NCBI RefSeq assembly: GCF_900573985.1
Contig: NZ_UWOK01000001.1
Location: forward strand, 310,001 to 374,000
Length of the DNA: 64,000 nucleotides
From: Campylobacter showae
GTDB lineage: Bacteria; Campylobacterota; Campylobacteria; Campylobacterales; Campylobacteraceae
Direction of reading: 5' to 3'
This document shows, piece after piece, positions 1-64,000 of this stretch. Below the pieces are notes generated by a model. That model had not been told where the DNA came from. It made no database searches and saw only the letters and a program-made list of their open reading frames with translations. Position 1 is the first letter of the stretch, and every line of letters starts with the position of its first letter. A program made the position numbers and the translations under genes.

Positions 1-320
1 ATGGTTATCATCATCTGGATGATGGTGTATAAGCCGTTTTAACCGCGATAAATACGCGCCCCGAGGCGGAGCGAACCTGCTTTGCCTCGGGACCGCACAG
101 TCAAATTTACTCCCAAAAATACAAAAATCTACTGCCACGATAAAATTCGCAAATTTAACCAAGCCTTTTGGACTCCATAAGGCGCCGCAAAGATCGGCGG
201 GATCAAAACTTCAAACGCTCAAATTTGACGATTAAAGCTCAGGCAAATTTACCGCGGGCGCAGCGTAAGCGATCGGTGAATTTATGCTTTTTAGAAACGC
301 AAAAGATAAAACCGCCAAAA
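1..320. other. Left-edge intergenic stretch
   Basis: No gene can be supported here. Bases 1-42 form an open plus-strand frame ending in TAA (hydrophobic, MVIIIWMMVYKPF), which could be the tail of a gene cut by the window edge or chance. Bases 60-91 form an 8-bp perfect stem (CCCGAGGC/GCCTCGGG) around a 16-base loop without a T-run. The rest is AAATTT-rich spacer downstream of proC. Confidence 0.3.
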
Positions 321-1106
321 CTACCCGCGCGCCTTTTTCACGCACGCACCCACTGCATCCATCACCGCCGCACGAAACCCGCCGTTTTCCAGCGCCTTTA
401 CGGCCTCTATCGTCGTGCCGCCGGGTGAGCAAATTTCGTCTTTTAAGGCTGCTGGATGTTTGCCGCTTTTTAGCATGAGCCGCGCAGAGCCTGCGACGCT
501 AGCCGCGACCGCTTCGTACGCCAATGCTCTAGGCAGCCCCTCGAGCACTCCGGCATCGGCCGCTGCTTCGATAAACATAAAAACATAGGCCGGTAAGCTA
601 CCCGCGATACCCGTAAATGCGGCAAATTTAGCCTCCTCGAGCTCATAAACGGCGCCGAAATTTTCAAAAATCTCTCGTACCGCCGCCCGCTCGTCCGCGC
701 TTAAATTTTCGTTAAAGCACAGCGCGCTTACGCCCTCTGCGATAGCGGCCGGAGTATTTGGCATCGCGCGCGCGATCTTGGCCTGCGCACCCAAAATTTG
801 TGCGCTTTGCTCTAGGCTAAAACTCGGCGCGAGCGTGACTACAACCTTGCCTCGCGCTGAGTCTTTTATCAAATTTAATATATCCACATACGCCGCGGGC
901 TTGGTCGCTAGCACCGTGATATCGGCCGCCGACGCGACCGCAGCCTCGCTCTCACAGACACTTACGCCGCACTTTTCGCGCAGATCCGCCGTTTTGCTCC
1001 TCGCATAGACGAACACACTCTCGCCGCCCAGCCTTTGCGCCAAATTTGCGATCATCGCGCCACCCATATTTCCGCCGCCGATAAAGCCGATTTTAGGATT
1101 TTTCAT
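321..1106 (-). CDS. proC: Pyrroline-5-carboxylate reductase
   Basis: Catalyses the last step of proline synthesis, reducing 1-pyrroline-5-carboxylate to proline with NAD(P)H in the cytoplasm. The 261-residue protein begins with a Rossmann nucleotide-binding loop (IGFIGGGNMGGAM, residues about 6-18) and carries the family signature near the C-terminus (SPGGTTIEA, from about residue 227). Length is normal for the family. Its ATG overlaps the stop of the upstream lipoprotein gene by four bases (ATGA), so the two are probably translationally coupled. proA and proB lie upstream on the same strand, so all three proline genes sit within 6 kb, though not in one tight operon. The call is secure. Confidence 0.95.
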   Translation of the reverse strand: MKNPKIGFIGGGNMGGAMIANLAQRLGGESVFVYARSKTADLREKCGVSVCESEAAVASAADITVLATKPAAYVDILNLIKDSARGKVVVTLAPSFSLEQSAQILGAQAKIARAMPNTPAAIAEGVSALCFNENLSADERAAVREIFENFGAVYELEEAKFAAFTGIAGSLPAYVFMFIEAAADAGVLEGLPRALAYEAVAASVAGSARLMLKSGKHPAALKDEICSPGGTTIEAVKALENGGFRAAVMDAVGACVKKARG

Positions 1107-1732
1107 TTTGCCGCCTTTCTTAGAGCTCCGATTTTGACCGCCTTGCCGGCAAGTGCCTCGCGTATCGCGATATTTTCCGCCCAGATGGCACCCGTGACCT
1201 GCCCCGGCGCCAAGATATAAACGCCGCCCGTCTCGGTCTCATCGCTAGCCTTAAAGTCGTTGCCCAAGATCATCTCGTACGTATCCTTAGTGTCGTTTTC
1301 AAATTTTATCGCCGCTTTTAGCGTCGGCGCTTCACCCTGTTTTGCCGCGCCCGCGTACTGCTCGAGTACATTTTTGCTAAGCTTGCCGTAGATGCCGCCA
1401 AATTCGTCCAGATAGATGCGTACGGCGCGCTTGTCCGAGTTTTTGCCGCCTTTGTCGCCCATACCGACGCTCACGCTCATCTCGTAGGCGGTCTGCCCGG
1501 TCGGGAAATCCTTAAATTTTGCGTCGGGAACAAAAACACGCACGTTATCCGTTACTACTTTTTCGTCGTGTGTCTGCGGTGTTACGTCCGTTAGCACGAG
1601 AGTGGATTTCACGTCCGCGCCTTTGTCCGAAACAAGCGCAGAGATCGGCACGCGAGTAAGCAGCGTCGTCTCGTAGCAACCGCTAAAAATAAACGCCGCG
1701 GCAAGAGCAATGATAAATTTTAGTTTTTTCAT
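1103..1732 (-). CDS. Predicted lipoprotein, function unknown
   Basis: A 209-residue protein with a lipoprotein signal peptide: basic MKKLK start, hydrophobic stretch, and lipobox FSGC with the lipidated cysteine at residue 19. The mature part is polar and has no domain I can name with confidence; it resembles small envelope lipoproteins of unknown role. It is the first gene of a two-gene unit with proC (ATGA overlap). That arrangement may be incidental, since a surface lipoprotein has no obvious part in proline synthesis. A good purine-rich site (AAAGGGAA) precedes the ATG. Confidence 0.75.
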   Translation of the reverse strand: MKKLKFIIALAAAFIFSGCYETTLLTRVPISALVSDKGADVKSTLVLTDVTPQTHDEKVVTDNVRVFVPDAKFKDFPTGQTAYEMSVSVGMGDKGGKNSDKRAVRIYLDEFGGIYGKLSKNVLEQYAGAAKQGEAPTLKAAIKFENDTKDTYEMILGNDFKASDETETGGVYILAPGQVTGAIWAENIAIREALAGKAVKIGALRKAAK

Positions 1733-2040
1733 CGGTTCCCTTTAATTTTGCGCCGATTTTAGCATAAATTTCGCCTTTCTACGCCCGAGCGGCGACCTGC
1801 GACGGGTCAAATTTCATCGCCGAAAAAGTCGCCGCGGGTATCGCAAATTTCGATGTTTTGCCGCACCGAAAAAATACTAATTCGGCTTTAAATTTGACTC
1901 CAAATTTGAACGTAAAACGATAAGGCGAAGTATTTTCGTCATAGACGAGGCGGATAAGCAAGGGCAAAGGAGCGTATATATAATACGTGACTGCAGCCCG
2001 CAGCGAAATCAAACGAAGTATATGACAAAAAGACAAGCCG
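1733..2040. other. Intergenic spacer between proA and the lipoprotein gene
   Basis: About 300 bases without a convincing gene. An 85-codon minus-strand frame (1779-2036) exists but has no clear ribosome site and no recognisable protein character, so I do not call it. The stretch is full of AAATTT words, as in other spacers of this window. Confidence 0.4.
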
Positions 2041-3300
2041 CTAACGAATTTGCCCGCCTCCGCGGACGATATATTTGTAAGTCGTGAGCTCCCTCACCCC
2101 CATCGGCCCTCTGGCGTGCAGCTTTTGCGTGCTGATGCCGATCTCACCGCCGAATCCAAACTCGCTACCGTCGCTAAAACGAGTCGAGGCGTTGGCGTAG
2201 ACGACCGCGCTACCGACTTCGTTCAAAAATCGCTCGACGTTTGCGTAATCGGCGCTTAAAATCGCGTCCGAATGCCCGCTAGAATGCGCATTTATAAAGC
2301 TGATCGCCTCGCTTACGTCCCGCACGGCGCGTACAGCCAAAACGAGATCCAAAAACTCCGCGCCAAAGTCGCTCTCGTCGGCAGCCTTGACGTTTACCAA
2401 ACCGCACAACTCCGACTCGCACGCATCTAGCAGTTGCTCGCTCACGCGAAACTCGACCCCCAGCATCTCGCGCACAAGCTCAGGTAAAATTTCGCCCGCT
2501 GTGCGCTCGTGCAAAAGCACGCACTCTACGGCATTACAAACGCTTGGGCGCTGGGTTTTGGCATTTTTGACTATCCTCGCGGCCTGCTTTAAATTCGCGC
2601 TCTCATCGACGAAGATATGACACACCCCCGCGCCCGTCATGATGATCGGCACGGTCGCGTTTTGCGCGATAAAATCTTTTAAGCTCTTGCCGCCTCGCGG
2701 TATCAAAACGTCGATATACTCGCTCATTTTCGCCATTTGCGCCACTACTTCGCGTTCAGGGCTTTCTATAAGCTGCACCGCGCCTTTTGGAAGGCCAAAT
2801 TTTGCCCCCGCTTCGTTAAATAAATTTACTAAAAAGATGTTCGAATTTAGCGCGCTAGCACTGCCTCGCAGGATCGCCGCGTTGCCGCTTTTTAGCGCCA
2901 GAGCCGCCGCGTCGATGCTGACGTTTGGGCGACTCTCGTAGATGATACCGAGCACCCCCAGCGGCACGCGCACACGGCTGATTTGCATACCGTTTGGATG
3001 GCTCCAGCCGCCTAGATTTTCGCCCACGACTTCGGCGAAGCCCGCCACCTCGCGCACGCCCTGCGCCATAGCCTCGATACGGGCGTCGGTTAGCCTTAGG
3101 CGGTCCAGCAGCGCCGCACTAAGCCCCGATCTCTCACCGTTTGCAATGTCTTTGGCGTTTGCCGCTTTTATCGCGTCCTTTTGCGCGAGCAGCTCGTCTG
3201 CCACGGCGTTTAAAATTTCAAATTTAGCCTTGCTATCAAGTCTCAAAAGCTCGCTGCAAGCGGCCTTCGCGCGCTTACAGATATCTAAAATTTCATTCAT
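2041..3300 (-). CDS. proA: Glutamate-5-semialdehyde dehydrogenase (gamma-glutamyl phosphate reductase)
   Basis: Second step of proline synthesis: NADPH-dependent reduction of gamma-glutamyl phosphate, made by ProB, to glutamate semialdehyde, which cyclises to the ProC substrate. The 419 residues show the aldehyde-dehydrogenase fold with the catalytic cysteine at about residue 255 in RPSVCNAVEC, the GGEIGIST segment, and the conserved HARGPMG...T-Y C-terminal block typical of ProA. Full length. The ATG is preceded by AAGGAG. A HEPN-domain gene ends 9 bases upstream, so proA may be co-transcribed with it. The call is secure. Confidence 0.96.
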   Translation of the reverse strand: MNEILDICKRAKAACSELLRLDSKAKFEILNAVADELLAQKDAIKAANAKDIANGERSGLSAALLDRLRLTDARIEAMAQGVREVAGFAEVVGENLGGWSHPNGMQISRVRVPLGVLGIIYESRPNVSIDAAALALKSGNAAILRGSASALNSNIFLVNLFNEAGAKFGLPKGAVQLIESPEREVVAQMAKMSEYIDVLIPRGGKSLKDFIAQNATVPIIMTGAGVCHIFVDESANLKQAARIVKNAKTQRPSVCNAVECVLLHERTAGEILPELVREMLGVEFRVSEQLLDACESELCGLVNVKAADESDFGAEFLDLVLAVRAVRDVSEAISFINAHSSGHSDAILSADYANVERFLNEVGSAVVYANASTRFSDGSEFGFGGEIGISTQKLHARGPMGVRELTTYKYIVRGGGQIR

Positions 3301-3309
3301 TTTTACTCC

Positions 3310-4065
3310 TTAATCATATTTATATTTTAAGTTTACCATATGGTTTAAATTTGATATATTTTTAAATGCATCATTTAGGTTAAACCCCAGTCGTAATAGC
3401 AAAATTTCAATATTTACAGTTATTGATTTTGCTTTGGTTTTTGGCGGATTATTGTGAAAGATATCATTGCGTGACTTACGAATCATAGAAAATACATTTA
3501 AAAGACTATTTTTTGTGCCGTATTCTGGCAACTTTTGCCCCTTGTATTCGCACACGCTTGCAAAAATATCTCTGAAATCGCTCCAATTCGAGTCTATGAT
3601 GTTTTGCAAATCACCTAGCGTAAATAAATCAAGCACATCAAAGCTATTCATTTGCTCTGTTAGATTAACCTTTTTGGTCTGCGCTATATGGGCAGCTTGT
3701 TTTATTAGCTTCGCATTTTTTCCGTATAAAAACCAGTCGTCGGCGTTAGAATTTGAACTATAAATTTCAGATAGTACTAGTGCAACTTTAGAACGCAATG
3801 CCGTTTCAAAAATATGGATGATTAAAAACATTTCGTGGTGCGATTTTATGCGTTTATTATAGATTGAAATGACTAAATCAAAGATGTCAACATTATTTTT
3901 GGCATATTTTTTAATAATGACGGCAGCTTCTTTGCAAGCACCCAACAAATATTTATTGTGAAGCAGTGCAATAGAATTTTTAAGTTTACCGAAGCCCGGC
4001 ATTTTCGTTGCATCACAGTCTAAGTTTTCACATAGTTTTTTACAGATTACACTTTCAAGATACAT
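3310..4065 (-). CDS. Abi-like protein with a HEPN RX4H motif
   Basis: A 251-residue cytoplasmic protein that resembles Abi-type (abortive infection) HEPN proteins. The N-terminal half contains the helical HHEMFLIIHIFETALRSKV block seen in Abi-like families. The middle has a GDLQNIIDSNW segment, and near the C-terminus is the HEPN signature RNDIFH (R199 to H204), the residue pair that forms the RNase active site in HEPN toxins. Family knowledge suggests an RNA-cleaving anti-phage or toxin role; no activity can be inferred for this protein directly. It sits between proA and proB, is AT-richer than either, and follows a 33-codon ORF 14 bases upstream. This looks like a small defence insertion. 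The start ATG lacks a strong ribosome site, so coupling to the small ORF is possible. Confidence 0.7.
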   Translation of the reverse strand: MYLESVICKKLCENLDCDATKMPGFGKLKNSIALLHNKYLLGACKEAAVIIKKYAKNNVDIFDLVISIYNKRIKSHHEMFLIIHIFETALRSKVALVLSEIYSSNSNADDWFLYGKNAKLIKQAAHIAQTKKVNLTEQMNSFDVLDLFTLGDLQNIIDSNWSDFRDIFASVCEYKGQKLPEYGTKNSLLNVFSMIRKSRNDIFHNNPPKTKAKSITVNIEILLLRLGFNLNDAFKNISNLNHMVNLKYKYD

Positions 4066-4079
4066 TTAATCATCTTTTG

Positions 4080-4181
4080 TTATAATGGTACCAATTTGGA
4101 GGTCTCATCGCTATGAATTAAGTGAGTATCCGAAAGGAAAGACACTCCAAATTCTATATTTTCATTCAAAATTTCACTCAT
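4080..4181 (-). CDS. Small ORF upstream of the HEPN gene (33 aa)
   Basis: Encodes 33 residues beginning MSEILNENIEFG and ending in TAA, 14 bases before the HEPN gene. It has a plausible ribosome site (AAGGAAA, four bases before ATG). The product is acidic with no recognised motif. Three explanations fit: a leader peptide, a small partner (antitoxin-like) of the HEPN protein, or a remnant of a longer gene. Only the ORF, its ribosome site and its position are visible in the sequence. Confidence 0.35.
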   Translation of the reverse strand: MSEILNENIEFGVSFLSDTHLIHSDETSKLVPL

Positions 4182-4431
4182 TTTGTTTCCTTGACTTATA
4201 AAAAATCGCAAGCTACGCGGGCTAGTCTAGCAAAGAATATCGCCACTGCCGTACTTGTGGCAGTATTGTAAAGTATGTTTTTATTCATTTTCTCAAAGAT
4301 TTCTCCCTATGCTGTAAATTTACTATCAGCCAAACTCATGCCATAAATCCCTTCTTTAGCTATTTCTCGGCATTATGCCCAACCTTCTCATTCCAATTCG
4401 CGCATAGTGCTTTTACGCAATCCGCCGGCTC

Positions 4432-4692
4432 CTATCCGCACAGCCCAAGAACGTCTAGTTTGCCGTTTTTATCGGCGTCCGGTTCGTCAAATTTTGCCGT
4501 CCACGCCGCGCCTTGCGCCGAAAATTTAAACTTAATATTCTTTGGGGCTACCGCTTTCTCCCGCTCGGCGCGGTTTAGCGTGCCGCCTTGATCCTCGTCG
4601 TTAGCCGCTATAAAAATTCTAGCGGGATTTGCCTCTTTGTACGCCCACGCCGCGCCCGTCAAAAGTAGCGCAAAAAATATAATCTTTTTCAT
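4432..4692 (-). CDS. Small secreted EF-hand protein, probably truncated
   Basis: An 86-residue product with a Sec signal peptide (MKKIIFFALLLTGAAWA) and an EF-hand calcium loop near the C-terminus (DADKNGKLDV), plus a looser loop earlier (NDEDQGGTLNRAE). The frame stops at TAG (4432-4434), but the same frame then stays open for 23 more codons to a second stop at 4360. That extension reads like protein (ADCVKALCANWNEKVGHN, two cysteines). The natural protein may therefore have been about 110 residues and lost its tail to a nonsense mutation. Function unknown; EF-hand proteins of this kind are usually periplasmic calcium binders. proB lies immediately upstream on the same strand. Confidence 0.6.
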   Translation of the reverse strand: MKKIIFFALLLTGAAWAYKEANPARIFIAANDEDQGGTLNRAEREKAVAPKNIKFKFSAQGAAWTAKFDEPDADKNGKLDVLGLCG

Positions 4693-4739
4693 CTACGTCC
4701 CCCGTTTAAAATTTTAAACGCGCGAACACGGCTAAAATT

Positions 4740-5861
4740 TCATTGCAGCGCGATATTATCCGCGTGGACCGCGTCATCGTCGCTTTTGTAGCCCAAAGCT
4801 TGCTCTATATCATCGCTTTTTACCCCCGCTATGCGCGCAAGCTCGCAGCTTGAATAGTTGCTAATGCCGTGCGCCAGCAGCTTGCCGTCAGTCGCGCAGA
4901 CGTTTACGATCTCGCCGCGCTCAAACTCGCCGCGCACCTCGGCAATCCCGACCGCAAGCAGGCTTTTGCCCGATTTTATCGCCTCTGCCGCACCCGTGTC
5001 GATAATCACCGCGCCTTTGCTAATCGCGCCGTATGCGAGCCAGTATTTACGCGAGCTAAGCCGCGCCGCGCCCGCGCTAAAGAGGGTGCCTACCTCCTCG
5101 CCCGCCGCTATTTTAAGCAAAATTCCGTCCGTACGCCCGTTTGCGATGATCAGGCTAGTGCCGATCTGATTTGCCATCTGCGCCGCCGCGATCTTGGTCG
5201 CCATGCCGCCCGTGCCGAATTTACTGCCCTCGCCGCCTGCCATTTTGACGACGTGCTCGTCGATTTTTTCGATAAAGCTTAAAAGTTTTGCGTCCGCGTG
5301 CTCACTCGGATTTTTGTCGTACAGCCCGTCGATATCGCTTAAAATCACGAGCAGATCAGCATCGATTAGCCCCGCTACTAGCGCACTTAGCGTGTCGTTG
5401 TCGCCCACTTTCAGTTCATCTGCTACGACGGGATCATTTTCGTTTATGATCGGCACGATGCCGCGCGAGAGTAGCTCCGCGCAGACGTTTCGCACGCTAA
5501 GATAGCGCACCCTGTCGCTAAAATCGCCTCGGCTTAACAGCAGCTGCGCGATAATGCGGTCATGCGCCCAAAATAGCCGCTCGTAAAGATGCATCAGTGC
5601 GACCTGTCCGACCGCCGCTAGAGCCTGCTTGCGGCTTAAAATTTTAGGTCTTTGCGCGATACCGAGCAGCCCCATGCCCGCGCCCACGGCGCCCGAGCTT
5701 ACCAAAGCCACGCAAAAGCCCGCATCTTTTAGCTTGCAAATTTGCGCGACTAGACTTTTGATGAGCCGCTCATTTAGCGAACCGTCCGCATTGGTAAGCG
5801 TTGAGGTACCGATTTTTACGACGATACGTTTTGCGCCGCCCAGAAGCTCTTTTCTACCCAT
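4740..5861 (-). CDS. proB: Glutamate 5-kinase
   Basis: First, normally proline-inhibited, step of proline synthesis: ATP-dependent phosphorylation of glutamate. The 373-residue protein has an amino-acid-kinase domain (VKIGTSTL at the start, SSGAVGAGMGLLG, NENDPV, FGTGGMATKI) followed by a C-terminal PUA domain (roughly residues 275-355), the standard two-domain form. It works with ProA and ProC encoded downstream on the same strand. An obg-type GTPase gene, a frequent neighbour of proB, is absent here. Secure. Confidence 0.96.
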   Translation of the reverse strand: MGRKELLGGAKRIVVKIGTSTLTNADGSLNERLIKSLVAQICKLKDAGFCVALVSSGAVGAGMGLLGIAQRPKILSRKQALAAVGQVALMHLYERLFWAHDRIIAQLLLSRGDFSDRVRYLSVRNVCAELLSRGIVPIINENDPVVADELKVGDNDTLSALVAGLIDADLLVILSDIDGLYDKNPSEHADAKLLSFIEKIDEHVVKMAGGEGSKFGTGGMATKIAAAQMANQIGTSLIIANGRTDGILLKIAAGEEVGTLFSAGAARLSSRKYWLAYGAISKGAVIIDTGAAEAIKSGKSLLAVGIAEVRGEFERGEIVNVCATDGKLLAHGISNYSSCELARIAGVKSDDIEQALGYKSDDDAVHADNIALQ

Positions 5862-5966
5862 TTTCCGCTCCGAAATTTTTGAAAATTATATCGAAAACGG
5901 CTTATTTTAAATTTTATGTTTTTGTAGCTCGTCGGTAATATTAATTTAAATTTCATCATACTAGGC

Positions 5967-5972
5967 TATAAT
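5967..5972 (+). promoter_or_regulatory. -10 box for the ABC importer operon
   Basis: TATAAT preceded by GGC, 37 bases upstream of the ATG at 6009. It matches the strong Campylobacter -10 consensus and faces the importer genes. No convincing Fur-type inverted repeat overlaps it. Confidence 0.55.
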
Positions 5973-6008
5973 GACAAAGATAAATTTACCTTCTAAAAAG
6001 GAGCTTTT

Positions 6009-7163
6009 ATGAAATTTCTACTCGGCTTTTTGCTTGCGCTTGGCTTGGCGTTTGGCAGCGAGTTTAGCGTCAAAGATATGCGCGGCGCGGAGGTCAAGAT
6101 CGCTTCTCCGCTTGAGAGGGTCGCTACGATCGACGACGGGTTTGTAGAGAGCGTCATGACGCATCTTGGCGTGATCGCCAAGGTCAAGCTCATCGGCTCG
6201 TGGTCTATGAAGAGAGACTACAAATACGACTTCACCACCAAAGCGGGCGAAGCTTACACTCTTCGCGGATGGAACGTAATGAAGTATCTACATCCGTGGC
6301 TAAATGACCTGCCTTGCGTAAATTCTCCGCAAGGAAACGTCGTAAATTTCGAGGCTTTAGCAAACGAAAACCCGCAGCTAGTGATCCTTCGTATCGGAGA
6401 CTGCACGCTGCGCGGCTCAAATAAAGACGCCGTAGAAAAAACGATCGCCACTATCGAAGCTCTAGGCATCCCGCTTGCCGTGATCTATGCTCCAAGAGGC
6501 GCTGAAATCGCAACGATGCAAGAGGAGATGCGGGTGCTGGGAGAGATATTCGGGCAAAAGGACAAGGCGTTAAAGCTCTTTGAATACCTCGACAAAACCC
6601 AAAAACTCGTTCAGGAGCGCACGGCAAATTTAAAAGAGGATCAAAAGGTCAGCATGCTTTACATGGGGCTTAATCCAAACATCCGCAAAAACGGCGGCGT
6701 GGCGAGTGCTTACGGCGTAAATACCCCCGAATCCTTCATTATCGAAAATATCGCAGGCGCTAAAAACGCCTTTAGAGGCGACGGCTCAAACGTGATCTTA
6801 AGTACCGAGCAGCTTTACGCGATAGATCCCGACGTCATCGTGCTACCGACCTCAAACGGCTACCATCCTGCAAGCGAGCTTTTAAATTCAGCAGATTTTG
6901 AAAAGCTAGAGGAGCTAAAAGCAATCAAAAACAAGCGCGTTTACGCCATGCCGTGGTCGCCGATGAACTGCGCGCGCCGCGTGGAGTATCCGATAGATAT
7001 CCTAATAATCGCAAAAGCGGCCTATCCGCAGCTCTTTTCTGACATCAAGGTTCATAAATTCGTCCTTGATTTTTACAAAGACGTTTACGGCGTGAGCGAG
7101 GAGCAGGCAAAGGCGCTTAGAAGCGAGCAAATTTTAGACTGGACGGTAGAGAATGACTTTTAA
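6009..7163 (+). CDS. ABC transporter periplasmic binding protein (iron-siderophore/cobalamin type)
   Basis: A 384-residue periplasmic solute-binding protein with a Sec signal peptide (MKFLLGFLLALGLAFGS). Its class III (FepB/BtuF-like) features are VKDMRGAEVKIASPLERVA near the N-terminus and the long-helix region around LGEIFGQKDKALKLFEYLDKT. It would deliver a metal chelate or corrinoid to the permease encoded next. The ligand cannot be read from sequence. The stop lies inside the permease gene (11-base overlap), so the three importer genes form one operon. AAAAAGGAG precedes the ATG. Confidence 0.85.
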   Translation: MKFLLGFLLALGLAFGSEFSVKDMRGAEVKIASPLERVATIDDGFVESVMTHLGVIAKVKLIGSWSMKRDYKYDFTTKAGEAYTLRGWNVMKYLHPWLNDLPCVNSPQGNVVNFEALANENPQLVILRIGDCTLRGSNKDAVEKTIATIEALGIPLAVIYAPRGAEIATMQEEMRVLGEIFGQKDKALKLFEYLDKTQKLVQERTANLKEDQKVSMLYMGLNPNIRKNGGVASAYGVNTPESFIIENIAGAKNAFRGDGSNVILSTEQLYAIDPDVIVLPTSNGYHPASELLNSADFEKLEELKAIKNKRVYAMPWSPMNCARRVEYPIDILIIAKAAYPQLFSDIKVHKFVLDFYKDVYGVSEEQAKALRSEQILDWTVENDF

Positions 7164-8184
7164 GCCCGGCGCTTTTAAGTCAAATTTACTATTTTTATTC
7201 GTTCTTTTGGGCGCGCTTTTGCTCTGTATGATCGCGGCGCTCATGCTCGGGGATTATAAAATTTCGATCGCTAAAATTTTAGACGTTTTAAATTTGAAAA
7301 TTTTTGACATCCCCGCCGCAGGCATCTCAAAAATGGATCAAACCGTCATCTTTAAAATCAGAATGCCTAGAATTTTAACCGCCGTGATAGTGGGCTTCGC
7401 GCTTTCAAACGCGGGCGCGATATATCAGGCCTGCTTTAAAAACCCGCTCGTTGAGCCCTTTATACTGGGGGCTAGCTCGGGCGCGGCTTTGGGTGCGGCG
7501 CTAGCGATACTGTTTTCGGGCATATTTTTTAATATCGCTTTAAGCGCGTTTGCTTTTTCGTTTTTTGCGGTGTTTTTATCCTATACGCTCGCAAAAAACG
7601 GCGGCATAGTGCCCGTGGTGGGACTTATCCTGTCGGGCGTCATCGTAAGCTCGATATTTTCGGCGTGCGTATCGATCGTAAAATACGTCAGCGAGGACGC
7701 GCAGCTAAGAGAGATCACCTTTTGGATGATGGGCGGGCTATACTACTCCAAATGGCAAAGCCTAGGCGAGATCGCCTCGGTCACGGGAGTTTGCTTTGTA
7801 GCACTTTGCACGCTTGCATGGAAGTTAAATTTACTAAGCCTGGGCGACGATCAGGCAAGAAGCCTCGGCATAAATCCCGAAAAATACAAGCTCATATTTA
7901 TAACGATCGCTACCTTGATGACCGCAGTGTGCGTGGCAAACGTGGGCATCATCGCGTGGATCGGGCTCATCATGCCTCACGTCGCGCGCCTCATAAGCGG
8001 CCCTGATAACAGATGGGTGCTGCCGCTATCGGGGCTCATAGGCGCGCTGTATCTGCTCGTATGCGATACGCTCGCGCGTACGGTAGCGATGGCTGAGATA
8101 CCCGTAGGCATCATAACCTCTTTGGTGGGCGCGCCCTTTCTCATCGCACTTTTAAGAAGCAAGGCAAAGGAGCTGCTAAAATGA
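7153..8184 (+). CDS. ABC transporter permease, FecCD/BtuC family
   Basis: A 343-residue polytopic inner-membrane protein with the FecCD family signatures: IRMPRILTAVIVGFALSNAGAIYQACFKNPL in the first third (given here in part as RMPRILTA and NPLVEP), GASSGAALGA, and the GIIAWIGLIMPHVAR cytoplasmic coupling loop. About nine to ten membrane spans, as expected for a homodimeric permease. It overlaps the binding-protein gene by 11 bases and the ATPase gene by 4 (ATGA). Substrate is a metal chelate, haem or cobalamin by family; which one is unknown. Confidence 0.9.
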   Translation: MTFKPGAFKSNLLFLFVLLGALLLCMIAALMLGDYKISIAKILDVLNLKIFDIPAAGISKMDQTVIFKIRMPRILTAVIVGFALSNAGAIYQACFKNPLVEPFILGASSGAALGAALAILFSGIFFNIALSAFAFSFFAVFLSYTLAKNGGIVPVVGLILSGVIVSSIFSACVSIVKYVSEDAQLREITFWMMGGLYYSKWQSLGEIASVTGVCFVALCTLAWKLNLLSLGDDQARSLGINPEKYKLIFITIATLMTAVCVANVGIIAWIGLIMPHVARLISGPDNRWVLPLSGLIGALYLLVCDTLARTVAMAEIPVGIITSLVGAPFLIALLRSKAKELLK

Positions 8185-8942
8185 TACTGCAAACCAAAAA
8201 TTTATCCTTCAGCTACGGAGGATTTGGGCTCGAAGACGTAAGCATCGAGATCAAAAGAGGCAGTATATGCGGGCTTTTGGGCACTAACGGCAGCGGCAAG
8301 AGCACGTTTTTTAACTGCTGTATGAAATTTCTAAGTATCAAAGGCGGCGAAATTTACGTTGGTTCGCAAAACACGAAGCACAAAAGCCCCGCGTGGATGG
8401 CTAAAAACATCGCCTACGTCGCGCAGCACACCGAGCTGCATTTTCCGTTTTTCGTAAGAGACATCGTCCTGATGGGGCGTTCCACGCACATAAAGAGCCT
8501 ATTTGGCTTTAGTAAAGACGACAAAAGGGCGGTGAGCGAGTCGATGGAGTTTATCGGTATCTCGCATCTGGCGGATAAAAAGATGAACGAGCTTAGCGGC
8601 GGGCAGCGGCAGCTCGTTTTTATCGCCAGGGCGCTCGCGCAGGATACGCCGCTCATCTTGCTTGATGAGCCGACGTCTGCGCTTGATTTTAAAAATCAGA
8701 TCACGCTTTGGAAAATTTTAAAAAAGATCGCTGCGGGCGGCAAGACGATCGTCATCTGCACGCACGAGCCAAACCACATCCTTTGGTTTTGCGACGAAGT
8801 GATAGTATTCCGCGACGGGCGGATCGTCTCAAAAGGCAGCGTCGCACAGGTCTTAAACGACGAGCTGCTGACTGAAATTTACGGCGACGTCTGCACCTTT
8901 GAGAGGCTCGCGCAAAAAGAAGTGATCCTGCCTAAGCTCTAG
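8181..8942 (+). CDS. ABC transporter ATP-binding protein, FepC/BtuD type
   Basis: A 253-residue ATPase that powers the importer. Visible motifs are Walker A GTNGSGKST (about residue 35), Q-loop VAQHTELHF, signature LSGGQRQ, Walker B LILLDEPTSALD and switch histidine in CTHEP. It is the last gene of the three-gene operon, and its stop abuts the convergent response-regulator gene with no spacer. All catalytic motifs are intact. Confidence 0.92.
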   Translation: MILQTKNLSFSYGGFGLEDVSIEIKRGSICGLLGTNGSGKSTFFNCCMKFLSIKGGEIYVGSQNTKHKSPAWMAKNIAYVAQHTELHFPFFVRDIVLMGRSTHIKSLFGFSKDDKRAVSESMEFIGISHLADKKMNELSGGQRQLVFIARALAQDTPLILLDEPTSALDFKNQITLWKILKKIAAGGKTIVICTHEPNHILWFCDEVIVFRDGRIVSKGSVAQVLNDELLTEIYGDVCTFERLAQKEVILPKL

Positions 8943-9596
8943 CTACTCTTCTAAACTATACCCGATACTGCGCACGGTTTTTATTAGCTCAAACGGTAGC
9001 TTCGCACGTAGCTGACGCACGAGCGAGCGCAGGCGATCGGACGAGACGTTTTCGTCTTTATAGATACTCCACTCAAGCTCCTGGATCGTTACTACGTGCG
9101 GGGCATTTTTGGCCAAAATTTCTAAAAACAACCCCTCTTTTTTGCCCAGCATTATACTTGTGCCGTTTATGTGTAGCGTGAGGCTGTTTTTGTCGTAGAT
9201 AGCGCCGTTTTTTAGCTCAAATTTGCTTCCAAGCAAAATTCGGCAGTTTCTAAACACGCGAAACAAAAACTCCTCCGGCAAAAAAGGCTTTACCATAAAG
9301 TCGTCGTATTTGGCGTAGTAAATTTTCTTGTAAAGCGCAGGAATAGCCTTATCTACGAGGATCATAACGGGAGTTAGGCTCCCGTTATCTCGCAGAAATT
9401 TGACCGACTCAAAATTTGCCAGATCCTTCGTCTTTACGTCGATGACGTAAAAGATGTAGCGGTTGCCGTTGTAATAATCCTCTTTTAGCTCGCTTAAATT
9501 TTCAAAGCGAACTATGCGGATGTTAAAGCGGTAAAGCGCGGCGTTGAGGTTTAGTTGCATCTCCACGTCGTCGCTAACGAGCAAAATTTTCTTCAT
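8943..9596 (-). CDS. Orphan OmpR-type response regulator
   Basis: A 217-residue transcription regulator with an N-terminal receiver domain and a C-terminal winged helix (about residues 125-217, ending in the recognition-helix and wing region LRSLVRQLRAKL...IKTVRSIGYSL). Receiver landmarks are DD at 9-10, the likely phospho-acceptor D53, and KP at about 103. The otherwise conserved Thr/Ser position is not obvious, so it may respond atypically. No histidine kinase lies nearby. It starts 6 bases after fccC on the same strand, so it probably belongs to the fcc transcription unit and may control it. Tandem GTGAGTTT boxes at the fccA promoter are a candidate target. Confidence 0.85.
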   Translation of the reverse strand: MKKILLVSDDVEMQLNLNAALYRFNIRIVRFENLSELKEDYYNGNRYIFYVIDVKTKDLANFESVKFLRDNGSLTPVMILVDKAIPALYKKIYYAKYDDFMVKPFLPEEFLFRVFRNCRILLGSKFELKNGAIYDKNSLTLHINGTSIMLGKKEGLFLEILAKNAPHVVTIQELEWSIYKDENVSSDRLRSLVRQLRAKLPFELIKTVRSIGYSLEE

Positions 9597-9602
9597 TTTA
9601 GC

Positions 9603-10265
9603 CTACTTTTTGGTGGCATTGCCTTCTTTATTTTCTACCTTCGGCCCCACATAATCCTCCCCGAAATATGCCTTCTTTATCTCTTCTTTTTTGATTGCGG
9701 CTTTCTTTTCGTAGATTTTGTATTCAGGCTTCCAGTAGTTTAGCATATTGTTTAGCCCGCTGTGGCCTACCTCGGCGTGACAGCTAGCGCAGGTTAGTTG
9801 CTTATCCGTATTTAGCAAGCTTTGATAGTGAGCGTGCATCTTTTGAGCTTGGGCTGAGGTTAGCTTATTATCCACCAAATTCGTATGGCAGCTAACGCAA
9901 CCGTTATCAAATACGAAGTGCTCTCTTTTCTCTCTGTTTTTATGCCAGTCTATAGCCTCAGGGTCTTTAAAGAAATGAATATATCCCTCCATCAATCCGT
10001 TTTTAGCTTTAACTAGGACGTATTTAGCTAGGTTGTCGTGAGGTATGTGGCAGTCTACGCATTTAGCCCTTACTCCGCTTTTGCCTTTGCCGCTATGTAC
10101 GTCGTTACTATAAGCTATAACCATAGGATCCATCTCGTGACACACTACGCAAAACTTCTCTCCGCTAGTTTCTTCTAGGGCGTAATGCACGGGAAGTACG
10201 ACTAAAAACCCTATAATGCCGCTTACTAATATAATAAGCGCTAGTACTTTCTTTGAAATTTTCAT
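9603..10265 (-). CDS. fccC: NrfH/NapC-type tetrahaem quinol dehydrogenase, FccC-like
   Basis: A 220-residue membrane-anchored c-type cytochrome: one N-terminal transmembrane helix (VLALIILVSGIIGFLVVLP) and four haem motifs (CVVCH, CVDCH, CVSCH, CASCH). Proteins of this family oxidise menaquinol and pass electrons to a periplasmic reductase. The start chosen is the ATG at 10265, which overlaps the fccB stop (ATGA) and leads directly into the MKISKKV anchor; a longer frame adds 17 codons without support. Together with the FccB-like cytochrome and FccA-like flavoprotein it matches the fccABC arrangement I recall from Wolinella succinogenes. Confidence 0.88.
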   Translation of the reverse strand: MKISKKVLALIILVSGIIGFLVVLPVHYALEETSGEKFCVVCHEMDPMVIAYSNDVHSGKGKSGVRAKCVDCHIPHDNLAKYVLVKAKNGLMEGYIHFFKDPEAIDWHKNREKREHFVFDNGCVSCHTNLVDNKLTSAQAQKMHAHYQSLLNTDKQLTCASCHAEVGHSGLNNMLNYWKPEYKIYEKKAAIKKEEIKKAYFGEDYVGPKVENKEGNATKK

Positions 10266-10702
10266 GGCGTTACCCCCATCCATTGCGGAACTTCGTGTTC
10301 GTGGCACTCCGTGCACATATTGGTTGATTTTTTATGCTCGTTGTGGCACTCGTCGCAGTATAGCGTAGGGCCGTCGTGAACCGAGTTGTGAGGATTTGCT
10401 TTTAGCAGATCCATGTATTCTAGTCTTTTAGCTATCTTTTTCTTGTCGCCGTGACAGGACAAACAGCCTTTATCGCCGATAGATTTAAATTTACTAGCGT
10501 CGTTTCCTTGTCCTTCGTGACAATCAAGACAGGTGAAGCTTAGTTTTTCGTGATGAGGCTTTAAAGGGTGTTTGGCTCGCAGCTCGTCGGTGACGTTAAG
10601 ATCGACTAAAGACGTTATCTTTGCGCTTGGGGCTCCTGCGCTAAATGCAAAAGAGCATAGTAGCATAGATGCGCACAAGGCGAGAAACGCTTTGTGTTTC
10701 AT
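10262..10702 (-). CDS. fccB: Periplasmic tetrahaem cytochrome c, FccB-like
   Basis: A 146-residue secreted cytochrome with a Sec signal peptide (cleaved after about residue 22) and four CX2CH sites (CLDCH, CLSCH, CDECH, CTECH) plus extra histidines for bis-His ligation (HPLKPHHEK, NPHNSVH). This is the pattern of the small tetrahaem domain that, in Shewanella flavocytochrome c3, is fused to the flavin domain. Here it is a separate subunit feeding electrons to FccA. It overlaps fccC by four bases. The gap to fccA is unusually long (about 500 bp) and contains a terminator. Confidence 0.88.
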   Translation of the reverse strand: MKHKAFLALCASMLLCSFAFSAGAPSAKITSLVDLNVTDELRAKHPLKPHHEKLSFTCLDCHEGQGNDASKFKSIGDKGCLSCHGDKKKIAKRLEYMDLLKANPHNSVHDGPTLYCDECHNEHKKSTNMCTECHEHEVPQWMGVTP

Positions 10703-10792
10703 GCGAATTCCTTTCTATGAGGAGTTAAAGAGATATACTCTTTTACCTTTAAATTTGAGGGGCAAATTTGGTTTTTAAATTTAACTCTTTAA

Positions 10793-10824
10793 GTAAAAAA
10801 CAACCTCAAACGGTTGTTTTTTAC
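10793..10824. terminator. Bidirectional rho-independent terminator
   Basis: A perfect 13-bp stem (GTAAAAAACAACC with its complement) around a 6-base loop. The A-run on one arm and T-run on the other make it a terminator on both strands. It lies 90 bases upstream of fccB, between fccB and fccA, so transcription from fccA would be stopped or attenuated before fccBC. Confidence 0.75.
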
Positions 10825-10832
10825 TTTGTTGT

Positions 10833-11201
10833 AAAGGGGGTGGGGGCTTAAATTGCGCTCTGCTTTGCAGTTGCAAGCGTAGCGATGCAAAAGAGCTCCC
10901 CGCCCCCTTTAATCCCCCTCCCCCTACGACGCTTTTAAGGTGGCGACATAGCTTTGCTGACGCAAAGCGTCGCAGTTTGGGAAGTAAATTTTATAAATTT
11001 ACCATCAAATTTAAAAGTATCGCAAGCCGAATCCTCGAATTTAATCTTAAATTTAACCTGCGATACGAAATTAAAACGGATTATCGCGAGATGATTTTAA
11101 ATGTTTTGAAGTAAATTTCGTCCCAAGACTAGACATATAGTCTGTCGCAGGGCGAAATTTACGAAATCATTTAAAAGCGCTCGCGAGAACTTCGTTTTAC
11201 C
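10833..11201. repeat. Nested palindrome block between fccA and fccB
   Basis: Four consecutive inverted repeats fill the spacer. (1) 10833-10910: arms AAAGGGGGTGGGGG and CCCCGCCCCCTTT enclosing a second stem, CTCTGCTTTGCA/TGCAAAAGAG. (2) 10927-10972: CGACGCTTT/AAAGCGTCG with an inner GCTTTGC/GCAAAGC alternative. (3) 11018-11065: TATCGCA/TGCGATA. (4) about 11072-11201: a long imperfect hairpin with arms CGCGAG/CTCGCG, ATTTTAAATG/CATTTAAAA, GTAAATTTCG/CGAAATTTAC and core GACTA/TAGTC. No ORF of note. The last hairpin ends 4 bases after the fccA stop and could act as terminator or mRNA-stabilising structure. Confidence 0.7.
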
Positions 11202-11205
11202 AAAT

Positions 11206-12759
11206 TTAAGCTAGATTTTCTCCAGCTATCATCCCAAACACTATGCAGTCGGTTATCGCAACCGTACCGAGTCTGCTCGCGCCGTGCGTACCGCCGGTGA
11301 TCTCGCCTGCGGCATATAGGCCAGGGATCGGTTTATTCGTCTTACTTGAGATGACCTCGGCTTTGGCGTTGATCTTTAGGCCGCCCATGGTGTGGTGAGG
11401 CTTCGGCGATAGGCGGATGACGTAGAACGGTCCTGCCTCGTTGATCTCGCTTAGCGCGCTTTCTTGTTTGCCAAATTCATCTTTTTTAGCCTTTACGCCT
11501 TCGTTATATTTCTTTACGGTTTCTTTTAACGCGTCGGCAGGTACGCCGTATTTTTTAGCGATATCATCGAGCGTAGCGCACTCGCCCACTAGTTTGCCGC
11601 TACCCATGCCTTTTTGGATGATCTCTTCGCTTAGGTCTTTAAACGCCATTTTGGTGTCGGCGAAGGTTATCGGATACGCGCCCGGTTTTTCGCGTAAAAT
11701 TTTAAACTCGGCGTCCGCACGGGTTTTGCGGTCGGCTAGCTCGTTCATAAAGCGCTTGCCGGTGCGGATATCGACCGCGATACCGTATTTAAAGGTACCT
11801 TGCTGCGTCAAAATCGGAGCGGTGCCAAAGCCCTTTTCGTCCGGGCTCGCCCATGGACCAAACTGTATCCAGTCTACTTGCACCGGATACGCGCCGATCT
11901 CAAATGCTTTTAGCAGCGCGCCCGCAGTAGCTCCGGGGTGGTTCGTGCTATCGACGTCATCAGGGATGCGCGGGTCTTGGAGCTTTCTAAACGCCTTATC
12001 TCGGCAAAATCCACCGGCTGCTAGAACGACGCCTTTGTTTGCCTTTAGCGTTTTTTTCGTGCCGCTCGTGTTTTCTAGGTCGTCGCTGTAAAGCTTATCG
12101 TCGAACCTATACTCTTCTCTGATCGTCACGCCCACGACGCGGCCGCTGTCGTCTAGCACGAAGTCGTCAAATTTGGCGCGGCGGCGAAGCTCGCAGCCTT
12201 TGTCTTTTAGCGCTTCGAATTTCTCAAGCATCGGCTGGATGTAGCCCGAACCCGAGTCGTTTGTGGTTAGCAGCGAGCGAGCGACCGTGTGACCGCCGAA
12301 GTGCGCGCAGTGCTCTTTAAACTGAACGCCGTTTTCAACTAGGAAGTTATACGCGTCCATACCGCGATCGACCAAAGTCTCCAAAAGCTCTGTGTGGTTG
12401 ATACCAAGACCGGCTTTTAGACAGTCGGCGATAAATAGCTCTTTGCTATCTTTGATGTTAGTTTTTGCTTGCACCGGGTTGTTTGCGACCGCCATGCCGC
12501 CGCCGTTGATTACGGAGTTACCGCCGATGCGACCCATTTTTTCTAGGATTAGTACCTTATTGCCTTTTTGCGCCGCTTTTAAGCCTGCCGCAAGTCCCGC
12601 AAAGCCCGAGCCAATGATGATCACGTCCCACTCTTCGTCAAATTTGACGTCCTTTGCGTTTAGCACGCTTGCTTGCGCATTTACCGCACCTAGCGCGAGC
12701 GCGCCCGCACCCGCCATACCTAGCTTTAACAAGTCGCGTCTTGACATTTGCTCTTGCAT
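11206..12759 (-). CDS. fccA: Periplasmic flavocytochrome c flavoprotein (fumarate/methacrylate-type enoate reductase)
   Basis: A 517-residue flavoprotein exported by Tat (SRRDLLKLG at residues 6-14, then a hydrophobic AGAGALALGAV stretch). The FAD-binding motif IIGSGFAGLAAG is near residue 50, and the reductase active-site region includes the HTMGGLKI block near the C-terminus, ending TDCIVFGMIAGENLA. The protein belongs to the fumarate reductase/succinate dehydrogenase flavoprotein family but lacks haem motifs, so it needs the separate FccB cytochrome. The electron acceptor could be fumarate, methacrylate/acrylate, urocanate or another enoate; sequence by eye does not decide. The ATG has AAGGAGA upstream. 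A -10 box and tandem GTGAGTTT boxes lie in the promoter. Confidence 0.9.
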   Translation of the reverse strand: MQEQMSRRDLLKLGMAGAGALALGAVNAQASVLNAKDVKFDEEWDVIIIGSGFAGLAAGLKAAQKGNKVLILEKMGRIGGNSVINGGGMAVANNPVQAKTNIKDSKELFIADCLKAGLGINHTELLETLVDRGMDAYNFLVENGVQFKEHCAHFGGHTVARSLLTTNDSGSGYIQPMLEKFEALKDKGCELRRRAKFDDFVLDDSGRVVGVTIREEYRFDDKLYSDDLENTSGTKKTLKANKGVVLAAGGFCRDKAFRKLQDPRIPDDVDSTNHPGATAGALLKAFEIGAYPVQVDWIQFGPWASPDEKGFGTAPILTQQGTFKYGIAVDIRTGKRFMNELADRKTRADAEFKILREKPGAYPITFADTKMAFKDLSEEIIQKGMGSGKLVGECATLDDIAKKYGVPADALKETVKKYNEGVKAKKDEFGKQESALSEINEAGPFYVIRLSPKPHHTMGGLKINAKAEVISSKTNKPIPGLYAAGEITGGTHGASRLGTVAITDCIVFGMIAGENLA

Positions 12760-12791
12760 ACATTCTCCTTTGAATGAAATATCATGATGGC

Positions 12792-12827
12792 ATTATAATT
12801 ATATTATCGTGAGTTTGCTGTGAGTTT
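12792..12827 (-). promoter_or_regulatory. fccA promoter with tandem GTGAGTTT boxes
   Basis: On the minus strand a TATAAT (plus-strand ATTATA, 12792-12797) lies 33 bases before the fccA ATG. Twelve bases further upstream are two identical 8-base direct repeats, plus-strand GTGAGTTT at 12809-12816 and 12820-12827, 11 bases apart. Direct repeats one helical turn apart overlapping the -35 region are the usual site layout for OmpR-type activators. The orphan regulator at 8943-9596 is the obvious candidate, by inference only. Confidence 0.5.
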
Positions 12828-12855
12828 TATTAAAAATTTACTCTACCAAAGCTAT

Positions 12856-12869
12856 CCCTAAATTTAGGG
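12856..12869. promoter_or_regulatory. Perfect 14-bp palindrome upstream of fccA
   Basis: CCCTAAATTTAGGG, about 100 bases upstream of the fccA start. Its symmetry would suit a dimeric regulator, but its core is the ubiquitous AAATTT word, so chance is a real possibility. The rest of 12870-13093 shows no gene. Confidence 0.25.
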
Positions 12870-13093
12870 GATTTAATGCAAATTTGACCGAGAAGATATG
12901 AATTTATGAGATTTTATTTTTAAGATTTATCAAGACTTTTCTATTAAACTCTAATCTTTATGTATTTTTATTTTAGGATCGCCAGGCAGGGGCAAATTTG
13001 ACGAAATAGGATTGCGTTCAAATTTTGCTTTTTACGAAAAATAGCAAAATTTAAGCTAATTTCAATATTATTTTGGGTAAATTTCCATTTTTC

Positions 13094-13169
13094 GGTCCCG
13101 TAGCTCAGTTGGTAGAGCACTACCTTGACATGGTAGTGGTCGATGGTTCGAGTCCATTCGGGGCCACCA
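13094..13169 (+). tRNA. tRNA-Val (GAC)
   Basis: Complete 76-base cloverleaf with encoded CCA. The acceptor stem GGTCCCG pairs with CGGGGCC; the anticodon stem CTACC/GGTAG holds loop TTGACAT (anticodon GAC); the T-arm contains GGTTCGAGTCC. It stands alone between fccA and thrS. Confidence 0.95.
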
Positions 13170-13332
13170 TTTCGCTTCTTTTGATTCAAATTTCATCAAA
13201 TTTTACTTATTTCGCACCCTAAATCCAAACGTCAAATTTGCCAGCTAAAGCCAAAATGTATTTATTTTCTAAATTTTAACTCGATAGCGTCAAATTTGTG
13301 CAGGTTTTTTGGGAATAAATTTAAAGATTAAA

Positions 13333-13364
13333 GCGCAAAGGCAACCACTCCTTTGCGCAATTTT
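13333..13364. terminator. Hairpin in the tRNA-Val/thrS spacer
   Basis: A 9-bp perfect stem (GCGCAAAGG/CCTTTGCGC) with an 8-base loop, followed by AATTTT. It could end the tRNA-Val transcript. The rest of the 480-base spacer (13170-13651) is AT-rich and shows no gene. Confidence 0.4.
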
Positions 13365-13651
13365 GGGAGAAAAATGAATCAAAACAATGCAAAGACGAGA
13401 TAAATGCATGATTCATTCGATGAAATATTAGCGTTAGTTTTCTTAAAATATAATAAACTATATTGAGAATATTATCGATTTAACAATATTTAAATTTTAA
13501 TCAATATATTCTACTATATTCAAAACTCAAATTTGACCGCCGTTTAAACCCAAATCAAATAAAACATTAAGTAAAGCTTAAAAACATTTTAGCTAAAATC
13601 AAGCCCAATTCTTTCAGCGTAAGAAAGATGTTTCGATAAAAAGGACATAAA

Positions 13652-15472
13652 ATGAGCGATATCATCGCATACAAACTAGATGGAAACATAGTCGATACTC
13701 AGAGTATCAACGGGCGAGAAAACGCCGCAGAGCCGATTTATTTTGACAACTCCCCCGACGCGCTAAACGTCATCAGACACTCCTGTGCTCACCTCATGGC
13801 GCAAGCGATCAAAGAGCTTTATCCTCAGGCTAAATTTTTCGTCGGACCAAATGTCGAGGACGGATTTTATTATGATTTTAAGGTCGATGAGGCTAACAGC
13901 AAGCTTAGCGACGAGGATTTAGAGGCGATAGAAGCCAAGATGAAAGAGCTAGCCGAAGCGAAGCTTGATATCGTCAAAGCAAGCTCCACAAAAGCCTTTA
14001 TGAGCGATAAATTTAAAGACGACGAGCTAAAACAAGAGGTGCTAAAACGTATCCCCGAAGGCGAAGTCAGCAGCTACAAGCAAGGAAATTTCGAGGATTT
14101 GTGCCGCGGACCGCACTTGCCAAATACCAAATTTTTAAGATTTTTTAAACTAACCCGCGTAGCTGGAGCGTATCTTGGCGGCGACGAGACGCGCGAGATG
14201 ATAAACCGCATTTACGGAACGGCATTTGCCGATAAAGAGAGCCTAAAAGAGCACATCCGCATCATCGAAGAGGCCAAAAAACGCGACCACAGAAAGCTTG
14301 GCGTCGAGATGAAGCTGTTTACCTTCGACGAAGAGGTCGGCGGCGGCCTACCGATCTGGTTGCCAAACGGCGGACGCTTGCGCTCCAAACTAGAGCAAAT
14401 TTTATACAAAGCGCACCGCGACCGCGGCTACGAGCCAGTGCGCGGACCAGAGCTACTAAAAGCCGACGTATGGAAAAAGAGCGGCCACTACGCAAACTAT
14501 AAAGAAAATATGTACTTTACGACGATCGACGAGGCCGAATACGGCATAAAACCGATGAACTGCGTCGGCCACATCAAGGTCTATCAGTCAGACATCCGCT
14601 CATACCGCGATTTGCCGCTTAAATTTTTCGAATACGGCGTCGTGCACCGCCACGAAAAAAGCGGCGTTTTGCACGGACTTTTTAGGGTGCGCGAATTTGC
14701 CCAGGACGACTCGCACATCTTTTGTATGCCAAGTCAAATAAAAGAAAATATCCTAGAAATCTTAAAATTTGCCGGCAAAATAATGGAAAATTTCGGCTTC
14801 CACTACGAGATGGAGATTTCGACCAAGCCTGCAAAAGCGATCGGCGGGGACGAAATTTGGGAAACAGCAACGAAAGCCCTAAAAGAAGCGCTTGACGAAA
14901 ACGGATTTAAATACGGTATCGACGAGGGCGGCGGCGCATTCTACGGTCCAAAAATCGACATAAAAATCACCGACGCACTAAAACGCAAGTGGCAGTGCGG
15001 CACGATCCAGGTCGATTTTAACCTGCCTGAGCGCTTTGATCTGGGCTACATCGACGCAAATAACGAACGCCGGCAGCCCGTCATGCTACACCGCGCGCTA
15101 CTGGGAAGCTTTGAGAGGTTTATCGGCATCTTGATCGAGCACACCGGCGGCGAGCTACCGTTTTTCGTTGCTCCGACGCAAGTAGTCATCGTGCCGATTA
15201 GCGACGCGCACCTAGACTACGCCAAAACCGTCGCCAAAGAGCTTCGCAAAATCGGCGTAGATAGCGAAATCGCGAGCAAAAACGAGAGCCTAAACAAACG
15301 CATTCGCACCGCAGAAAAACAGCGCGTGCCGATGATTGCGGTACTTGGTGACAACGAAGTGGCAAATAGCGCCATCGCTCTGCGCGACCGCACGACCAGG
15401 GAGCAAAAAGATATGAAGCTGGATGAATTCGTCGAGCTGCTAAAATCAAAACTCGCCGAGGTAAGTTTTTGA
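13652..15472 (+). CDS. thrS: Threonyl-tRNA synthetase
   Basis: Charges tRNA-Thr in the cytoplasm. The 606-residue class II synthetase has a short N-terminal region, then the editing domain (HSCAHLMAQAI with its HXXXH zinc-like pair, and the CRGPHLPNT block), the catalytic core with motif 2 (VVHRHEKSGVLHG...FRVREFAQDD) and motif 3 (MLHRALLGSFERF), and a C-terminal anticodon-binding domain (PTQVVIVPIS onward). Length is normal for Campylobacter, whose ThrS has a reduced N-terminal domain. AAAAGGA precedes the ATG. infC follows with its own promoter. Confidence 0.97.
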   Translation: MSDIIAYKLDGNIVDTQSINGRENAAEPIYFDNSPDALNVIRHSCAHLMAQAIKELYPQAKFFVGPNVEDGFYYDFKVDEANSKLSDEDLEAIEAKMKELAEAKLDIVKASSTKAFMSDKFKDDELKQEVLKRIPEGEVSSYKQGNFEDLCRGPHLPNTKFLRFFKLTRVAGAYLGGDETREMINRIYGTAFADKESLKEHIRIIEEAKKRDHRKLGVEMKLFTFDEEVGGGLPIWLPNGGRLRSKLEQILYKAHRDRGYEPVRGPELLKADVWKKSGHYANYKENMYFTTIDEAEYGIKPMNCVGHIKVYQSDIRSYRDLPLKFFEYGVVHRHEKSGVLHGLFRVREFAQDDSHIFCMPSQIKENILEILKFAGKIMENFGFHYEMEISTKPAKAIGGDEIWETATKALKEALDENGFKYGIDEGGGAFYGPKIDIKITDALKRKWQCGTIQVDFNLPERFDLGYIDANNERRQPVMLHRALLGSFERFIGILIEHTGGELPFFVAPTQVVIVPISDAHLDYAKTVAKELRKIGVDSEIASKNESLNKRIRTAEKQRVPMIAVLGDNEVANSAIALRDRTTREQKDMKLDEFVELLKSKLAEVSF

Positions 15473-15600
15473 AATCCCAGCGAAAATCCGCTAAATTTGA
15501 GCTAGGCGCGGCTTTATGCTAAGCCTGGCTTTTACCAAAATCCGCAAAAATTGTCACGGCGCAATAAATTTCTACGAAAAATACAATAAAAACACAATAT

Positions 15601-15613
15601 TTTTGGATATAAT
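15601..15613 (+). promoter_or_regulatory. -10 promoter element of infC
   Basis: TTTTGGATATAAT, with the TATAAT hexamer at 15608-15613, 31 bases before the infC start codon. It closely resembles the rpmI promoter at 24550-24559 (TTTTGGG then TATAAT), the T-rich-plus-TATAAT form typical of Campylobacter sigma70 promoters. Confidence 0.65.
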
Positions 15614-15644
15614 CAACAAATTTCAACTTAAAGGAAAAAACTAA

Positions 15645-16160
15645 TTGGCTAAAGAAAACGAAGTGTTGCTCAACGAAGATATCAGAGCGAGCGAAGTAAG
15701 ATGCGTGGGGGACGACGGCACAGCATACGGCGTCATCCCAAGAGTAGAGGCCTTGAAAATCGCCGAGAAAATGGGGCTTGATCTGGTGCTAATCGCGCCT
15801 GACGCTAAACCTCCCGTTTGCAAAATAATGGACTACGGCAAATTCCGCTACCAGCAGGAAAAAAAGCAAAAAGAGGCCAAGAAAAAGCAAAAAACGATCG
15901 AAGTAAAAGAGATCAAACTCTCCGTCAAAATCGCTCAAAACGACATCAACTACAAAGTCAAGCACGCGCTTGAGTTTTTAGAGGACGGCAAACACGTCAA
16001 ATTTCGCGTATTTCTAAAAGGTCGCGAGATGAGCAATCCGGAAGCGGGCGTCGCGATGCTACAAAAGGTCTGGGAGATGGTAAAAGACGTCTCCGACCGC
16101 GATAAAGAGCCACTGCTAGAAGGCCGCTACGTCAATATGTTGGTAACGCCGAAGAGGTAA
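15645..16160 (+). CDS. infC: Translation initiation factor IF-3
   Basis: Binds the 30S subunit, checks start-codon pairing and prevents premature subunit joining. The 171 residues show the N-domain ([16 protein letters not shown]...YGVI), the lysine-rich linker helix ([12 protein letters not shown]) and the C-domain ([20 protein letters not shown]...[11 protein letters not shown]). The start is TTG, placed immediately after an in-frame TAA, so no upstream start is possible; AAAGGAAA lies 8 bases before. Rare infC start codons are the basis of IF3 autoregulation in other bacteria, and the same may hold here. Unlike many bacteria, infC is not next to rpmI-rplT, which lie 8.4 kb away. Confidence 0.96.
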
Positions 16161-16223
16161 AATTTAATAAATTTGGGCGAGAAATCGCTCAAATTTATCC
16201 TAAAATTCCACCAAAGGAAATTT

Positions 16224-16868
16224 ATGACTGCACAAGAGCTAGGAAAAGAGCTGGCAAATATGTATTTTACAGCAAAAGACGGCGAAAGAGTAGCCATGAT
16301 ACATTTGTTTGGTATAAGATTTAGCAAGCAAATATTATCAAATAAAATAAGTGCAAATGAAATCATTAAGTATGCAAAATCTCCAGATGGCTCCATAGTT
16401 AACAAGTCATATTTTGCAGAGATAAATAAGGGCGTAAAGCTAGCAAAATATGTTGAAGAAAAGATAGATAAAACGAATATGCAAAAAGCAAACTCGCGCA
16501 AGTCAAATCGCTACACAAACGATCAGATCAAAGAAATTTTAAAAATACGTATCGAGCTAGCAAAAGAACTGATCTCCTGCGAAATAGCGGAGCGAGAAAC
16601 GCTAAAAATCACCCCAACCTACCCCGTTCATAATCTAATAAGCGACGCTAAGCGAATGCAAAAAACTCTTGCCGGTATAGGCGAATACGGCTTTGGCTAT
16701 CCCGCAAACTGGGCGCAAGCGCTACTTGAAATAACGGGCGGCGAAGAGCGAGCACAAATTTTTAAAGCCCTAAAAGAACAACAGCGACTATATCTTGAAA
16801 AAGATGGCAAAAACAATAAAAAGCTAGAAAAAGTACTTCAGATCGCCGATCAAAATTTGACCGAGTAA
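16224..16868 (+). CDS. Hypothetical cytoplasmic protein (214 aa)
   Basis: I do not recognise a named family. The N-terminal 70 residues (LGKELANMYFTAKDGERVAMIHLFGIRFSKQI) look like a small helical, winged-helix-like domain. The middle is basic and helical; the C-terminal half has a compact block (YPVHNLISDAKRMQKTL...GYGFGYPANWAQALLEI). No signal peptide or membrane span. The ATG at 16224 is preferred over a longer frame from 16173 because AAAGGAAA precedes it by 5 bases. The gene follows infC after 63 bases and may be co-transcribed. The N-terminal domain type is often seen in proteins tied to restriction or DNA-associated systems, a weak hint only. Confidence 0.65.
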   Translation: MTAQELGKELANMYFTAKDGERVAMIHLFGIRFSKQILSNKISANEIIKYAKSPDGSIVNKSYFAEINKGVKLAKYVEEKIDKTNMQKANSRKSNRYTNDQIKEILKIRIELAKELISCEIAERETLKITPTYPVHNLISDAKRMQKTLAGIGEYGFGYPANWAQALLEITGGEERAQIFKALKEQQRLYLEKDGKNNKKLEKVLQIADQNLTE

Positions 16869-17065
16869 AAGCCCAAAAGCTCGGTAAATTTAAACCCTCA
16901 AATATAAAATTTGCAAGTTGGCGCACAAAATGGCGCCAAAAAAGTAAATTTGATAAATTTGAGCCAAAATCGCTAAACGTAAATTTCGTATGCGAGCCGC
17001 CCAAGGCTAAATTCCACGCCCAAAGCGACCGCATACTTAAAGCTAGTGCCCAGAACGAGCCGCGA

Positions 17066-17392
17066 TTATTTGCCGACCTTTTTGCAGCACTCTCTCATGA
17101 GACCACCGCTCTTTTTGCAGCATTGCGCGTAAGCTTGTTTTGAGAGAGCGTCATTTTTTTTCACTCTCTGAGGACCAGCACCACCCTTGCCGTACTCGTA
17201 TATCACGCCAAGCTCTTTGCAAGAGCCTGCTTCGTTATCGTTATAGTTATAACAAGCTGCCGTGAAATACTGCACTGCGTTAGCCCACTCTCCTCTGGAT
17301 ACGGCTCTCAATCCATCACCGTACTCTTGGCCTCCTTGTGCCGAAGACAACGCCAAACACGCCAAAAAGATCGCTAAAATCAACTTTTTCAT
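17066..17392 (-). CDS. Small secreted cysteine-rich protein with one Sel1-like motif
   Basis: A 108-residue protein with a Sec signal peptide (MKKLILAIFLACLALSSAQ). The mature part has one Sel1/TPR-like unit (GEWANAVQYFTAAC...SCKELGVIYEYGKGG) and a C-terminal tail with two CC pairs (QCCKK, RECCKK). It resembles a minimal relative of Helicobacter cysteine-rich (Hcp) proteins, which fold as disulfide-linked helical hairpins in the periplasm or outside the cell. Function unknown. AAAGGAG precedes the ATG. Confidence 0.65.
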   Translation of the reverse strand: MKKLILAIFLACLALSSAQGGQEYGDGLRAVSRGEWANAVQYFTAACYNYNDNEAGSCKELGVIYEYGKGGAGPQRVKKNDALSKQAYAQCCKKSGGLMRECCKKVGK

Positions 17393-17548
17393 GACGACTC
17401 CTTTGTGTGGATTTATAAAGCGATTATACTACAAAAACGCTTTAATGTTTAGAAAATATTTACGCTATATCGTGATTAAATTTACGTAAAATTTTATCAT
17501 TGCATTCAAATTTGAGCCGCGAGCCACAAAGCTGTCCAAATTTCAAAA

Positions 17549-18508
17549 TTACCAAATTTTGCGGTTTAAATTTAACTCTTTTACTATCTGGGTAAAGCTT
17601 GCTATCTCGCTCTCGTAAAGCGCTATGGTTTCGTTGTTTATTAGGGACTTGCGGATATCTGGCTCAAAGTCGTCGCGCCAGGTCTCTACTGCGATAAAGA
17701 TTTGGCTATCCTTTAAAACGGCGTTTACCGGCGCGTCTAGTCTTAGGCAAAGATGGGTAAAATTTTCCATTAGCGCCGGGCTAAGCGCGTATCTGGCGCC
17801 GATCTGATCGGTCGTATAGACGTCAAATATCTTCTCAAATCTCACGTCGTCCATATTCGCCTTTTTGCCGTAGATTGCTAAATTTCTTGAATTTACATGT
17901 GCGATTTGCGTTATGGAGCTTAAGGTTTTATTAAAATCGGCCTTAAAAAGCACGCCTTGAAACTGCACGACCGTCTCGGTGCTGTTTTTCTTTTTCGCCT
18001 TTTTGGCCGCGTAAAAGTCGCTAAATTTGACACTGACGCCATCTATATCGCCCTCAACGAGATCCTCGCTGCTCCACTCATCGACCCTGCAATCGTAAAT
18101 CGTAAAAAAATCATCAAGCCCTAGCCCGCGGTCTTTATCGTAGCTAAGACCGTGTTTTTTTACGATATTTTCTATGATCTGACGCTTAAAATTCGCCCTA
18201 AATTCACGCCTTTTAGACGCAGTCAAAAGGCCGGTCGTCGCAGCATATGAGATCGCGCCCAGCGTCACGCCAAAAATCGCGTCTAAAAGATACGCTATCG
18301 CCGCGCCCACGCAAATGCCGACGCCAATGCCGATCAAATTTGCTTTTTTGACGGCGGCTACTAAATTTATGCGCTCGTTTTCTAGCTCTTTTAGCTCGGA
18401 CGAAAGATTGCTTTGGGCTGTATTTTGGCCGTTTTCGCTTAAACCTCGGGCGGGTTTTTCGCCTAAGGCCGCAAAAAGATTAGAAGCCGCGGGAAGCGCG
18501 AAAAGCAC
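17549..18508 (-). CDS. DUF3137-like membrane protein, start uncertain
   Basis: From a GTG the frame encodes 319 residues with a hydrophobic hairpin (NLIGIGVGICVGAAIAYLLDAIFGVTLG..., about residues 55-85) and a soluble C-terminal part (YDCRVDEWSSEDLVEGDIDGVSVKFSDFYA, KADFNKT, FEKIFDVYTTD) of DUF3137 type. Function unknown. The start is odd: GTG lies inside a hydrophobic segment, and the frame stays open another 114 bases upstream (to TAA at 18620) with an AAAGGAG at about 18557-18563 but no ATG, GTG or TTG after it. The true start may use a rare codon, or the original start was lost. Confidence 0.6.
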   Translation of the reverse strand: MLFALPAASNLFAALGEKPARGLSENGQNTAQSNLSSELKELENERINLVAAVKKANLIGIGVGICVGAAIAYLLDAIFGVTLGAISYAATTGLLTASKRREFRANFKRQIIENIVKKHGLSYDKDRGLGLDDFFTIYDCRVDEWSSEDLVEGDIDGVSVKFSDFYAAKKAKKKNSTETVVQFQGVLFKADFNKTLSSITQIAHVNSRNLAIYGKKANMDDVRFEKIFDVYTTDQIGARYALSPALMENFTHLCLRLDAPVNAVLKDSQIFIAVETWRDDFEPDIRKSLINNETIALYESEIASFTQIVKELNLNRKIW

Positions 18509-18962
18509 GGCTATGGCGCCGACGAAAATAAAGGTAAATAAAGTCTCCGTTTTAACTCCTTTACGCGTTTGGCCGCTTATTTTTACGGCTTTTTGGCTCG
18601 CAAACCAAAGCCGCCCCGGTTAAATTTCGGCGCGACAATTAAATCCAGGCCGCGCGGTCCGCATTCGCGCTTAAATTTACTCCGCTTTTGATTTCGTATT
18701 TTTGATTAAATTTAAGCCATCCGCTGCCTTGTTTTGTCCCGCTTGCCTGTAAATTTAAACGACCCGCGCTTTTTTCTCGCGATTGTCGCCCTTTTTTGTT
18801 TAAATTTCGCTCTTTTAAATTTAGCGCCTTACGGGAATTTAGGATTTTAATAAATGAACCCAAATTTAAACAAACCTGCGCGAAGGTAAAATTTGCTTTG
18901 CGGCGCAACCTTTACACCTAAATTTCGCGTGCTTGTCGCTCAAATTTACCGCCGCGCTCGCC
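18509..18962. other. Intergenic region, no supported gene
   Basis: Contains the open upstream extension of the DUF3137-like gene (18509-18619) and an 89-codon minus-strand frame (18639-18908). I judge the latter spurious: it is rich in Lys/Asn/Leu words generated by the repeated AAATTT hexamer, has no domain, and lacks a clear ribosome site. Confidence 0.4.
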
Positions 18963-19844
18963 TTAAAGAAGTCTAAACTCGCGAGCTAGCTCTAGGCTCG
19001 CCTCGATCTCGGCGCGCTTAGCCATCACGCTTTCGATGTTCGCGCTCAAATTTAGCCCGTTTTCGTCGCCAAATTTCTTTAGCTCGCGCCAAATTTCTTT
19101 GATTATCTCGCAACTTTGCGCCAGATAGTCCTCGCCAGCGTTTAGACGCGCCTCGACTGCGCTTGGCACGCTAACGCCTAGCCACTTGATAAACTCTAGC
19201 GTTTTTGGGTTGCCCGCCGTTGAAAACGTGAGAAATATCGGCTCGGTTATCTTTGCGGCCGCGCAGCCCTCTAAAAATTTACGCGTCATATCCGCGTCAA
19301 AAATAGCCTGCGAGATGAAAAACTTCGCCCCAGCCGCGATCTTTTCGCGCATCCTTTGTGGCTCGTCGCCCTTTTTGGCGTGACGCTCGGCGATACACAC
19401 TCCGCCGACAGCCAAATTTTCAAATTCGCCAGCGATCTCGTACGCGCGAGCCAAATTTAGCCGCACTTTTTGCGAGCTGGACGTCGCTCCGACTAGCACG
19501 TTTAGATTTGAGCTTTGAGCCGCAATCGCCGCGCGAAATGCGTCCTCGGCGTAGCCGCTAGCTACGCGGTAAAAAACGCTCGGCGTCGCGACGTTTAGGT
19601 AGTCTCGGTAGTAAATTTCCGGGCTTAGCGTGCCGCTGAACTCAAAAGTCCGCTCGCTTTCGTTTCTCTCGCTCTCGTCTTGCACCTCATAGAGCACGAG
19701 TCCGTCGGCGTTTATGCTCTCTATCCTGCCCGTCCAGCGATCCGAGATGTCGCGCAGCTTAGCCTCGTCAAATTCAGCCTTTGGTGGCGTTAGCCCGTAG
19801 AGCACGAGCCCCTTTTCTTTGTTTAAAATTTTTTCTTTTAGCAT
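18963..19844 (-). CDS. metF: 5,10-methylenetetrahydrofolate reductase
   Basis: Makes 5-methyltetrahydrofolate, the methyl donor for methionine synthesis, using FAD and a reduced nicotinamide cofactor. The 293 residues form the TIM-barrel MTHFR family; visible blocks are YGLTPPKAE, the NVLVGATSSSQKVRL strand and the flavin/substrate region AAGAKFFISQAIFDADMTRKF. Length is normal. It lies 224 bases downstream of metE on the same strand, so substrate-producing and substrate-using enzymes are linked, as I recall for C. jejuni. Confidence 0.92.
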   Translation of the reverse strand: MLKEKILNKEKGLVLYGLTPPKAEFDEAKLRDISDRWTGRIESINADGLVLYEVQDESERNESERTFEFSGTLSPEIYYRDYLNVATPSVFYRVASGYAEDAFRAAIAAQSSNLNVLVGATSSSQKVRLNLARAYEIAGEFENLAVGGVCIAERHAKKGDEPQRMREKIAAGAKFFISQAIFDADMTRKFLEGCAAAKITEPIFLTFSTAGNPKTLEFIKWLGVSVPSAVEARLNAGEDYLAQSCEIIKEIWRELKKFGDENGLNLSANIESVMAKRAEIEASLELAREFRLL

Positions 19845-20068
19845 GAAATTTCCAAATTAAAATGTAGAAAACAGCGCCGTTTGCGGTTAAATTTACGCTG
19901 CGACGGCGCGTGCGCAGGATAAATTATTCGCCGCGACCGACAAATTTGCTCCGCGTCAAATTTGAGCGGGTTTTCTAAACCAACCAAAATTTGAGCTAGC
20001 AAAGCCGCTCTCACCGCAAATTTAAACGGCAAAAGCGGCAAATTTAGCCGAGTCGCAAGCGGTCGAAA

Positions 20069-22342
20069 TTATGAATTTCTTACGATTTTGACGGCTTCGA
20101 CCATATTTTTTAGGCTCGGCTCGACCTCTTCCCATTTGCGCGTTTTTAGGCCGCAGTCTGGGTTGATCCAGAGCTGTTCTTTTGGCAGAACCTCAAGCAG
20201 CGCGCGGATCTGGCGCACGATCTCGTCGGTGCTAGGAACCCGCGGGCTGTGGATGTCGTAGACGCCTGGGCCGACTTCTTGTTTGTAGCCGACGGATTTA
20301 AAGATCTTTAGCAGTTCGTTGCCGCTGCGAGCGGTCTCGATGCTGATGACGTCGGCGTCCATCGCCTCGATCGTCTTGATGATATCGTTGAACTCGGAGT
20401 AGCACATATGCGTGTGGATCTGCGTTTTAGACTCAGCCGAGCTAACGGAGAGCTTAAAGCAATCGACCGCGAATTTCTCGTACGCAGGGATGTTTTCGGC
20501 GCGTAGCGGATAGCCCTCTTTAAACGCCGCTTCGTCCACTTGAATGATGCGGATGCCGGCGTCTTGCAGGTCTGCGATCTCGTCAAATATGCAAAGCGCA
20601 AGCTGCTTAGCCACCTCGCTGCGAGGTAGGTCGTCGCGCACAAAGCTCCAGTTTAGCATGGTTACAGGACCCGTTAGCATGCCCTTCATTATGCGACTAG
20701 TGCGGCTTTGGGCGTATTTCATCCACTCGACCGTCATCGCTTTTGGGCGGCTCACGTCGCCGAAAAGTAGAGGCGGTTTCACGCAGCGGCTGCCGTAGCT
20801 TTGTACCCAGCCGTTCTCGCTAAATGCATACCCCTCGATCTGCTCGCCGAAATACTCAACCATGTCGTTACGCTCAGGCTCGCCGTGGACCAGCACATCT
20901 AGGCCGATATCTTCTTGAAATTTTACGCAGTCGTCGATGTATTTTTTGATGCCGGCTTCATATGCAGCCGCGTCGATCTCACCTTTTTTGAAGTTTTGGC
21001 GAAGCACTCTTAGCTCGACGGTTTGGGGGAAGCTGCCTATCGTCGTAGTCGGCAGGATGCCGTAGTTTAGGCTTTCGCGTTGGATTTTGATGCGATCTTC
21101 AAATTTATCTTCGCGCTCAAATTTGACTAGATTTTTCACGCGGTTTTGGACGCTTGAGGAGTGGATCAAATTTGACGTCGCACGCGTTTTAACCGCGGCT
21201 TTGTTCTCTTCGTAAATTTTGCTCTCCGTCGCATTTAGCGCTACGCCGTTAGCTAGCTTGGTTATGATTTTTATCTCGTCTAGTTTTTCTACGGCAAAGC
21301 TCAGCCAGCTTTTGACCTCGGAGTTTAGTTTTTCTTCGTATTTTAGGGTATATGGCACGTGGAGCAGCGAGCAGCTAGGTCCGACGTAGAAATCTTTGCC
21401 GCCGATTTTCTCGCCGATCTCGCGGACTAAATTTACCTTTTCGTCGATGTTGCTTTTCCAGATATTTCGTCCGTCGATGACGCCTGCAAATAGCGTTAAG
21501 TGGCTGTTTTTGATAGTTTCAAGCGCTTCGAAATTTCTTTTTCCGTGAACGAAATCAAGTCCTATGCCGTAAATTTTAGTTTTCGCTACCTCGGCGACCG
21601 CTTTTAGCGCGTGCTCGAAATAGGTCATAAACACGATTTTGACGTTGCTTGCGGCTGCGGCTAGATCGTTATATACTTTGGCGATGACGCTAAGTAGGAT
21701 TTCTTCGTTTTTATCTGTCACAAAAATCGGCTCGTCAAACTGCACCAAAATTTCGTCATCAAGCGTCGAAAGTAGCTCAAGAAGCTTTTTGTACTCGGCG
21801 ACTAGAGCGTTTAGATTTTTAAACGGGCAGCTGCCGTCGGTGGTCTTTGAAAGCGCCAAAAACGTGATAGGGCCGATCAAATTTACCTTGCCTTTTACGC
21901 CCGCAGCCTTTGCCTCTTCGTATTCGGCAAGGATTTTTGATGCATCAAGCTTAAACGACGTCTCGGCGCTAAGCTCAGGCACGATGTAGTGGTAGTTTGT
22001 GTTAAACCACTTCGTCATCTCCATCGCTACGCCCGTTTTGTTGCCGCGAGCGCAGGCAAAATACTGCTCTCGTCCGCTCAAATTTGCAAATCTAGGCGGT
22101 ACGGCGCCAAATGCTATGATGCTATCAAGCATAAGATCGTAAAATGAAAAATCATTTACGCTGATGGCCGAAATTTCGGCGTCCTTTTGGTACTGCCAGT
22201 GTCTGTTTTTTAGCGTTTTAGCGACGCTTAGTAAATTCTCCTCGCTAAAGCCCTCTTTGCCGGCCCAAAGACCCTCAAGTGCGCGTTTTAGCTCTCTTTT
22301 TTCTCCGATTCGCGGGAAACCCGTAACATAACTTTTTATCAT
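20069..22342 (-). CDS. metE: Cobalamin-independent methionine synthase
   Basis: Transfers the methyl group of 5-methyltetrahydropteroyl-glutamate to homocysteine in the cytoplasm. The 757-residue protein has the two-barrel MetE form. The N-terminal half starts SYVTGFPRIGEKRELKRALE; the catalytic C-terminal half has GSFPQT, the zinc-ligand block HTHMCYSEF (His and Cys), SIETARS with the glutamate, and the last cysteine ligand in DCGLKTRKW. All zinc ligands are intact. AAAAGGAAAAGAG precedes the ATG. The long upstream spacer contains hairpins but I recognised no riboswitch. Confidence 0.97.
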   Translation of the reverse strand: MIKSYVTGFPRIGEKRELKRALEGLWAGKEGFSEENLLSVAKTLKNRHWQYQKDAEISAISVNDFSFYDLMLDSIIAFGAVPPRFANLSGREQYFACARGNKTGVAMEMTKWFNTNYHYIVPELSAETSFKLDASKILAEYEEAKAAGVKGKVNLIGPITFLALSKTTDGSCPFKNLNALVAEYKKLLELLSTLDDEILVQFDEPIFVTDKNEEILLSVIAKVYNDLAAAASNVKIVFMTYFEHALKAVAEVAKTKIYGIGLDFVHGKRNFEALETIKNSHLTLFAGVIDGRNIWKSNIDEKVNLVREIGEKIGGKDFYVGPSCSLLHVPYTLKYEEKLNSEVKSWLSFAVEKLDEIKIITKLANGVALNATESKIYEENKAAVKTRATSNLIHSSSVQNRVKNLVKFEREDKFEDRIKIQRESLNYGILPTTTIGSFPQTVELRVLRQNFKKGEIDAAAYEAGIKKYIDDCVKFQEDIGLDVLVHGEPERNDMVEYFGEQIEGYAFSENGWVQSYGSRCVKPPLLFGDVSRPKAMTVEWMKYAQSRTSRIMKGMLTGPVTMLNWSFVRDDLPRSEVAKQLALCIFDEIADLQDAGIRIIQVDEAAFKEGYPLRAENIPAYEKFAVDCFKLSVSSAESKTQIHTHMCYSEFNDIIKTIEAMDADVISIETARSGNELLKIFKSVGYKQEVGPGVYDIHSPRVPSTDEIVRQIRALLEVLPKEQLWINPDCGLKTRKWEEVEPSLKNMVEAVKIVRNS

Positions 22343-22423
22343 TCTCTTTTCCTTTTTTTAAATTTTGTGATTTTTGGATTTAAATTTTAATTGCGTTATC
22401 TTGAGGCGAGTTTGGCGGTTGGC

Positions 22424-22490
22424 GCCCAAATTTGCGACCAAGGCTAGGCACGTAGCCTGCCGCGGGTAGCAAATTTAAGCCTCCGTCAAA
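22424..22490. repeat. Small palindromic repeat related to the fccA-downstream hairpin
   Basis: A hairpin with outer arms CAAATTTGC/GCAAATTT and core GGCTA/TAGCC. The internal sequence (CCAAGGCTAGGCACGTAGCC, then TGCCGCGGG) parallels the core at 11122-11152 (CCAAGACTAGACATATAGTC, then TGTCGCAGG) nearly base for base, with compensating differences in the stem. This looks like a dispersed family of palindromic intergenic elements. It sits in the 551-base spacer upstream of metE, which holds no gene. Confidence 0.55.
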
Positions 22491-22511
22491 ATCGTCCAAG
22501 AGAGCGCAAGT

Positions 22512-22536
22512 AAAAGGCGGGTGGCAACCGCTTTTT
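22512..22536. terminator. Hairpin with A/T-rich flanks upstream of metE
   Basis: A 9-bp stem (AAAAGGCGG/CCGCTTTTT, one G-T pair) with a 7-base loop, 170 bases upstream of metE. On the minus strand it ends in a T-run, so it could be a terminator or attenuator in front of metE, or a second terminator for the dipeptidase gene. Confidence 0.45.
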
Positions 22537-22854
22537 CTCAAACTAAAATAAAATTTATAAAAAACTCTACTGAATAAATTTCGCCCAAATTTCAGATGCT
22601 GCTTCGCTTTGTTTTTAAAAATGCAATTACAATGCGCCCCTCGCGGCGATAGAAATAAATTTATATTAATGTTTAAAAACGTGAAATTATTTAAAAATTT
22701 GGCTGTTTTTTTAAAGTCGTTTGCGGTTTTTTTGCTAAGATTAAAGAGTCTCAGGCATGGGGCAAGGCATTAAGCTCATCCTTTGGGGTCAAATTTGAGC
22801 CGTATTATAAAGATTTTTAAAAAATAAATCAAGAAGTTTTTATCAAATTCGGGC

Positions 22855-22890
22855 TAAATTTGAGGCAGGCCGCAGCCCGCCTCTTAAATT
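22855..22890 (-). terminator. Terminator-like hairpin after the C69 dipeptidase gene
   Basis: Arms AAATTTGAGGC and GCCTCTTAAATTT enclose a GC-rich 12-base loop, starting 3 bases after the stop codon on the minus strand. The stem is long but the T-run is weak. Confidence 0.4.
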
Positions 22891-22893
22891 TGC

Positions 22894-24393
22894 CTAGTCT
22901 TTTTTGCCTTTGTTTAGCGATTTTAGCTTGGCGTCAGTGTCGTCCGTTAGCATCGTGAAGATTTCGTTAGTCAAATTTTGCGTTAAAGCCTTGGCTTCCT
23001 TCATCATATTTATCGAAAATTCGTTTAGCAGCTTGTTTGCTTTGGCTTTGTCTTTTTTGTAGAGTTTGACGTATTCGTCTTCAAATTTAGCCTGTTTGAC
23101 CGCTAGCGCGTCCTCAAACTCCTTGTAGGCCTTTTTTACTACCGGCGAATACTTATCGTAATCCATCATCACGAGAGTTTGCAGCTTTCTATATGTCCAA
23201 TAAATCGACTCGTCGTCGGCTTTATACGAGCCCTTGTCGTAGCCGTCGATAAATTTGTCGAGGCCATAGTAATACGGCAAATAAACGCCAAGATCAGACA
23301 TACCCAGAGCCACGTAGGTCACTCTGCCGATCTCTTGCGGTAGCCACGGGCGCACCTGCATTACGTGCGACTCGTAGGTTCTAAAGACGCTCACGGCGCG
23401 GTAGATATTTTTTTGATTTTCGTCTTTGCTGGAGTAGTTATCGTAGGCGGTGCCGTCATAGTGGGATCTGAGCGCGGTTTTTAGATCCTGCACGCTTAGC
23501 TTTTTAGCCGGTTTTAAAAATACCGGATAGTTGCCGCCGTCGAGGGTCTGCTTGTCTTTTAGCTCGGGATTAAACATCTGTTGCACCCAGCAAACGCGCG
23601 GATAGTTGTATGTCATATCCCTCTCGTCGTCCCTGGTGTAGGCTTTCGTAAACTGAAATTCGCCGTCTTTTGCCGGGTCGTAGGCGCCGTTATCTTGGGC
23701 AAATTTGATTAAATTCTTTGATCCCATGAAATTTGGATCGTTTTCTTTGTAGTTTTGTAGTCTGCCTTGGTTTGCGGAGACGAAGTATTCGTCTTTTGGT
23801 AGTTTAACCGCCATCCAGTGATGACCGGTGCCAGTTTCAAAGTACCAAAGCTCGTTTTTATCGACGAACACTACGCCAAAACCCTCTCCCGCGCCCGTAG
23901 TTTCCACGATCTCGCCGAGCAGCTTCACGCCCTCGGCTGCGCTTTTCATGCGAGGCAGCAAGACATCTGGGATATCGTCCTCCGTGATGCCGGTCGCTTC
24001 GTTATACGGATCGATTTTTAGCAGTTCGTCTTTAGCATATATGGTCTCGGTGCCGCTGATACCAACGCCTGCGTCATTATAGCCGACCGCGCCGTGAAGC
24101 TTGGTGTGGGAGTTTGCTATCGTCGTGTATCTCATGCCCTCTTTTGGCAGCGGATAGGTAAAATCATTTGCTCCGTCGTGCGCCTTTGAGCTGTGGACGC
24201 CTTTTTGATTGGTTTTTTTTGGGTGTATCAAAAATACCTGCGCCTTTATCGCCTTGCTATCGGCACTCCTAGCTACCAGCATCGAGCCGTCGTCTGAGGC
24301 TCCCTCTCCAACCAAAATAGTCGTGCAAGCTAACGCGTTTGCGCAAAACATCGCGCTTATTACCGCCGCAGAGGCGAGAAACTTTATCTTCAT
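22894..24393 (-). CDS. Secreted C69-family dipeptidase (PepD-like)
   Basis: A 499-residue Ntn-hydrolase-type peptidase. A Sec signal peptide (KFLASAAVISAMFCANALA) ends directly before CTTILVGEGAS, so cleavage would expose the N-terminal nucleophile cysteine (residue 23). This is how C69 dipeptidases are activated. Further family features are DGSMLVARSAD, AGVGISGTETIYAKDEL and the EGFGVVFVDKNELWYFETGTGHHW block. Likely periplasmic peptide degradation, feeding amino-acid catabolism. Monocistronic between spacers. C-terminal 60 residues are lysine-rich and helical. Confidence 0.88.
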   Translation of the reverse strand: MKIKFLASAAVISAMFCANALACTTILVGEGASDDGSMLVARSADSKAIKAQVFLIHPKKTNQKGVHSSKAHDGANDFTYPLPKEGMRYTTIANSHTKLHGAVGYNDAGVGISGTETIYAKDELLKIDPYNEATGITEDDIPDVLLPRMKSAAEGVKLLGEIVETTGAGEGFGVVFVDKNELWYFETGTGHHWMAVKLPKDEYFVSANQGRLQNYKENDPNFMGSKNLIKFAQDNGAYDPAKDGEFQFTKAYTRDDERDMTYNYPRVCWVQQMFNPELKDKQTLDGGNYPVFLKPAKKLSVQDLKTALRSHYDGTAYDNYSSKDENQKNIYRAVSVFRTYESHVMQVRPWLPQEIGRVTYVALGMSDLGVYLPYYYGLDKFIDGYDKGSYKADDESIYWTYRKLQTLVMMDYDKYSPVVKKAYKEFEDALAVKQAKFEDEYVKLYKKDKAKANKLLNEFSINMMKEAKALTQNLTNEIFTMLTDDTDAKLKSLNKGKKD

Positions 24394-24553
24394 CGTTACT
24401 CCTTGATTTGAGATAATAAATCTAAGTGAAATTATAGGACTAAAAATATTAATTAAATCTAAAATTTAAGCTGTTTTCAAGATTGTATTGTAAATTTGTT
24501 TTGTGTTTTGCTGCCAACTCTATCAAATTTAAATTTCTTAAAGGAATTTTGGG

Positions 24554-24559
24554 TATAAT
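24554..24559 (+). promoter_or_regulatory. -10 promoter element of rpmI-rplT
   Basis: TATAAT preceded by TTTTGGG, 46 bases before the rpmI ATG. Downstream an inverted repeat TTACGCGTAA lies in the leader. Confidence 0.65.
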
Positions 24560-24605
24560 CCCACTCTTACGCGTAAGGCGTAAAAGAAATTTTAAAAGGA
24601 TTAGT

Positions 24606-24797
24606 ATGCCTAAGATGAAGACAGTTCGCGGCGCTGCTAAACGTTTTAAAGTGGGCAAAAACAAGATCAAAAGAGGCTCTGCTTTTAGAAGCCACATTTT
24701 GACCAAAAAATCTCGCAACCGCAAGAGAGATTTACGCTCGCCTCAATACGTAGACAGCACAAACGTCGCAAGCGTCAAAGCGATGCTCGGAATTTAA
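24606..24797 (+). CDS. rpmI: 50S ribosomal protein L35
   Basis: A 63-residue basic ribosomal protein ([16 protein letters not shown]...). The ATG at 24606 follows AAAAGGA by 5 bases; longer open frames upstream run through the promoter and are not real. First gene of the L35-L20 operon. Confidence 0.96.
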
Positions 24798-24825
24798 GTT
24801 TTTGACGAAAAGTCATTCCAAACTC

Positions 24826-24857
24826 CCCCAAATTTGGGGCAAGACTCACTCAGTGAG
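24826..24857 (+). promoter_or_regulatory. Tandem palindromes between rpmI and rplT
   Basis: CCCCAAATTTGGGG (24826-24839), a perfect 14-bp palindrome, is followed by CTCACT-C-AGTGAG (24845-24857), a 6-bp inverted repeat. In other bacteria L20 represses its own operon by binding structured RNA around rpmI-rplT. These hairpins, 22 bases before rplT, could serve that role; the shape of the L20 site is not otherwise recognisable. Confidence 0.3.
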
Positions 24858-24879
24858 CGCCGATTTGTAAAGGATAAAT

Positions 24880-25233
24880 ATGGCAAGAGTAAAAACAGGC
24901 GTAGTTAGAAGAAGACGCCATAAAAAAGTTTTAAAACTAGCTAGAGGTTTTTTCAGTGCTAGACACAAACACTTTAGAAAAGCTAAAGAGCAATTAGAAA
25001 GAAGTTTGGTCTATGCATACCGCGACAGACGCCGCAAGAAACGCGACTTCCGCCGCTTGTGGATAGTGCGCATAAATGCTGCGTGCCGCCTAAACGACAT
25101 TAGCTATTCGCGCTTTATCGCGGGACTTAAAAAAGCAAATATCGAGCTTGATAGAAAAATCTTAGCCGATCTAGCTATGAATGACGCAAAAGCTTTCAGC
25201 GAGCTAGCTTCAAAAGCAAAGGCTGCTTTATAA
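24880..25233 (+). CDS. rplT: 50S ribosomal protein L20
   Basis: A 117-residue basic protein essential in early 50S assembly ([49 protein letters not shown]). Complete and typical. AAAGGATAAAT precedes the ATG; a terminator follows. Confidence 0.97.
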
Positions 25234-25238
25234 TACCC

Positions 25239-25262
25239 AGGGGCGACTTCCGCTCCTTTTTC
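25239..25262 (+). terminator. rpmI-rplT terminator
   Basis: A 7-bp stem (AGGGGCG/CGCTCCT with one G-T pair) around ACTTC, followed by a run of Ts, six bases after the rplT stop. Confidence 0.7.
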
Positions 25263-25297
25263 TTTGATTATTTATTTTAGTTAAATTTGATCGTTCG

Positions 25298-25306
25298 CCC
25301 CCCCCC
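25298..25306. repeat. Homopolymer tract C9
   Basis: Nine consecutive Cs followed by seven As, in the spacer about 95 bases upstream of the hypothetical gene at 25401. G/C homopolymers of 8 or more are the classic slippage-prone contingency tracts of Campylobacter. This one is intergenic, so any effect would be on expression. Confidence 0.8.
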
Positions 25307-25400
25307 AAAAAAATCACAATAAAACAAATTCCGCTCCAAATTTTAATTTTTGTTTTTCGTTTTTTCCGATAAAATACCGCCTCAAATTTAAGGAGCAAAA

Positions 25401-25889
25401 ATGGATATAAAAAAACTAAATCAAAACCTAAACAAACTCAACAAATTTTTATTTATTATCTTAGGCATCGCTGTCGCGATCTGGATCGGCGTAGAAGTTT
25501 TTATAGGCAGTAAAGTAGAATACGCAAAAGAACAAATGAAAGAAAATCTATGCGAAGCATCAAATGTGCAAGAAATGCTGGCGCGACTAAATTCAGGTCT
25601 CCCGAGAAAACTAGATGAGATAAATACGCTCGAAAAAATTAGCTGTGAAAATCGTCGCATCATTTATCAATATGCACTTGGAAAAGGGCTAGAAATGGAT
25701 GAAAACGCGCTAAATGATAAAGATATAGCCGAGCTAAAAGACGAGCAAACAAAGGAACTCAAAAAAGAATTTTGCGAAGATACGCGGTTAAAGGCGGTAC
25801 GAGAGATAGCTGACGGCGTCGATTTTGTTTATTATATAAAAGACAAAGAGCTTACTCGGGTAAAACTTGAAAGCAAAGACTGCAAATAA
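25401..25889 (+). CDS. Hypothetical membrane-anchored protein (162 aa)
   Basis: One N-terminal transmembrane helix (FLFIILGIAVAIWIGVEVFIG, residues about 17-37) followed by a charged, mostly helical periplasmic domain with four cysteines (NLCEAS, KISCEN, EFCEDT, SKDCK) that could form two disulfides. No named family is recognised. AAGGAG precedes the ATG. A C9 tract lies in the upstream spacer. Confidence 0.6.
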   Translation: MDIKKLNQNLNKLNKFLFIILGIAVAIWIGVEVFIGSKVEYAKEQMKENLCEASNVQEMLARLNSGLPRKLDEINTLEKISCENRRIIYQYALGKGLEMDENALNDKDIAELKDEQTKELKKEFCEDTRLKAVREIADGVDFVYYIKDKELTRVKLESKDCK

Positions 25890-26043
25890 ACCAAAATAAT
25901 CAACGTAGTTTGCGTCACAAGTAGCAGCAGGGCTAGACATGACGACAAACTGCCGTTGCCAAGCGACTAAAGCAGTGTTCAAATAGCAAAAAATACCGTG
26001 CCATAGCAAGGTAAGCTATTTTTAAAGTCTTATATATGCAAAT

Positions 26044-26628
26044 TTAAGCTAATTTTTCCAAAAAAGACCTGGTTTCGTCTCTTAAATTTTCCAAATCTCC
26101 GCTATTATCTATAACAAAATCCGCCACGGCACGCTTTTGCTCGATATCTATTTGCAACTCCACGCGGTGCTTTGCGGCGGCGCGATCCAGCCCGTTTCGC
26201 TTCATCACGCGTGCGATCAGCGTATCTTTAGGTGCATAAACGACCGCTACTTTGTCAAAAAACTCATACCTCTTACCCTCAAAAAATAGCGGAATATCTA
26301 CGAAATACGTCCTGCCCGCGCTTTCTAACCTTGCCGCGCGAGATAAAATTTCAAGCCTGATCTTCGGATGCAAAATTTGCTCTAAAATTTTTAGCTTTTC
26401 CGCATCCTTAAACGCTAGCGCGCCGAGCTTTTTTCTATCTATTTTGCCGCCGCTTAAAATCTCGTCTCCAAGCTCCGCCGCAACCTCTCTCGCGCATAAA
26501 TTTAGCTGTTCATGAGCGATTGAGTCCGCGTCGATGATCTTAAATCCCCGCTCGCGCAGTAGCTCGCAAACCGTGCTTTTGCCGCTGCCGATACTGCCCG
26601 TGATGACGACGGCGTGTTTAAATTTCAA
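26044..26628 (-). CDS. coaE: Dephospho-CoA kinase
   Basis: Last step of coenzyme A synthesis: phosphorylates the 3'-hydroxyl of dephospho-CoA. The 194-residue P-loop kinase has Walker A GSIGSGKST (about residue 12), the DADSIAHE substrate block, and the VYAPKDTLIARVMKRNG lid region. Normal length. Divergent from purM, with 73 bases between the starts. Confidence 0.94.
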   Translation of the reverse strand: MKFKHAVVITGSIGSGKSTVCELLRERGFKIIDADSIAHEQLNLCAREVAAELGDEILSGGKIDRKKLGALAFKDAEKLKILEQILHPKIRLEILSRAARLESAGRTYFVDIPLFFEGKRYEFFDKVAVVYAPKDTLIARVMKRNGLDRAAAKHRVELQIDIEQKRAVADFVIDNSGDLENLRDETRSFLEKLA

Positions 26629-26701
26629 GGTGGGCCTTTATAGCGTTTTTATTCGATTTTAGCTAAAATCTGCGAAATTATACCATCTTGGAGGATAAAA
26701 T

Positions 26702-27685
26702 TTGATAAGCTACAAAGACGCTGGCGTCGATATAGACGCAGGAAATAACTTCGTAAACGCGATAAAACCGTTCGTCAAAGCGACGCAAACTCCGCACGTT
26801 TTAGGCGGCATCGGCTCGTTTAGCGGCGCGGTGAGGCTGCCTGCAGGCTACAAAAAGCCCGCGATCCTAGGCGCCACCGATGGCGTGGGCACAAAGCTGC
26901 GACTCGCGATCGACGCGCGCAAATTTGACGGCGTAGGCCAGGATCTCGTCGCGATGTGCGTAAACGACCTCATCTGCAACTTTGCTGAGCCGCTATTTTT
27001 CCTCGACTACTATGCGACGGCGAAACTCGAGATCGCGGATGCCAAAGAGGTCGTAAAAAGCATCGCTGAGGGCTGCAAACTCGCCCGCTGCGCGCTGATC
27101 GGCGGCGAAACGGCGGAGATGCCCTCGATGTATGAGAAAGGCGACTTCGACCTTGCAGGCTTTGCCGTGGGTATCGCCGAAGAGGACGAGATCGACCGCT
27201 CAAAATTCGTCCGTGAGGGCGACGTGCTCATCGCGCTTCCTAGCAGCGGCCTACACTCAAATGGTTTCTCGCTCGCGCGAAAAGTGATCGCCGAGCTGGG
27301 GTTAAAATTTGACGACAAAGTGGACGGTCGCGCGCTCATCGACGTGCTTTTGCAGCCGACTAGGATTTACGTCGGCGACTTTTTAAATTTAAAAGACAAG
27401 ATCCACGCGCTCGCGCACATCACGGGCGGCGGTATCGTGGAAAATTTGCCGCGCGTATTTCCGGAGGGACTAGGTGCGAAGATCGAGCATGCCGCGATCC
27501 GCACGCCCGAAATCTTTAAAATCATCGCGCAAAAGGTAGAGCCCGCCGAGATGATGAGGACGTTTAACATGGGCGTGGGTATGATCATCGTAGCTCCGAA
27601 AGAAAACGCTGATTTTGTGCTGGCAAATACCGACGGCTACGTCATCGGCGAGATCGTAAAAGGCGGGGGTGCACAGCTAGTTTAA
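26702..27685 (+). CDS. purM: Phosphoribosylformylglycinamidine cyclo-ligase (AIR synthetase)
   Basis: Fifth step of purine synthesis: ATP-dependent ring closure of FGAM to AIR. The 327 residues show GATDGVGTKLRLA, GGETAEMPSMY, SSGLHSNGFSLAR and HITGGGIVENLPR, all PurM hallmarks. The start is TTG with TTGGAGG 8 bases upstream. A strong terminator follows. Secure. Confidence 0.96.
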   Translation: MISYKDAGVDIDAGNNFVNAIKPFVKATQTPHVLGGIGSFSGAVRLPAGYKKPAILGATDGVGTKLRLAIDARKFDGVGQDLVAMCVNDLICNFAEPLFFLDYYATAKLEIADAKEVVKSIAEGCKLARCALIGGETAEMPSMYEKGDFDLAGFAVGIAEEDEIDRSKFVREGDVLIALPSSGLHSNGFSLARKVIAELGLKFDDKVDGRALIDVLLQPTRIYVGDFLNLKDKIHALAHITGGGIVENLPRVFPEGLGAKIEHAAIRTPEIFKIIAQKVEPAEMMRTFNMGVGMIIVAPKENADFVLANTDGYVIGEIVKGGGAQLV

Positions 27686-27697
27686 GCAGGCAAATTT

Positions 27698-27737
27698 AAC
27701 TTTGGCTCGTAAATACATTGTGAGCCAAAGTTTTTTT
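27698..27737 (+). terminator. purM terminator
   Basis: A perfect 11-bp stem (AACTTTGGCTC/GAGCCAAAGTT) around a 13-base loop, then seven Ts. The following spacer to 28084 is very AT-rich and shows no gene. Confidence 0.85.
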
Positions 27738-28084
27738 ACGGTAAATTTATGTTGTTGGCCGTACTCCTCAAAAAACCACTGCTTTTGTTTAAATTTGACT
27801 ATTATGTTTTCTGCGAATTTATATCTCAAACCGGGCAATTTGTTAGTAAAATTTAGTATTTTATAGCATAAAGTTTTTACTTTATCTGTTTGTAAATTTT
27901 ATATGCAAAAGCCGATTTTAACGCTAAATTTTAATAAAACTAACGTTAGCATTTGTTAGCTCTTAGATCCCAAACATTATCTAAAATCCAAAAAATTAAA
28001 TATTGTATTAAATAAAAATATTAAAGTATAAATTTAATGCTTCTTGGCTAGAATTTGGTAAATTTTAAATACGAAGGACGGGCG

Positions 28085-29329
28085 ATGATCATAAATTTAG
28101 ATAGACTTAAGGTGCTTTTTAGTGAGATAAACGCGATCAACGACGAGGGATTCGGCGCGGGAATGAGCCGCCTAGCATATACGCGCGAGGATAAGGCCGC
28201 CAGAGAGCTATTTATCGCGCGCTGTAAAGAGGCGGGGCTAAAAGTGCGCATAGACGCCATCGGAAATATCTTTGCTAGGCGCGAGGGTGCAGAGCCCGAA
28301 CTACCAGCAGTAGCATTTGGATCGCATCTAGACACCGTGATAAACGGCGGCGAATTTGACGGGATTCTCGGCATCCTGGGCGGGCTAGAGCTGATTAGAG
28401 CACTAAACGACGAGGGCGTGCAGACGCGAAGGTCGCTCGAGCTGATCGTCTTTGAGTGCGAGGAATCAAGCAGATTTAACATCGCGACGCTTGGCAGCAA
28501 GGTAATGTGCGGCAAGCTTGGTTTTGAAAAACTTAAAGAGGTGCGCGACTTTCAGGGGCGAGCTATCAGCGAGATTTTTGCGGAGTTTGGCATCGATCTA
28601 GCTAGCATCGAAAAGGCTAAAAATTTGACGCCGAATTACGAGAGTTTTTTCGAGCTGCACATCGAGCAGGGACCGCTACTGGATAACGAAAATATCCAAA
28701 TCGGCGTAGTAAGCGCCATCGCCGCGCCGCACAGATTTAGCGTGCACGTGCAGGGCCAGGCTCAGCACTCCGGCACGACCGCGATGAAGTACCGTCACGA
28801 CGCGCTTTGCGCGGCGGCACAGATAGTGCTGGCTGTCGAGCATGTTGCGCGCGAAAATGCGGTAAACGGCGTAGTAGCGACCGCAGGCAACTGCACGGTA
28901 AAACCGGGCGTCATGAACGTCGTGCCGGGCGAGGCGACGCTGCTAATCGACCTGCGCGGCATCGACCTAGCCACGCGCGAGGCGGCATACGAGCAGATCC
29001 TGGCCGAAATCTCGCGCATCGAGGCTCAACGCGGCGTCAAATGCGAGATCAAGCAGCTAGCCTTCGACGAGCCGTGCGCGCTAGATGGCCGCCTCATCAA
29101 GCTAACCGCCAAAAAAGCCGAAGAGCTCGGGCTTAGCTTTGAAATCATGCCAAGCGGCGCTGGGCACGACGCGATGCACATGAGCGCACTTTGTCCGACT
29201 GCGATGATTTTCATCCCATCTAAAGACGGTATCAGCCACAATCCGGCAGAATTTTCCAGCTGGAGCGATATCGCTAACGGGGTAAATTTGCTAAAAAGCG
29301 TGGTTTTAGAAGCGGCGGAAAGGGTTTAA
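28085..29329 (+). CDS. M20-family amidohydrolase (N-carbamoyl-L-amino acid hydrolase / allantoate amidohydrolase type)
   Basis: A 414-residue zinc-dependent amidase of the HyuC/AllC group, which hydrolyses N-carbamoyl amino acids, ureidoglycolate-type compounds or beta-ureidopropionate in the cytoplasm. Metal-binding blocks are visible: GSHLDTVINGGEFDG, VFECEESSRF, LHIEQGPLLD, and the late SGAGHDAMHM and GISHNPAE. The dimerisation insert (APHRFSVHVQGQAQHSGTT) is present. The ATG at 28085 is chosen over 28055 because GAAGGACGG precedes it. No other pyrimidine or purine catabolic gene adjoins it, so the substrate is open. The convergent neighbour is an amino-acid symporter, a possible functional hint. 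Confidence 0.85.
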   Translation: MIINLDRLKVLFSEINAINDEGFGAGMSRLAYTREDKAARELFIARCKEAGLKVRIDAIGNIFARREGAEPELPAVAFGSHLDTVINGGEFDGILGILGGLELIRALNDEGVQTRRSLELIVFECEESSRFNIATLGSKVMCGKLGFEKLKEVRDFQGRAISEIFAEFGIDLASIEKAKNLTPNYESFFELHIEQGPLLDNENIQIGVVSAIAAPHRFSVHVQGQAQHSGTTAMKYRHDALCAAAQIVLAVEHVARENAVNGVVATAGNCTVKPGVMNVVPGEATLLIDLRGIDLATREAAYEQILAEISRIEAQRGVKCEIKQLAFDEPCALDGRLIKLTAKKAEELGLSFEIMPSGAGHDAMHMSALCPTAMIFIPSKDGISHNPAEFSSWSDIANGVNLLKSVVLEAAERV

Positions 29330-29424
29330 ATTTGGCTCAAATTTGATACCGTAAAAGTTGTCGGTAGATCAAATTTGAAGCATAAATAAACACGGGAAAT
29401 TTCTCTCCCGCTAAAAAGAAGCAA

Positions 29425-29454
29425 ATTTTACGGCGCAATCAACTGCCGTAAAAT
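29425..29454. terminator. Bidirectional terminator between convergent genes
   Basis: A perfect 10-bp stem (ATTTTACGGC/GCCGTAAAAT) with a 10-base loop between the convergent amidohydrolase and symporter genes; suitable on both strands. Confidence 0.65.
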
Positions 29455-29465
29455 TTAAACGGCGC

Positions 29466-30869
29466 TCAAGCCTTCCTTATATACTCGTTTGGATCGTATT
29501 CTTTACCTTCGTCGTGGTCTTTTAGGAGCTTAACCACGACTGGACTAAGCACGATGATGGCGATCAGGTTTGGAAGCACCATGAGACCGTTAAACATATC
29601 GGCCAGCTCCCAGACGAAATTTATCTTAAGCAAGCTGCCCGCAAAGACGAATCCAACGACTAATATCTGTAAAATTCGCACGAATTTGGCTCCAAAAAGA
29701 TAGCGTACATTGATCTCGGCGAAGTAGTACCAGCCCAAAATCGTCGTAAACGCAAAGAAAAACAAGCAAATCGCCACGAATCCATAGCCGCCCGCATGTC
29801 CCAAAACATGCGTCGAGAAGGCCTCTTGCACGAGCGAGATGCCCGTTAGCACGGCTTTGCCGTTTTCAAAATGTATCACGTCGGCGCTAAGCACGACAAA
29901 AACAGTGATGTTTAGCACGATAAATGTATCGACGAACACGCTCATGATGCCTAGCACCGCTTGATCGACGGGGTGTTTGACGTTGGCCGCAGCGTGCGCG
30001 TGAGGGGTCGAGCCCATGCCCGCTTCGTTTGAAAACAGACCGCGCGCGATACCGTATCTCATCGCCGTAGCTATCGTGGCTCCGGTCGCGCCACCCCAAG
30101 CTGCGGACGGATTAAACGCGGCTTCAAATATAAGAGCTATGACGCCGGGAATTTTATCAAGATTAAAGCAAATGATCACAAGTCCGACCGCCACATAGAG
30201 GATCGCCATAATAGGTACAATCTTTTCAGCGACTCTGGCGATGGCTTTGACGCCGCCGATAAAGATCATAGCGCAAATCGCCGCCAAAAACAGCCCGCTC
30301 GCCCACTGCGGTATGCCAAACGCGCCCTTAAATCCGTCCGAGATCGAGTTGGCCTGCACCATGTTTCCCATAAATCCGAGCGCCAAAATAATAGCCAGCG
30401 CAAAAAATGCCGCCAAAACCTTGGCATAGCGGCTCTTTAGCCCGCGACTGATATAAAACGCCGGCCCGCCGATCATATGGCCGCTGTCGTCTTTGGTGCG
30501 GTAAATTTGCGCGAGGCAGATCTCTGCAAAATTCGTCGCCATGCCCAAAAACGCAGCGCACCACATCCAAAATATCGCGCCCGGCCCGCCCATGATGAGT
30601 GCGGTTGTGGCACCCACGAGGTTACCGGTGCCCACCTGCGCCGCGACGGCCGTGGCGACCGCCTGAAACGAACTCATGCCCGATTTTCCCGCCGCTTCGC
30701 CGTGCAATGAGAAGTTACCGAAAAGCCTATTAAGCCCCATTTTAAACTTAAAAATCTGCACGAAACGAAGCCTAATCGTAAAGTAAAGCCCCGTGCCGCA
30801 AAGTAGCGCGATGAGGAAATACGGCCCCCAAAGGAATGAATTTATAGAGCTTACGAGGTCGGTGAGCAT
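29466..30869 (-). CDS. Sodium:alanine/glycine symporter, AGCS family
   Basis: A 467-residue inner-membrane transporter that takes up alanine or glycine with sodium. AGCS signatures are visible: GLYFTIRLRFVQI near the start, AAQVGTGNLVGATTAL, the MIGGPAFYISRGL block, ARGLFSNEAGMGSTPHAHA and the ATTILGWYYF-like TTILGWYYFAE. About ten membrane spans. AGGCAAATCC precedes the ATG. A G8 tract lies about 155 bases upstream. Confidence 0.93.
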   Translation of the reverse strand: MLTDLVSSINSFLWGPYFLIALLCGTGLYFTIRLRFVQIFKFKMGLNRLFGNFSLHGEAAGKSGMSSFQAVATAVAAQVGTGNLVGATTALIMGGPGAIFWMWCAAFLGMATNFAEICLAQIYRTKDDSGHMIGGPAFYISRGLKSRYAKVLAAFFALAIILALGFMGNMVQANSISDGFKGAFGIPQWASGLFLAAICAMIFIGGVKAIARVAEKIVPIMAILYVAVGLVIICFNLDKIPGVIALIFEAAFNPSAAWGGATGATIATAMRYGIARGLFSNEAGMGSTPHAHAAANVKHPVDQAVLGIMSVFVDTFIVLNITVFVVLSADVIHFENGKAVLTGISLVQEAFSTHVLGHAGGYGFVAICLFFFAFTTILGWYYFAEINVRYLFGAKFVRILQILVVGFVFAGSLLKINFVWELADMFNGLMVLPNLIAIIVLSPVVVKLLKDHDEGKEYDPNEYIRKA

Positions 30870-31234
30870 GGATTTGCCTTTATTTTTTAAAATTTTTCAA
30901 GTATATTTAAAAAAATATAAAACTAAAATAAATAATAAAAATTTTTTAGCCTATTTTAAAAATATAGGTAAAATTTGAGTTAAATTTGGCAAGGCGAGCG
31001 GTTTTAAAGGATATTCTTGATTTGGGGGGGGCGGGTTTTGTTTTGGGGCTGGGCTTCTAACGGGACTTTGCAAATTTGGCGGCGATTTTACGAGATTTTT
31101 CCGAAAAATTTAACAAGTCTATAAAACCCAAAAACTAAAAATGCAGCAAATTTAATTGCAATACTTTTTGTAAAATTTGATAAGCCGGCAGGGCAAATTT
31201 GAGTCGGCGTAAATTTAACGCAAACATTCCAAAT
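30870..31234. other. Intergenic spacer with a G8 tract
   Basis: No gene seen. Bases 31024-31031 are eight consecutive Gs, followed by CGGG. The tract lies upstream of the symporter gene (minus strand) and downstream of rarA. The first 100 bases are extremely AT-rich and probably hold the symporter promoter. Confidence 0.6.
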
Positions 31235-32419
31235 TTAGCCCTTAGATTTTATTTTAACCAGCCACTCGTCCAGCGTTTTTTCAAAGCCGATACCGTTGCT
31301 CTCGTAAAATTTAAGTGGCTTTTCGAGGTATTTTTGCTCTACCCAGCCGCCGAAGCTATGCGGATACAGATAGTCCTTGGCCTCGGGCGCGGTGTTGATG
31401 AGATATGGCGGGATGGCTAGCGGCGGCTCAGTTTTTACGTAGGCTAACGCCGCATTTATGGCCTTGTAGCTAGAGTTTGACTTTGGCGAGTGAGCCAGAT
31501 ACATCGCGCATTGAGCCAGGATTATACGCGCTTCTGGAAAGCCGATCTTGCTAACGGCGGCAAGCGCGTTAGCAGCTAAATTTAACGCGTTAGGGTTGGC
31601 GTTACCGATGTCTTCGCTAGCAAATATCGCCATCCTTCGCGCGATAAAATCAGCGCTCTCGCCGGCGTCGATAAGCCGTGCTAGATAGTACATGACGGCG
31701 TTTTCGTCGCTACCGCGCAGGCTTTTTATAAATGCGCTTGCCAGTCCGTAATGCACATCGTCATCGCTAACGCCTTCGCTAACGGCGTTAGCTCGCAGCG
31801 TTTTTAAATTCTCTAACGTTATTTCCTCGCCCAGACTCACGGCAAACTCGAGCAAATTTAGCAGCCCGCGCGCATCTCCTCCGCTGCTTTTTACGAGATA
31901 GGCTTTGGCATCGTCTGAGATATCAAATTTGACCTCGCCCCTCACGCGCTCAAGTAGCTTTTCAAAATCCTCGCTCGCAAGCGGCTTAAACTCAAAGAGC
32001 ATCGAGCGGCTGCGGACGCCTGAGCTTAGCGTGAAATATGGATTTTCCGTGCTAGCTCCGATGATAGCGGCGCGGTAGTTTTCCATCGGTATCAGCAGGG
32101 CTTCTTGCTGCGTTTTGCTGAGGCGGTGGATCTCGTCGATGAAAAATAGCGGCTTAGAAAGCGCGTTTTCGTGGTTTTTTAGGATTTTGCGAAATTCCTC
32201 GATCTTTAAATTTCCGCCGTCAAATTCGTAAAAATCATACTCCATCGACCGCGCTACGACGCGAGCAAAGCTAGTCTTGCCACAGCCTGCCGGCCCGTAA
32301 AATATGCTGTGTGGGATTTTTTTATTTTCGATAAATTTTTTAAAAACGCCCACCAGCTCGCGCTGTCCGCAGATCTCGTCTAAGCTCGTCGGACGAAATT
32401 TCAAGGCGAAATTTTGCAA
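31235..32419 (-). CDS. rarA: Replication-associated recombination protein A (MgsA/RarA AAA+ ATPase)
   Basis: A clamp-loader-like AAA+ ATPase acting at stalled replication forks. The 394 residues show FRPTSLDEICGQ, Walker A GPAGCGKTSFA (about residue 43), Walker B FFIDEIHR, sensor 1 GASTENPYF, arginine-finger region SRSMLFEF, and the C-terminal MgsA part with SADFIARRMAIFASEDIGNANP and HSFGGWVEQKYLE. Slightly shorter than E. coli RarA, as usual in Campylobacter. Secure. Confidence 0.94.
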   Translation of the reverse strand: MQNFALKFRPTSLDEICGQRELVGVFKKFIENKKIPHSIFYGPAGCGKTSFARVVARSMEYDFYEFDGGNLKIEEFRKILKNHENALSKPLFFIDEIHRLSKTQQEALLIPMENYRAAIIGASTENPYFTLSSGVRSRSMLFEFKPLASEDFEKLLERVRGEVKFDISDDAKAYLVKSSGGDARGLLNLLEFAVSLGEEITLENLKTLRANAVSEGVSDDDVHYGLASAFIKSLRGSDENAVMYYLARLIDAGESADFIARRMAIFASEDIGNANPNALNLAANALAAVSKIGFPEARIILAQCAMYLAHSPKSNSSYKAINAALAYVKTEPPLAIPPYLINTAPEAKDYLYPHSFGGWVEQKYLEKPLKFYESNGIGFEKTLDEWLVKIKSKG

Positions 32420-32600
32420 ATTTGCTCCTTTTAAATTTTAAGGCATTATAGTCAAATTTAAATTAAGAAGCGGATTTGCGGGAGCGGGCGGGTTAAATTT
32501 GGGTAGGCAAGAAAAGGTAAATTTGATGTTAGCGCCCTGCTCTCGCAAACTCAAATTTAGACAAAAACGAACCGTCAAAAATGGTAAATTTAACGGCTAA

Positions 32601-32643
32601 AGCGGACCAAATTTAAGCTAGTTTTAGCCAAATTTAGTCCGCT
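32601..32643 (-). terminator. Hairpin downstream of the TonB receptor gene
   Basis: Near-perfect arms AGCGGACCAAATTTAAGCTA and TAGCCAAATTTAGTCCGCT with a 4-base loop, 13 bases after the receptor stop (minus strand). A strong structure but with only a short T-run. Confidence 0.5.
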
Positions 32644-32655
32644 TGCCGAGTTAAG

Positions 32656-34809
32656 CTAAAACGTCTTCTCAAAATCTACGTAGAAGTTCCTGCCTTTGCC
32701 CACTCTGGTCGTATTTTTAAATCCGTTTGCGAAAATGTACTCTTTGTTAAAGATATTGTTTACGCCAAAGCTGATTTTTAGCCCTTTGTTTAGCAGATAG
32801 CTGTCAAAATTCTTCGGTTCCCATCTACCTTTAAAATTTACGATAGTAAAGGTTTCGTCTACGTATTCGTATTTTTGACCGCGTACGACGTAATATTTCT
32901 CGTCGTTGTTAGGTCTAAACCAGTGCGTCATATCGCCGCCCAGACTAAGCCCCCACGGCTCGTATCTATACATCGTGCCCAAAGTTAGCTTATCAGCATA
33001 GACGGTGAGTATCTTTTTGGTCGCTTTGTCGTAAATTTTCGTGTGGTCGTATCCGAGCGAGAATGTAAGGTTGTTTATCGCGTATTTGGACTCGATCTCG
33101 ACGCCTCGGCGCTTTGCATTATCGACGTTTTCGTACATACCGTAGCGTCTGCCCGGCGCTTCGGCGTCAAACGGCGGATTGCCTTTATCTGGTCTTGCTT
33201 TTAGATTTATCATATCTTTGATGTTGCCGTCGTAGTAGGTAGCCTTAAAATACAGCTCATCATCGCCCAAAAGTCCCTGCTTGTCGACAGAAAAGCCCAC
33301 TTCGTACTCTTTTGCGATCTCAGGTTTTAGGTCTGGGTTTGGTATGTACCAGTAGTGCGGATTTAGCGGGCCGGCCGATGACGTTTCGTTTGGCGTCGGT
33401 CCTCTAAATGTCTCTGCGTAGCCTGCGAGTAAATTTATACCGTCAAAAACTTCGTACGCAAGGCCGAGTTTCGGGGAAAATCTAGACTCCGAGTATGAGT
33501 TATGATCGCCGCTTTTGACTCCGCGTTTAAATTTATCAAACCTGCCGCCCAAAGTAAACTCGAATCTACCTACGCTAAATACATCCTGCGCGTAGATACC
33601 GAGATCTTTGTAAAAATTCGGAAATGAGCCAAAGTCGCTAAGCGCACCGTTGTGCCAAAATATCGCGTCCTCTTTTCTATGTTCGTAGTCGATACCGGTA
33701 ACTAGCCTGTGCTCTAGCATGCCGGTTTCAAAGAGGCTTTCGTTTTTGAGCCTAACGCCCCATCTGTCGTCTTTGTTTTTGTAGTCGATGTAGACGGGAT
33801 TGCCTCTGCTAAAGCCTGTTCTAATCCTGTGATTTAGGGCTTTTGCGTTGTAGTACTGAGCGGAGAAATTTATCCATCTGTTATTTAGCGGAGCGTATTT
33901 GTATATCACGCTATAGTCTCGCTGTTTTAGCCGTCCCGAGGTAGGCAGCTCCGCGTCCTCGCTCCAGAAAAGCGACTGCCAAGGCGAAGAGGAGAATTTT
34001 TCGTGGTAGTTAAATACGCTAGCCTCCAAAGCATGCTCGTCGGTTATCGCCCACTCAGTTTTGGCAAAGACGGTGTTTACCTGCTCGTCGTTTTCCGCGT
34101 ATTTCACGCCCGAGCGCTTGCCGTCTCTAGCCATCTTTATCTTGCCGAAGTCCGCGTGCTTGCCGTAGAGTAAAATACCGAAATTTTCCGTCGGTTTAGC
34201 TGCGACGGCGGCTCGATTTGAGTTCATGTGATTACTTTCTTGGCGGTGGCCGATCGTGACGCCATAGTCGCTGCCCGGGTTTATAAAGTCGCTCACGTCT
34301 TTTGTTCTCATACTAACGATACCGCCGACCGCGCCGCTACCGTGTAGCACGGAGCTAGCCCCCTTTACGACCTCGACTCGTTTTAGCAAGTCGTTATCCA
34401 CGCGAAAGGTTGAAATTTGATTAGAAAAAAGCGAAGGCGAGCGCTTTATGCCGTCTTGTTCGATGATGACGCGCGCTTCGCTTTGATAACCAAAGCCGCG
34501 GATGTTGTAGTATTGGCCGACTTGTCTACCGTGGTCGTTACCGAGCATCACTCCAGGCACCGAGCCGATAGCGTCGATAACGGACGGCGATTTAACTAGG
34601 TCGTTTTGATTTAGGACGCTGACTTGGCCCGCGTATTTAGCGACGTCTGTTTCACTCCTGTTTGCCGTGACGGAAACCATATCTAGCTTTACAGATCCGG
34701 TTGCATTGCTATCGGCTCGCTTAAATTTGCCATCCGCTCCTCCCGTCTGCGCGAGAGCCGAGGCTGCACTCAGTAAAACCGCAGCCGCTATAATGCTAAA
34801 TTTACCCAT
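32656..34809 (-). CDS. TonB-dependent outer-membrane receptor, haem-receptor-like
   Basis: A 717-residue outer-membrane beta-barrel with a Sec signal peptide, a plug domain (SVTANRSETDVAKYAG...NIRGFGYQSEARVIIEQDG...VEVVKGASSVLHGSGAVGGIVSMRT) and a barrel ending in an aromatic residue (FEKTF). The barrel contains a FRGP variant of the FRAP box and NPDLKPE, the pair typical of haem/haemoglobin receptors (HmuR/ChuA group). Ligand import would need TonB-ExbBD, not encoded here; the ABC importer at 6-9 kb might handle the same ligand, but this is a guess. A candidate Fur box overlaps the promoter. Confidence 0.88.
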   Translation of the reverse strand: MGKFSIIAAAVLLSAASALAQTGGADGKFKRADSNATGSVKLDMVSVTANRSETDVAKYAGQVSVLNQNDLVKSPSVIDAIGSVPGVMLGNDHGRQVGQYYNIRGFGYQSEARVIIEQDGIKRSPSLFSNQISTFRVDNDLLKRVEVVKGASSVLHGSGAVGGIVSMRTKDVSDFINPGSDYGVTIGHRQESNHMNSNRAAVAAKPTENFGILLYGKHADFGKIKMARDGKRSGVKYAENDEQVNTVFAKTEWAITDEHALEASVFNYHEKFSSSPWQSLFWSEDAELPTSGRLKQRDYSVIYKYAPLNNRWINFSAQYYNAKALNHRIRTGFSRGNPVYIDYKNKDDRWGVRLKNESLFETGMLEHRLVTGIDYEHRKEDAIFWHNGALSDFGSFPNFYKDLGIYAQDVFSVGRFEFTLGGRFDKFKRGVKSGDHNSYSESRFSPKLGLAYEVFDGINLLAGYAETFRGPTPNETSSAGPLNPHYWYIPNPDLKPEIAKEYEVGFSVDKQGLLGDDELYFKATYYDGNIKDMINLKARPDKGNPPFDAEAPGRRYGMYENVDNAKRRGVEIESKYAINNLTFSLGYDHTKIYDKATKKILTVYADKLTLGTMYRYEPWGLSLGGDMTHWFRPNNDEKYYVVRGQKYEYVDETFTIVNFKGRWEPKNFDSYLLNKGLKISFGVNNIFNKEYIFANGFKNTTRVGKGRNFYVDFEKTF

Positions 34810-34834
34810 AACATCCCCTTTATATTAAGAAATT

Positions 34835-34855
34835 GATAATAGGTATAATTTTATC
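34835..34855 (-). promoter_or_regulatory. Candidate Fur box of the TonB receptor
   Basis: GATAATAGGTATAATTTTATC: GATAA at one end mirrored by TTATC at the other, A/T-rich, 26-46 bases before the receptor ATG. It resembles the GATAAT-type Fur site and would overlap the promoter. Match is partial. Confidence 0.4.
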
Positions 34856-34931
34856 TACTTTTTATTTAAATTAACTTTTATTTTTAACGAAATTTTTAAA
34901 TTTCATTTACGAAAAAAGGAAAGAAAAAGGA

Positions 34932-34937
34932 TATAAT
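34932..34937 (+). promoter_or_regulatory. -10 box of the DUF5339 gene at 34966
   Basis: TATAAT preceded by AAAAAGGA, 28 bases before the start codon; typical Campylobacter -10. Confidence 0.6.
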
Positions 34938-34965
34938 GCCCGCCTATTTCATCTAAGGAGAATAT

Positions 34966-35238
34966 ATGAAAAAGTCATTGTTAGTAATCGCCGCCCTTGG
35001 TCTAATGGGCGCAAATGCCGCTGCCACGGTCGAGCTTTCGCCTTCTTGCGAAGAGTACTTTAAGCTAGTTGACGAGTTTGTTGAAAAAACAAAAGACAAC
35101 CCGCAAATGGCAGCTATGAAATCTACTTACGAAGACCAAAAAGCCCAGTTTGCTCAACTTCCGAAAGACTCTCAAGAGGCTGCTTGCAAACCTGCTCTTG
35201 ACCAAATGAAGCAAGTTATAGCTACGCTACCTAAATAA
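34966..35238 (+). CDS. Small secreted DUF5339-type protein
   Basis: A 90-residue protein with a Sec signal peptide (MKKSLLVIAALGLMGANAAA) and a small helical mature domain with two cysteines (SPSCEEYF and AACKPAL) likely joined by a disulfide. This matches the DUF5339 group common in Campylobacter; function unknown. It has its own promoter and terminator. A paralogue with the same cysteine layout lies 0.7 kb downstream. AAGGAG precedes the ATG. Confidence 0.75.
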   Translation: MKKSLLVIAALGLMGANAAATVELSPSCEEYFKLVDEFVEKTKDNPQMAAMKSTYEDQKAQFAQLPKDSQEAACKPALDQMKQVIATLPK

Positions 35239-35243
35239 TTTTT

Positions 35244-35268
35244 ATCCCTCCGCTTGGAGGGATTTTTT
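35244..35268 (+). terminator. Terminator of the DUF5339 gene
   Basis: A perfect 8-bp stem (ATCCCTCC/GGAGGGAT) with loop GCTT and a T-run, 5 bases after the stop codon. Confidence 0.8.
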
Positions 35269-35352
35269 GTTTTTTCAAATTCTTAGTTTCTATCTAAATT
35301 TTATATATTTATCAAAATTTTAGCATCAAATTTGCCGCCTCAAAGCACAAAT

Positions 35353-35871
35353 TTAATCCCGAATAATCTTCGCCTTTGCCGTTATGCTCGCGATCTTTAG
35401 CTCGTAGATATTCATCGCCTTTAGCCCGTGAGCCGCCGCGACGTCAAAGGTTCGCATGTAGTTTGGCGTGTATTTTTCGCTAAGTAGCCGTAGCGCGTGC
35501 AGCCTCGCCGCCTCGTCCGTCACGACGTAGGCCTTGGTTACGGCGACGGCGGATTTGTATTCGGTCGTAAAGACCTTCGCGCCAAGCGCCTTGCCGTCGT
35601 CCTTGATCGCGTCTAGCTGCTCGTCCGTCAAAACCGGCACCCGCGCGTAACTCACGCAAACTAACGTCACGCTCTTGCCGTCTTTTAGCAGCTTTGCCTT
35701 AGAGCCTACGGGAGCGCCGTGCAAAAATACGCTCTCGCCCTCGCGCACGACCGAGATCGGCACGCTAAAAATCTCGCCCTCTTCACCAACGCAAGATATC
35801 GTGCCGTACTCGCACGCATCGATGATCGCAAGCCCCTCCTGCGCGCTTAGTTCTCTATCTTTTCGTCTCAT
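35353..35871 (-). CDS. Pyridoxamine 5'-phosphate oxidase-like (NimA-type) flavoprotein
   Basis: A 172-residue split-barrel protein (MRRKDRELSAQEGLAIIDACEYGTISC...) of the PNPOx-like family closest to NimA, which binds flavin (or haem) and in some bacteria reduces nitroimidazoles. Visible blocks are the N-terminal helix, the GTISCVGEEGEIFSVPIS strand pair, FLHGAPVGSKAKLLKDG and the C-terminal YTPNYMRTFDVAAAHGLKAMNIYELKI helix-strand. The ATG at 35871 is chosen because AAAGGCGG precedes it; a frame extending upstream to 36099 crosses the divergent gene and is not real. Physiological role unknown. Confidence 0.8.
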   Translation of the reverse strand: MRRKDRELSAQEGLAIIDACEYGTISCVGEEGEIFSVPISVVREGESVFLHGAPVGSKAKLLKDGKSVTLVCVSYARVPVLTDEQLDAIKDDGKALGAKVFTTEYKSAVAVTKAYVVTDEAARLHALRLLSEKYTPNYMRTFDVAAAHGLKAMNIYELKIASITAKAKIIRD

Positions 35872-35923
35872 TTTTCCGCCTTTAAATTTTTGAAAATTAT
35901 AAAATTTAAAACCTAAAAAAGTG

Positions 35924-35929
35924 TATAAT
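35924..35929 (+). promoter_or_regulatory. -10 box of the second DUF5339 gene
   Basis: TATAAT preceded by GTG, 22 bases before the ATG at 35952. Confidence 0.5.
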
Positions 35930-35951
35930 TTTACAAATTTAAAGGACGGCG

Positions 35952-36257
35952 ATGAGAAAAATATTGACATTTTGTGCTCTGGGCACACTGGTTTTAGGCG
36001 CTCAAAACGCGTGCGAGGAGTACGTAAAGCAAAGCAAAATTTACCTAAACGAGCTTTACGAAACAAAATCCAAGCAGCTAAAAGACGATCCGCAAGCATT
36101 TAGGCTGTTTGAGCTCAAATTTAGCGAGCTGCAAAAAGCTCAGGAGGGCCAAGCGGCGCTAATCATACAAAGCGGCGACGAGAAATTTTGCGAGCGCGAA
36201 TCGGCCAAGATAAAATCCGTGCTAGATGAAATGAGAGCAGAAAAGGCGCAAAAGTAG
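35952..36257 (+). CDS. Second DUF5339-type secreted protein
   Basis: A 101-residue protein with a short signal peptide (MRKILTFCALGTLVLGAQN) and a helical mature domain with two cysteines (NACEEYV, EKFCERES), the same layout as the protein at 34966 (Cys-Glu-Glu-Tyr at the start of the domain in both). Probably a diverged paralogue. Function unknown. AAAGGA precedes the ATG. The 36258-36469 spacer holds two short stems (GTAGAG/CTCTAC and TGCCA/TGGCA) and no gene. Confidence 0.7.
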   Translation: MRKILTFCALGTLVLGAQNACEEYVKQSKIYLNELYETKSKQLKDDPQAFRLFELKFSELQKAQEGQAALIIQSGDEKFCERESAKIKSVLDEMRAEKAQK

Positions 36258-36469
36258 GCCTGTTTTATAGAAAATTTGAGCCGCTTTTGCCGAGTAGAGT
36301 CAAAAGCTCTACAATCAAATTTGAAACCTGCCAAACCTAGTCTGGCAAGCTTTTGAATGCAAATTTGACGTAGCCCGGTGCAATCAAAACCGCATGCTTA
36401 CTAAATTTTGCAAACTCGCTTTAGCCAAATCATAAAAGCTCGTTTTGTCACGGCTCACATCAAAGCGCC

Positions 36470-37156
36470 CTAAACCGCGTTATTTAAATCCCAATCTATC
36501 GGCGCTTTGCCGTATTCGGCGAGATACAAATTCGCCTTTGAAAAGTGCCTGCAACCAAAAAATGCGCCGCGCGCTAACGGACTTGGATGAGCCGCCGTTA
36601 GTACAAGGTGTTTGTTAGCGTCGATGAGAGGGGTTTTGGCCTTAGCCGGGTTGCCCCAGAGCATGAAAACAACGTTCTGGGCGCGTTCGCTAAGCTTCCT
36701 GATTGCAGCGTCCGTAAACTCCTGCCAGCCGAAATTCGAGTGCGAGTTAGCCTGCCCTGCACTAACGCTTAGCGTCGCATTTAGCAGCAGTACGCCCTGC
36801 TTCGCCCAGTAGCTCAGATCGCCCGAGTTTGGTTCCGTTACGCCCAGATCGTCGCGGATTTCTTTATAGATATTGGCAAGACTTGGCGGGATTTTGACGC
36901 CGCGAGGCACGGAGAAGCTTAGCCCCATCGCCTGTCCCGCGCCGTGATATGGATCTTGCCCCAGGATCACGACTTTGACGGTGTTAAACGGCGTAAGATT
37001 AAAGGCGTTAAATATCAGCGCATTTGGCGGATATACCTCGCCGGCGGCCTTTGCTCGCAGGAAATTTTCCTTCACGCGGGCGAAATTCTCGCTCAAAAAC
37101 TCCTCTTTTAGCGCCTCTTTCCAGCTTGATTCGATTTGTATTTTATCGATCTGCAT
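36470..37156 (-). CDS. ung: Uracil-DNA glycosylase
   Basis: Removes uracil from DNA, the first step of base-excision repair. The 228 residues carry the family-1 motifs GQDPYHGAGQAMGLSF (water-activating Asp) and HPSPLA (catalytic His region), plus LLLNATLSV and VVFMLWGNPAK. Full length and intact. Secure. Confidence 0.96.
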   Translation of the reverse strand: MQIDKIQIESSWKEALKEEFLSENFARVKENFLRAKAAGEVYPPNALIFNAFNLTPFNTVKVVILGQDPYHGAGQAMGLSFSVPRGVKIPPSLANIYKEIRDDLGVTEPNSGDLSYWAKQGVLLLNATLSVSAGQANSHSNFGWQEFTDAAIRKLSERAQNVVFMLWGNPAKAKTPLIDANKHLVLTAAHPSPLARGAFFGCRHFSKANLYLAEYGKAPIDWDLNNAV

Positions 37157-37325
37157 GATTTTCCTTTGTAAATTTGCTCTTTTTCTTTACGATCATTTTA
37201 AGGCAAATTTACGAAATGATAGCCAAAAATATTTAAATTTAAGCGACTCAAGATGCGGTCATATTTAGACGCATTTATCTTGTTAAATTTTCAAAAAAGA
37301 GCAGGGCGGTTTTAAAAATTTGCTG

Positions 37326-37331
37326 TATAAT
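37326..37331 (+). promoter_or_regulatory. -10 box upstream of the YbaK-like gene
   Basis: TATAAT preceded by TGCTG (extended -10 TG), 30 bases before the ATG at 37362. Confidence 0.5.
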
Positions 37332-37361
37332 TTAAACTAAATTTTAAATAAAGGAACAACG

Positions 37362-37850
37362 ATGTCCGAGCAAATTTTTGAGAAGCTAAAAGAGCTGCTA
37401 AGCTCGCAAAATGCAGACTTTCGCACCGTATCTCACGCAAGTGCCAAAACCTCGGCCGAGGTTGCCGTAGTGCGCGGCACAGAGCTAGGGCAGGGGGCAA
37501 AAGCGCTCGTTTGCGTCGTAAAAGGCGGGGGTGCAAAGCGATATGTTTTAGCCGTACTGCCAGCGGACTACAAGGCTGATTTACAGCTCATCGCACACGC
37601 ACTGGGCGGCACTAGGGCAAGCCTAGCCAGCCCCGATGAGGTCATGCGACTCACCGACTGCGTCTTTGGTAGCGTTCCGCCGTTTAGCTTTCACGAGGAA
37701 CTGGAGCTGATCGCTGATCCGAGCCTATTTACGCGCTATGCCGAGCTCGCCTTTAATGCGGGTTTGCTAGATCACTCTATTATTTTAAATACAAAGGATT
37801 ATGAACGCATCGCGCGGCCGAGACTAGCCAAATTTGCGATGGTGGAGTGA
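37362..37850 (+). CDS. YbaK/EbsC-type aminoacyl-tRNA deacylase-like protein
   Basis: A 162-residue single-domain protein of the YbaK/ProX family that removes wrong amino acids from charged tRNAs. Family features are the N-terminal FRTVSHASAKTSAEVAVVRG block, the AKALVCVVKGGGAKRYVLAVLPAD strand pair with the conserved lysine, and the C-terminal DHSIILNTKDYERI segment. Which mischarged tRNA it edits is not evident. AAAGGAAC precedes the ATG. A DUF4209 pseudogene follows after 26 bases. Confidence 0.8.
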   Translation: MSEQIFEKLKELLSSQNADFRTVSHASAKTSAEVAVVRGTELGQGAKALVCVVKGGGAKRYVLAVLPADYKADLQLIAHALGGTRASLASPDEVMRLTDCVFGSVPPFSFHEELELIADPSLFTRYAELAFNAGLLDHSIILNTKDYERIARPRLAKFAMVE

Positions 37851-37876
37851 GAAATTTAGTTTAAAAAGGATGAAAT

Positions 37877-39648
37877 TTGATCGAAGAAATACATCAAACA
37901 ACAATAACTAAAGATGATTTTTTGGGTATAAACTTGGACGAAATACTCAAAGACGCAAAATATTTTGACGATTACAGTTTTAAATTTGCGGACTTGTTCG
38001 AGGAAAATTTTAGAAATGGAAATTTAAAAGCGAGCAAGGTATTTTATTTATTTAGAAATGCTTGCTCTATGGCCTTAAGACCCGGAAGTCTAAATGAGCC
38101 GTACGAGGCCGGGTGTATCGCAGGCGATTGCAGATCGGCGATATTAGAAGATTTTACCGAGCAGGATTTAAAATTTTTAGCGAGTATTTTGGATGAAATA
38201 ACCGATTGCAGACTAAAATCAAGGATAGCAGATATTTTATGGATTTTAAAAAGCCCTAAAAATATCAAATTTTTAGAGATCGCCGTAAATGAGTACTCGA
38301 AAATATCTCTAGAGCCAAAATTGGTAAATCAGTTTGAGATAAATGCGTTTGGGAGAGCTATCAGGCTATCTCGACTATCCGAAATCACAAAAAATCAATA
38401 CGCCGAAATATCGAATAAAATTTTAGAATGTTTTAATAAGGCGGAGCCAACCGATCAATACTACTGCTTAAGGATGTCGTATTTATTGGATATCGCGGAG
38501 CTGAACAGAAAACTGCAATCAAGCGTAGCTGAAAAATTAGAAAATTTTGCCGATACCTTTACAGAAGAGGAAGAATTTATAGCGGCTATAGACTATTATC
38601 AAGAGTCGCAAAAATGGTATAAGAAGCTCAAAAATAGCCGTAAAATAGCCGAAACCACACTCAAAATAGCTAATATCTTAATAGAAAAAGCAAAAGAAAT
38701 CGGCGCTATATCGTCAAAAATAGACCTAGAGCAAGCACTAAAAGAGCTCAGAAGCATTCCTGCAAAAGATAGAAATGAGCTCGGAATCGATCAAAAAATA
38801 GACGAGATACACAAGCTGATAGAGCAAAATAACCAAGATATTGGAAGCGAAATGAGCTTAATTGCTACCGATAAGATCGATATTTCGCGCTATAAAAATA
38901 ATGCAAAGCTAGCGGTAAAAGGCAAGCAACTATCTTAAGCGGTATTATGCCTAGCTAATATCACAGCAAATCCACTATATGAAGATATCAAAAAGTCATC
39001 CGAGAAACTTTTAAAGAAGCCTCTGTTTTCAAATTTTATTACTCAAATTTACGTAGATGCTGGCGGAAGAAAATTATCGCAAATAACTACAAAAGATGAT
39101 CGATTAAAACATGAAATGTACCAGCAATACCATATACATGTCGAGTTGACGGTAGACTGCAGTATATTGCCTGCGTTTTGGCAAATTTTAGAGGAGCATA
39201 GAGTGTCTATGCGCTGCATTTATAATATCTGCAAAAACTCTAGCGTAGTTCCTGCAGACAGGGTAGACATCTGGGCGCAAGGTTTATATTACGGTTTTGA
39301 TAGAGACTTTTTGGTTTCAAGCCATTTGCTGATACCTCAAATAGAGCATTTAGCGAGAATTTTACTGCAACAAGAAAAAATCCCTACGACTACTATCGAT
39401 GAATGCGGCGTAGAATCGGAAAAAGCATAAACTCGCTTTTACAAGAACCAAAAATATATGAATTGCTCGGGAGAGATTTGACGGAAGAACTAAAATTTCT
39501 ACTAACGGAGCCGATGGGGCTAAACTACAGAAATAAAATATGTCACGGGCTGGTCAGCGAATCCCCAAACAGTGTCGATATTTATATTTGGTGGCTTTGC
39601 CTTAAGCTAGTGGTTAATAATTGTGTTTTATTTGAGGGCATTTACTAG
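37877..39648 (+). pseudogene. Broken DUF4209-type HEPN-like gene
   Basis: Three pieces together make a normal-looking protein of about 590 residues. The frame starts at TTG 37877 (AAAAAGGA upstream), runs to TAA at 38936-38938, and continues in the same frame with clear coding character (ANITANPLYEDIKKS, HVELTVDCSILPAFWQILEEH, QGLYYGFDRDF) to 39430. It then must shift by one base at an A5 run (39420-39424) to reach the C-terminal part ending at 39648. That part holds RNKICHG, the RNXXXHG motif that defines DUF4209, with the RX4H spacing of HEPN RNases. One nonsense and one frameshift lesion imply decay unless either is a sequencing error or is suppressed. The N-terminal 350 residues are helical and repeat-like. 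AT-rich relative to neighbours; possibly a decayed defence or stress gene. Confidence 0.75.
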
Positions 39649-39775
39649 ATTTTGCTTACTCTAGTTTATAAATAAAATACGTAATAAAATCAAGAAAAAT
39701 TATTTAAATTTGCAAAAATATAACTAGAAGATTAAAAATATTAATATATTGGAGATTAGTATATTATTTAGATAA

Positions 39776-39865
39776 TGGCCGGGAGATAGGGATTCGAACC
39801 CCAGGAGGCTTTCACACCTCAACGGTTTTCAAGACCGCCGCTTTCGACCGCTCAGCCATCTCCCG
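39776..39865 (-). tRNA. tRNA-Ser (TGA)
   Basis: A 90-base class II tRNA with CCA encoded: acceptor CGGGAGA/TCTCCCG, anticodon loop CTTGAAA (anticodon TGA), long variable arm, T-arm GGTTCGAATCC, discriminator G. Confidence 0.94.
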
Positions 39866-39895
39866 CAAAAATATTTTGGCTAATTATAGCCAAAT

Positions 39896-40051
39896 TTATT
39901 CGGTTTTTTCCTTAACATAGGAAGCGCCTTTGTTGACTTTTTCCTTTGACCATTCAACGGCGTTATTTGTATCTTCTTTGGCTCCGCGCCAAGTATTTGA
40001 ACAGCCAACCATAAACAAAGTAGCAGATAATAGCACTAGTAAATAACGCAT
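39896..40051 (-). CDS. Entericidin-like small lipoprotein
   Basis: A 51-residue protein: MRYLLVLLSATLFMVGC lipoprotein signal with lipobox MVGC (Cys17), then a short polar helical tail (WRGAKEDTNNAVEWSKEKVNK). Size and the NTWRGAKEDT-type start of the mature part resemble entericidin A/B lipoproteins. AAGGAGAG lies 4 bases before the ATG. It sits between tRNA-Ser and tRNA-Cys. Role unknown; entericidins are linked to envelope stress in enterobacteria. Confidence 0.7.
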   Translation of the reverse strand: MRYLLVLLSATLFMVGCSNTWRGAKEDTNNAVEWSKEKVNKGASYVKEKTE

Positions 40052-40070
40052 TTTCTCTCCTTATAATTTT

Positions 40071-40144
40071 TGGAGGCGACACCCGGATTCGAACCGGGGA
40101 TCAAAGCTTTGCAGGCTCATGCCTTACCACTTGGCTATGTCGCC
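40071..40144 (-). tRNA. tRNA-Cys (GCA)
   Basis: A 74-base tRNA with encoded CCA: acceptor GGCGACA/TGTCGCC, anticodon loop CTGCAAA (anticodon GCA), T-arm GGTTCGAATCC. Weak top pair in the anticodon stem. Confidence 0.93.
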
Positions 40145-40154
40145 CAAAAGTCAA

Positions 40155-40241
40155 TGGTGCCCGAAACCGGACTTGAACCGGTACGGTAAAAAATACCGAG
40201 GGATTTTAAGTCCCTTGCGTCTACCATTCCGCCACCCGGGC
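40155..40241 (-). tRNA. tRNA-Leu (TAA)
   Basis: An 87-base class II tRNA: acceptor GCCCGGG/TTCGGGC with two G-T pairs, anticodon stem AGGGA/TCCCT with loop CTTAAAA (anticodon TAA), variable arm CGGTATTTTTTACCG, CCA encoded. Confidence 0.94.
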
Positions 40242-40266
40242 AAAAATTCCCTAAATTTAAAACCGA

Positions 40267-40341
40267 TGGAGCGGGAAACGAGATTCGAACTCGCGACCCC
40301 AACCTTGGCAAGGTTGTGCTCTACCCCTGAGCTATTCCCGC
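40267..40341 (-). tRNA. tRNA-Gly (GCC)
   Basis: A 75-base tRNA: acceptor GCGGGAA/TTCCCGC, anticodon stem CAACC/GGTTG with loop TTGCCAA (anticodon GCC), T-arm GTTCGAATC, CCA encoded. Confidence 0.94.
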
Positions 40342-40432
40342 ATTTTTGTTTGAGAAATGTGATTTTAGCTGATTTTTGCTTAAAATTTTATTTTATTTCA
40401 TCAAATTTCAAAATTTCGTAAGATAAAAATGA

Positions 40433-40438
40433 TATAAT
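40433..40438 (+). promoter_or_regulatory. -10 box of tRNA-Ala
   Basis: TATAAT 21 bases before the tRNA-Ala 5' end, preceded by an AT-rich stretch. Confidence 0.55.
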
Positions 40439-40459
40439 TCCAAAATATTTTCGACAATT

Positions 40460-40535
<76 letters not shown>

Positions 40536-40673
40536 TCTTTAAATTTCTTCCTCAAATTTTACATCATCAAAAACTTTGATTATTTTATGTTTTATGGTTA
40601 ATATCTCAATCCTTAAAAATAGTATTTTAAGCTTGCTTGTGTTAGTATCGGCAAAATTTAGCACGGGAAAAAG

Positions 40674-41369
40674 ATGCAAGATTACTCCATTTTAGACGTT
40701 TTATCCAATAAAAAAGTCCTTTGTTTAGAGGATGAACCTTATATATTAAAAAATATGATCGACTCCCTCGAGCTGTTTTTTGCCGAAGTAAAAGGCGTAA
40801 GCGACGGCATCGAGGCGCTAGATGAGGCTATGAGCGGCTCATATGACGCGCTCGTCCTTGACGTCAGCGTCCCGCACATGGACGGACTAGAGGTAGCTAA
40901 AAAGATCCGCTGCGCAAACCACAAAATCCCTATTGTCATCATCTCAAGCCATACCGAGCAGGAGTATCTGTGGCGCGCAGTAGAGCTAAAGATCACGAGA
41001 TATCTATCAAAGCCTTACGACAAAGATACGTTTATAAAAGCGCTAGAAGACGTCGCGATGGAGCTCATCGACCATACGCCGATGTTTAGTATCAACGACG
41101 AGCTCAAATACGACTTTAGCAAAAAAATCATATATATAAAGGAAGAGGCCTGTCGCCTCTCCAAAAGCGAAAGCAAGCTTTTGGAGTATTTTTTAAACAA
41201 CAAAAATCAAACGATCACTTACGAGCAGCTGTTTGACTACATGTGGGAATTTGAACAGCCGACCAAAGAAGCCATCAAAACCATAGTAAAAGAACTGCGC
41301 CGAAAAATCGGCAAGGACACGATCAGAAATTTATACGGCGTAGGATATCTATGTGAAGTCCAAATTTAA
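40674..41369 (+). CDS. OmpR-type response regulator of the mcc locus (MccR-like)
   Basis: A 231-residue regulator: receiver domain with acidic pocket (LEDEPY, residues 19-23), phospho-acceptor D63 in LVLDVSVPHMDG, and KP near residue 112; then a winged-helix DNA-binding domain ending TIRNLYGVGYLCEV. The sensor-kinase gene overlaps its end by 17 bases, so the two form a two-component pair. It lies directly upstream of mccA. W. succinogenes has a two-component system (MccR/MccS) controlling its mcc cluster, and this pair occupies the equivalent position; orthology is inferred. Confidence 0.85.
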   Translation: MQDYSILDVLSNKKVLCLEDEPYILKNMIDSLELFFAEVKGVSDGIEALDEAMSGSYDALVLDVSVPHMDGLEVAKKIRCANHKIPIVIISSHTEQEYLWRAVELKITRYLSKPYDKDTFIKALEDVAMELIDHTPMFSINDELKYDFSKKIIYIKEEACRLSKSESKLLEYFLNNKNQTITYEQLFDYMWEFEQPTKEAIKTIVKELRRKIGKDTIRNLYGVGYLCEVQI

Positions 41370-42792
41370 ATTTATCATCCTGCTGCTCGTCGTTTTGTAC
41401 GGCGCCATTACAGTTTTGGTTTTTAACTTTTACCGCGATCTCGCACTAAAAGACGCCAAGCAGGAGGCAGTTTACGTGCTAGATGCGATGAACGGCATAC
41501 GCGACTACATCTCTACCGTCCAGCGCCCGCTCATAGATGAGTTAAAAGATCACGGCGCGATAGACAAAGACCTTTTTGACCCCAGACTCATGTCCTCATC
41601 CTACATCACGCGTCAAATTTACAAAATCCAGCTCGCCAAAAAAAATATAAACTACGACTACAGGCTAACGGCGACAAACCCGCTAAATCCCGAACACGAA
41701 GGCACGGAATTCGAAAATGAAATTTTAGAAGGGTTTAAGGAGGGCAAATACGAGGTCTACTCTGACGTAATCAAAGACCAAAACGCCTCGTACTTTTTCG
41801 TCGGCCTTCCGATCAAAAACTCCCACCCGTCCTGCGTCGAGTGCCACAACATAAACAGCGCGCCTAAAAAAATGCTCGAACAATACGGAAATTTAAATAA
41901 TTTCGAGGGCAAAGTCGGCGACACGATAGCGATGGTGAGCTTTAAAATCCCGGTAAAAAGCATTTTGCTTTATCATAAACAAGAATTTATCGTTAGCGGC
42001 GTGGCGATCACGGCGATCTTTGCGGCGTTTTTATTTTTCGTTTATAAAATCCACAAAGGCAACGAAAAAACCAAACTGCAAAACGAGCTTTTGATGATAA
42101 ATCAAAGCCGTCTAGCCTCCATGGGCGAAATGATCGGCAACATCTCGCACCAGTGGCGTCAGCCTCTAGCGCAGATCAGCTCGACTTTGGTAAATTTGGA
42201 GCTTTACTCCGAGCGAGGCAAGCTAAGCGAGCAGAGGCTAAAAGAGGCCATCGAAGAGGCAAACGAGCAGGTCAAATTTATGTCCGGCACTATCGAGGAT
42301 TTTAAAAATTTCTTTAATCCAAATATGCCAAAGAGCGAATTTGACGTAAAACAGGCCATAGAACAAGCTTGTAAAATTTTAAACGCGATGCTCAAAAGGC
42401 ACGTCATCGACGTAAAAGTCGAGATAAAAGAAAATTTTACGCTTTACGGAAATATAAACGAGCTCATTCAAATTTTAATCAACGTCATGAATAACGCCAA
42501 AGAAGCATTTTTAAATCTACCGCAAGAGCGGGCGCAAGCAAACCGACGGCAAATTGTAATAACCGCCCTTTTACAAAACGGAGAACGCGCGATCACGCTC
42601 GAAAATAACGCCGGCAATATAAATAAAGCGGTGATAAATAAAATTTTCAAGCCGCATTTTACTACGAAAAAGTCAGGCAGCGGGCTTGGGCTATATATGA
42701 GTAAGGTGATAGCCGAAAAAAATAACGCCCGAATTTACGCGCAAAATATAAATAACGGCGTAGTATTTACTATTAAATTTAAAAATTCATAA
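41353..42792 (+). CDS. Sensor histidine kinase with periplasmic DUF3365 c-haem domain (MccS-like)
   Basis: A 479-residue membrane sensor starting at GTG. Layout: N-terminal TM helix (FIILLLVVLYGAITVLVF), periplasmic DUF3365/Tll0287-like domain (about 35-205) carrying a c-type haem motif CVECH at residues 161-165, second TM helix (VSGVAITAIFAAFLFFVY), then the kinase core with phospho-acceptor H266 in GNISHQWRQPLAQI, N-box NVMNNAKEAF and G-box GSGLGLYMSK. A covalently bound haem suggests redox or ligand sensing in the periplasm, for example sulfite or redox state. Pairs with the overlapping response regulator and precedes the mcc genes. Confidence 0.88.
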   Translation: MKSKFKFIILLLVVLYGAITVLVFNFYRDLALKDAKQEAVYVLDAMNGIRDYISTVQRPLIDELKDHGAIDKDLFDPRLMSSSYITRQIYKIQLAKKNINYDYRLTATNPLNPEHEGTEFENEILEGFKEGKYEVYSDVIKDQNASYFFVGLPIKNSHPSCVECHNINSAPKKMLEQYGNLNNFEGKVGDTIAMVSFKIPVKSILLYHKQEFIVSGVAITAIFAAFLFFVYKIHKGNEKTKLQNELLMINQSRLASMGEMIGNISHQWRQPLAQISSTLVNLELYSERGKLSEQRLKEAIEEANEQVKFMSGTIEDFKNFFNPNMPKSEFDVKQAIEQACKILNAMLKRHVIDVKVEIKENFTLYGNINELIQILINVMNNAKEAFLNLPQERAQANRRQIVITALLQNGERAITLENNAGNINKAVINKIFKPHFTTKKSGSGLGLYMSKVIAEKNNARIYAQNINNGVVFTIKFKNS

Positions 42793-42804
42793 TTTATTAA
42801 ATTT

Positions 42805-42826
42805 CCCCTTTTTTCGCCCCCTTTTT
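42805..42826 (+). promoter_or_regulatory. Tandem CCCCTTTTT boxes upstream of mccA
   Basis: Two copies of CCCCTTTTT (42805-42813 and 42818-42826), 13 bases apart, lie 64 bases before the mccA ATG. Direct repeats in this position could be the binding site of the adjacent response regulator. The sequence is low-complexity, so caution is due. No clear TATAAT follows, consistent with activator dependence. Confidence 0.3.
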
Positions 42827-42889
42827 ACGATAGCATTATCAGTATGAAATCTTTTTGATTTTAGATCCAAAATTTATAAGGAGGGCGCA

Positions 42890-44956
42890 ATGAGGAATTT
42901 AAGTAAAACCTTATTAGGTTTGCTTATGGGCGTTAGCGTCTTCGCATCGCAAGCCTGTTGCGAAGAACACAACATGCAGATGTCTCAACAAGCGCGAGAC
43001 GTCATAGCAAACCCAAAAGGCACGCTTCAAAGTAGAGGCGTAATATCCTTGCAAGACTACATCGTAGAAGAGCAAGAGATGTATGAGTGGCTGTTTAAAA
43101 ACCACCCGATTTTCACAAAATACGGCGGTAAAACAGTCGGTAAACTAGATGTTCACGACCGTGGACTTGAGTGGCTTGCCGAAGGTCACGGCTTTGATAT
43201 GTCAAAAGCTAGTAAAAGAGACGGCGGTAAAGGCTACAGCTCTATGATGTATAGGATACCTGCTGGTTCGTCTTTGCAGTTCCCTAACAAATTCGTAGGA
43301 TCAGAAAAGTGCGGCGAGTGCCACCCTGCGCAGTACGAGGTATGGAGCAGATCGCGCCACGCCACTACTATCCGCTTCCCCGGCGAGCACCCGGAGGTTA
43401 ACAACAACCTAACCGATCCGGTATTTAGCCCTGATACTGCGTCTATCTTGCCTCAAGGTATTACCCCGGACGTTATTTACGCCACCGTCGGACACCTAAG
43501 AACCAAATTCGGCTACGTAGACGCGTGGTTGCTGCGAGGAACTTACCACATAGAGGGCGGTAACCTAAAAGACGGTACTGGTCAAGTCGTAGCAGGCGGT
43601 AACCAATTCCAAAGAACTTGGGCGCTAAATTTAACTCCTGAAACAGTTAAGAAAATCAAAGATTTCGTTCCTGATTTTCCGGAAACTCTAGCTGATTACG
43701 GCGATAACGGCGGATACGTCAGAGGTCTAGCCTCATACGCCGCTAAATACAAAAAGTCAATGTTCTTCCAAGCAAACGGCTCTTACTGCGAAGTTTGCCA
43801 CCCGTTCAAATTTGACTTCAAAACCAAGAAAGAGTTCTATGCGGCTCTTGGTAATGCTAAAGAGCTTCAAAAGCACACTATCTCTAAAGGCGTAAGCTGC
43901 GAGGAGTGTCACGGAGCCGGCGGTCACCTTGACGGAGCTACAAACTTTAGAACATCAAACTGCGAACGCTGTCACCAAAGATTTAACTATAGCCCAGACC
44001 TAGCTAGAGCCAATCCTCTAAACCAAGGCAAGCTTGACCTATCTCTAAGCTCTAAATTTAAATCAATGGGGCCAGGATGCGGATCTGAGGGTTCACAATC
44101 ATACTTTACCGCTCACTACGATAAAGGCATGCGCTGCACCACTTGCCACGATCCTCACGATAACACAGGTCCGGTTGTAGGCGATAAGACTATCAAGGGC
44201 GTAAACTATAACTCAGAGCAAGGCTACCTAAGTGCGCTTTACACCAAACCAAAAATCAGAAAAGATTGTCAAGATTGCCACAAAGAGCAAGCATATATCG
44301 CTTCAAGAGCCGATACGCATAAAGATAACACTTGCGCATCTTGCCACATGCCGTTCATGATGAGCTGCGAGAACTTCTACGCTATCCAGTTCCAAGACAA
44401 TGCTGGATTTGATACTCAAAGAAGATCTCACATCTGGAAGATCGACGTAGATCCTACTAGAAAATCTCTAGTTGCGGGCGACGCTGCTAAAGGACCGAGA
44501 GACGCTAAAGATTGGCACTTCCAAAGGGATAAAAACGGACACAACTTCGTTGACCTAATGTGGGCGTGCGCTAGAACGTCTTGGGCGGATAAAGATATGC
44601 AAGATACTAAAGGCTGCCATAGCCCTGTTCTATCTGAGCTAAAACCTACCCTACACTTCAAGAACCAAAAACAGGTTTACGACGAAGTAATGGGATGGCA
44701 AACTCCTGTTAAAAACGACTTCTCTCAAGTCAAAATCGGTATCGAGGGACTTTACGCTATCTTAGAAACTAAGAAACTAAGCCCTAGCGATAAGACAAGA
44801 GTTTATGAGCTAATCGAAAAAGCGCAAGACACAGTTGACTTGCTACAAAAAGACGGCTCATGGGGTATGCACGGCTTTAAATATACAAAACAAAGACTCG
44901 ACGCTTCTAAAGAGTACATCAAAGAAGCCCAAAGAATCATAAACAACAATTTATGA
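42890..44956 (+). CDS. mccA: Octahaem c-type cytochrome sulfite reductase MccA
   Basis: Terminal reductase of sulfite respiration; reduces sulfite to sulfide with six electrons in the periplasm. The 688-residue precursor has a Sec signal peptide and seven CX2CH haem motifs in order (CGECH, CEVCH, CEECH, CERCH, CTTCH, CQDCH, CASCH). An eighth, atypical motif follows: cysteine in MWACAR, 15 residues, then GCH, i.e. CX15CH, the hallmark of MccA. Two non-haem cysteines, C397 (GPGCGS) and C493 (SCENFY), are 96 residues apart, the same spacing as the copper ligands I recall for W. succinogenes MccA (C399, C495). AAGGAGG precedes the ATG. First gene of the mcc cluster. Confidence 0.96.
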   Translation: MRNLSKTLLGLLMGVSVFASQACCEEHNMQMSQQARDVIANPKGTLQSRGVISLQDYIVEEQEMYEWLFKNHPIFTKYGGKTVGKLDVHDRGLEWLAEGHGFDMSKASKRDGGKGYSSMMYRIPAGSSLQFPNKFVGSEKCGECHPAQYEVWSRSRHATTIRFPGEHPEVNNNLTDPVFSPDTASILPQGITPDVIYATVGHLRTKFGYVDAWLLRGTYHIEGGNLKDGTGQVVAGGNQFQRTWALNLTPETVKKIKDFVPDFPETLADYGDNGGYVRGLASYAAKYKKSMFFQANGSYCEVCHPFKFDFKTKKEFYAALGNAKELQKHTISKGVSCEECHGAGGHLDGATNFRTSNCERCHQRFNYSPDLARANPLNQGKLDLSLSSKFKSMGPGCGSEGSQSYFTAHYDKGMRCTTCHDPHDNTGPVVGDKTIKGVNYNSEQGYLSALYTKPKIRKDCQDCHKEQAYIASRADTHKDNTCASCHMPFMMSCENFYAIQFQDNAGFDTQRRSHIWKIDVDPTRKSLVAGDAAKGPRDAKDWHFQRDKNGHNFVDLMWACARTSWADKDMQDTKGCHSPVLSELKPTLHFKNQKQVYDEVMGWQTPVKNDFSQVKIGIEGLYAILETKKLSPSDKTRVYELIEKAQDTVDLLQKDGSWGMHGFKYTKQRLDASKEYIKEAQRIINNNL

Positions 44957-45010
44957 TGCGATTACGGACGCCGCGATTTTGCGGCGTCCAAATTTAATAA
45001 GGTAAAATTT

Positions 45011-45823
45011 ATGCGTTTTAAATTTAGCAAAAACCCGCTTTTAGCTCTTTGCCTAACGGCCGGCTGCGTTTTATGCGCTAGTGCGGCGGATAAAGAGGCG
45101 ATGACGCAAGAGCAAAAAGAATCATACAGTATCGGAATTTCAACCGGAACCTATATATCCGCACAACTAAAAAAACAAGAAAGCCTAGGTGTTAAATTTG
45201 ACAGCAAGTCCATTTTAGACGGCTTTGCAGACGCCTTTAAAAAAGAACAAAAACTAACAGACGAAGAAATAATCTCCCTGCTCAATCAAAGGGACGAAAA
45301 ATTAAATAAGCTAACCCAAGACGCGCTTAAAAAAGCGCTTGAAAAAAATTTAAAAGAGGGCGAAGAATTTATGGCGAAAAACGCCAAAAACAAAAAGGTC
45401 AAAACGACTAAATCAGGGCTTCAGTACGAAGTCATGGCAGTCGGCGACGGCGATAAGCCAAGACCCGAGAGCGTAGTCGCGCTAAACTACAAAGCCTACC
45501 TCATAAACGGCAAAGTTTTTGACGACACGTACTCTAGAAACGAGCCTGCGATCCTTTCGATGGTAAATTTGATAGACGGCTTGCAAGAGGGCCTCATGAT
45601 GATGAACGGCAACTCAAAATATAAATTCGTCATCCCGTCTCACCTAGCTTACGGAGACGAGGGCGCAGACGAGATACCGGGCGGCTCGACGTTGATTTTT
45701 GAAGTCGAGCTAGTAAAGGCGCTAAAACCTGGCGAGCTAGCCGGCGCAGCCAAAAAACTAAGCGAAACTCAGCCGCGAAATTTCCATGGCGCGCATAGCC
45801 ACGGAAGTAGCGTTGGTAGATAA
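45011..45823 (+). CDS. mccB: FKBP-type peptidyl-prolyl isomerase MccB
   Basis: A 270-residue secreted protein with a Sec signal peptide (LLALCLTAGCVLCASAA), a Mip-like helical dimerisation domain (SYSIGISTGTYISAQLKKQ...) and a C-terminal FKBP domain (about 140-245: VVALNYKAYLINGKVFDDTY, LIDGLQEGLMMM, IPSHLAYGDEGADEIPGGSTLIFEVEL). A His-containing tail (FHGAHSHG) follows. It probably assists folding of the multihaem MccA. It follows mccA at 54 bases, the same gene order as the W. succinogenes mcc cluster. Confidence 0.9.
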   Translation: MRFKFSKNPLLALCLTAGCVLCASAADKEAMTQEQKESYSIGISTGTYISAQLKKQESLGVKFDSKSILDGFADAFKKEQKLTDEEIISLLNQRDEKLNKLTQDALKKALEKNLKEGEEFMAKNAKNKKVKTTKSGLQYEVMAVGDGDKPRPESVVALNYKAYLINGKVFDDTYSRNEPAILSMVNLIDGLQEGLMMMNGNSKYKFVIPSHLAYGDEGADEIPGGSTLIFEVELVKALKPGELAGAAKKLSETQPRNFHGAHSHGSSVGR

Positions 45824-45859
45824 ATTTAGGATATTTAATCCATACGGATGGAGAAGAAT

Positions 45860-46543
45860 ATGAAAGAGCAAAATACAAGAAGGACGTTTTTTAAATTCCT
45901 TGCTTCTGGAGCGGCGGTTGCGGGAGCGACTAGCGTACTAGGCAAGAGTATAAATTTAGACGCCCCTACGGAAAACGGCAAAAAGCCGCACTACGGCATG
46001 ATCTTTGATCAGAATAAATGCGTCGGCTGTACCGACTGCGAGGTCGCCTGTCAAAAAGTAAATTTGGTTCCAAAAGGCCAGATGAGGCTTTTTATCCAGG
46101 ATAAAACCGATCCGCTAAATTTAAAAGAAAAACGCTACGTCAGGGTTTCCTGCCAGCAGTGCGAGGACGCGCCGTGCGTGACCGTTTGCCCGACAAAAGC
46201 CTGCCACAAGGACGAAAAAACCGGCATCACGACGATGAACACCGACGACTGCATCGCCTGTAAATACTGCATCGTCGCCTGTCCTTACGACGTGCGCTTT
46301 ATAAATCACGAAACCAAAGCCGCAGAGAGCTGCAACTTCTGCTTGGATACGAATTTAAAAGACGGCCACGAGCCTGCCTGCATCGAGGCATGCAGATACG
46401 AGGCGATCGTGTTCGGCGATCTAAACGACGAAGAGTCGCACATCAGCAAGCTACTTCGCGTCAAAGACAGCCTACGAATGCATCCTGAGTGCGGCACGAA
46501 GCCGAGCCTTCGCTATATTCCTGCGGTTAAATTGGGGGTGTGA
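45860..46543 (+). CDS. mccC: Periplasmic ferredoxin-like Fe-S protein MccC (NrfC type)
   Basis: A 227-residue electron-transfer protein exported by Tat (TRRTFFKFL at the N-terminus) with four cysteine clusters for [4Fe-4S] centres: CVGCTDCEVAC, CQQCEDAPCVTVC, CIACKYCIVAC and CNFC...CIEAC. It would pass electrons from MccD to MccA. The ATG at 45860 is preferred to the one at 45848 because GGAGAAG lies just before it and the Tat motif follows closely. Followed after one base by mccD. Confidence 0.93.
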   Translation: MKEQNTRRTFFKFLASGAAVAGATSVLGKSINLDAPTENGKKPHYGMIFDQNKCVGCTDCEVACQKVNLVPKGQMRLFIQDKTDPLNLKEKRYVRVSCQQCEDAPCVTVCPTKACHKDEKTGITTMNTDDCIACKYCIVACPYDVRFINHETKAAESCNFCLDTNLKDGHEPACIEACRYEAIVFGDLNDEESHISKLLRVKDSLRMHPECGTKPSLRYIPAVKLGV

Positions 46544-46544
46544 T

Positions 46545-47516
46545 ATGAACGGAGCTATAAATTTCACTGCGACCTTCTCGCACGGCGTAGAGTGGGGCTG
46601 GCCGATTGCGGTTTATCTTTTGCTAGCGGGTATGAGCGGCGGCGCTTTGGTAGTCGCGATCCTCGTCAAATTTTATAAAAAGCAGACCGAAAGCACGCCG
46701 CTGTTTAAGGCTGCGTCGTTGCTATCTTTCGTAGCAATCCTTCTGGGTATGGTCTGCCTGGTAGCCGATTTAGAGCGGCCGCTACTTTTTTGGAAAATTT
46801 TGATTAACTATAACTTCACCTCGGTTATGTCCGTGGGCGTGGCGGCGCTTTGCGTCTATATCCCGCTTAGCTTCGTAGCCTGCCTTTATGCGTTTGAAGC
46901 TGATCTTAGCGGATTTTTATCACGCAGACTTACTTTTTTAAAAGGGCTTTTCACGCTCGTAATGAAAATTTTAAACGCGCTTCGCCCGCTACTTCTTGCG
47001 CTTACGCTTGTTTTTGCGGTCGCGATCTGCGCCTATACGGGCTTTTTGATCTCGGTTTTGGTTAGATTTCCTATCCTTAATACCGCTGTTTTACCTGCGC
47101 TTTTCGTGGCGTCTGGCTTATCTGCGGGTATCGCAGGCTCTAGCCTCATAGCCGCGCTTTTCTTTAAAGCAGACCCGCACGGCGGCGATCTAAAAATTCT
47201 ACACGCGGTCGAGTGGCCGGTTTTAGCGATGGAAATTTTATTAATCGGTATGATTTTCGTCTCGCTAGTAACGGGCAGCGACGTGCAGAAAGCCGCGAGC
47301 GCCGCATTTAGCGATGGAATTTACGCTCAGCTATTTTGGCTAGGCGTCGTAGGCGTAGGATTTTGCGTACCGCTAGTTTTAAATTTCGCACTGGGCAAAA
47401 AGATCGCTCACACCGCGTTTGCGTTCTACGTTAGCGCGCTTGCTAGCGTGGTCGGAGTATTACTTCTTAGAATGTTTATACTATACGCAGGTCAAACTTA
47501 CGATATAATAATGTAA
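46545..47516 (+). CDS. mccD: NrfD/PsrC-type quinol dehydrogenase membrane subunit MccD
   Basis: A 323-residue polytopic inner-membrane protein (about eight to nine spans) of the NrfD family, which oxidises menaquinol and feeds an NrfC-type Fe-S partner. Family features are WGWPIAVYLLLAGMSGGALV near the N-terminus and DLERPLLFWKIL after the second span. With MccC it forms the quinol-oxidising module. Spacing of one base to mccC shows co-translation. Confidence 0.92.
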   Translation: MNGAINFTATFSHGVEWGWPIAVYLLLAGMSGGALVVAILVKFYKKQTESTPLFKAASLLSFVAILLGMVCLVADLERPLLFWKILINYNFTSVMSVGVAALCVYIPLSFVACLYAFEADLSGFLSRRLTFLKGLFTLVMKILNALRPLLLALTLVFAVAICAYTGFLISVLVRFPILNTAVLPALFVASGLSAGIAGSSLIAALFFKADPHGGDLKILHAVEWPVLAMEILLIGMIFVSLVTGSDVQKAASAAFSDGIYAQLFWLGVVGVGFCVPLVLNFALGKKIAHTAFAFYVSALASVVGVLLLRMFILYAGQTYDIIM

Positions 47517-47534
47517 AAACTCGGAGAGGCGATT

Positions 47535-50231
47535 TTGGGCGTAAATTTATTTAGATTTTTCACTTCTTACAAATTTGCGCTCTGCCTCCTCTTTATCCTA
47601 GCCGCAGGCGCCGGCGTCGCAACCTTTTTAGAGAGCATTTACGACACGCAAACGGCTAAAATTTTAGTCTACGAGGCGCGCTGGTACGAGTGCGTTATGA
47701 GCGCGCTCGCGCTTTGCTTGCTCGGCATAATCATAAAAACAAAAATGTGGCGCCGCTTCGGCTCATTCGTTCTGCATGCGGCATTTATCGTCATCTTTAT
47801 CGGTGCGGCTTTGACGCGTTATCTGGGCGCTGAGGGCGTACTGCACGTAAGGGCGGGTGAGAGCGGAAATGAGATGGTGAGCGTAAAACCGTTTTTGCAA
47901 ATACGCACCAAAGACGCATTTTTCGAGTATCCGCTAAATTTAACCCAAATCGGCGATAATAATTTTAGCTTCACGCAAACCATAAACTCAAAAAATTTCA
48001 CCGTCAAATTTGACTCATATAAGCCCGCGCCAAAAGGCGAGCGCGGTACTCTCGTAGTAAAATCGGGCTTTGAAGGGCAGCGCGAACAAACAGCCAAAAT
48101 CCACGGCGGCGTAGGCTGGCTGGGCGAGCCTAGTATGCTAAATTTTGACGGCGAGGAGATAATGCTAACCTGGGGCTCAAGGCTAGTTAGCTTGCCGTTT
48201 TCGATAAAGCTTATTAAATTTGAGCTTGAACGCTACCCAGGCTCTCAAAGCCCGTCCTCATACTCTAGCGACGTAGAGGCGCTTTCAGACGCGGGCGAGG
48301 TTTTAACGAGATATAAAATTTACATGAATCATCCGCTAAATTTGCAAGGCTTTAAACTCTTTCAATCATCCTACGACGCGGACGAGCAAGGCACGGTGCT
48401 AGAGGTCAACCGCGACCCGGGCAAAATCCCGACCTATATCGGATATTTCTTGCTTTGCGCCGGCGTTATCGGCAACTTTTTTACTAAAAATAGCCGCTTT
48501 TTAAAGCTCATAAATTTCATCAAAAACAGCAGATTTTCGCTCGTCGCGGCCTTTATCGCGCTTGGTTTTTTAAATTTTAATGCAAACGCGGCCGAGCAAA
48601 ACGGGAGCGAGATTTTAAAAACTTTCGCCGCAAACACCGCCGCTCACGCTAACGGCGAATTTGCAAAGCTTCTCGTGCAAGACTACGCGGGCAGGATAAA
48701 GCCGCTTAGCACCGAAGCGGGCGAAATCGTAAATAAAATCTCGGGCACGGACTCGCTTTACGGCCTAAGCGCCGAACAAATCGTGCTTGGTATGAATCTA
48801 AATCCCGCGCTGTGGCAAGAGATAAAAATCGTCAAGATAAAAAACGGCGAGATAAAAAAGATGCTAAATTTGAGCGGAGATTACGCGAGTTTTAGAGATG
48901 CGTTTGACGCAAACGGCGAGTATAAACTGGCCACACAGGTCGAAGCCGCGAACGAAAAACCTCTATCAAAACGAGGCACGCTCGATAACGACCTCATCAA
49001 ATTTGACGAGCGACTAAACATCGCGTATCTAACGTTTAAGGGCACGTTTTTTAAATTTATCCCGGTAGCAAACGACCCGCAAAATGCCTGGCTCTCGCCA
49101 AACGACGCATTTGGCGACGAGCGAGTCGATACCAATGCAAAAAGCATGCTAAACGACTATATAACTGGCCTGCAAGAAGGCATCTCGGATAATAACTGGG
49201 GCAAGGCCGACTCCGCACTAGCCGCACTAAGAAACTATCAGCGAACGGCTTCGGCGGAAATTTTACCTAGCGTTAGCAGAGTCGATGCCGAAGTCTTTTA
49301 CAATCGTGCTTCGGTGTTTAAAAAACTGGTTTATTTCTACTGGATTTTGGGCTTTGCCGCGCTTTTGCTTGGGCTTGCTTCAGTGTTTTTATCGAGGCGA
49401 ATTTTACCGCTTGAGCGAGCGATTTTAGCGGCGTTTGCGCTTGGATTTGCGGTGCATACGGCAGCTTTGGCGCTACGCTGGTACGTCTCGGGGCATGCGC
49501 CTTGGAGCGATAGCTACGAATCAATGATCTATATCGGCTGGTCCGGAGCGCTAGCTGGGATGATATTTTTTAGACGTTCGTTGCTTGCGCTTGCGGCGTC
49601 GGCGCTGCTGGCCGGCATCGTGATGCTAGTGGCTCACATGAGCTTCGTAAATCCGCAGATAACGAATTTAGTCCCGGTACTAAAGTCTTATTGGCTCAGT
49701 ATCCACGTCTCGGTCATCACGGCTAGCTACGGATTTTTGGGCCTTGGCTGCGTGCTTGGGCTTATCGCGCTAGGACTCATGGCGTTTAAAAACAAAGCCA
49801 ACGAGGCTAGACTAAACGAGCAGATTAGATATATCGCGGCGATCGATGAAGCAAGCCTGATTATCGGCATTTGCCTACTGACGCTTGGAAATTTTTTCGG
49901 CGGAATCTGGGCGAACGAGAGCTGGGGGCGCTACTGGGGTTGGGATAGCAAAGAAACATGGTCGTACGTCTCGATCCTGGTTTACGCGATCGCGCTACAT
50001 CTGCGCTTTATACCGAAGCTAAATTCGCTCTACGTATTTTTGATCGCATCGGTGTTTTCTTACGCCTCGATCGCGATGACTTATTTTGGCGTAAATTTTT
50101 ACCTAACGGGCATGCACTCTTACGCCAGCGGAGATTTGCCGCCGGTGCACATTAGCGTATATATCGCGCTTGGATGCATGCTCTTGATAACCGCGCTAGC
50201 CTTTAGAGGGCGCGACGTAAAAACGATTTAA
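47535..50231 (+). CDS. ccsA1: Cytochrome c haem lyase, fused CcsBA type, CcsA1-like
   Basis: An 898-residue inner-membrane system II haem lyase that exports and attaches haem to apo-cytochromes. The N-terminal CcsB/ResB part has TM segments and a large periplasmic domain. The C-terminal CcsA/ResC part contains the tryptophan-rich WWD-type motif (GIWANESWGRYWGWDSKETW) and conserved periplasmic histidines (LRWYVSGHAPWSDSYE, GMHSYASG). The start is TTG with GGAGAGG upstream. In W. succinogenes CcsA1 is dedicated to the CX15CH haem of MccA, and its position right after mccD supports the same job here. Confidence 0.93.
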   Translation: MGVNLFRFFTSYKFALCLLFILAAGAGVATFLESIYDTQTAKILVYEARWYECVMSALALCLLGIIIKTKMWRRFGSFVLHAAFIVIFIGAALTRYLGAEGVLHVRAGESGNEMVSVKPFLQIRTKDAFFEYPLNLTQIGDNNFSFTQTINSKNFTVKFDSYKPAPKGERGTLVVKSGFEGQREQTAKIHGGVGWLGEPSMLNFDGEEIMLTWGSRLVSLPFSIKLIKFELERYPGSQSPSSYSSDVEALSDAGEVLTRYKIYMNHPLNLQGFKLFQSSYDADEQGTVLEVNRDPGKIPTYIGYFLLCAGVIGNFFTKNSRFLKLINFIKNSRFSLVAAFIALGFLNFNANAAEQNGSEILKTFAANTAAHANGEFAKLLVQDYAGRIKPLSTEAGEIVNKISGTDSLYGLSAEQIVLGMNLNPALWQEIKIVKIKNGEIKKMLNLSGDYASFRDAFDANGEYKLATQVEAANEKPLSKRGTLDNDLIKFDERLNIAYLTFKGTFFKFIPVANDPQNAWLSPNDAFGDERVDTNAKSMLNDYITGLQEGISDNNWGKADSALAALRNYQRTASAEILPSVSRVDAEVFYNRASVFKKLVYFYWILGFAALLLGLASVFLSRRILPLERAILAAFALGFAVHTAALALRWYVSGHAPWSDSYESMIYIGWSGALAGMIFFRRSLLALAASALLAGIVMLVAHMSFVNPQITNLVPVLKSYWLSIHVSVITASYGFLGLGCVLGLIALGLMAFKNKANEARLNEQIRYIAAIDEASLIIGICLLTLGNFFGGIWANESWGRYWGWDSKETWSYVSILVYAIALHLRFIPKLNSLYVFLIASVFSYASIAMTYFGVNFYLTGMHSYASGDLPPVHISVYIALGCMLLITALAFRGRDVKTI

Positions 50232-50243
50232 AAAGGAGAAAAA

Positions 50244-51089
50244 ATGTATAAAAAACTACTAACGGCGGCGGTTTTATGCGCTAGCGCAAACGCGGGCTTT
50301 ATCCAAGAGGGCATGCAAGCCCAGCAAAGCGGCGACCATAAAAAGCTGATAGAAATCTACGAAAAAGCCTGCCACGAGGAAAACAAGGCTTCGGGCTGCT
50401 ACAACCTTGCAGTGGTGTATTTCGAAGGCACTGGCGGCGTAGAGAAAAATTATGAAAAGGCGATAAATTTATACCAAAAAGCTTGCAACGCCAAATTTGC
50501 GCTTGCTTGCAACAATCTAGGCTACATCTACGAAAGCGGCAACGGCGCGACTCAGGACTTTGCTAAAGCAGCCGCATACTACGAAAAAGCCTGCCAAGAC
50601 GACGAAGGCTGCACTTCGCTAGGGCTACTTTACGCAAACGGCGCGGGCGTCAAAACCGATATCAAAAAAGCCATCTCGCTCTACACCAAAGCCTGCGACT
50701 ACGGCGATATGATGGGATGCAATAACCTAGGCTATCTGCACCTTGAAGGCATGGGCGTAGAAAAAGACTACGTCAAAGCAAAAGCCTTTTACGAAAAGGC
50801 CTGCGCGGGCAGCGTCGGTATCGGCTGCGACAACCTAGGCTTTTTGTATGCATTCGGTCAAGGCACGGAGCAAGACTATGCTAAAGCTAAAGAATTTTAC
50901 GAAAAATCCTGCGCCCTAAACTACGACAAAGGCTGCAACAACCTAGCCATAATGTACGCCGAGGGCAAAGGCGTCGCGGCCGATGTCGCCAAGGCCAAAG
51001 AGCTCTTTGACAAAAGCTGCGCAAAAGGCCTAAAAGTCGCGTGCGAGAATGCGGAGTTTTTAAAACCGGAAACAAATAAAACTAAATAA
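50244..51089 (+). CDS. Sel1-repeat cysteine-rich secreted protein
   Basis: A 281-residue secreted protein with a short signal peptide and about seven Sel1-like repeats of roughly 36 residues. Each has a pair of cysteines spaced to bridge the two helices (KACN...ACNNLGYIYESG and similar), the Helicobacter Hcp design. It sits between ccsA1 and the copper-chaperone gene and shares their tight spacing (12 and 14 bases), so it is part of the mcc transcript. A role as a periplasmic assembly scaffold is plausible but unproved. AAAAGGAG precedes the ATG. Confidence 0.82.
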   Translation: MYKKLLTAAVLCASANAGFIQEGMQAQQSGDHKKLIEIYEKACHEENKASGCYNLAVVYFEGTGGVEKNYEKAINLYQKACNAKFALACNNLGYIYESGNGATQDFAKAAAYYEKACQDDEGCTSLGLLYANGAGVKTDIKKAISLYTKACDYGDMMGCNNLGYLHLEGMGVEKDYVKAKAFYEKACAGSVGIGCDNLGFLYAFGQGTEQDYAKAKEFYEKSCALNYDKGCNNLAIMYAEGKGVAADVAKAKELFDKSCAKGLKVACENAEFLKPETNKTK

Positions 51090-51103
51090 TTTAAGGAGAT
51101 AAT

Positions 51104-52240
51104 ATGATTTTACGTTCTATTTTGGGTTCGGCGCTACTAGCGGCGCTAATGTTTGGCGCCGAAGCAAACGAACAAGCCGGCAAGATGAAGCCGATGTTTC
51201 AAAGCGTAGATCCAAGCAAAGCTACGCTAGTAGGAAGCGGCGAGGATAAAGAGTACTGCGCCGTTTGCGGCATGAATTTGGTTAAATTTTATAAAACCAA
51301 CCACGTCTATAACGGCAAACAAGTAGCATCGCTGCACTGCTTATACGAGCTCACGGAGGGCAAGATCCCAAGCGACGCGCAGGTCGTCGATACGAAAAAT
51401 CTAAATTTGATCGATGCAAATAAAGCCTTTTACGTCGTCGGCAGCAAGATCGGCGGCACGATGACTAGAAATAGCAAATACGCCTTCTCAACCGAGGCCG
51501 ACGCAAAAGAGTTCCAAGCCGAAAACGGCGGCGAGATAATGAATTTCGCTAAGGCTTACGAGATCGCGGGACAGGACTTTGAGGGCGATAACAAGATGAT
51601 CAAAGCCAAACGCGAGAGCGGCGTTTACGCGCACGGCAAGGAATTTTACGAAGCAAACTGCGAGAAAACCAATCCAAAAAACTTTAAAGCTATCTCCGAG
51701 CTAAAAGCCCATCTCAAAAAAACATGCGACGCAAAGGGTGCCGGCAAAGCCCCTGAGTACGACAAACACCTACAAGCAGCAGCACTTTACCTATGGGACG
51801 CTCCGGCAAATTTAGGCACGAGCGATCAAGCCTCAAAATCTAAGCAAAAAACGCAAAAAGCCGAGAGGATCGTCGTGCCAAAAGGCGCGCGCTGCCCCGT
51901 TTGCGGTATGCTAATCGGCAAAAACCCGCAGTGGGCGACGATGATGAAAACAAGCAAAGAGGAGCTTTACTTTGACGGCGTCAAGGATATGATGAAGTAT
52001 TATTTCGAAAAAGGCAAAAAAGACGATCAAATTTTCGTTAGCGACTACTACAAGCTAAACAAAATCGACGCTAGAACCGCCTACTACGTAACCGGCTCAA
52101 ACGTACTCGGACCTATGGGCAACGAGCTGATACCGTTTGCCAGCGAAGAGGACGCTAAGACCTTCGCCAAAGATCACGGCGGCAAACAGATCGTCAAATT
52201 TGACGAGATCACGACTCTTTTAGTTGAGAGGTTGATGTGA
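51104..52240 (+). CDS. Double-domain NosL-like copper chaperone (MccL-like)
   Basis: A 378-residue secreted protein with two NosL-type domains in tandem. The first has CAVCGMNLVKFYKTNHVY and AFYVVGSKIGGTMTRNSKYAF; the second has CPVCGMLIGKNPQWATMM and AYYVTGSNVLGPMGNELIPF. CXXCGM with a downstream Met is the copper(I)-binding motif of NosL. Between them is a helical linker (residues about 150-245). NosL-type proteins deliver copper to periplasmic enzymes; W. succinogenes has a related protein, MccL, in its mcc locus. Likely supplies the Cu ion of MccA. AAGGAGA precedes the ATG. Confidence 0.85.
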   Translation: MILRSILGSALLAALMFGAEANEQAGKMKPMFQSVDPSKATLVGSGEDKEYCAVCGMNLVKFYKTNHVYNGKQVASLHCLYELTEGKIPSDAQVVDTKNLNLIDANKAFYVVGSKIGGTMTRNSKYAFSTEADAKEFQAENGGEIMNFAKAYEIAGQDFEGDNKMIKAKRESGVYAHGKEFYEANCEKTNPKNFKAISELKAHLKKTCDAKGAGKAPEYDKHLQAAALYLWDAPANLGTSDQASKSKQKTQKAERIVVPKGARCPVCGMLIGKNPQWATMMKTSKEELYFDGVKDMMKYYFEKGKKDDQIFVSDYYKLNKIDARTAYYVTGSNVLGPMGNELIPFASEEDAKTFAKDHGGKQIVKFDEITTLLVERLM

Positions 52241-52425
52241 GGCTCATCTGCGTTTTAGCGGGCTTTTTTGCGATCCTTTACATTTGTATCGGGGCACATT
52301 ATCTAGGCTTTGATAGAGCGGGCAAGGAGGCTCAGCTAAATTTGATCCAAAAATCCGTCAAAGACGCGCAAATTTCGACGAATTTTATTTCAAAAGAGTA
52401 CGGGAAGTTTGTCTATGCCGAGTAA
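52237..52425 (+). CDS. Small membrane protein (62 aa) in the mcc tail
   Basis: A 62-residue protein with one N-terminal membrane helix (LICVLAGFFAILYICIGAHYLGF) and a short polar tail. It overlaps the NosL-like gene (ATGTGA region, 4 bases) and the permease gene. No family recognised. Its overlap on both sides makes it a likely component of the transporter encoded downstream. Confidence 0.6.
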   Translation: MRLICVLAGFFAILYICIGAHYLGFDRAGKEAQLNLIQKSVKDAQISTNFISKEYGKFVYAE

Positions 52426-53524
52426 AAATTTTATCGATTACGCAGTTACGCTGCTCTATAAAGACCGCGCCGATCACGCTTTTAGCTTTTTTATCTTCGC
52501 TTTTATCGTGTTTATCTTAAGCGCTGTTCTTTTCGTCTCAAGCTCCATCCAAAGCGACCTTACAAATTTGACCCGATCAAAGCCCGAAGTCGTCGTCGAA
52601 GCTCTGCGCGCCGGCAAACGCGATCTGATGCACGACGGCTACATCTACGACGTCTCAAAGATCGCGGGCGTAGCTAGCGTAGAGGGCGCGGTCGAGGGGG
52701 AGTATTATTTCGCGCAAAAGAGAGTCTGGTTTCGCATCGTCGGCGATGAAAATTTGGACGAAAACGAGATGATCGTGGGCGAAGGCGTGAAAAAAGAGAT
52801 GGCGGAGCTTTATTACGATGACGTTTTTAACTTTTTAACCGAAGAAAAGATGATACCGATAAAGATCAACAAAACCGCACCGCATGAAACGGGTATCGTC
52901 TCAAACGACGTCATCTATATGAATCCCGCCACCGCGCGCGAAGTGCTAAGCCTAAAAGAGGGCGAATACACGAGGCTCTACGTCGAGGTACCAAACGTAA
53001 ACGAGATCAGCGAAGTGGCCCTAAAGATCCAAAACGTCTATCCAAACACCGAGGTTACGAGCATCGAGGACGGAGTAGCCAAAATAAGGCACCTTTACTA
53101 CTACAAAGGCGGCATTTTCATGGTGCTTTACGTCGTGGCGATGGTTTCGTTTTTCATCCTGCTGAAAAATCAAATTTCGCTCGCTTACGGCGAGAAGAAA
53201 AAGGAGATCGCGATATTGCGCAGTATCGGCTTTAGCGTTAGAAATATCATCGCACTTAAATTTATCCAAAACATCGTCGTTTCTTTTAGCGCCTATTTGC
53301 TAGGCGTCGCGGGAGCCTATATCTACGTGTTTTTATTCGGCGCGCCGTTTTTACGCGATATATTTTTAGGCAGCGAGGTGGCGAATTTTACCGATTTTAC
53401 GCCGATCATAGACTTTAATATGCTATTTTTGATCTTCGTTTTTAGCGTGATTCCGTTTTTGGCATTCGTCATAATCCCGTCGTGGCGCATCGCCGTTAGC
53501 GACATGAGCGAGGCGATAAAATGA
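52415..53524 (+). CDS. FtsX/MacB-type ABC transporter permease
   Basis: A 369-residue permease: N-terminal TM helix, a periplasmic domain of about 190 residues (MacB_PCD-like), then three TM helices with the FtsX core (KKEIAILRSIGFSVRNIIALKFIQN). The ATG at 52415 is chosen over TTG 52409 because GGGAAG lies 7 bases before it. Such permeases mostly act as mechanotransmitters or extract lipoproteins or substrates rather than import small solutes. Overlaps the ATPase gene by 4 bases (ATGA). Resembles NosF/Y-DL-like accessory transporters in context, not sequence. Confidence 0.85.
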   Translation: MPSKNFIDYAVTLLYKDRADHAFSFFIFAFIVFILSAVLFVSSSIQSDLTNLTRSKPEVVVEALRAGKRDLMHDGYIYDVSKIAGVASVEGAVEGEYYFAQKRVWFRIVGDENLDENEMIVGEGVKKEMAELYYDDVFNFLTEEKMIPIKINKTAPHETGIVSNDVIYMNPATAREVLSLKEGEYTRLYVEVPNVNEISEVALKIQNVYPNTEVTSIEDGVAKIRHLYYYKGGIFMVLYVVAMVSFFILLKNQISLAYGEKKKEIAILRSIGFSVRNIIALKFIQNIVVSFSAYLLGVAGAYIYVFLFGAPFLRDIFLGSEVANFTDFTPIIDFNMLFLIFVFSVIPFLAFVIIPSWRIAVSDMSEAIK

Positions 53525-54195
53525 ACGCAATAGAAGTAAAAAATCTATGTAAAATTTACAATCAAAATAAACCCAACGAATTTCACGCGCTAAAAAATAT
53601 AAATTTGACTGTAAAAAGCGGCGATCTAGTTATCCTAAAAGGCGTTAGCGGTAGCGGCAAAAGTACGCTACTAGGCATTCTAGGCGCGCTTAGCAAACCA
53701 AGTAGCGGCGAAGCACTGATCAACGGCCGCAACGTCTCAAAGCTACCCGACATCATGAGTTCAAATTTTAGACATAGCGAGGTAGGGTTTATATTTCAGT
53801 CCTTTAACCTGATCGAGGGCCTTAGCGTCTATCAAAACGTGCTAGCGCCGCTAAGCCTAACAAGTCTTAAAAAAACCGAGCTAAATTCGCAAATCGAGCG
53901 CGCGCTAAATCTCGCCAACATCGCGCACAAAAAAGATCAAATCATCTCAAAGCTAAGCGGCGGCGAGAAGCAGCGATGCGCGATAGCAAGGGCTCTAGCG
54001 ATGGATCCTAGCGTCATACTAGCCGACGAACCGACGGCAAATTTGGACAAACAAAACTCGCTTATTTTTATCGAAATGCTAAAAAAATTTAAAGAGCTAA
54101 AAAAGACCGTCGTCGTCGCCACGCACGATATTTTATTTGACGATCTGGACTTCGTGGACGGCTACGTGAGGATGCAGGACGGAGAGATGCTGTGA
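53521..54195 (+). CDS. LolD/MacB-type ABC ATPase
   Basis: A 224-residue ATPase partner of the FtsX-type permease. Motifs: Walker A GVSGSGKST (about residue 41), Q-loop IFQSFNL, signature LSGGEKQR, Walker B VILADEPTANLD, switch ATHD. Starts inside the permease gene's stop (ATGA) and overlaps the next gene (GTGA). Confidence 0.9.
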   Translation: MNAIEVKNLCKIYNQNKPNEFHALKNINLTVKSGDLVILKGVSGSGKSTLLGILGALSKPSSGEALINGRNVSKLPDIMSSNFRHSEVGFIFQSFNLIEGLSVYQNVLAPLSLTSLKKTELNSQIERALNLANIAHKKDQIISKLSGGEKQRCAIARALAMDPSVILADEPTANLDKQNSLIFIEMLKKFKELKKTVVVATHDILFDDLDFVDGYVRMQDGEML

Positions 54196-55145
54196 GCGTA
54201 TTTTTATCTGACGAAGTTATCGCGTTTTTGTTGATCGAGCTTATAATAATTGTTTTAATGGGTATTTCGCAGTATTTCGTCGTGCGCATCATGCGCCTGT
54301 GGGACTTTAACTCGACGTCAAATTTGCAATACGACCTAGAAAAGCGCAACTACCTCGTAAATACGATTTTGTTTTTCGCCGTAGTTTGCAAGATCGTTTT
54401 ATTCGTATTTTTTGCGCTATCTCTAAACGAGCTAGCAGACGTGGTACCCGGCGCCATGTGCTCTGCCGGCGTCATCGGTTCAAATCAATTTGGCGGCATT
54501 TTGCTACTGCTAAAACTGCTACTCATTTTTGGCTTCGGGCTGTGGCTCATTATAAATTCGCTTGATTTAAAGGCGACGAATTTCCCGTATTTAAAGCGAA
54601 AATACGTCATCTTCACCGCGCTTTTTATCGGCGTTTTGATCGAATTTGCCGCTGAGATTTTGTTTTTTAGCAACGTACCGCTAAAAGTACCCGTCTTTTG
54701 CTGCTCGGTCGTGTTCCAGGCGCCAAAGCTACCGTTTGGCTATACGAAGTTAAATTTGGTCATATTTTACTACGCCGTTTTTGCGGTCATTTTGACGCTA
54801 AATTTACTCAAACAGACGATGGCGAGCTTTGTTTGTAACCTGCTGTTTTTATTTATCGCATACTACGCGATTACTTATTTTTTCGGGCTTTACGTCTACG
54901 AACAGCCAAATCACAAATGCCCGTACTGCATGCTAAAAGGCGAGTATTTTTACGTCGGTTACCTCATCTGGGGTTCGCTGTTTTTGGGTATTTTCTACGG
55001 CATATCGGCGTTTTTGGTCGAGCTAATCGTGAAAAAACCTTACGAGCATTTGCTCAAAATTTCCTCTTTTTGGCTGATCGTAAATGCTCTTGTTTGCAGC
55101 TTTTTCGTCGCTAAATACTACCTTTTGCGAGGAGTTTTATTATGA
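54192..55145 (+). CDS. Polytopic membrane protein of unknown function in the mcc tail
   Basis: A 317-residue protein with about eight hydrophobic segments and a striking set of cysteines in loops between them (GAMCSAG, VFCCSVVF, HKCPYCMLKGEYF). The CPYC pair and the paired CC could form a redox or metal-binding site at the membrane surface. No named family recognised. GTG start overlapping the ATPase stop; overlaps the last gene by 4 bases (ATGA). Candidates are a copper or thiol handling protein for MccA assembly. Confidence 0.65.
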   Translation: MSVFLSDEVIAFLLIELIIIVLMGISQYFVVRIMRLWDFNSTSNLQYDLEKRNYLVNTILFFAVVCKIVLFVFFALSLNELADVVPGAMCSAGVIGSNQFGGILLLLKLLLIFGFGLWLIINSLDLKATNFPYLKRKYVIFTALFIGVLIEFAAEILFFSNVPLKVPVFCCSVVFQAPKLPFGYTKLNLVIFYYAVFAVILTLNLLKQTMASFVCNLLFLFIAYYAITYFFGLYVYEQPNHKCPYCMLKGEYFYVGYLIWGSLFLGIFYGISAFLVELIVKKPYEHLLKISSFWLIVNALVCSFFVAKYYLLRGVLL

Positions 55146-55651
55146 TAAGGCAAATTTTCGCCGCCGTGCTACTTATCGGCGTGGTGGCGCTGCTCGCGTT
55201 TTCCGTGGATACTAGCGAGGGCAAAATCGTAGTTCGCCACGGCAATATAGAAAAAAAGCCGCTAGAAATCGAGCTTGGCAAATACCTCTGCTTTGAGAGC
55301 AAGGTGCTCATTAGCGACCTAAACAACACGGCTCAGGCGGTGATGCCAAACGGCGATACGTACTTTTTCTACGACATCTCAAACTCGTTTACTTGGCTCA
55401 TGCGGCAAAAAAATAAAGACGACGTCGTGCTGTGGGTGTATTCGCAAGACACAAGCCGATATATCCTAGCTAAAGACGCCTGGTACTCGCGCGTAGACAT
55501 CACTCCGATGGGATACGGTATCGGTGCGTACGAATACCACGTTTACGGCATCAACGACAACTATTTCGAGGACGTAATGCTCTACGCCGCACGGGGAGAG
55601 ACGCTGATAAATCCGCTCATTTTTATCTTGCTTTCGGAGAATAAAATTTAG
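55142..55651 (+). CDS. Membrane-anchored periplasmic protein, last gene of the mcc run
   Basis: A 169-residue protein with an N-terminal hydrophobic anchor (FAAVLLIGVVALLAFSV) and a periplasmic domain (GNIEKKPLEIELGKYLCFESKVLISDLNNTAQAVM, YFFYDISNSFTWLM). It has a single cysteine (C in KYLCFES) and many aromatics. This resembles nothing I can name. Five coupled genes end here, and 400 bases of spacer follow. Confidence 0.6.
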   Translation: MIRQIFAAVLLIGVVALLAFSVDTSEGKIVVRHGNIEKKPLEIELGKYLCFESKVLISDLNNTAQAVMPNGDTYFFYDISNSFTWLMRQKNKDDVVLWVYSQDTSRYILAKDAWYSRVDITPMGYGIGAYEYHVYGINDNYFEDVMLYAARGETLINPLIFILLSENKI

Positions 55652-56050
55652 CTTTTAGAGCCCATTTGGCTATTTTATTCTCCAAGAAGCAAATTGTCTC
55701 TCCAAAGTAAAAACGGTTAAAAGGGGACAGTTGTTACCGCACCGCAAATACTTAACAATCGGTCTATTGTATGAAATTTGACAAATATTTTACCGCTACA
55801 AGAAAGATGGCTGGCTATGGCAAAGATTACAATTTTATATTTGCTAGCTAAATTTGCACGTATCGCCAATTTATATAAATAATTTTAAAGCGTTTTAGGT
55901 GTTTCCGTTAGTTTAGAAATTTGACAAAATATCACTAACGTTTTTTCAAAAACCGATATTCACAAACAAGTGATCTTATGATACCACAGAATATAACACG
56001 GCTAATTTTAGCCGCGATATATAACTAACGGTAAACCGCCTTACAAAAGG
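55652..56050. other. Spacer between the mcc cluster and rluB
   Basis: About 400 AT-rich bases between convergent units, with no ORF worth calling. CGGCTA-ATTT-TAGCCG (55999-56014) is a small perfect hairpin near the rluB stop. No strong terminator for the mcc transcript was recognised. Confidence 0.4.
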
Positions 56051-56824
56051 TTAGTATCTAATATTATTAACCTTCAAAAAATCCCTCAACGCTTCGTATT
56101 CACCGTTTTCAAAGTATCGCCATTTGCCTGGCTTTAGCATACCAAGATCGACACGACCAAAACTAACGCGTTTTAGATCCATCACCTCAAGGTCGAAATA
56201 TCCGAAAAATCGGCGTAGTTCACGGTTTTGTCCCTCGTTTATCACGACTTTTAGCTTCGTAAAACCGCCGCTCGAGCCAAAAACTTTATAGTCTAAAAAC
56301 GGCTTAAATTCCATCGATTTTATCGCAGTTTTAGCATGCGCGCCCTTAGTAGCGTCCGCAGCGAAAAAACCCTCGTTCATCGCCGTTATCACCTCAGGCG
56401 TTATCTCGCCCTTTACTTTCAGATAGTATTCGCGCTCTACGTCGCTGTTCATCAGCGCCGTGGCGATCGCGGGAGCGTCCGTTAGTAAAAGTAGTCCCTC
56501 GCTAGCGTAGTCAAGCCGCCCGATACTAACAAATTTTGCAAACTGACGATCCAAACTATCATAGATCGTTTTGCGTCCGCGGTCGTCCTTTTTACTAACG
56601 AGTTCGCCCTTTTGTTTGTGATAAACGATCACGGTAAATTCTTTTTTTAGCCTTACTATGCGGCTGTTTATTTTTACTTTATCCTCTTCGCTAACGCTAG
56701 TAGCCAGCTCGCTAACGACGCGGCCGTTTACGCTAACTTTGCCCTGCTTTATTAGCTCGTCAGCCTCTCTACGCGAATAACTCGTGTTATGCGATATAAA
56801 TTTGTTTAGTCTGCTTTTTTGCAT
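56051..56824 (-). CDS. rluB: RsuA/RluB-family rRNA pseudouridine synthase
   Basis: A 257-residue enzyme that isomerises uridine in rRNA. N-terminal S4 RNA-binding domain (LNKFISHNTSYSRREADELIKQGKVSVNGR) and catalytic domain with the active-site block GRLDYASEGLLLLT (catalytic Asp) and NEGQNRELRRFFGYF. The RluB/RluE/RsuA target cannot be fixed from sequence; RluB (23S) is the most likely. One base separates it from kdsD upstream. Confidence 0.88.
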   Translation of the reverse strand: MQKSRLNKFISHNTSYSRREADELIKQGKVSVNGRVVSELATSVSEEDKVKINSRIVRLKKEFTVIVYHKQKGELVSKKDDRGRKTIYDSLDRQFAKFVSIGRLDYASEGLLLLTDAPAIATALMNSDVEREYYLKVKGEITPEVITAMNEGFFAADATKGAHAKTAIKSMEFKPFLDYKVFGSSGGFTKLKVVINEGQNRELRRFFGYFDLEVMDLKRVSFGRVDLGMLKPGKWRYFENGEYEALRDFLKVNNIRY

Positions 56825-56825
56825 T

Positions 56826-57785
56826 TTATAGTCCTAAATTTGCAAGGTCGTGTATGTGTAAAACGCCGACCGGAACGCCGTTTTCTACGACGGCTAGTAG
56901 CTGTATCTTGTGCCGCTCGATGAGCGCTAACGCATCTATCGCTAACATCTCTTTATCATTTAGCTCTTTTGGCTTTAGCGTCGCATATTTGATCGCAGCG
57001 TCGTTTAGATCAAAGTCCTCTCTCATCAGCGCGCGCCTAAGGTCTCCGTCGCTTAAAATAGCGTCCAAAATGCCGTCTTTATCGACGATCAAAACTGTAC
57101 CGAGTTTGCCGTGCGTCATCGTGTCGATCGCCTGCTTTAGGCTCGCATTCCAGCGTACTATCGGTAAATTTTCGCTTCTCATTACGTCTTTTACCTTTAG
57201 AAATAGTCTCTTGCCAAGACTTCCGCCTGGATGAAAATTTGCAAAATCCTCTTTTTTAAAGCCTCGCTTTTCCATCAAACAAACGGCTAACGCATCGCCT
57301 AGGGCTAACGTTAGCGTCGTCGAGCTAGTTGGCGCGGCATCTAGCGGGCAGGCTTCTTTGCTAACGTCAAGCTTCACAAAGGCGTCGCTAAATTTGGCTA
57401 GCGTGCTAAATTTATCCCTCGCCATCGCAACTATCGGCACGCCAAAACGCTGCACGTGAGGTAGGATTTTAGTTAGTTCCTCGCTCTCGCCGCTAAAGCT
57501 GATAGCTAGTAGCGTATCATCCTTGCCGATCATACCCAGATCGCCGTGCATCGCCTCGGTCGGATGCATAAAAAAGCTAGGCGTGCCCGTGCTAGCAAGC
57601 GTCGCGGCGATCTTTGCGCCCACGTGCCCGCTCTTGCCTACGCCAGTGACTACGACTTTGCCTTTGGTTTGGTATAAAATCTCGACCGCTTTTTCAAATT
57701 CGCCGTCTAAAATTTCGGCATTTCTCGTTAGCTCATTAGCCTCCGTCTTTAGCACGTTAGCGGCTATTTTGATTGTATCGCTCAT
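56826..57785 (-). CDS. kdsD: Arabinose-5-phosphate isomerase (KpsF/GutQ family)
   Basis: Converts ribulose-5-phosphate to arabinose-5-phosphate, the first step of KDO synthesis for lipopolysaccharide. The 319 residues comprise a SIS sugar-isomerase domain (VVTGVGKSGHVGAKIAATLASTGTPSFFMHPTEA... shown here by GVGKSGH and STGTPS) and two CBS domains (about 200-319: VMRSENLPIV, GVLHIHDLANLG). Normal length. In operon with rnj (9-base gap) and rluB. Confidence 0.93.
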   Translation of the reverse strand: MSDTIKIAANVLKTEANELTRNAEILDGEFEKAVEILYQTKGKVVVTGVGKSGHVGAKIAATLASTGTPSFFMHPTEAMHGDLGMIGKDDTLLAISFSGESEELTKILPHVQRFGVPIVAMARDKFSTLAKFSDAFVKLDVSKEACPLDAAPTSSTTLTLALGDALAVCLMEKRGFKKEDFANFHPGGSLGKRLFLKVKDVMRSENLPIVRWNASLKQAIDTMTHGKLGTVLIVDKDGILDAILSDGDLRRALMREDFDLNDAAIKYATLKPKELNDKEMLAIDALALIERHKIQLLAVVENGVPVGVLHIHDLANLGL

Positions 57786-57794
57786 TTTGCGCCC

Positions 57795-59945
57795 TTACAT
57801 CAGGTATATGATCGGCACGATGGTCGGGTATTTTTTGACTTTTCTAAAGATATGCTTACGGATGACTTGACGCACCTGCCCCTCGAGCATCCTACCGTCT
57901 TTTAGAAGCTCCTCTTTGACGTTGCTTAGATACTGCTCCAGCACGCCCTCCATCTCTTTTCTAAACTCGCCGTCTTGCTTATCGCCCACGAGTCCGTAGC
58001 TGATGACGCGAGGTTTGTTTATGAGCTTAGCGCCGTGGCGAGAGATTTGCGCGATGATCATCACGACGCCCGCTTCAGCCAAATTTTGCCTATCGATCAC
58101 GACGTCGTCTGAAATTTGCTTGTTGATTTGGTTATCGATAAATACCTTGCCCGTTTTTACCGTCTTGGCGCGCTTCATGTATTTTTGGCAAATTTCCATC
58201 TGATCGCCGTCGCTCATCAGATAGATATTTCGCTCGTCCACGCCGCATGCTACGGCCGTTTCTTTATGCTTTGCGATGTGGTTGTACTCGCCGTGGACCG
58301 GGAGGAAAAATTTAGGCTTTATTAGGCGCAGCATCAGTTTTTGTTCCTCTTGCGCCGCGTGACCGCTCACGTGTATCTCGCTAAAGTCCTGATACGCGAC
58401 GCTAGCGCCTGATTTGATGAGGAAATTTAGTACCGTCGATACGCTGCTTTCGTTGCCCGGGATCGCCTTTGAGCTGATGATGATCTGATCGGTCGGCTTT
58501 ATTTTGATGTATTTGTGCTCATCCGTAGCCATGCGGTACAGCGCGCTCATCGTCTCGCCCTGAGAGCCGGTGGTGACGATCAGCACTTCGTTATCTTTAA
58601 ATTTACCGACTTCGTTGGCGTCGATAAAAATTTTCTTATCGAGCTTGATATAGCCAAGCTCCATCGCCGTATAGAGGTTGCGCTCCATGCTACGACCGAT
58701 GACGCAGACCTTGCGGTTATATTTTAGCCCCCAGTCGATCGCCTGATAGACGCGGTGGATGTTGGAGCTAAACGTGCTCATTATCACGCGGCCTTTGGCT
58801 TTTGAGAAAATCGCATCAAAGGTCTTGCCCACGCTACTTTCGCTTTTAGTAAAGCCCTCTCTGTAGCTGTTCGTGCTATCGCTCATGAGACACAGCACGC
58901 CGCGCTCGCCGTAGTATGCGAGTCTGCCAAGGTCTGTTGGGTAGCCGTCGATCGGCGTGTGGTCGATCTTAAAGTCGCCCGTATGAATGATGGTGCCTGC
59001 CTTTGTCGTGATGGCAAGTGCGCTGGCGTCGATGATAGAGTGAGTGATATGTATCCACTCGACCTCAAAATCCCCTATCAAATACGGCTTGCGCTTTTCG
59101 ACCGAGCGGAAAAGCGAACGCTCCTGCTTTAGCCCGTGCTCTTCAAATTTGTTATTTATCATACCAAGCGGTAGCGGCGTGGCGTAAATCGGAAATTTAA
59201 ACTCTTTATAAAAGTAGGGCACCGCGCCGATATGATCCTCGTGTGCGTGCGTGATGACGACGCCTTTTATCTTGTCTTTTATCTTGCGTACGTAGTCAAA
59301 GTCCGGGATCAGGATATCCACGCCGTGCATGCTCTCGCTAGGAAAGCTCATGCCGATATCCACGATGATTGCGCTCGTGTCGGTCTCAAATATCGTCATA
59401 TTTCCGCCGATCTCGCCCAGCCCTCCAAGAGGCGTGACGCGGATCCTGTGATCGGTCGAGTTTAGGTATTTCATCGGCTCGAGGCGTAGTTCATGGACGG
59501 CTTTGTTAGCCTCCATGGCGCTAGCTATATCTTGCTGCCACTGCTCGTTGCCGTTTAGCTTAGCGGGTAAATTTTTCTTCGGTTTTCGCTGTTTTTTCGG
59601 TTTAGCTTCGCCCGTTTGATTTTCGGCGTTAGCGGTTTGTTTGTTAGCGTTTTTATTATCGTTTTGCGCGCTATTTTGAGAGTTTTGTTTGTTGTTTTTA
59701 CTACGATTTCTTTTACCGTTTTGTTTGTTAGCGTTAGGTTGTTCGCCGTTTTGCGCGTGCTGTTCGCCGCCGTCAAAAGGCTCTAAAAAGAAATTATCTA
59801 TCACGCTTTGGCTAGCTTTTTGCTCGCCGTTTTGTACGTTTTGGTCTAAATTTTCTTGTTTATTTTTATTTCTCGGGCGAAATCTGCGCTTTTTATTGCT
59901 CTTGCCCTGAGAAACTACCGCTTTTTCTTCGCTTTTGTCGTTCAT
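57795..59945 (-). CDS. rnj: Ribonuclease J
   Basis: A 716-residue metallo-beta-lactamase/beta-CASP nuclease, the main mRNA-decay and rRNA-maturation RNase of Campylobacterota. The first 130 or so residues form a low-complexity extension rich in Asn, Gln and Lys, as in H. pylori RNase J. Then come the MBL motifs (HAHEDHIGAVPYF, IHTGDFKID), beta-CASP blocks (MSTFSSNIHRVYQ, SGHAAQEEQKLMLRLIKP, HGEYNH) and the C-terminal domain. Start overlaps the end of ksgA by 53 bases. Confidence 0.94.
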   Translation of the reverse strand: MNDKSEEKAVVSQGKSNKKRRFRPRNKNKQENLDQNVQNGEQKASQSVIDNFFLEPFDGGEQHAQNGEQPNANKQNGKRNRSKNNKQNSQNSAQNDNKNANKQTANAENQTGEAKPKKQRKPKKNLPAKLNGNEQWQQDIASAMEANKAVHELRLEPMKYLNSTDHRIRVTPLGGLGEIGGNMTIFETDTSAIIVDIGMSFPSESMHGVDILIPDFDYVRKIKDKIKGVVITHAHEDHIGAVPYFYKEFKFPIYATPLPLGMINNKFEEHGLKQERSLFRSVEKRKPYLIGDFEVEWIHITHSIIDASALAITTKAGTIIHTGDFKIDHTPIDGYPTDLGRLAYYGERGVLCLMSDSTNSYREGFTKSESSVGKTFDAIFSKAKGRVIMSTFSSNIHRVYQAIDWGLKYNRKVCVIGRSMERNLYTAMELGYIKLDKKIFIDANEVGKFKDNEVLIVTTGSQGETMSALYRMATDEHKYIKIKPTDQIIISSKAIPGNESSVSTVLNFLIKSGASVAYQDFSEIHVSGHAAQEEQKLMLRLIKPKFFLPVHGEYNHIAKHKETAVACGVDERNIYLMSDGDQMEICQKYMKRAKTVKTGKVFIDNQINKQISDDVVIDRQNLAEAGVVMIIAQISRHGAKLINKPRVISYGLVGDKQDGEFRKEMEGVLEQYLSNVKEELLKDGRMLEGQVRQVIRKHIFRKVKKYPTIVPIIYLM

Positions 59946-60756
59946 TATCTTCCTTTAAATTTCTAAAAACTTCTAGATAAAGATCGACATTTAGTTCGTG
60001 CGGACGGATACTTGCGCTCAAATTTAACATGCTAAAAATTCGCTCGACTTCAGGCTTATTATAGCTTGAACTCAAATTTTTCATCAGCGTTTTTCTAGGC
60101 GCGCTAAAGGCGATTTTGAGGTAAGTTTTAAATTTTTCGTATTCAAATTTACTCTCAAATATACCCGTTTCACCTATTAAATTTTTACTTTTTTGCAGTT
60201 TTATAACCGAGGAAGTCACCTTGGGCGGCGGATTAAAGCAGCTCGCAGCCACGTCAAAAAGCAGCTCACAGCTACCTTGAAGCGAAGCCAAAATCGCCAA
60301 AGAGCTAAAATCTCTATCGCCGCTTTTCGCGCTAAATTTGAGCGCGACTTCCTTTTGTATCATCACGACTAGGCCGCGACATTTTTCGTCTTCGATCGCA
60401 TTTAGGATCATCTTCGTAGCGACGTAGTAGGGCAAGTTTGCTGCTAAAAAATACGGCTCATCGCTCAGGCCGTCTTCGCTCCATTGATCCAGCGCGTCTT
60501 TGCAAAAAAGTTTCAATCGTCCGTTTTGAATTTCGTTTGCGAATTTTTTCTGCAGCAACGCAAAAAGCTCGGTATCTATCTCGTAGCTAGTTACGTCGCA
60601 AATCCGCAAAATTCTAAATGTCAAATCACCTAAGCCAGGCCCAATCTCAACGATATTTTGCGTATCTTTGGGAATCGCTTGGATGATTTTGTTTAGCGTC
60701 GCTTCGTCGTGTAAAAAATTTTGCCCAAAGCATTTTTTTGCTTTAATATTTTCCAT
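59893..60756 (-). CDS. ksgA: 16S rRNA dimethyladenosine transferase
   Basis: Dimethylates the two adjacent adenines near the 3' end of 16S rRNA late in 30S assembly. The 287 residues show AKKCFGQNFLHDEATLNKI, the SAM-binding VEIGPGLGDLT, the catalytic NLPYYVATKM, and FNPPPKVTSSVI. The ATG at 60756 replaces a longer frame (from 60783) that runs into a hairpin repeat. The last 17 codons overlap rnj in another frame, so the lysine- and arginine-rich C-terminal tail (ERQKRRKSGSFSGQEQ) is dictated in part by the RNase J start region. Confidence 0.94.
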   Translation of the reverse strand: MENIKAKKCFGQNFLHDEATLNKIIQAIPKDTQNIVEIGPGLGDLTFRILRICDVTSYEIDTELFALLQKKFANEIQNGRLKLFCKDALDQWSEDGLSDEPYFLAANLPYYVATKMILNAIEDEKCRGLVVMIQKEVALKFSAKSGDRDFSSLAILASLQGSCELLFDVAASCFNPPPKVTSSVIKLQKSKNLIGETGIFESKFEYEKFKTYLKIAFSAPRKTLMKNLSSSYNKPEVERIFSMLNLSASIRPHELNVDLYLEVFRNLKEDNERQKRRKSGSFSGQEQ

Positions 60757-60773
60757 TTTAACTCCGCAGAGTG

Positions 60774-60855
60774 GCGAAGCCACTCTTTACGGGCGGGAGC
60801 AAGCTCCCTGCACCCACCTAAAGCACACCGATGTTTGCAGCATCGGCGTAAATTT
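60774..60855. repeat. Cluster of short hairpins upstream of ksgA
   Basis: Adjacent stems GAGTGGC/GCCACTC (loop GAA), GGGAGC/GCTCCC and CCGATG/CATCGG, in the ksgA-hisF divergent spacer. The GC-rich GGGAGCAAGCTCCC part and the following CACCCACC are reminiscent of the G-run hairpin at 10833-10910 (GAGCTCCCC, GGGTGGGGG). Likely a degenerate intergenic repeat. Confidence 0.4.
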
Positions 60856-60955
60856 ACCTTAAATTTTCGCCGATTTTACCCAAAAATATCTTATGTAATG
60901 ATTAGATAAGTCAAATTTAGCTAAAATAAAGTGAAATTTTAGCTAAAGAAGAGCG

Positions 60956-61711
60956 ATGAATCATTTTGCAAAACGCATAATCCCGTGCCTAGACGTCAAA
61001 GACGGACGCGTGGTAAAAGGCGTAAATTTCGTAGGTCTCGTGGATGCGGGCGATCCGGTCGAGATAGCCAAACGCTACAACGCGGAGGGTGCGGACGAGC
61101 TGTGCTTCCTCGATATCACGGCGTCACACCTTGAGCGCGATACGATCGTGGACGTCGTAGAGCGGGTCGCGCGCGAGCTTTTTATCCCGCTGACCGTTGG
61201 CGGCGGTATCCGTACGATCGACGACATCTCACGCCTCCTAAACGTCGGCTGCGACAAAATAAGCCTCAACTCAGCCGCAATAAAAAATCCAAATTTGATA
61301 GACGAAGCGGCGAATAAATTCGGCTCGCAGTGCGTCGTAGTCGCAATCGATTCAAAGAGGACGGGCGAGAGTTATAGGGTTTTTATAAACGGCGGCAGGC
61401 TGGATACCGGCAGGGATGCACTTGCTTGGGCAAAAGAAGCTCAGGAGCGCGGTGCGGGCGAAATTTTACTCACGTCGATGGACTGCGACGGCGTTAAAAA
61501 CGGCTTCGAGTTAAATTTGACGCGCATTTTTAGCGAGCTTGACATCCCCGTCATCGCAAGCGGCGGTGCGGGCAAAATAGAGCACTTTAAGGACGCATTT
61601 TTAGCAGGTGCGGACGCGTGTTTGGCAGCCTCTATCTTTCACTTTAGAGAGATCGAAATCAAGGCGCTTAAGACATATTTGCGTAATCAAGGTATCGAGG
61701 TTAGGCTATGA
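60956..61711 (+). CDS. hisF: Imidazole glycerol phosphate synthase subunit HisF
   Basis: Cyclase half of the glutamine-dependent HisFH enzyme of histidine synthesis; the product AICAR is recycled to purines. The 251-residue TIM barrel has the catalytic Asp in [13 protein letters not shown] (residue 11 region), [19 protein letters not shown] with the second Asp, and [11 protein letters not shown]. No other his gene is nearby, so hisH is encoded elsewhere. A ribosome site AAGAAGAG precedes the ATG. Confidence 0.96.
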
Positions 61712-61748
61712 AATTTGAGTTCAAATTTGACGCACAAAAGGGCAGGGC

Positions 61749-62414
61749 GTGATTATTTCTGCGGGACGAAATGAAGTATTTGCATTTGCTCTACCTATGG
61801 GCGTGGGGCTAGTGGATATGAGCATAAATTTGACGGCGCTTTTGCAAAAGCGAACTATGGTTGATAGCTGCGACAGATACAAGCAAAATTTGGCGGCTAA
61901 TGGACAGCTTGACGAAAGGCTAAATTTGATAAATTCACCTATTTTGCAAAGCGCGAAAACTTCACAAAATCCGGATAAAATTTTAAATGCGCTGCCGAGA
62001 GAAATCATTTTTATAGGCTCGGCAGGACTTTACAAAGACGGCGAAGTTTTTGAAATTTACGAGAGCTCAGTCGCGGCAAACATCGAAATTTCAAGCCTAG
62101 AAAACAAAAGCTATTCGCCGATAGAGAGTGAAATCACTTCTGTTGTTCCACGTGGAACATGCAAGGTTAACTCATCAAATTTTATCACAACCGATCAAAA
62201 TTTAGCTCACAAGCTTTTTGATAGAGGATATTTTTTAGAAAATATGGAATTTTTTGCCGTCCTCAAAGTCGCGCAAAAATTTCAAATCCCCGCTTACGGC
62301 ATATTCGTCGCAACGAATTTCTGCGACAAAAACGCGCACGCAGACTTTAGCAAAAATCACGAGCAAGCAAAAAAGGAGCTCGAAAAATACCTAAAACAAA
62401 AGGAAATCATTTGA
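61749..62414 (+). CDS. Nucleoside-phosphorylase-like protein (MTA/SAH nucleosidase fold)
   Basis: A 221-residue protein starting at GTG with weak purine-nucleoside-phosphorylase/nucleosidase character: [25 protein letters not shown] at the start, [21 protein letters not shown] (cf. the phosphorylase GSAGG-type loop), [37 protein letters not shown] (cf. ME-x-AA-x-A helix, here [10 protein letters not shown]), [10 protein letters not shown]. Catalytic residues are not assured. In C. jejuni a hypothetical gene occupies the same place between ksgA and rlmN. Overlaps rlmN by 4 bases (TTGA). Confidence 0.7.
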
Positions 62415-63502
62415 AAAATTTGCTTGATTTTACATTAGACGAGCTAAAATCACAGCTCTCGCCGCCATTTCGCGCGAAGCAAATTTTCGAGTGGCTATAT
62501 AAGAAAAACGCAACTAGTTTTGATGAGATGTTAAATTTGCCGAAGGATCTGCGTACAAATTTGGCGCAGGAGTTTTACCTTGATCCGCTAAAATGCGTCA
62601 AATTTGAACGTAGCGCCGATGGCTCTATAAAGTATCTTTTCGAGCTCAAAGACGGGCTGCGTATCGAAAGCGTGTTGCTGCCGATGAAAGAAGAGATCAG
62701 CGACGAAAACGGTGAGGTGGCACGCCATGCTCGTTATACGATCTGTGTTAGCTCACAGGTAGGCTGCCGCATGGGCTGTTCGTTTTGCCTAACAGGCAAG
62801 AGCGGACTAACAAGAAACCTAACGCCGGGCGAGATCGTAGGGCAAATTTTATGGATAAAAAGAGAAAACAAAATCCCATACGAGCGCCGCGTAAACGTCG
62901 TATATATGGGCATGGGCGAGCCTCTGGATAATCTAGAAAACGTTAGTAAAGCCATAAAAATTTTAAAAGAGAACGATGGATTAGCTATCGCTCCGCGCCG
63001 CCAAACCGTTAGTACTAGCGGGCTAGGCAGCCAGATAAAAAAGCTCGGCGAGATGGATCTGGGCGTGCTGTTAGCGATATCTTTGCACGCCGTTACTAAC
63101 GAGCTTCGTAGCAAACTGATGCCGATAAATAACGCCTACAAAATCGAGTCCGTTATGGAGGCGGTGAGAGGGTTTCCCATCGATATGCGCAAGCGAGTGA
63201 TGTTTGAGTACCTCGTCATAAAAGACATGAATGACGGCATAAAGGACGCCAAAAAGCTCGTCTCGCTGCTGCACGGCATCAAGGCAAAGGTAAATTTGAT
63301 CTACTTTAACCCGCACGAGGGCAGCGAATACGGTCGTCCGAACAAAGCCGATATGGAGGCATTTCAGACGTATCTGCGCGACCACGGCGTAACCTGCACC
63401 ATCAGGCAGAGCAAGGGGCTAGATATCAGCGCAGCGTGCGGACAGCTAAAAGAGCGCGACAATCAAATAAACGGCAAAACGATAGCTAAGACGGCAAAAT
63501 GA
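62411..63502 (+). CDS. rlmN: Dual-specificity RNA methyltransferase RlmN
   Basis: Radical SAM enzyme that methylates C2 of an adenosine in 23S rRNA and of A37 in some tRNAs. The 363 residues show the N-terminal adapter domain ([13 protein letters not shown]), the radical SAM cysteine triad C-X3-C-X2-C (CRMGCSFC), MGMGEPLDN, and the C-terminal catalytic cysteine in DISAACGQL. Start is TTG overlapping the previous stop. Secure. Confidence 0.95.
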
Positions 63503-63603
63503 CACTACTTGATATATCACAGATAGTTTTCGTCTGTATCGTGGTTTTTATAGGGCTTGGACTGATTATAAAAACGGCTTTTTATGACAAATCCAACCGA
63601 TGA
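63499..63603 (+). CDS. Small hydrophobic protein (34 aa)
   Basis: A 34-residue single-span membrane protein ([26 protein letters not shown]) whose ATG overlaps the rlmN stop by 4 bases (ATGA). C. jejuni has a small hydrophobic protein gene right after its rlmN, so position and type are conserved. Role unknown. Confidence 0.65.
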
Positions 63604-63914
63604 AATAGTATTCTTAAGAGAGCAAATAGACAGAAATAACGACAGCTCGTTTTTCGTTTTTCTCTACGATTTTTGTTATTTTGATAAGAAAAATTCTCAA
63701 AAAAATCCTAAAAATCTGCCTAGAAAACGAGATAGAAGATAAAAATTTAAGGGCTAAGATTTTAGATATTTTACGCTTTACGACCTATTTGATGCTCAGT
63801 CATCGCGATAAAAAAGATGTGTATAAGATGAAAAACTTTAAAAAAGTCGAAGAAAAATTCGGAGATTATTTCCAAATCATGAGGCAAATCAGTAGAAAAT
63901 TTATAATGCAATAA
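63584..63914 (+). pseudogene. Small gene, apparently frameshifted
   Basis: From ATG 63584 the frame encodes [19 protein letters not shown]...FLYDFCYFDKK and then becomes unlikely (SQKNPKNLPRKRDRR) to a stop at 63742. From about 63685 a second frame carries the plausible continuation (ILKKILKICLENEIEDKNLRAKILDILRF...) to TAA at 63914. Removing one A from the A5 run at about 63688-63692 joins them into a helical protein of about 109 residues. It overlaps the small hydrophobic protein gene by 20 bases. Frameshift mutation, slippage or sequencing error; family not recognised. Confidence 0.5.
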
Positions 63915-64000
63915 CAGCAAAAACAAAACCGTAAAGTTTATGAGTTGCGATTAAATTTTATTTTTTAATAAATATACAACACTCCGTCACAGTAGCTAAA

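Follow-up and report, generated by a model that had tools for sequence, protein, structure and literature searches.

Positions 40,674 to 55,651 of the window (the whole 64,000-nt stretch of Campylobacter showae DNA analyzed here) hold an intact mcc locus that likely works as a single functional unit in the respiratory reduction of sulfite, in which the downstream genes would deliver Cu(I) to the octahaem reductase MccA. The sequence data establish gene identities, intact reading frames, haem motifs, conserved copper-ligand positions, gene order, folds, and conserved linkage to mccA. The downstream half, which the first-pass annotation had not recognized as such, is probably a copper-delivery set built on a little-studied membrane machine; linkage, fold, and an exchange with NosLDFY in other bacteria point to this role.

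An Intact mcc Locus with Its Regulator Pair

The first-pass annotation had described a run of 13 genes forming a complete mcc locus with a two-component system. Pfam and NCBIfam matches confirmed most of the families, and both the span and the thirteen listed reading frames, all on the + strand, stood at the coordinates claimed; the total is fourteen, because a 62-aa gene at 52,237–52,425 had been overlooked. The regulatory and core genes are as follows.

40674..41369, +: OmpR-type response regulator, presumably MccR-like; Pfam Response_reg 78.5 bits, Trans_reg_C 54.5 bits
41353..42792, +: sensor histidine kinase whose Tll0287-like domain is periplasmic and which has a CXXCH haem motif; Pfam Tll0287-like 107.8 bits, HATPase_c 43.2 bits
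42890..44956, +: MccA, predicted octahaem c/copper sulfite reductase, 688 aa; 4rkm match, haem motifs, Cu-ligand positions
45011..45823, +: MccB, FKBP-type peptidyl-prolyl isomerase; Pfam FKBP_C 80.6 bits, FKBP_N 80.2 bits
45848..46543, +: MccC, 4Fe-4S electron-transfer protein (NrfC-like); Fer4_11 67.7 bits
46545..47516, +: MccD, NrfD-like quinol-oxidizing membrane subunit; Pfam NrfD 213.9 bits
47535..50231, +: CcsA1, ResB-CcsA fusion cytochrome c haem lyase; Cytochrom_C_asm 128.5 bits, ResB 94.4 bits
50244..51089, +: Sel1-repeat secreted cysteine-rich protein; Sel1 167.8 bits, 6 repeats

Fifteen kinases were found in 18 mcc loci, and 14 of them have the CXXCH motif; that of L010 is truncated by a contig end. 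No kinase was found in the examined stretches of L005, L014, and L015. MccC scored 223.9 bits against TIGR03149, under the cut-off of 377.6. A Sel1 homologue occurs in 14 of the 18 scanned mcc loci, and the remaining four stop short of its place.

By its motifs, full-length match, and copper-ligand positions, the 688-residue protein classifies as an MccA-type octahaem reductase. A motif scan located seven CXXCH motifs (residues 141, 300, 337, 358, 416, 460, and 482) and CX15CH at residue 560, bearing out the earlier reading of an octahaem MccA with CX15CH; all eight haem motifs are present. A PDB sequence search aligned query residues 4–687 with Wolinella succinogenes MccA (4rkm/4rkn) at 1307 bits and, at E ≤ 1e-3, returned nothing beyond this single distinct sequence. 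Cys397 and Cys493, 96 residues apart, align with cysteines in 4rkm, where we take the Cu(I) ligands to be Cys399 and Cys495; both positions are cysteine in 59/59 MccA rows of the alignment, window row included. An octahaem nitrite, hydroxylamine, or tetrathionate reductase would share the general multihaem c character and NrfC/NrfD-type partners, but the PDB search gave MccA alone, matching neither the nitrite nor the tetrathionate reductases that the first-pass annotation had named as competing fits, and CX15CH and both copper-ligand positions are kept. We regard this assignment as close to refuted.

NosL Proteins and an ABC Cassette Downstream

The remaining six genes follow on the same strand.

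51104..52240, +: tandem NosL protein, one CXXCXM per half; Pfam NosL 163.2 bits (cut-off 24) in two stretches
52237..52425, +: 62-aa protein, GTG start, overlaps nosL and ftsX; a single membrane helix near the N terminus, judged by eye
52409..53524, +: FtsX/MacB-type ABC permease; Pfam FtsX 40.5 bits
53521..54195, +: LolD/FtsE/MacB-type ABC ATPase; ABC_tran 115.8 bits
54192..55145, +: 8-helix membrane protein, family undescribed; model pLDDT 88.9
55142..55651, +: NosL-fold protein with an N-terminal helix (likely an anchor), without a CXM motif

The first of these had been called NosL-like. The family assignment holds, but the protein has two NosL domains, and a second NosL-fold gene lies at 55142–55651. 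The tandem motifs are CAVCGM and CPVCGM; CXXCXM is the copper motif of clade-II NosL in the portion of PMC6530538 available to us. The 62-aa gene fills an apparent 168-nt gap and has a counterpart in 16/16 mcc-type loci that reach ftsX (window counted), and a Pfam search of its product matched no family.

The last gene product has a NosL fold. Profile comparison gave E 4.2e-5 and probability 69.5, and a weaker match to A3 (E 8.8e-4, probability 23.3). The copper motif is missing, the window residues being CFESKV; among 28 aligned rows, CGM occupies the CXM position in no more than three, the most distant ones.

Searches of Pfam and NCBIfam with the 8-helix protein returned no match. Its residues M89-C90, C170-C171, H241, C243, and C246 are invariant in 51/51 aligned rows and are predicted to face the periplasm.

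The ABC pair stayed below the curated equivalog cut-offs of LolCDE and FtsEX: The lolCE model scored 36.5 bits against the window (cut-off 362.45), and the top NCBIfam scores of the ATPase (TIGR03608 188.6, LolD 186.5, and FtsE 182 bits) all stayed under their cut-offs (307.75 for LolD, 264.85 for FtsE). The set is not a NosDFY transporter either, its permease being FtsX-type, with neither a NosD beta-helix nor a NosY-type permease.

Linkage to mccA across Campylobacterota

Canonical MccA (63–99% identity) is encoded in 55 of 397 Campylobacterota genomes. In 54 of these, the 8-helix gene shares contig and strand with mccA and lies 8.4–11.8 kb downstream of it. The one remaining genome, G192, has mccA at a contig end and the 8-helix gene on another contig. 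The gene order of the window is largely kept in relatives' mcc loci and matches that of G178 (locus L124), downstream ABC set included. We take G178 to be W. succinogenes because its MccA (78% identity to the window's) scores against the window's exactly as 4rkm does, at 1307.1 bits over residues 4–687. The mcc cluster of W. succinogenes, the best-studied relative, is reportedly the subject of work by Kern (2011) and Hermann (2015), and the order mccA-mccB-mccC-mccD-ccsA1, which the first-pass annotation had equated with it, agrees with G178 and recurs in Sulfurospirillum and Campylobacter loci. Unlike the window, G178 has a UPF0093-family gene separating ccsA1 from the Sel1 gene, and its response-regulator gene is broken over two frames, whereas the window copy is intact.

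Exchange with NosLDFY and Occurrence outside mcc Loci

For comparison, we used 22 Shewanella, Ferrimonas, Duodenibacillus, and Parasutterella loci with at least 9.5 kb of downstream sequence. NosL, NosD, and NosF are present in 21 of them and NosY in 20 (NosD of locus L020 scored 141.6 bits with Pfam), and no FtsX or 8-helix gene was found in any of the 22. Conversely, neither NosD nor NosY was detected at 1e-5 in any of the 14 canonical mcc loci of Campylobacterota for which 10 kb of downstream sequence was available. Parasutterella L032 carries neither set; this locus and the CXM-less NosL-fold anchor weaken the copper-delivery view.

Relatives of the FtsX set also occur inside nos operons. 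In an unrooted cassette tree, those of L111 and of L105/L107 form separate branches, and the mcc cassettes lie on one branch. The L105 case corresponds to the S. cavolei nos clusters, where an extract of PMC4794192 lists a five-gene insertion (hypothetical, ABC permease, ATPase, hypothetical, and hypothetical) in the same order as the window's core set and, within that extract, assigns it no function. At least 94 copies of the 8-helix gene lie outside mcc loci. Among the matches listed, 43 come from genomes that lack a NosZ match and 29 from NosZ genomes in which they are not near NosZ; 22 lie no more than 20 kb from NosZ, 6 on the opposite strand.

The downstream ABC set might instead be a thiol/redox or sulfur-supply module, with HxCPxC of the 8-helix protein as a disulfide or thiol relay, or a LolCDE-like placer of NosL or MccA assembly factors, with no copper transport in either case. 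The ATPase scores nearest to MacB/LolD/FtsE-type families, a DsbD_2 gene comes after the cassette in both L111 and L115, some 8-helix copies are solitary with housekeeping genes (truD and secY, for example) close by, and 72 of the 94 non-mcc copies are not near NosZ among the matches listed. We nevertheless consider this reading doubtful: Of the 17 cassette stretches mapped outside mcc loci, 13 include a NosL homologue or NosL-fold gene (none was found in the other four within the stretch examined), the cassette occurs in two branches of nos operons and one of mcc loci, with copper common to MccA and NosZ, and NosLDFY replaces it in Shewanella-type loci.

Copper delivery, the reading we prefer, need not be the family's exclusive role, because the 8-helix family is present in 161 of 397 genomes and, among the listed non-mcc copies, mostly away from NosZ. 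Nor does the cassette follow the copper site in all MccA, because no such cassette was found in the stretches examined for a third MccA group, in which the copper-ligand cysteines are retained. An evenly balanced proposal is that Campylobacterota have a second machine for copper insertion that does not depend on NosDFY. Five genes would make up its core, encoding the 62-aa membrane protein, the permease (FtsX-type), the ATPase (LolD-type), the Cys-rich 8-helix protein, and the NosL-fold anchor, and NosL would feed it; it would have been recruited once to MccA and at least twice to nos operons, and in mcc loci it would take the place that NosDFY has in other bacteria.

Proposed Route from Menaquinol to Sulfite

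By analogy with characterized relatives, MccD would oxidize menaquinol (or methylmenaquinol) and MccC would relay the electrons to periplasmic MccA, whose haem c-Cu(I) site would carry out the reduction of sulfite to sulfide. Haem attachment at CX15CH would fall to CcsA1, and MccB would aid folding of apo-MccA, perhaps together with the Sel1-repeat protein, a possible chaperone. The covalent-haem sensor kinase and its regulator would control expression. Cu(I) would reach MccA through the tandem NosL, the 62-aa protein, the FtsX/LolD-type ABC pair, the 8-helix protein, and the NosL-fold anchor; in Shewanella-type sir loci, NosL-NosD-NosF-NosY probably does the same job.

Sulfite respiration in C. 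showae may be expected from these genes, a step that stays conditional because two Sulfurospirillum species that encode an MccA-like enzyme, S. arcachonense and S. barnesii, reportedly cannot use sulfite as acceptor, as their physiology suggests in an excerpt of PMC4794192. In the S. arcachonense locus (L012), mccA to nosL are open frames within the stretch examined, and the regulator pair lies ~3 kb upstream with other genes intervening. Those two species also favor an intact locus that serves sulfite detoxification or electron disposal here, without growth by sulfite respiration. This seems unlikely given that MccC and a quinol-type MccD are encoded (Pfam) and that MccACD, characterized from W. 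succinogenes and S. oneidensis, appears as a quinol:sulfite oxidoreductase in the section of PMC8076601 at hand.

The sulfite reductase itself is already known, and the mcc locus predicts sulfide formation from sulfite in a host-associated Campylobacter. In the open-access literature, we found no explanation of how MccA acquires copper. Conserved linkage and the NosLDFY exchange single out genes as candidates and open the question to direct test. If the proposal is correct, the cassette would add a new class of ABC machine that loads copper, relevant to nitrous oxide reduction as well.

Comparison with Known Systems

The Shewanella sir cluster (SirA) shares with the window an MccA-family reductase with an atypical haem motif, an MccB homologue, and NosL, and MccC/MccD homologues occur in 14 of the 22 Shewanella-group loci with long flanks. 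It differs in having no close CcsA1 homologue and in placing NosD-NosF-NosY where the window has the FtsX set. In S. oneidensis, SirEFG and CcmI do the job of CcsA1, according to the part of PMC6976685 that we cite; the words copper, ABC, and NosL do not occur in its main text. The NosLDFY system of nitrous oxide reductase (7znq, 7osf, 7osg, and 7og7) likewise combines a NosL chaperone with an ABC pair next to a copper enzyme of the periplasm. Relative to it, the window has an FtsX-type permease in place of NosY, lacks the NosD beta-helix, and adds the Cys-rich 8-helix protein, while its last gene shares the NosL fold with the NosLDFY machinery.

MccA Identity and Conserved Cysteines

The first-pass annotation had read an MccA with a CX15CH motif at this locus, and the encoded protein bears this out.

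42890–44956, + strand: mccA, with seven CXXCH motifs and CX15CH at residue 560

Its sole PDB match at E ≤ 1e-3 was Wolinella succinogenes MccA (4rkm/4rkn; 1307 bits, residues 4–687), and it is 99% identical to MccA of Campylobacter showae CC57C, which assigns the window to that species or a near relative. Identity as an octahaem nitrite or tetrathionate reductase was tested and found no support, neither enzyme matching at that threshold. Two cysteines 96 residues apart, Cys397 and Cys493, align with cysteines of 4rkm and are kept in 59/59 rows of an MccA alignment (window counted; two short frames of locus L053 and one of L051 removed beforehand). By position they fit Cys399/Cys495, the Cu(I) ligands described for the MccA structure.

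Gene Order of the mcc Locus

Thirteen + strand frames at 40674–55651 stood as first annotated; one further gene (52237–52425) had been overlooked. The proposed agreement with the W. succinogenes cluster also held, in comparison with genome G178, which we take to be W. succinogenes: its MccA gives 1307.1 bits against the window over residues 4–687, exactly the 4rkm result. The window order is kept there, with mccB in place and a single added UPF0093 gene; the response-regulator gene, intact in the window, lies in two frames broken near residue 164 in G178 (L124, 4446–5133). In Sulfurospirillum diekertiae (L017, 6806–8414), roughly 0.9 kb separates two pieces of the same gene.

Among 58 loci collected by MccA, canonical Campylobacter and Sulfurospirillum loci share the order regulator, kinase, mccA, B, C, D, ccsA1, Sel1, NosL, FtsX permease, ATPase, 8-helix gene, and NosL-fold gene, as assessed within reach of the contigs and 10-kb flanks. 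In L012 and L013, other genes separate mccA from the regulator pair, which is about 3 and 4.4 kb upstream, respectively; in Sulfurovum locus L014 no pair was found within 10 kb upstream. Some loci carry additional genes between ccsA1 and NosL; a 422-aa radical SAM protein (Pfam) sits between ccsA1 and Sel1 in L123 (4613–5881), and frames of 421–426 aa occupy that position in L009 (17841–19109), L011, L012, L015, and L119.

Of 18 mcc loci, 15 yielded a kinase; 14 of these kinases carry CXXCH, the remaining one (L010) being a contig-end fragment. The window kinase has a Tll0287-like domain (107.8 bits); read directly from these features, the mcc kinase is a putative covalent haem sensor.

Elsewhere in the window, three further features were recorded:

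39776–40535: five tRNA genes (Ser, Cys, Leu, Gly, Ala), immediately preceding the mcc locus
13131–13283, − strand: Rfam HPnc0260 antisense RNA (82.8 bits), extending over the end of tRNA-Val (13094–13169, + strand)
11206–12759, − strand: FAD_binding_2 protein bearing a TAT signal and resembling flavocytochrome or fumarate reductase

Linkage of the Downstream Cassette to mccA

The apparent 168-nt gap before ftsX codes for a 62-aa protein.

52237–52425, + strand: 62-aa protein gene, GTG start, overlapping the nosL stop and the ftsX start

Counterparts occur in 16/16 mcc-type loci reaching ftsX (window counted), that of L014 being read within a longer frame. A short frame also precedes ftsX in most of 17 non-mcc cassettes; it stops short of the ftsX start, as placed here, in L106, and the end of NosL occupies its position in L116 and L117.

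MccA matches at E ≤ 1e-60 occur in 96 of 397 Campylobacterota genomes, 55 with canonical MccA (63–99% identity) and 41 with a second kind (46–51%). The 8-helix gene lies 8,406–11,780 bp downstream of mccA, on the same contig and strand, in 54 of the 55 canonical genomes; in the other, G192, mccA is at a contig end and the 8-helix gene on a different contig. Conversely, G070 is the only one of the best 56 8-helix genomes without canonical mccA: in its mcc locus (L125), mccA and mccB are absent and mccC is cut short, while mccD, ccsA1, and the downstream set are kept. With many of the genomes closely related, these counts do not represent independent events.

Alternative Downstream Genes in Other MccA Groups

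Loci of the Shewanella/Ferrimonas/Duodenibacillus/Parasutterella group mostly carry NosLDFY in place of the FtsX set. Among 22 with at least 9.5 kb downstream of mccA (tblastn, 1e-5), NosL, NosD, and NosF were found in 21 and NosY as well in 20, with FtsX or 8-helix matches in none; NosY of L028 was seen at 34% in a separate comparison. In L020, Pfam scores NosD at 141.6 bits and an ABC-2 permease at 102.7 bits. Parasutterella L032 is the exception, with neither set. Across the 14 canonical Campylobacterota loci with 10 kb downstream, NosD/NosY matched in none and FtsX was seen in 12; the L012 and L015 stretches end before its place, and the L012 genome has the 8-helix gene further on.

Eight of the 22 Shewanella-type loci (L018, L021, L024, L025, L027, L031, L033, and L034) have neither an mccC nor an mccD match next to mccA, which means that their link to quinol must lie in another place. 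Two Ferrimonas loci (L035, L036) hold a tandem pair of mccA-B-C-D sets.

A third group (Campylobacter jejuni, C. taeniopygiae, Mucispirillum, Edwardsiella, and others) retains the copper-ligand cysteines and frequently has CX17CH. The stretches examined yielded neither NosLDFY nor the FtsX set, nor any MccD or NosL match. In the loci mapped (L039, L043, L045, L047, and similar), mccA is followed by a gene for a six-CXXCH protein, with rhodanese and weak cytochrome-b561-like parts in L039, then by a thioredoxin-like protein and a CcsA-type lyase.

Cassettes Outside mcc Loci

The 8-helix family is present in 161/397 Campylobacterota genomes, and the order FtsX-ATPase-8-helix holds in 19/19 mapped loci, 17 of them non-mcc. 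A NosL homologue or NosL-fold gene accompanies 13 of these 17; none was found in the mapped stretches of L109, L110, L112, and L113. The L111 cassette is flanked by NosF and NosY within a nos operon that also has NosZ, NosD, and cytochromes; Sulfurospirillum loci L105 and L107 place it at the same kind of position, with NosY/NosF identified solely from position, length, and resemblance. The three cassette proteins were joined for an unrooted FastTree, in which the nine mcc cassettes form one group (support 1.0) with L111 adjoining (1.0) and L105/L107 on another branch; within this 26-locus sample, nos-operon cassettes therefore fall on two branches and mcc cassettes on one.

Among the 94 non-mcc 8-helix copies listed, only 22 have a NosZ match within 20 kb, sharing its strand in 16 cases; a further 29 share a genome with NosZ without being close to it, and 43 come from genomes that have no NosZ match. 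On this distribution, the cassette must serve other clients or have a wider role.

Discussion

The mcc locus of the window, soundly read at first, extends a known system to one more species; the role of its proposed copper-supply module is the point of interest. Gene identity, motifs, folds, order, and linkage are established at the locus. Following established knowledge of relatives (PMC6976685, PMC8076601), electrons would pass from quinol through MccD and MccC to MccA and sulfite, with CcsA1 as the special haem lyase; methylmenaquinone is suggested as a likely donor for sulfite (PMC6682613). By position and repeat type, the Sel1 protein may be an apo-cytochrome chaperone, taking SirG's part in Shewanella. 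PMC4794192 reports an MccA-like gene in both S. arcachonense and S. barnesii, yet, on physiological evidence, no use of sulfite by either; the mcc locus therefore predicts capacity, not growth.

For copper, we propose that NosL domains would carry Cu(I) and that the FtsX/LolD-type ABC machine, the Cys-rich protein, and the NosL-fold anchor would hand it to MccA. The parallel is with NosDFY, thought to pass copper to NosZ, as the FtsX/LolD-type set may serve MccA.
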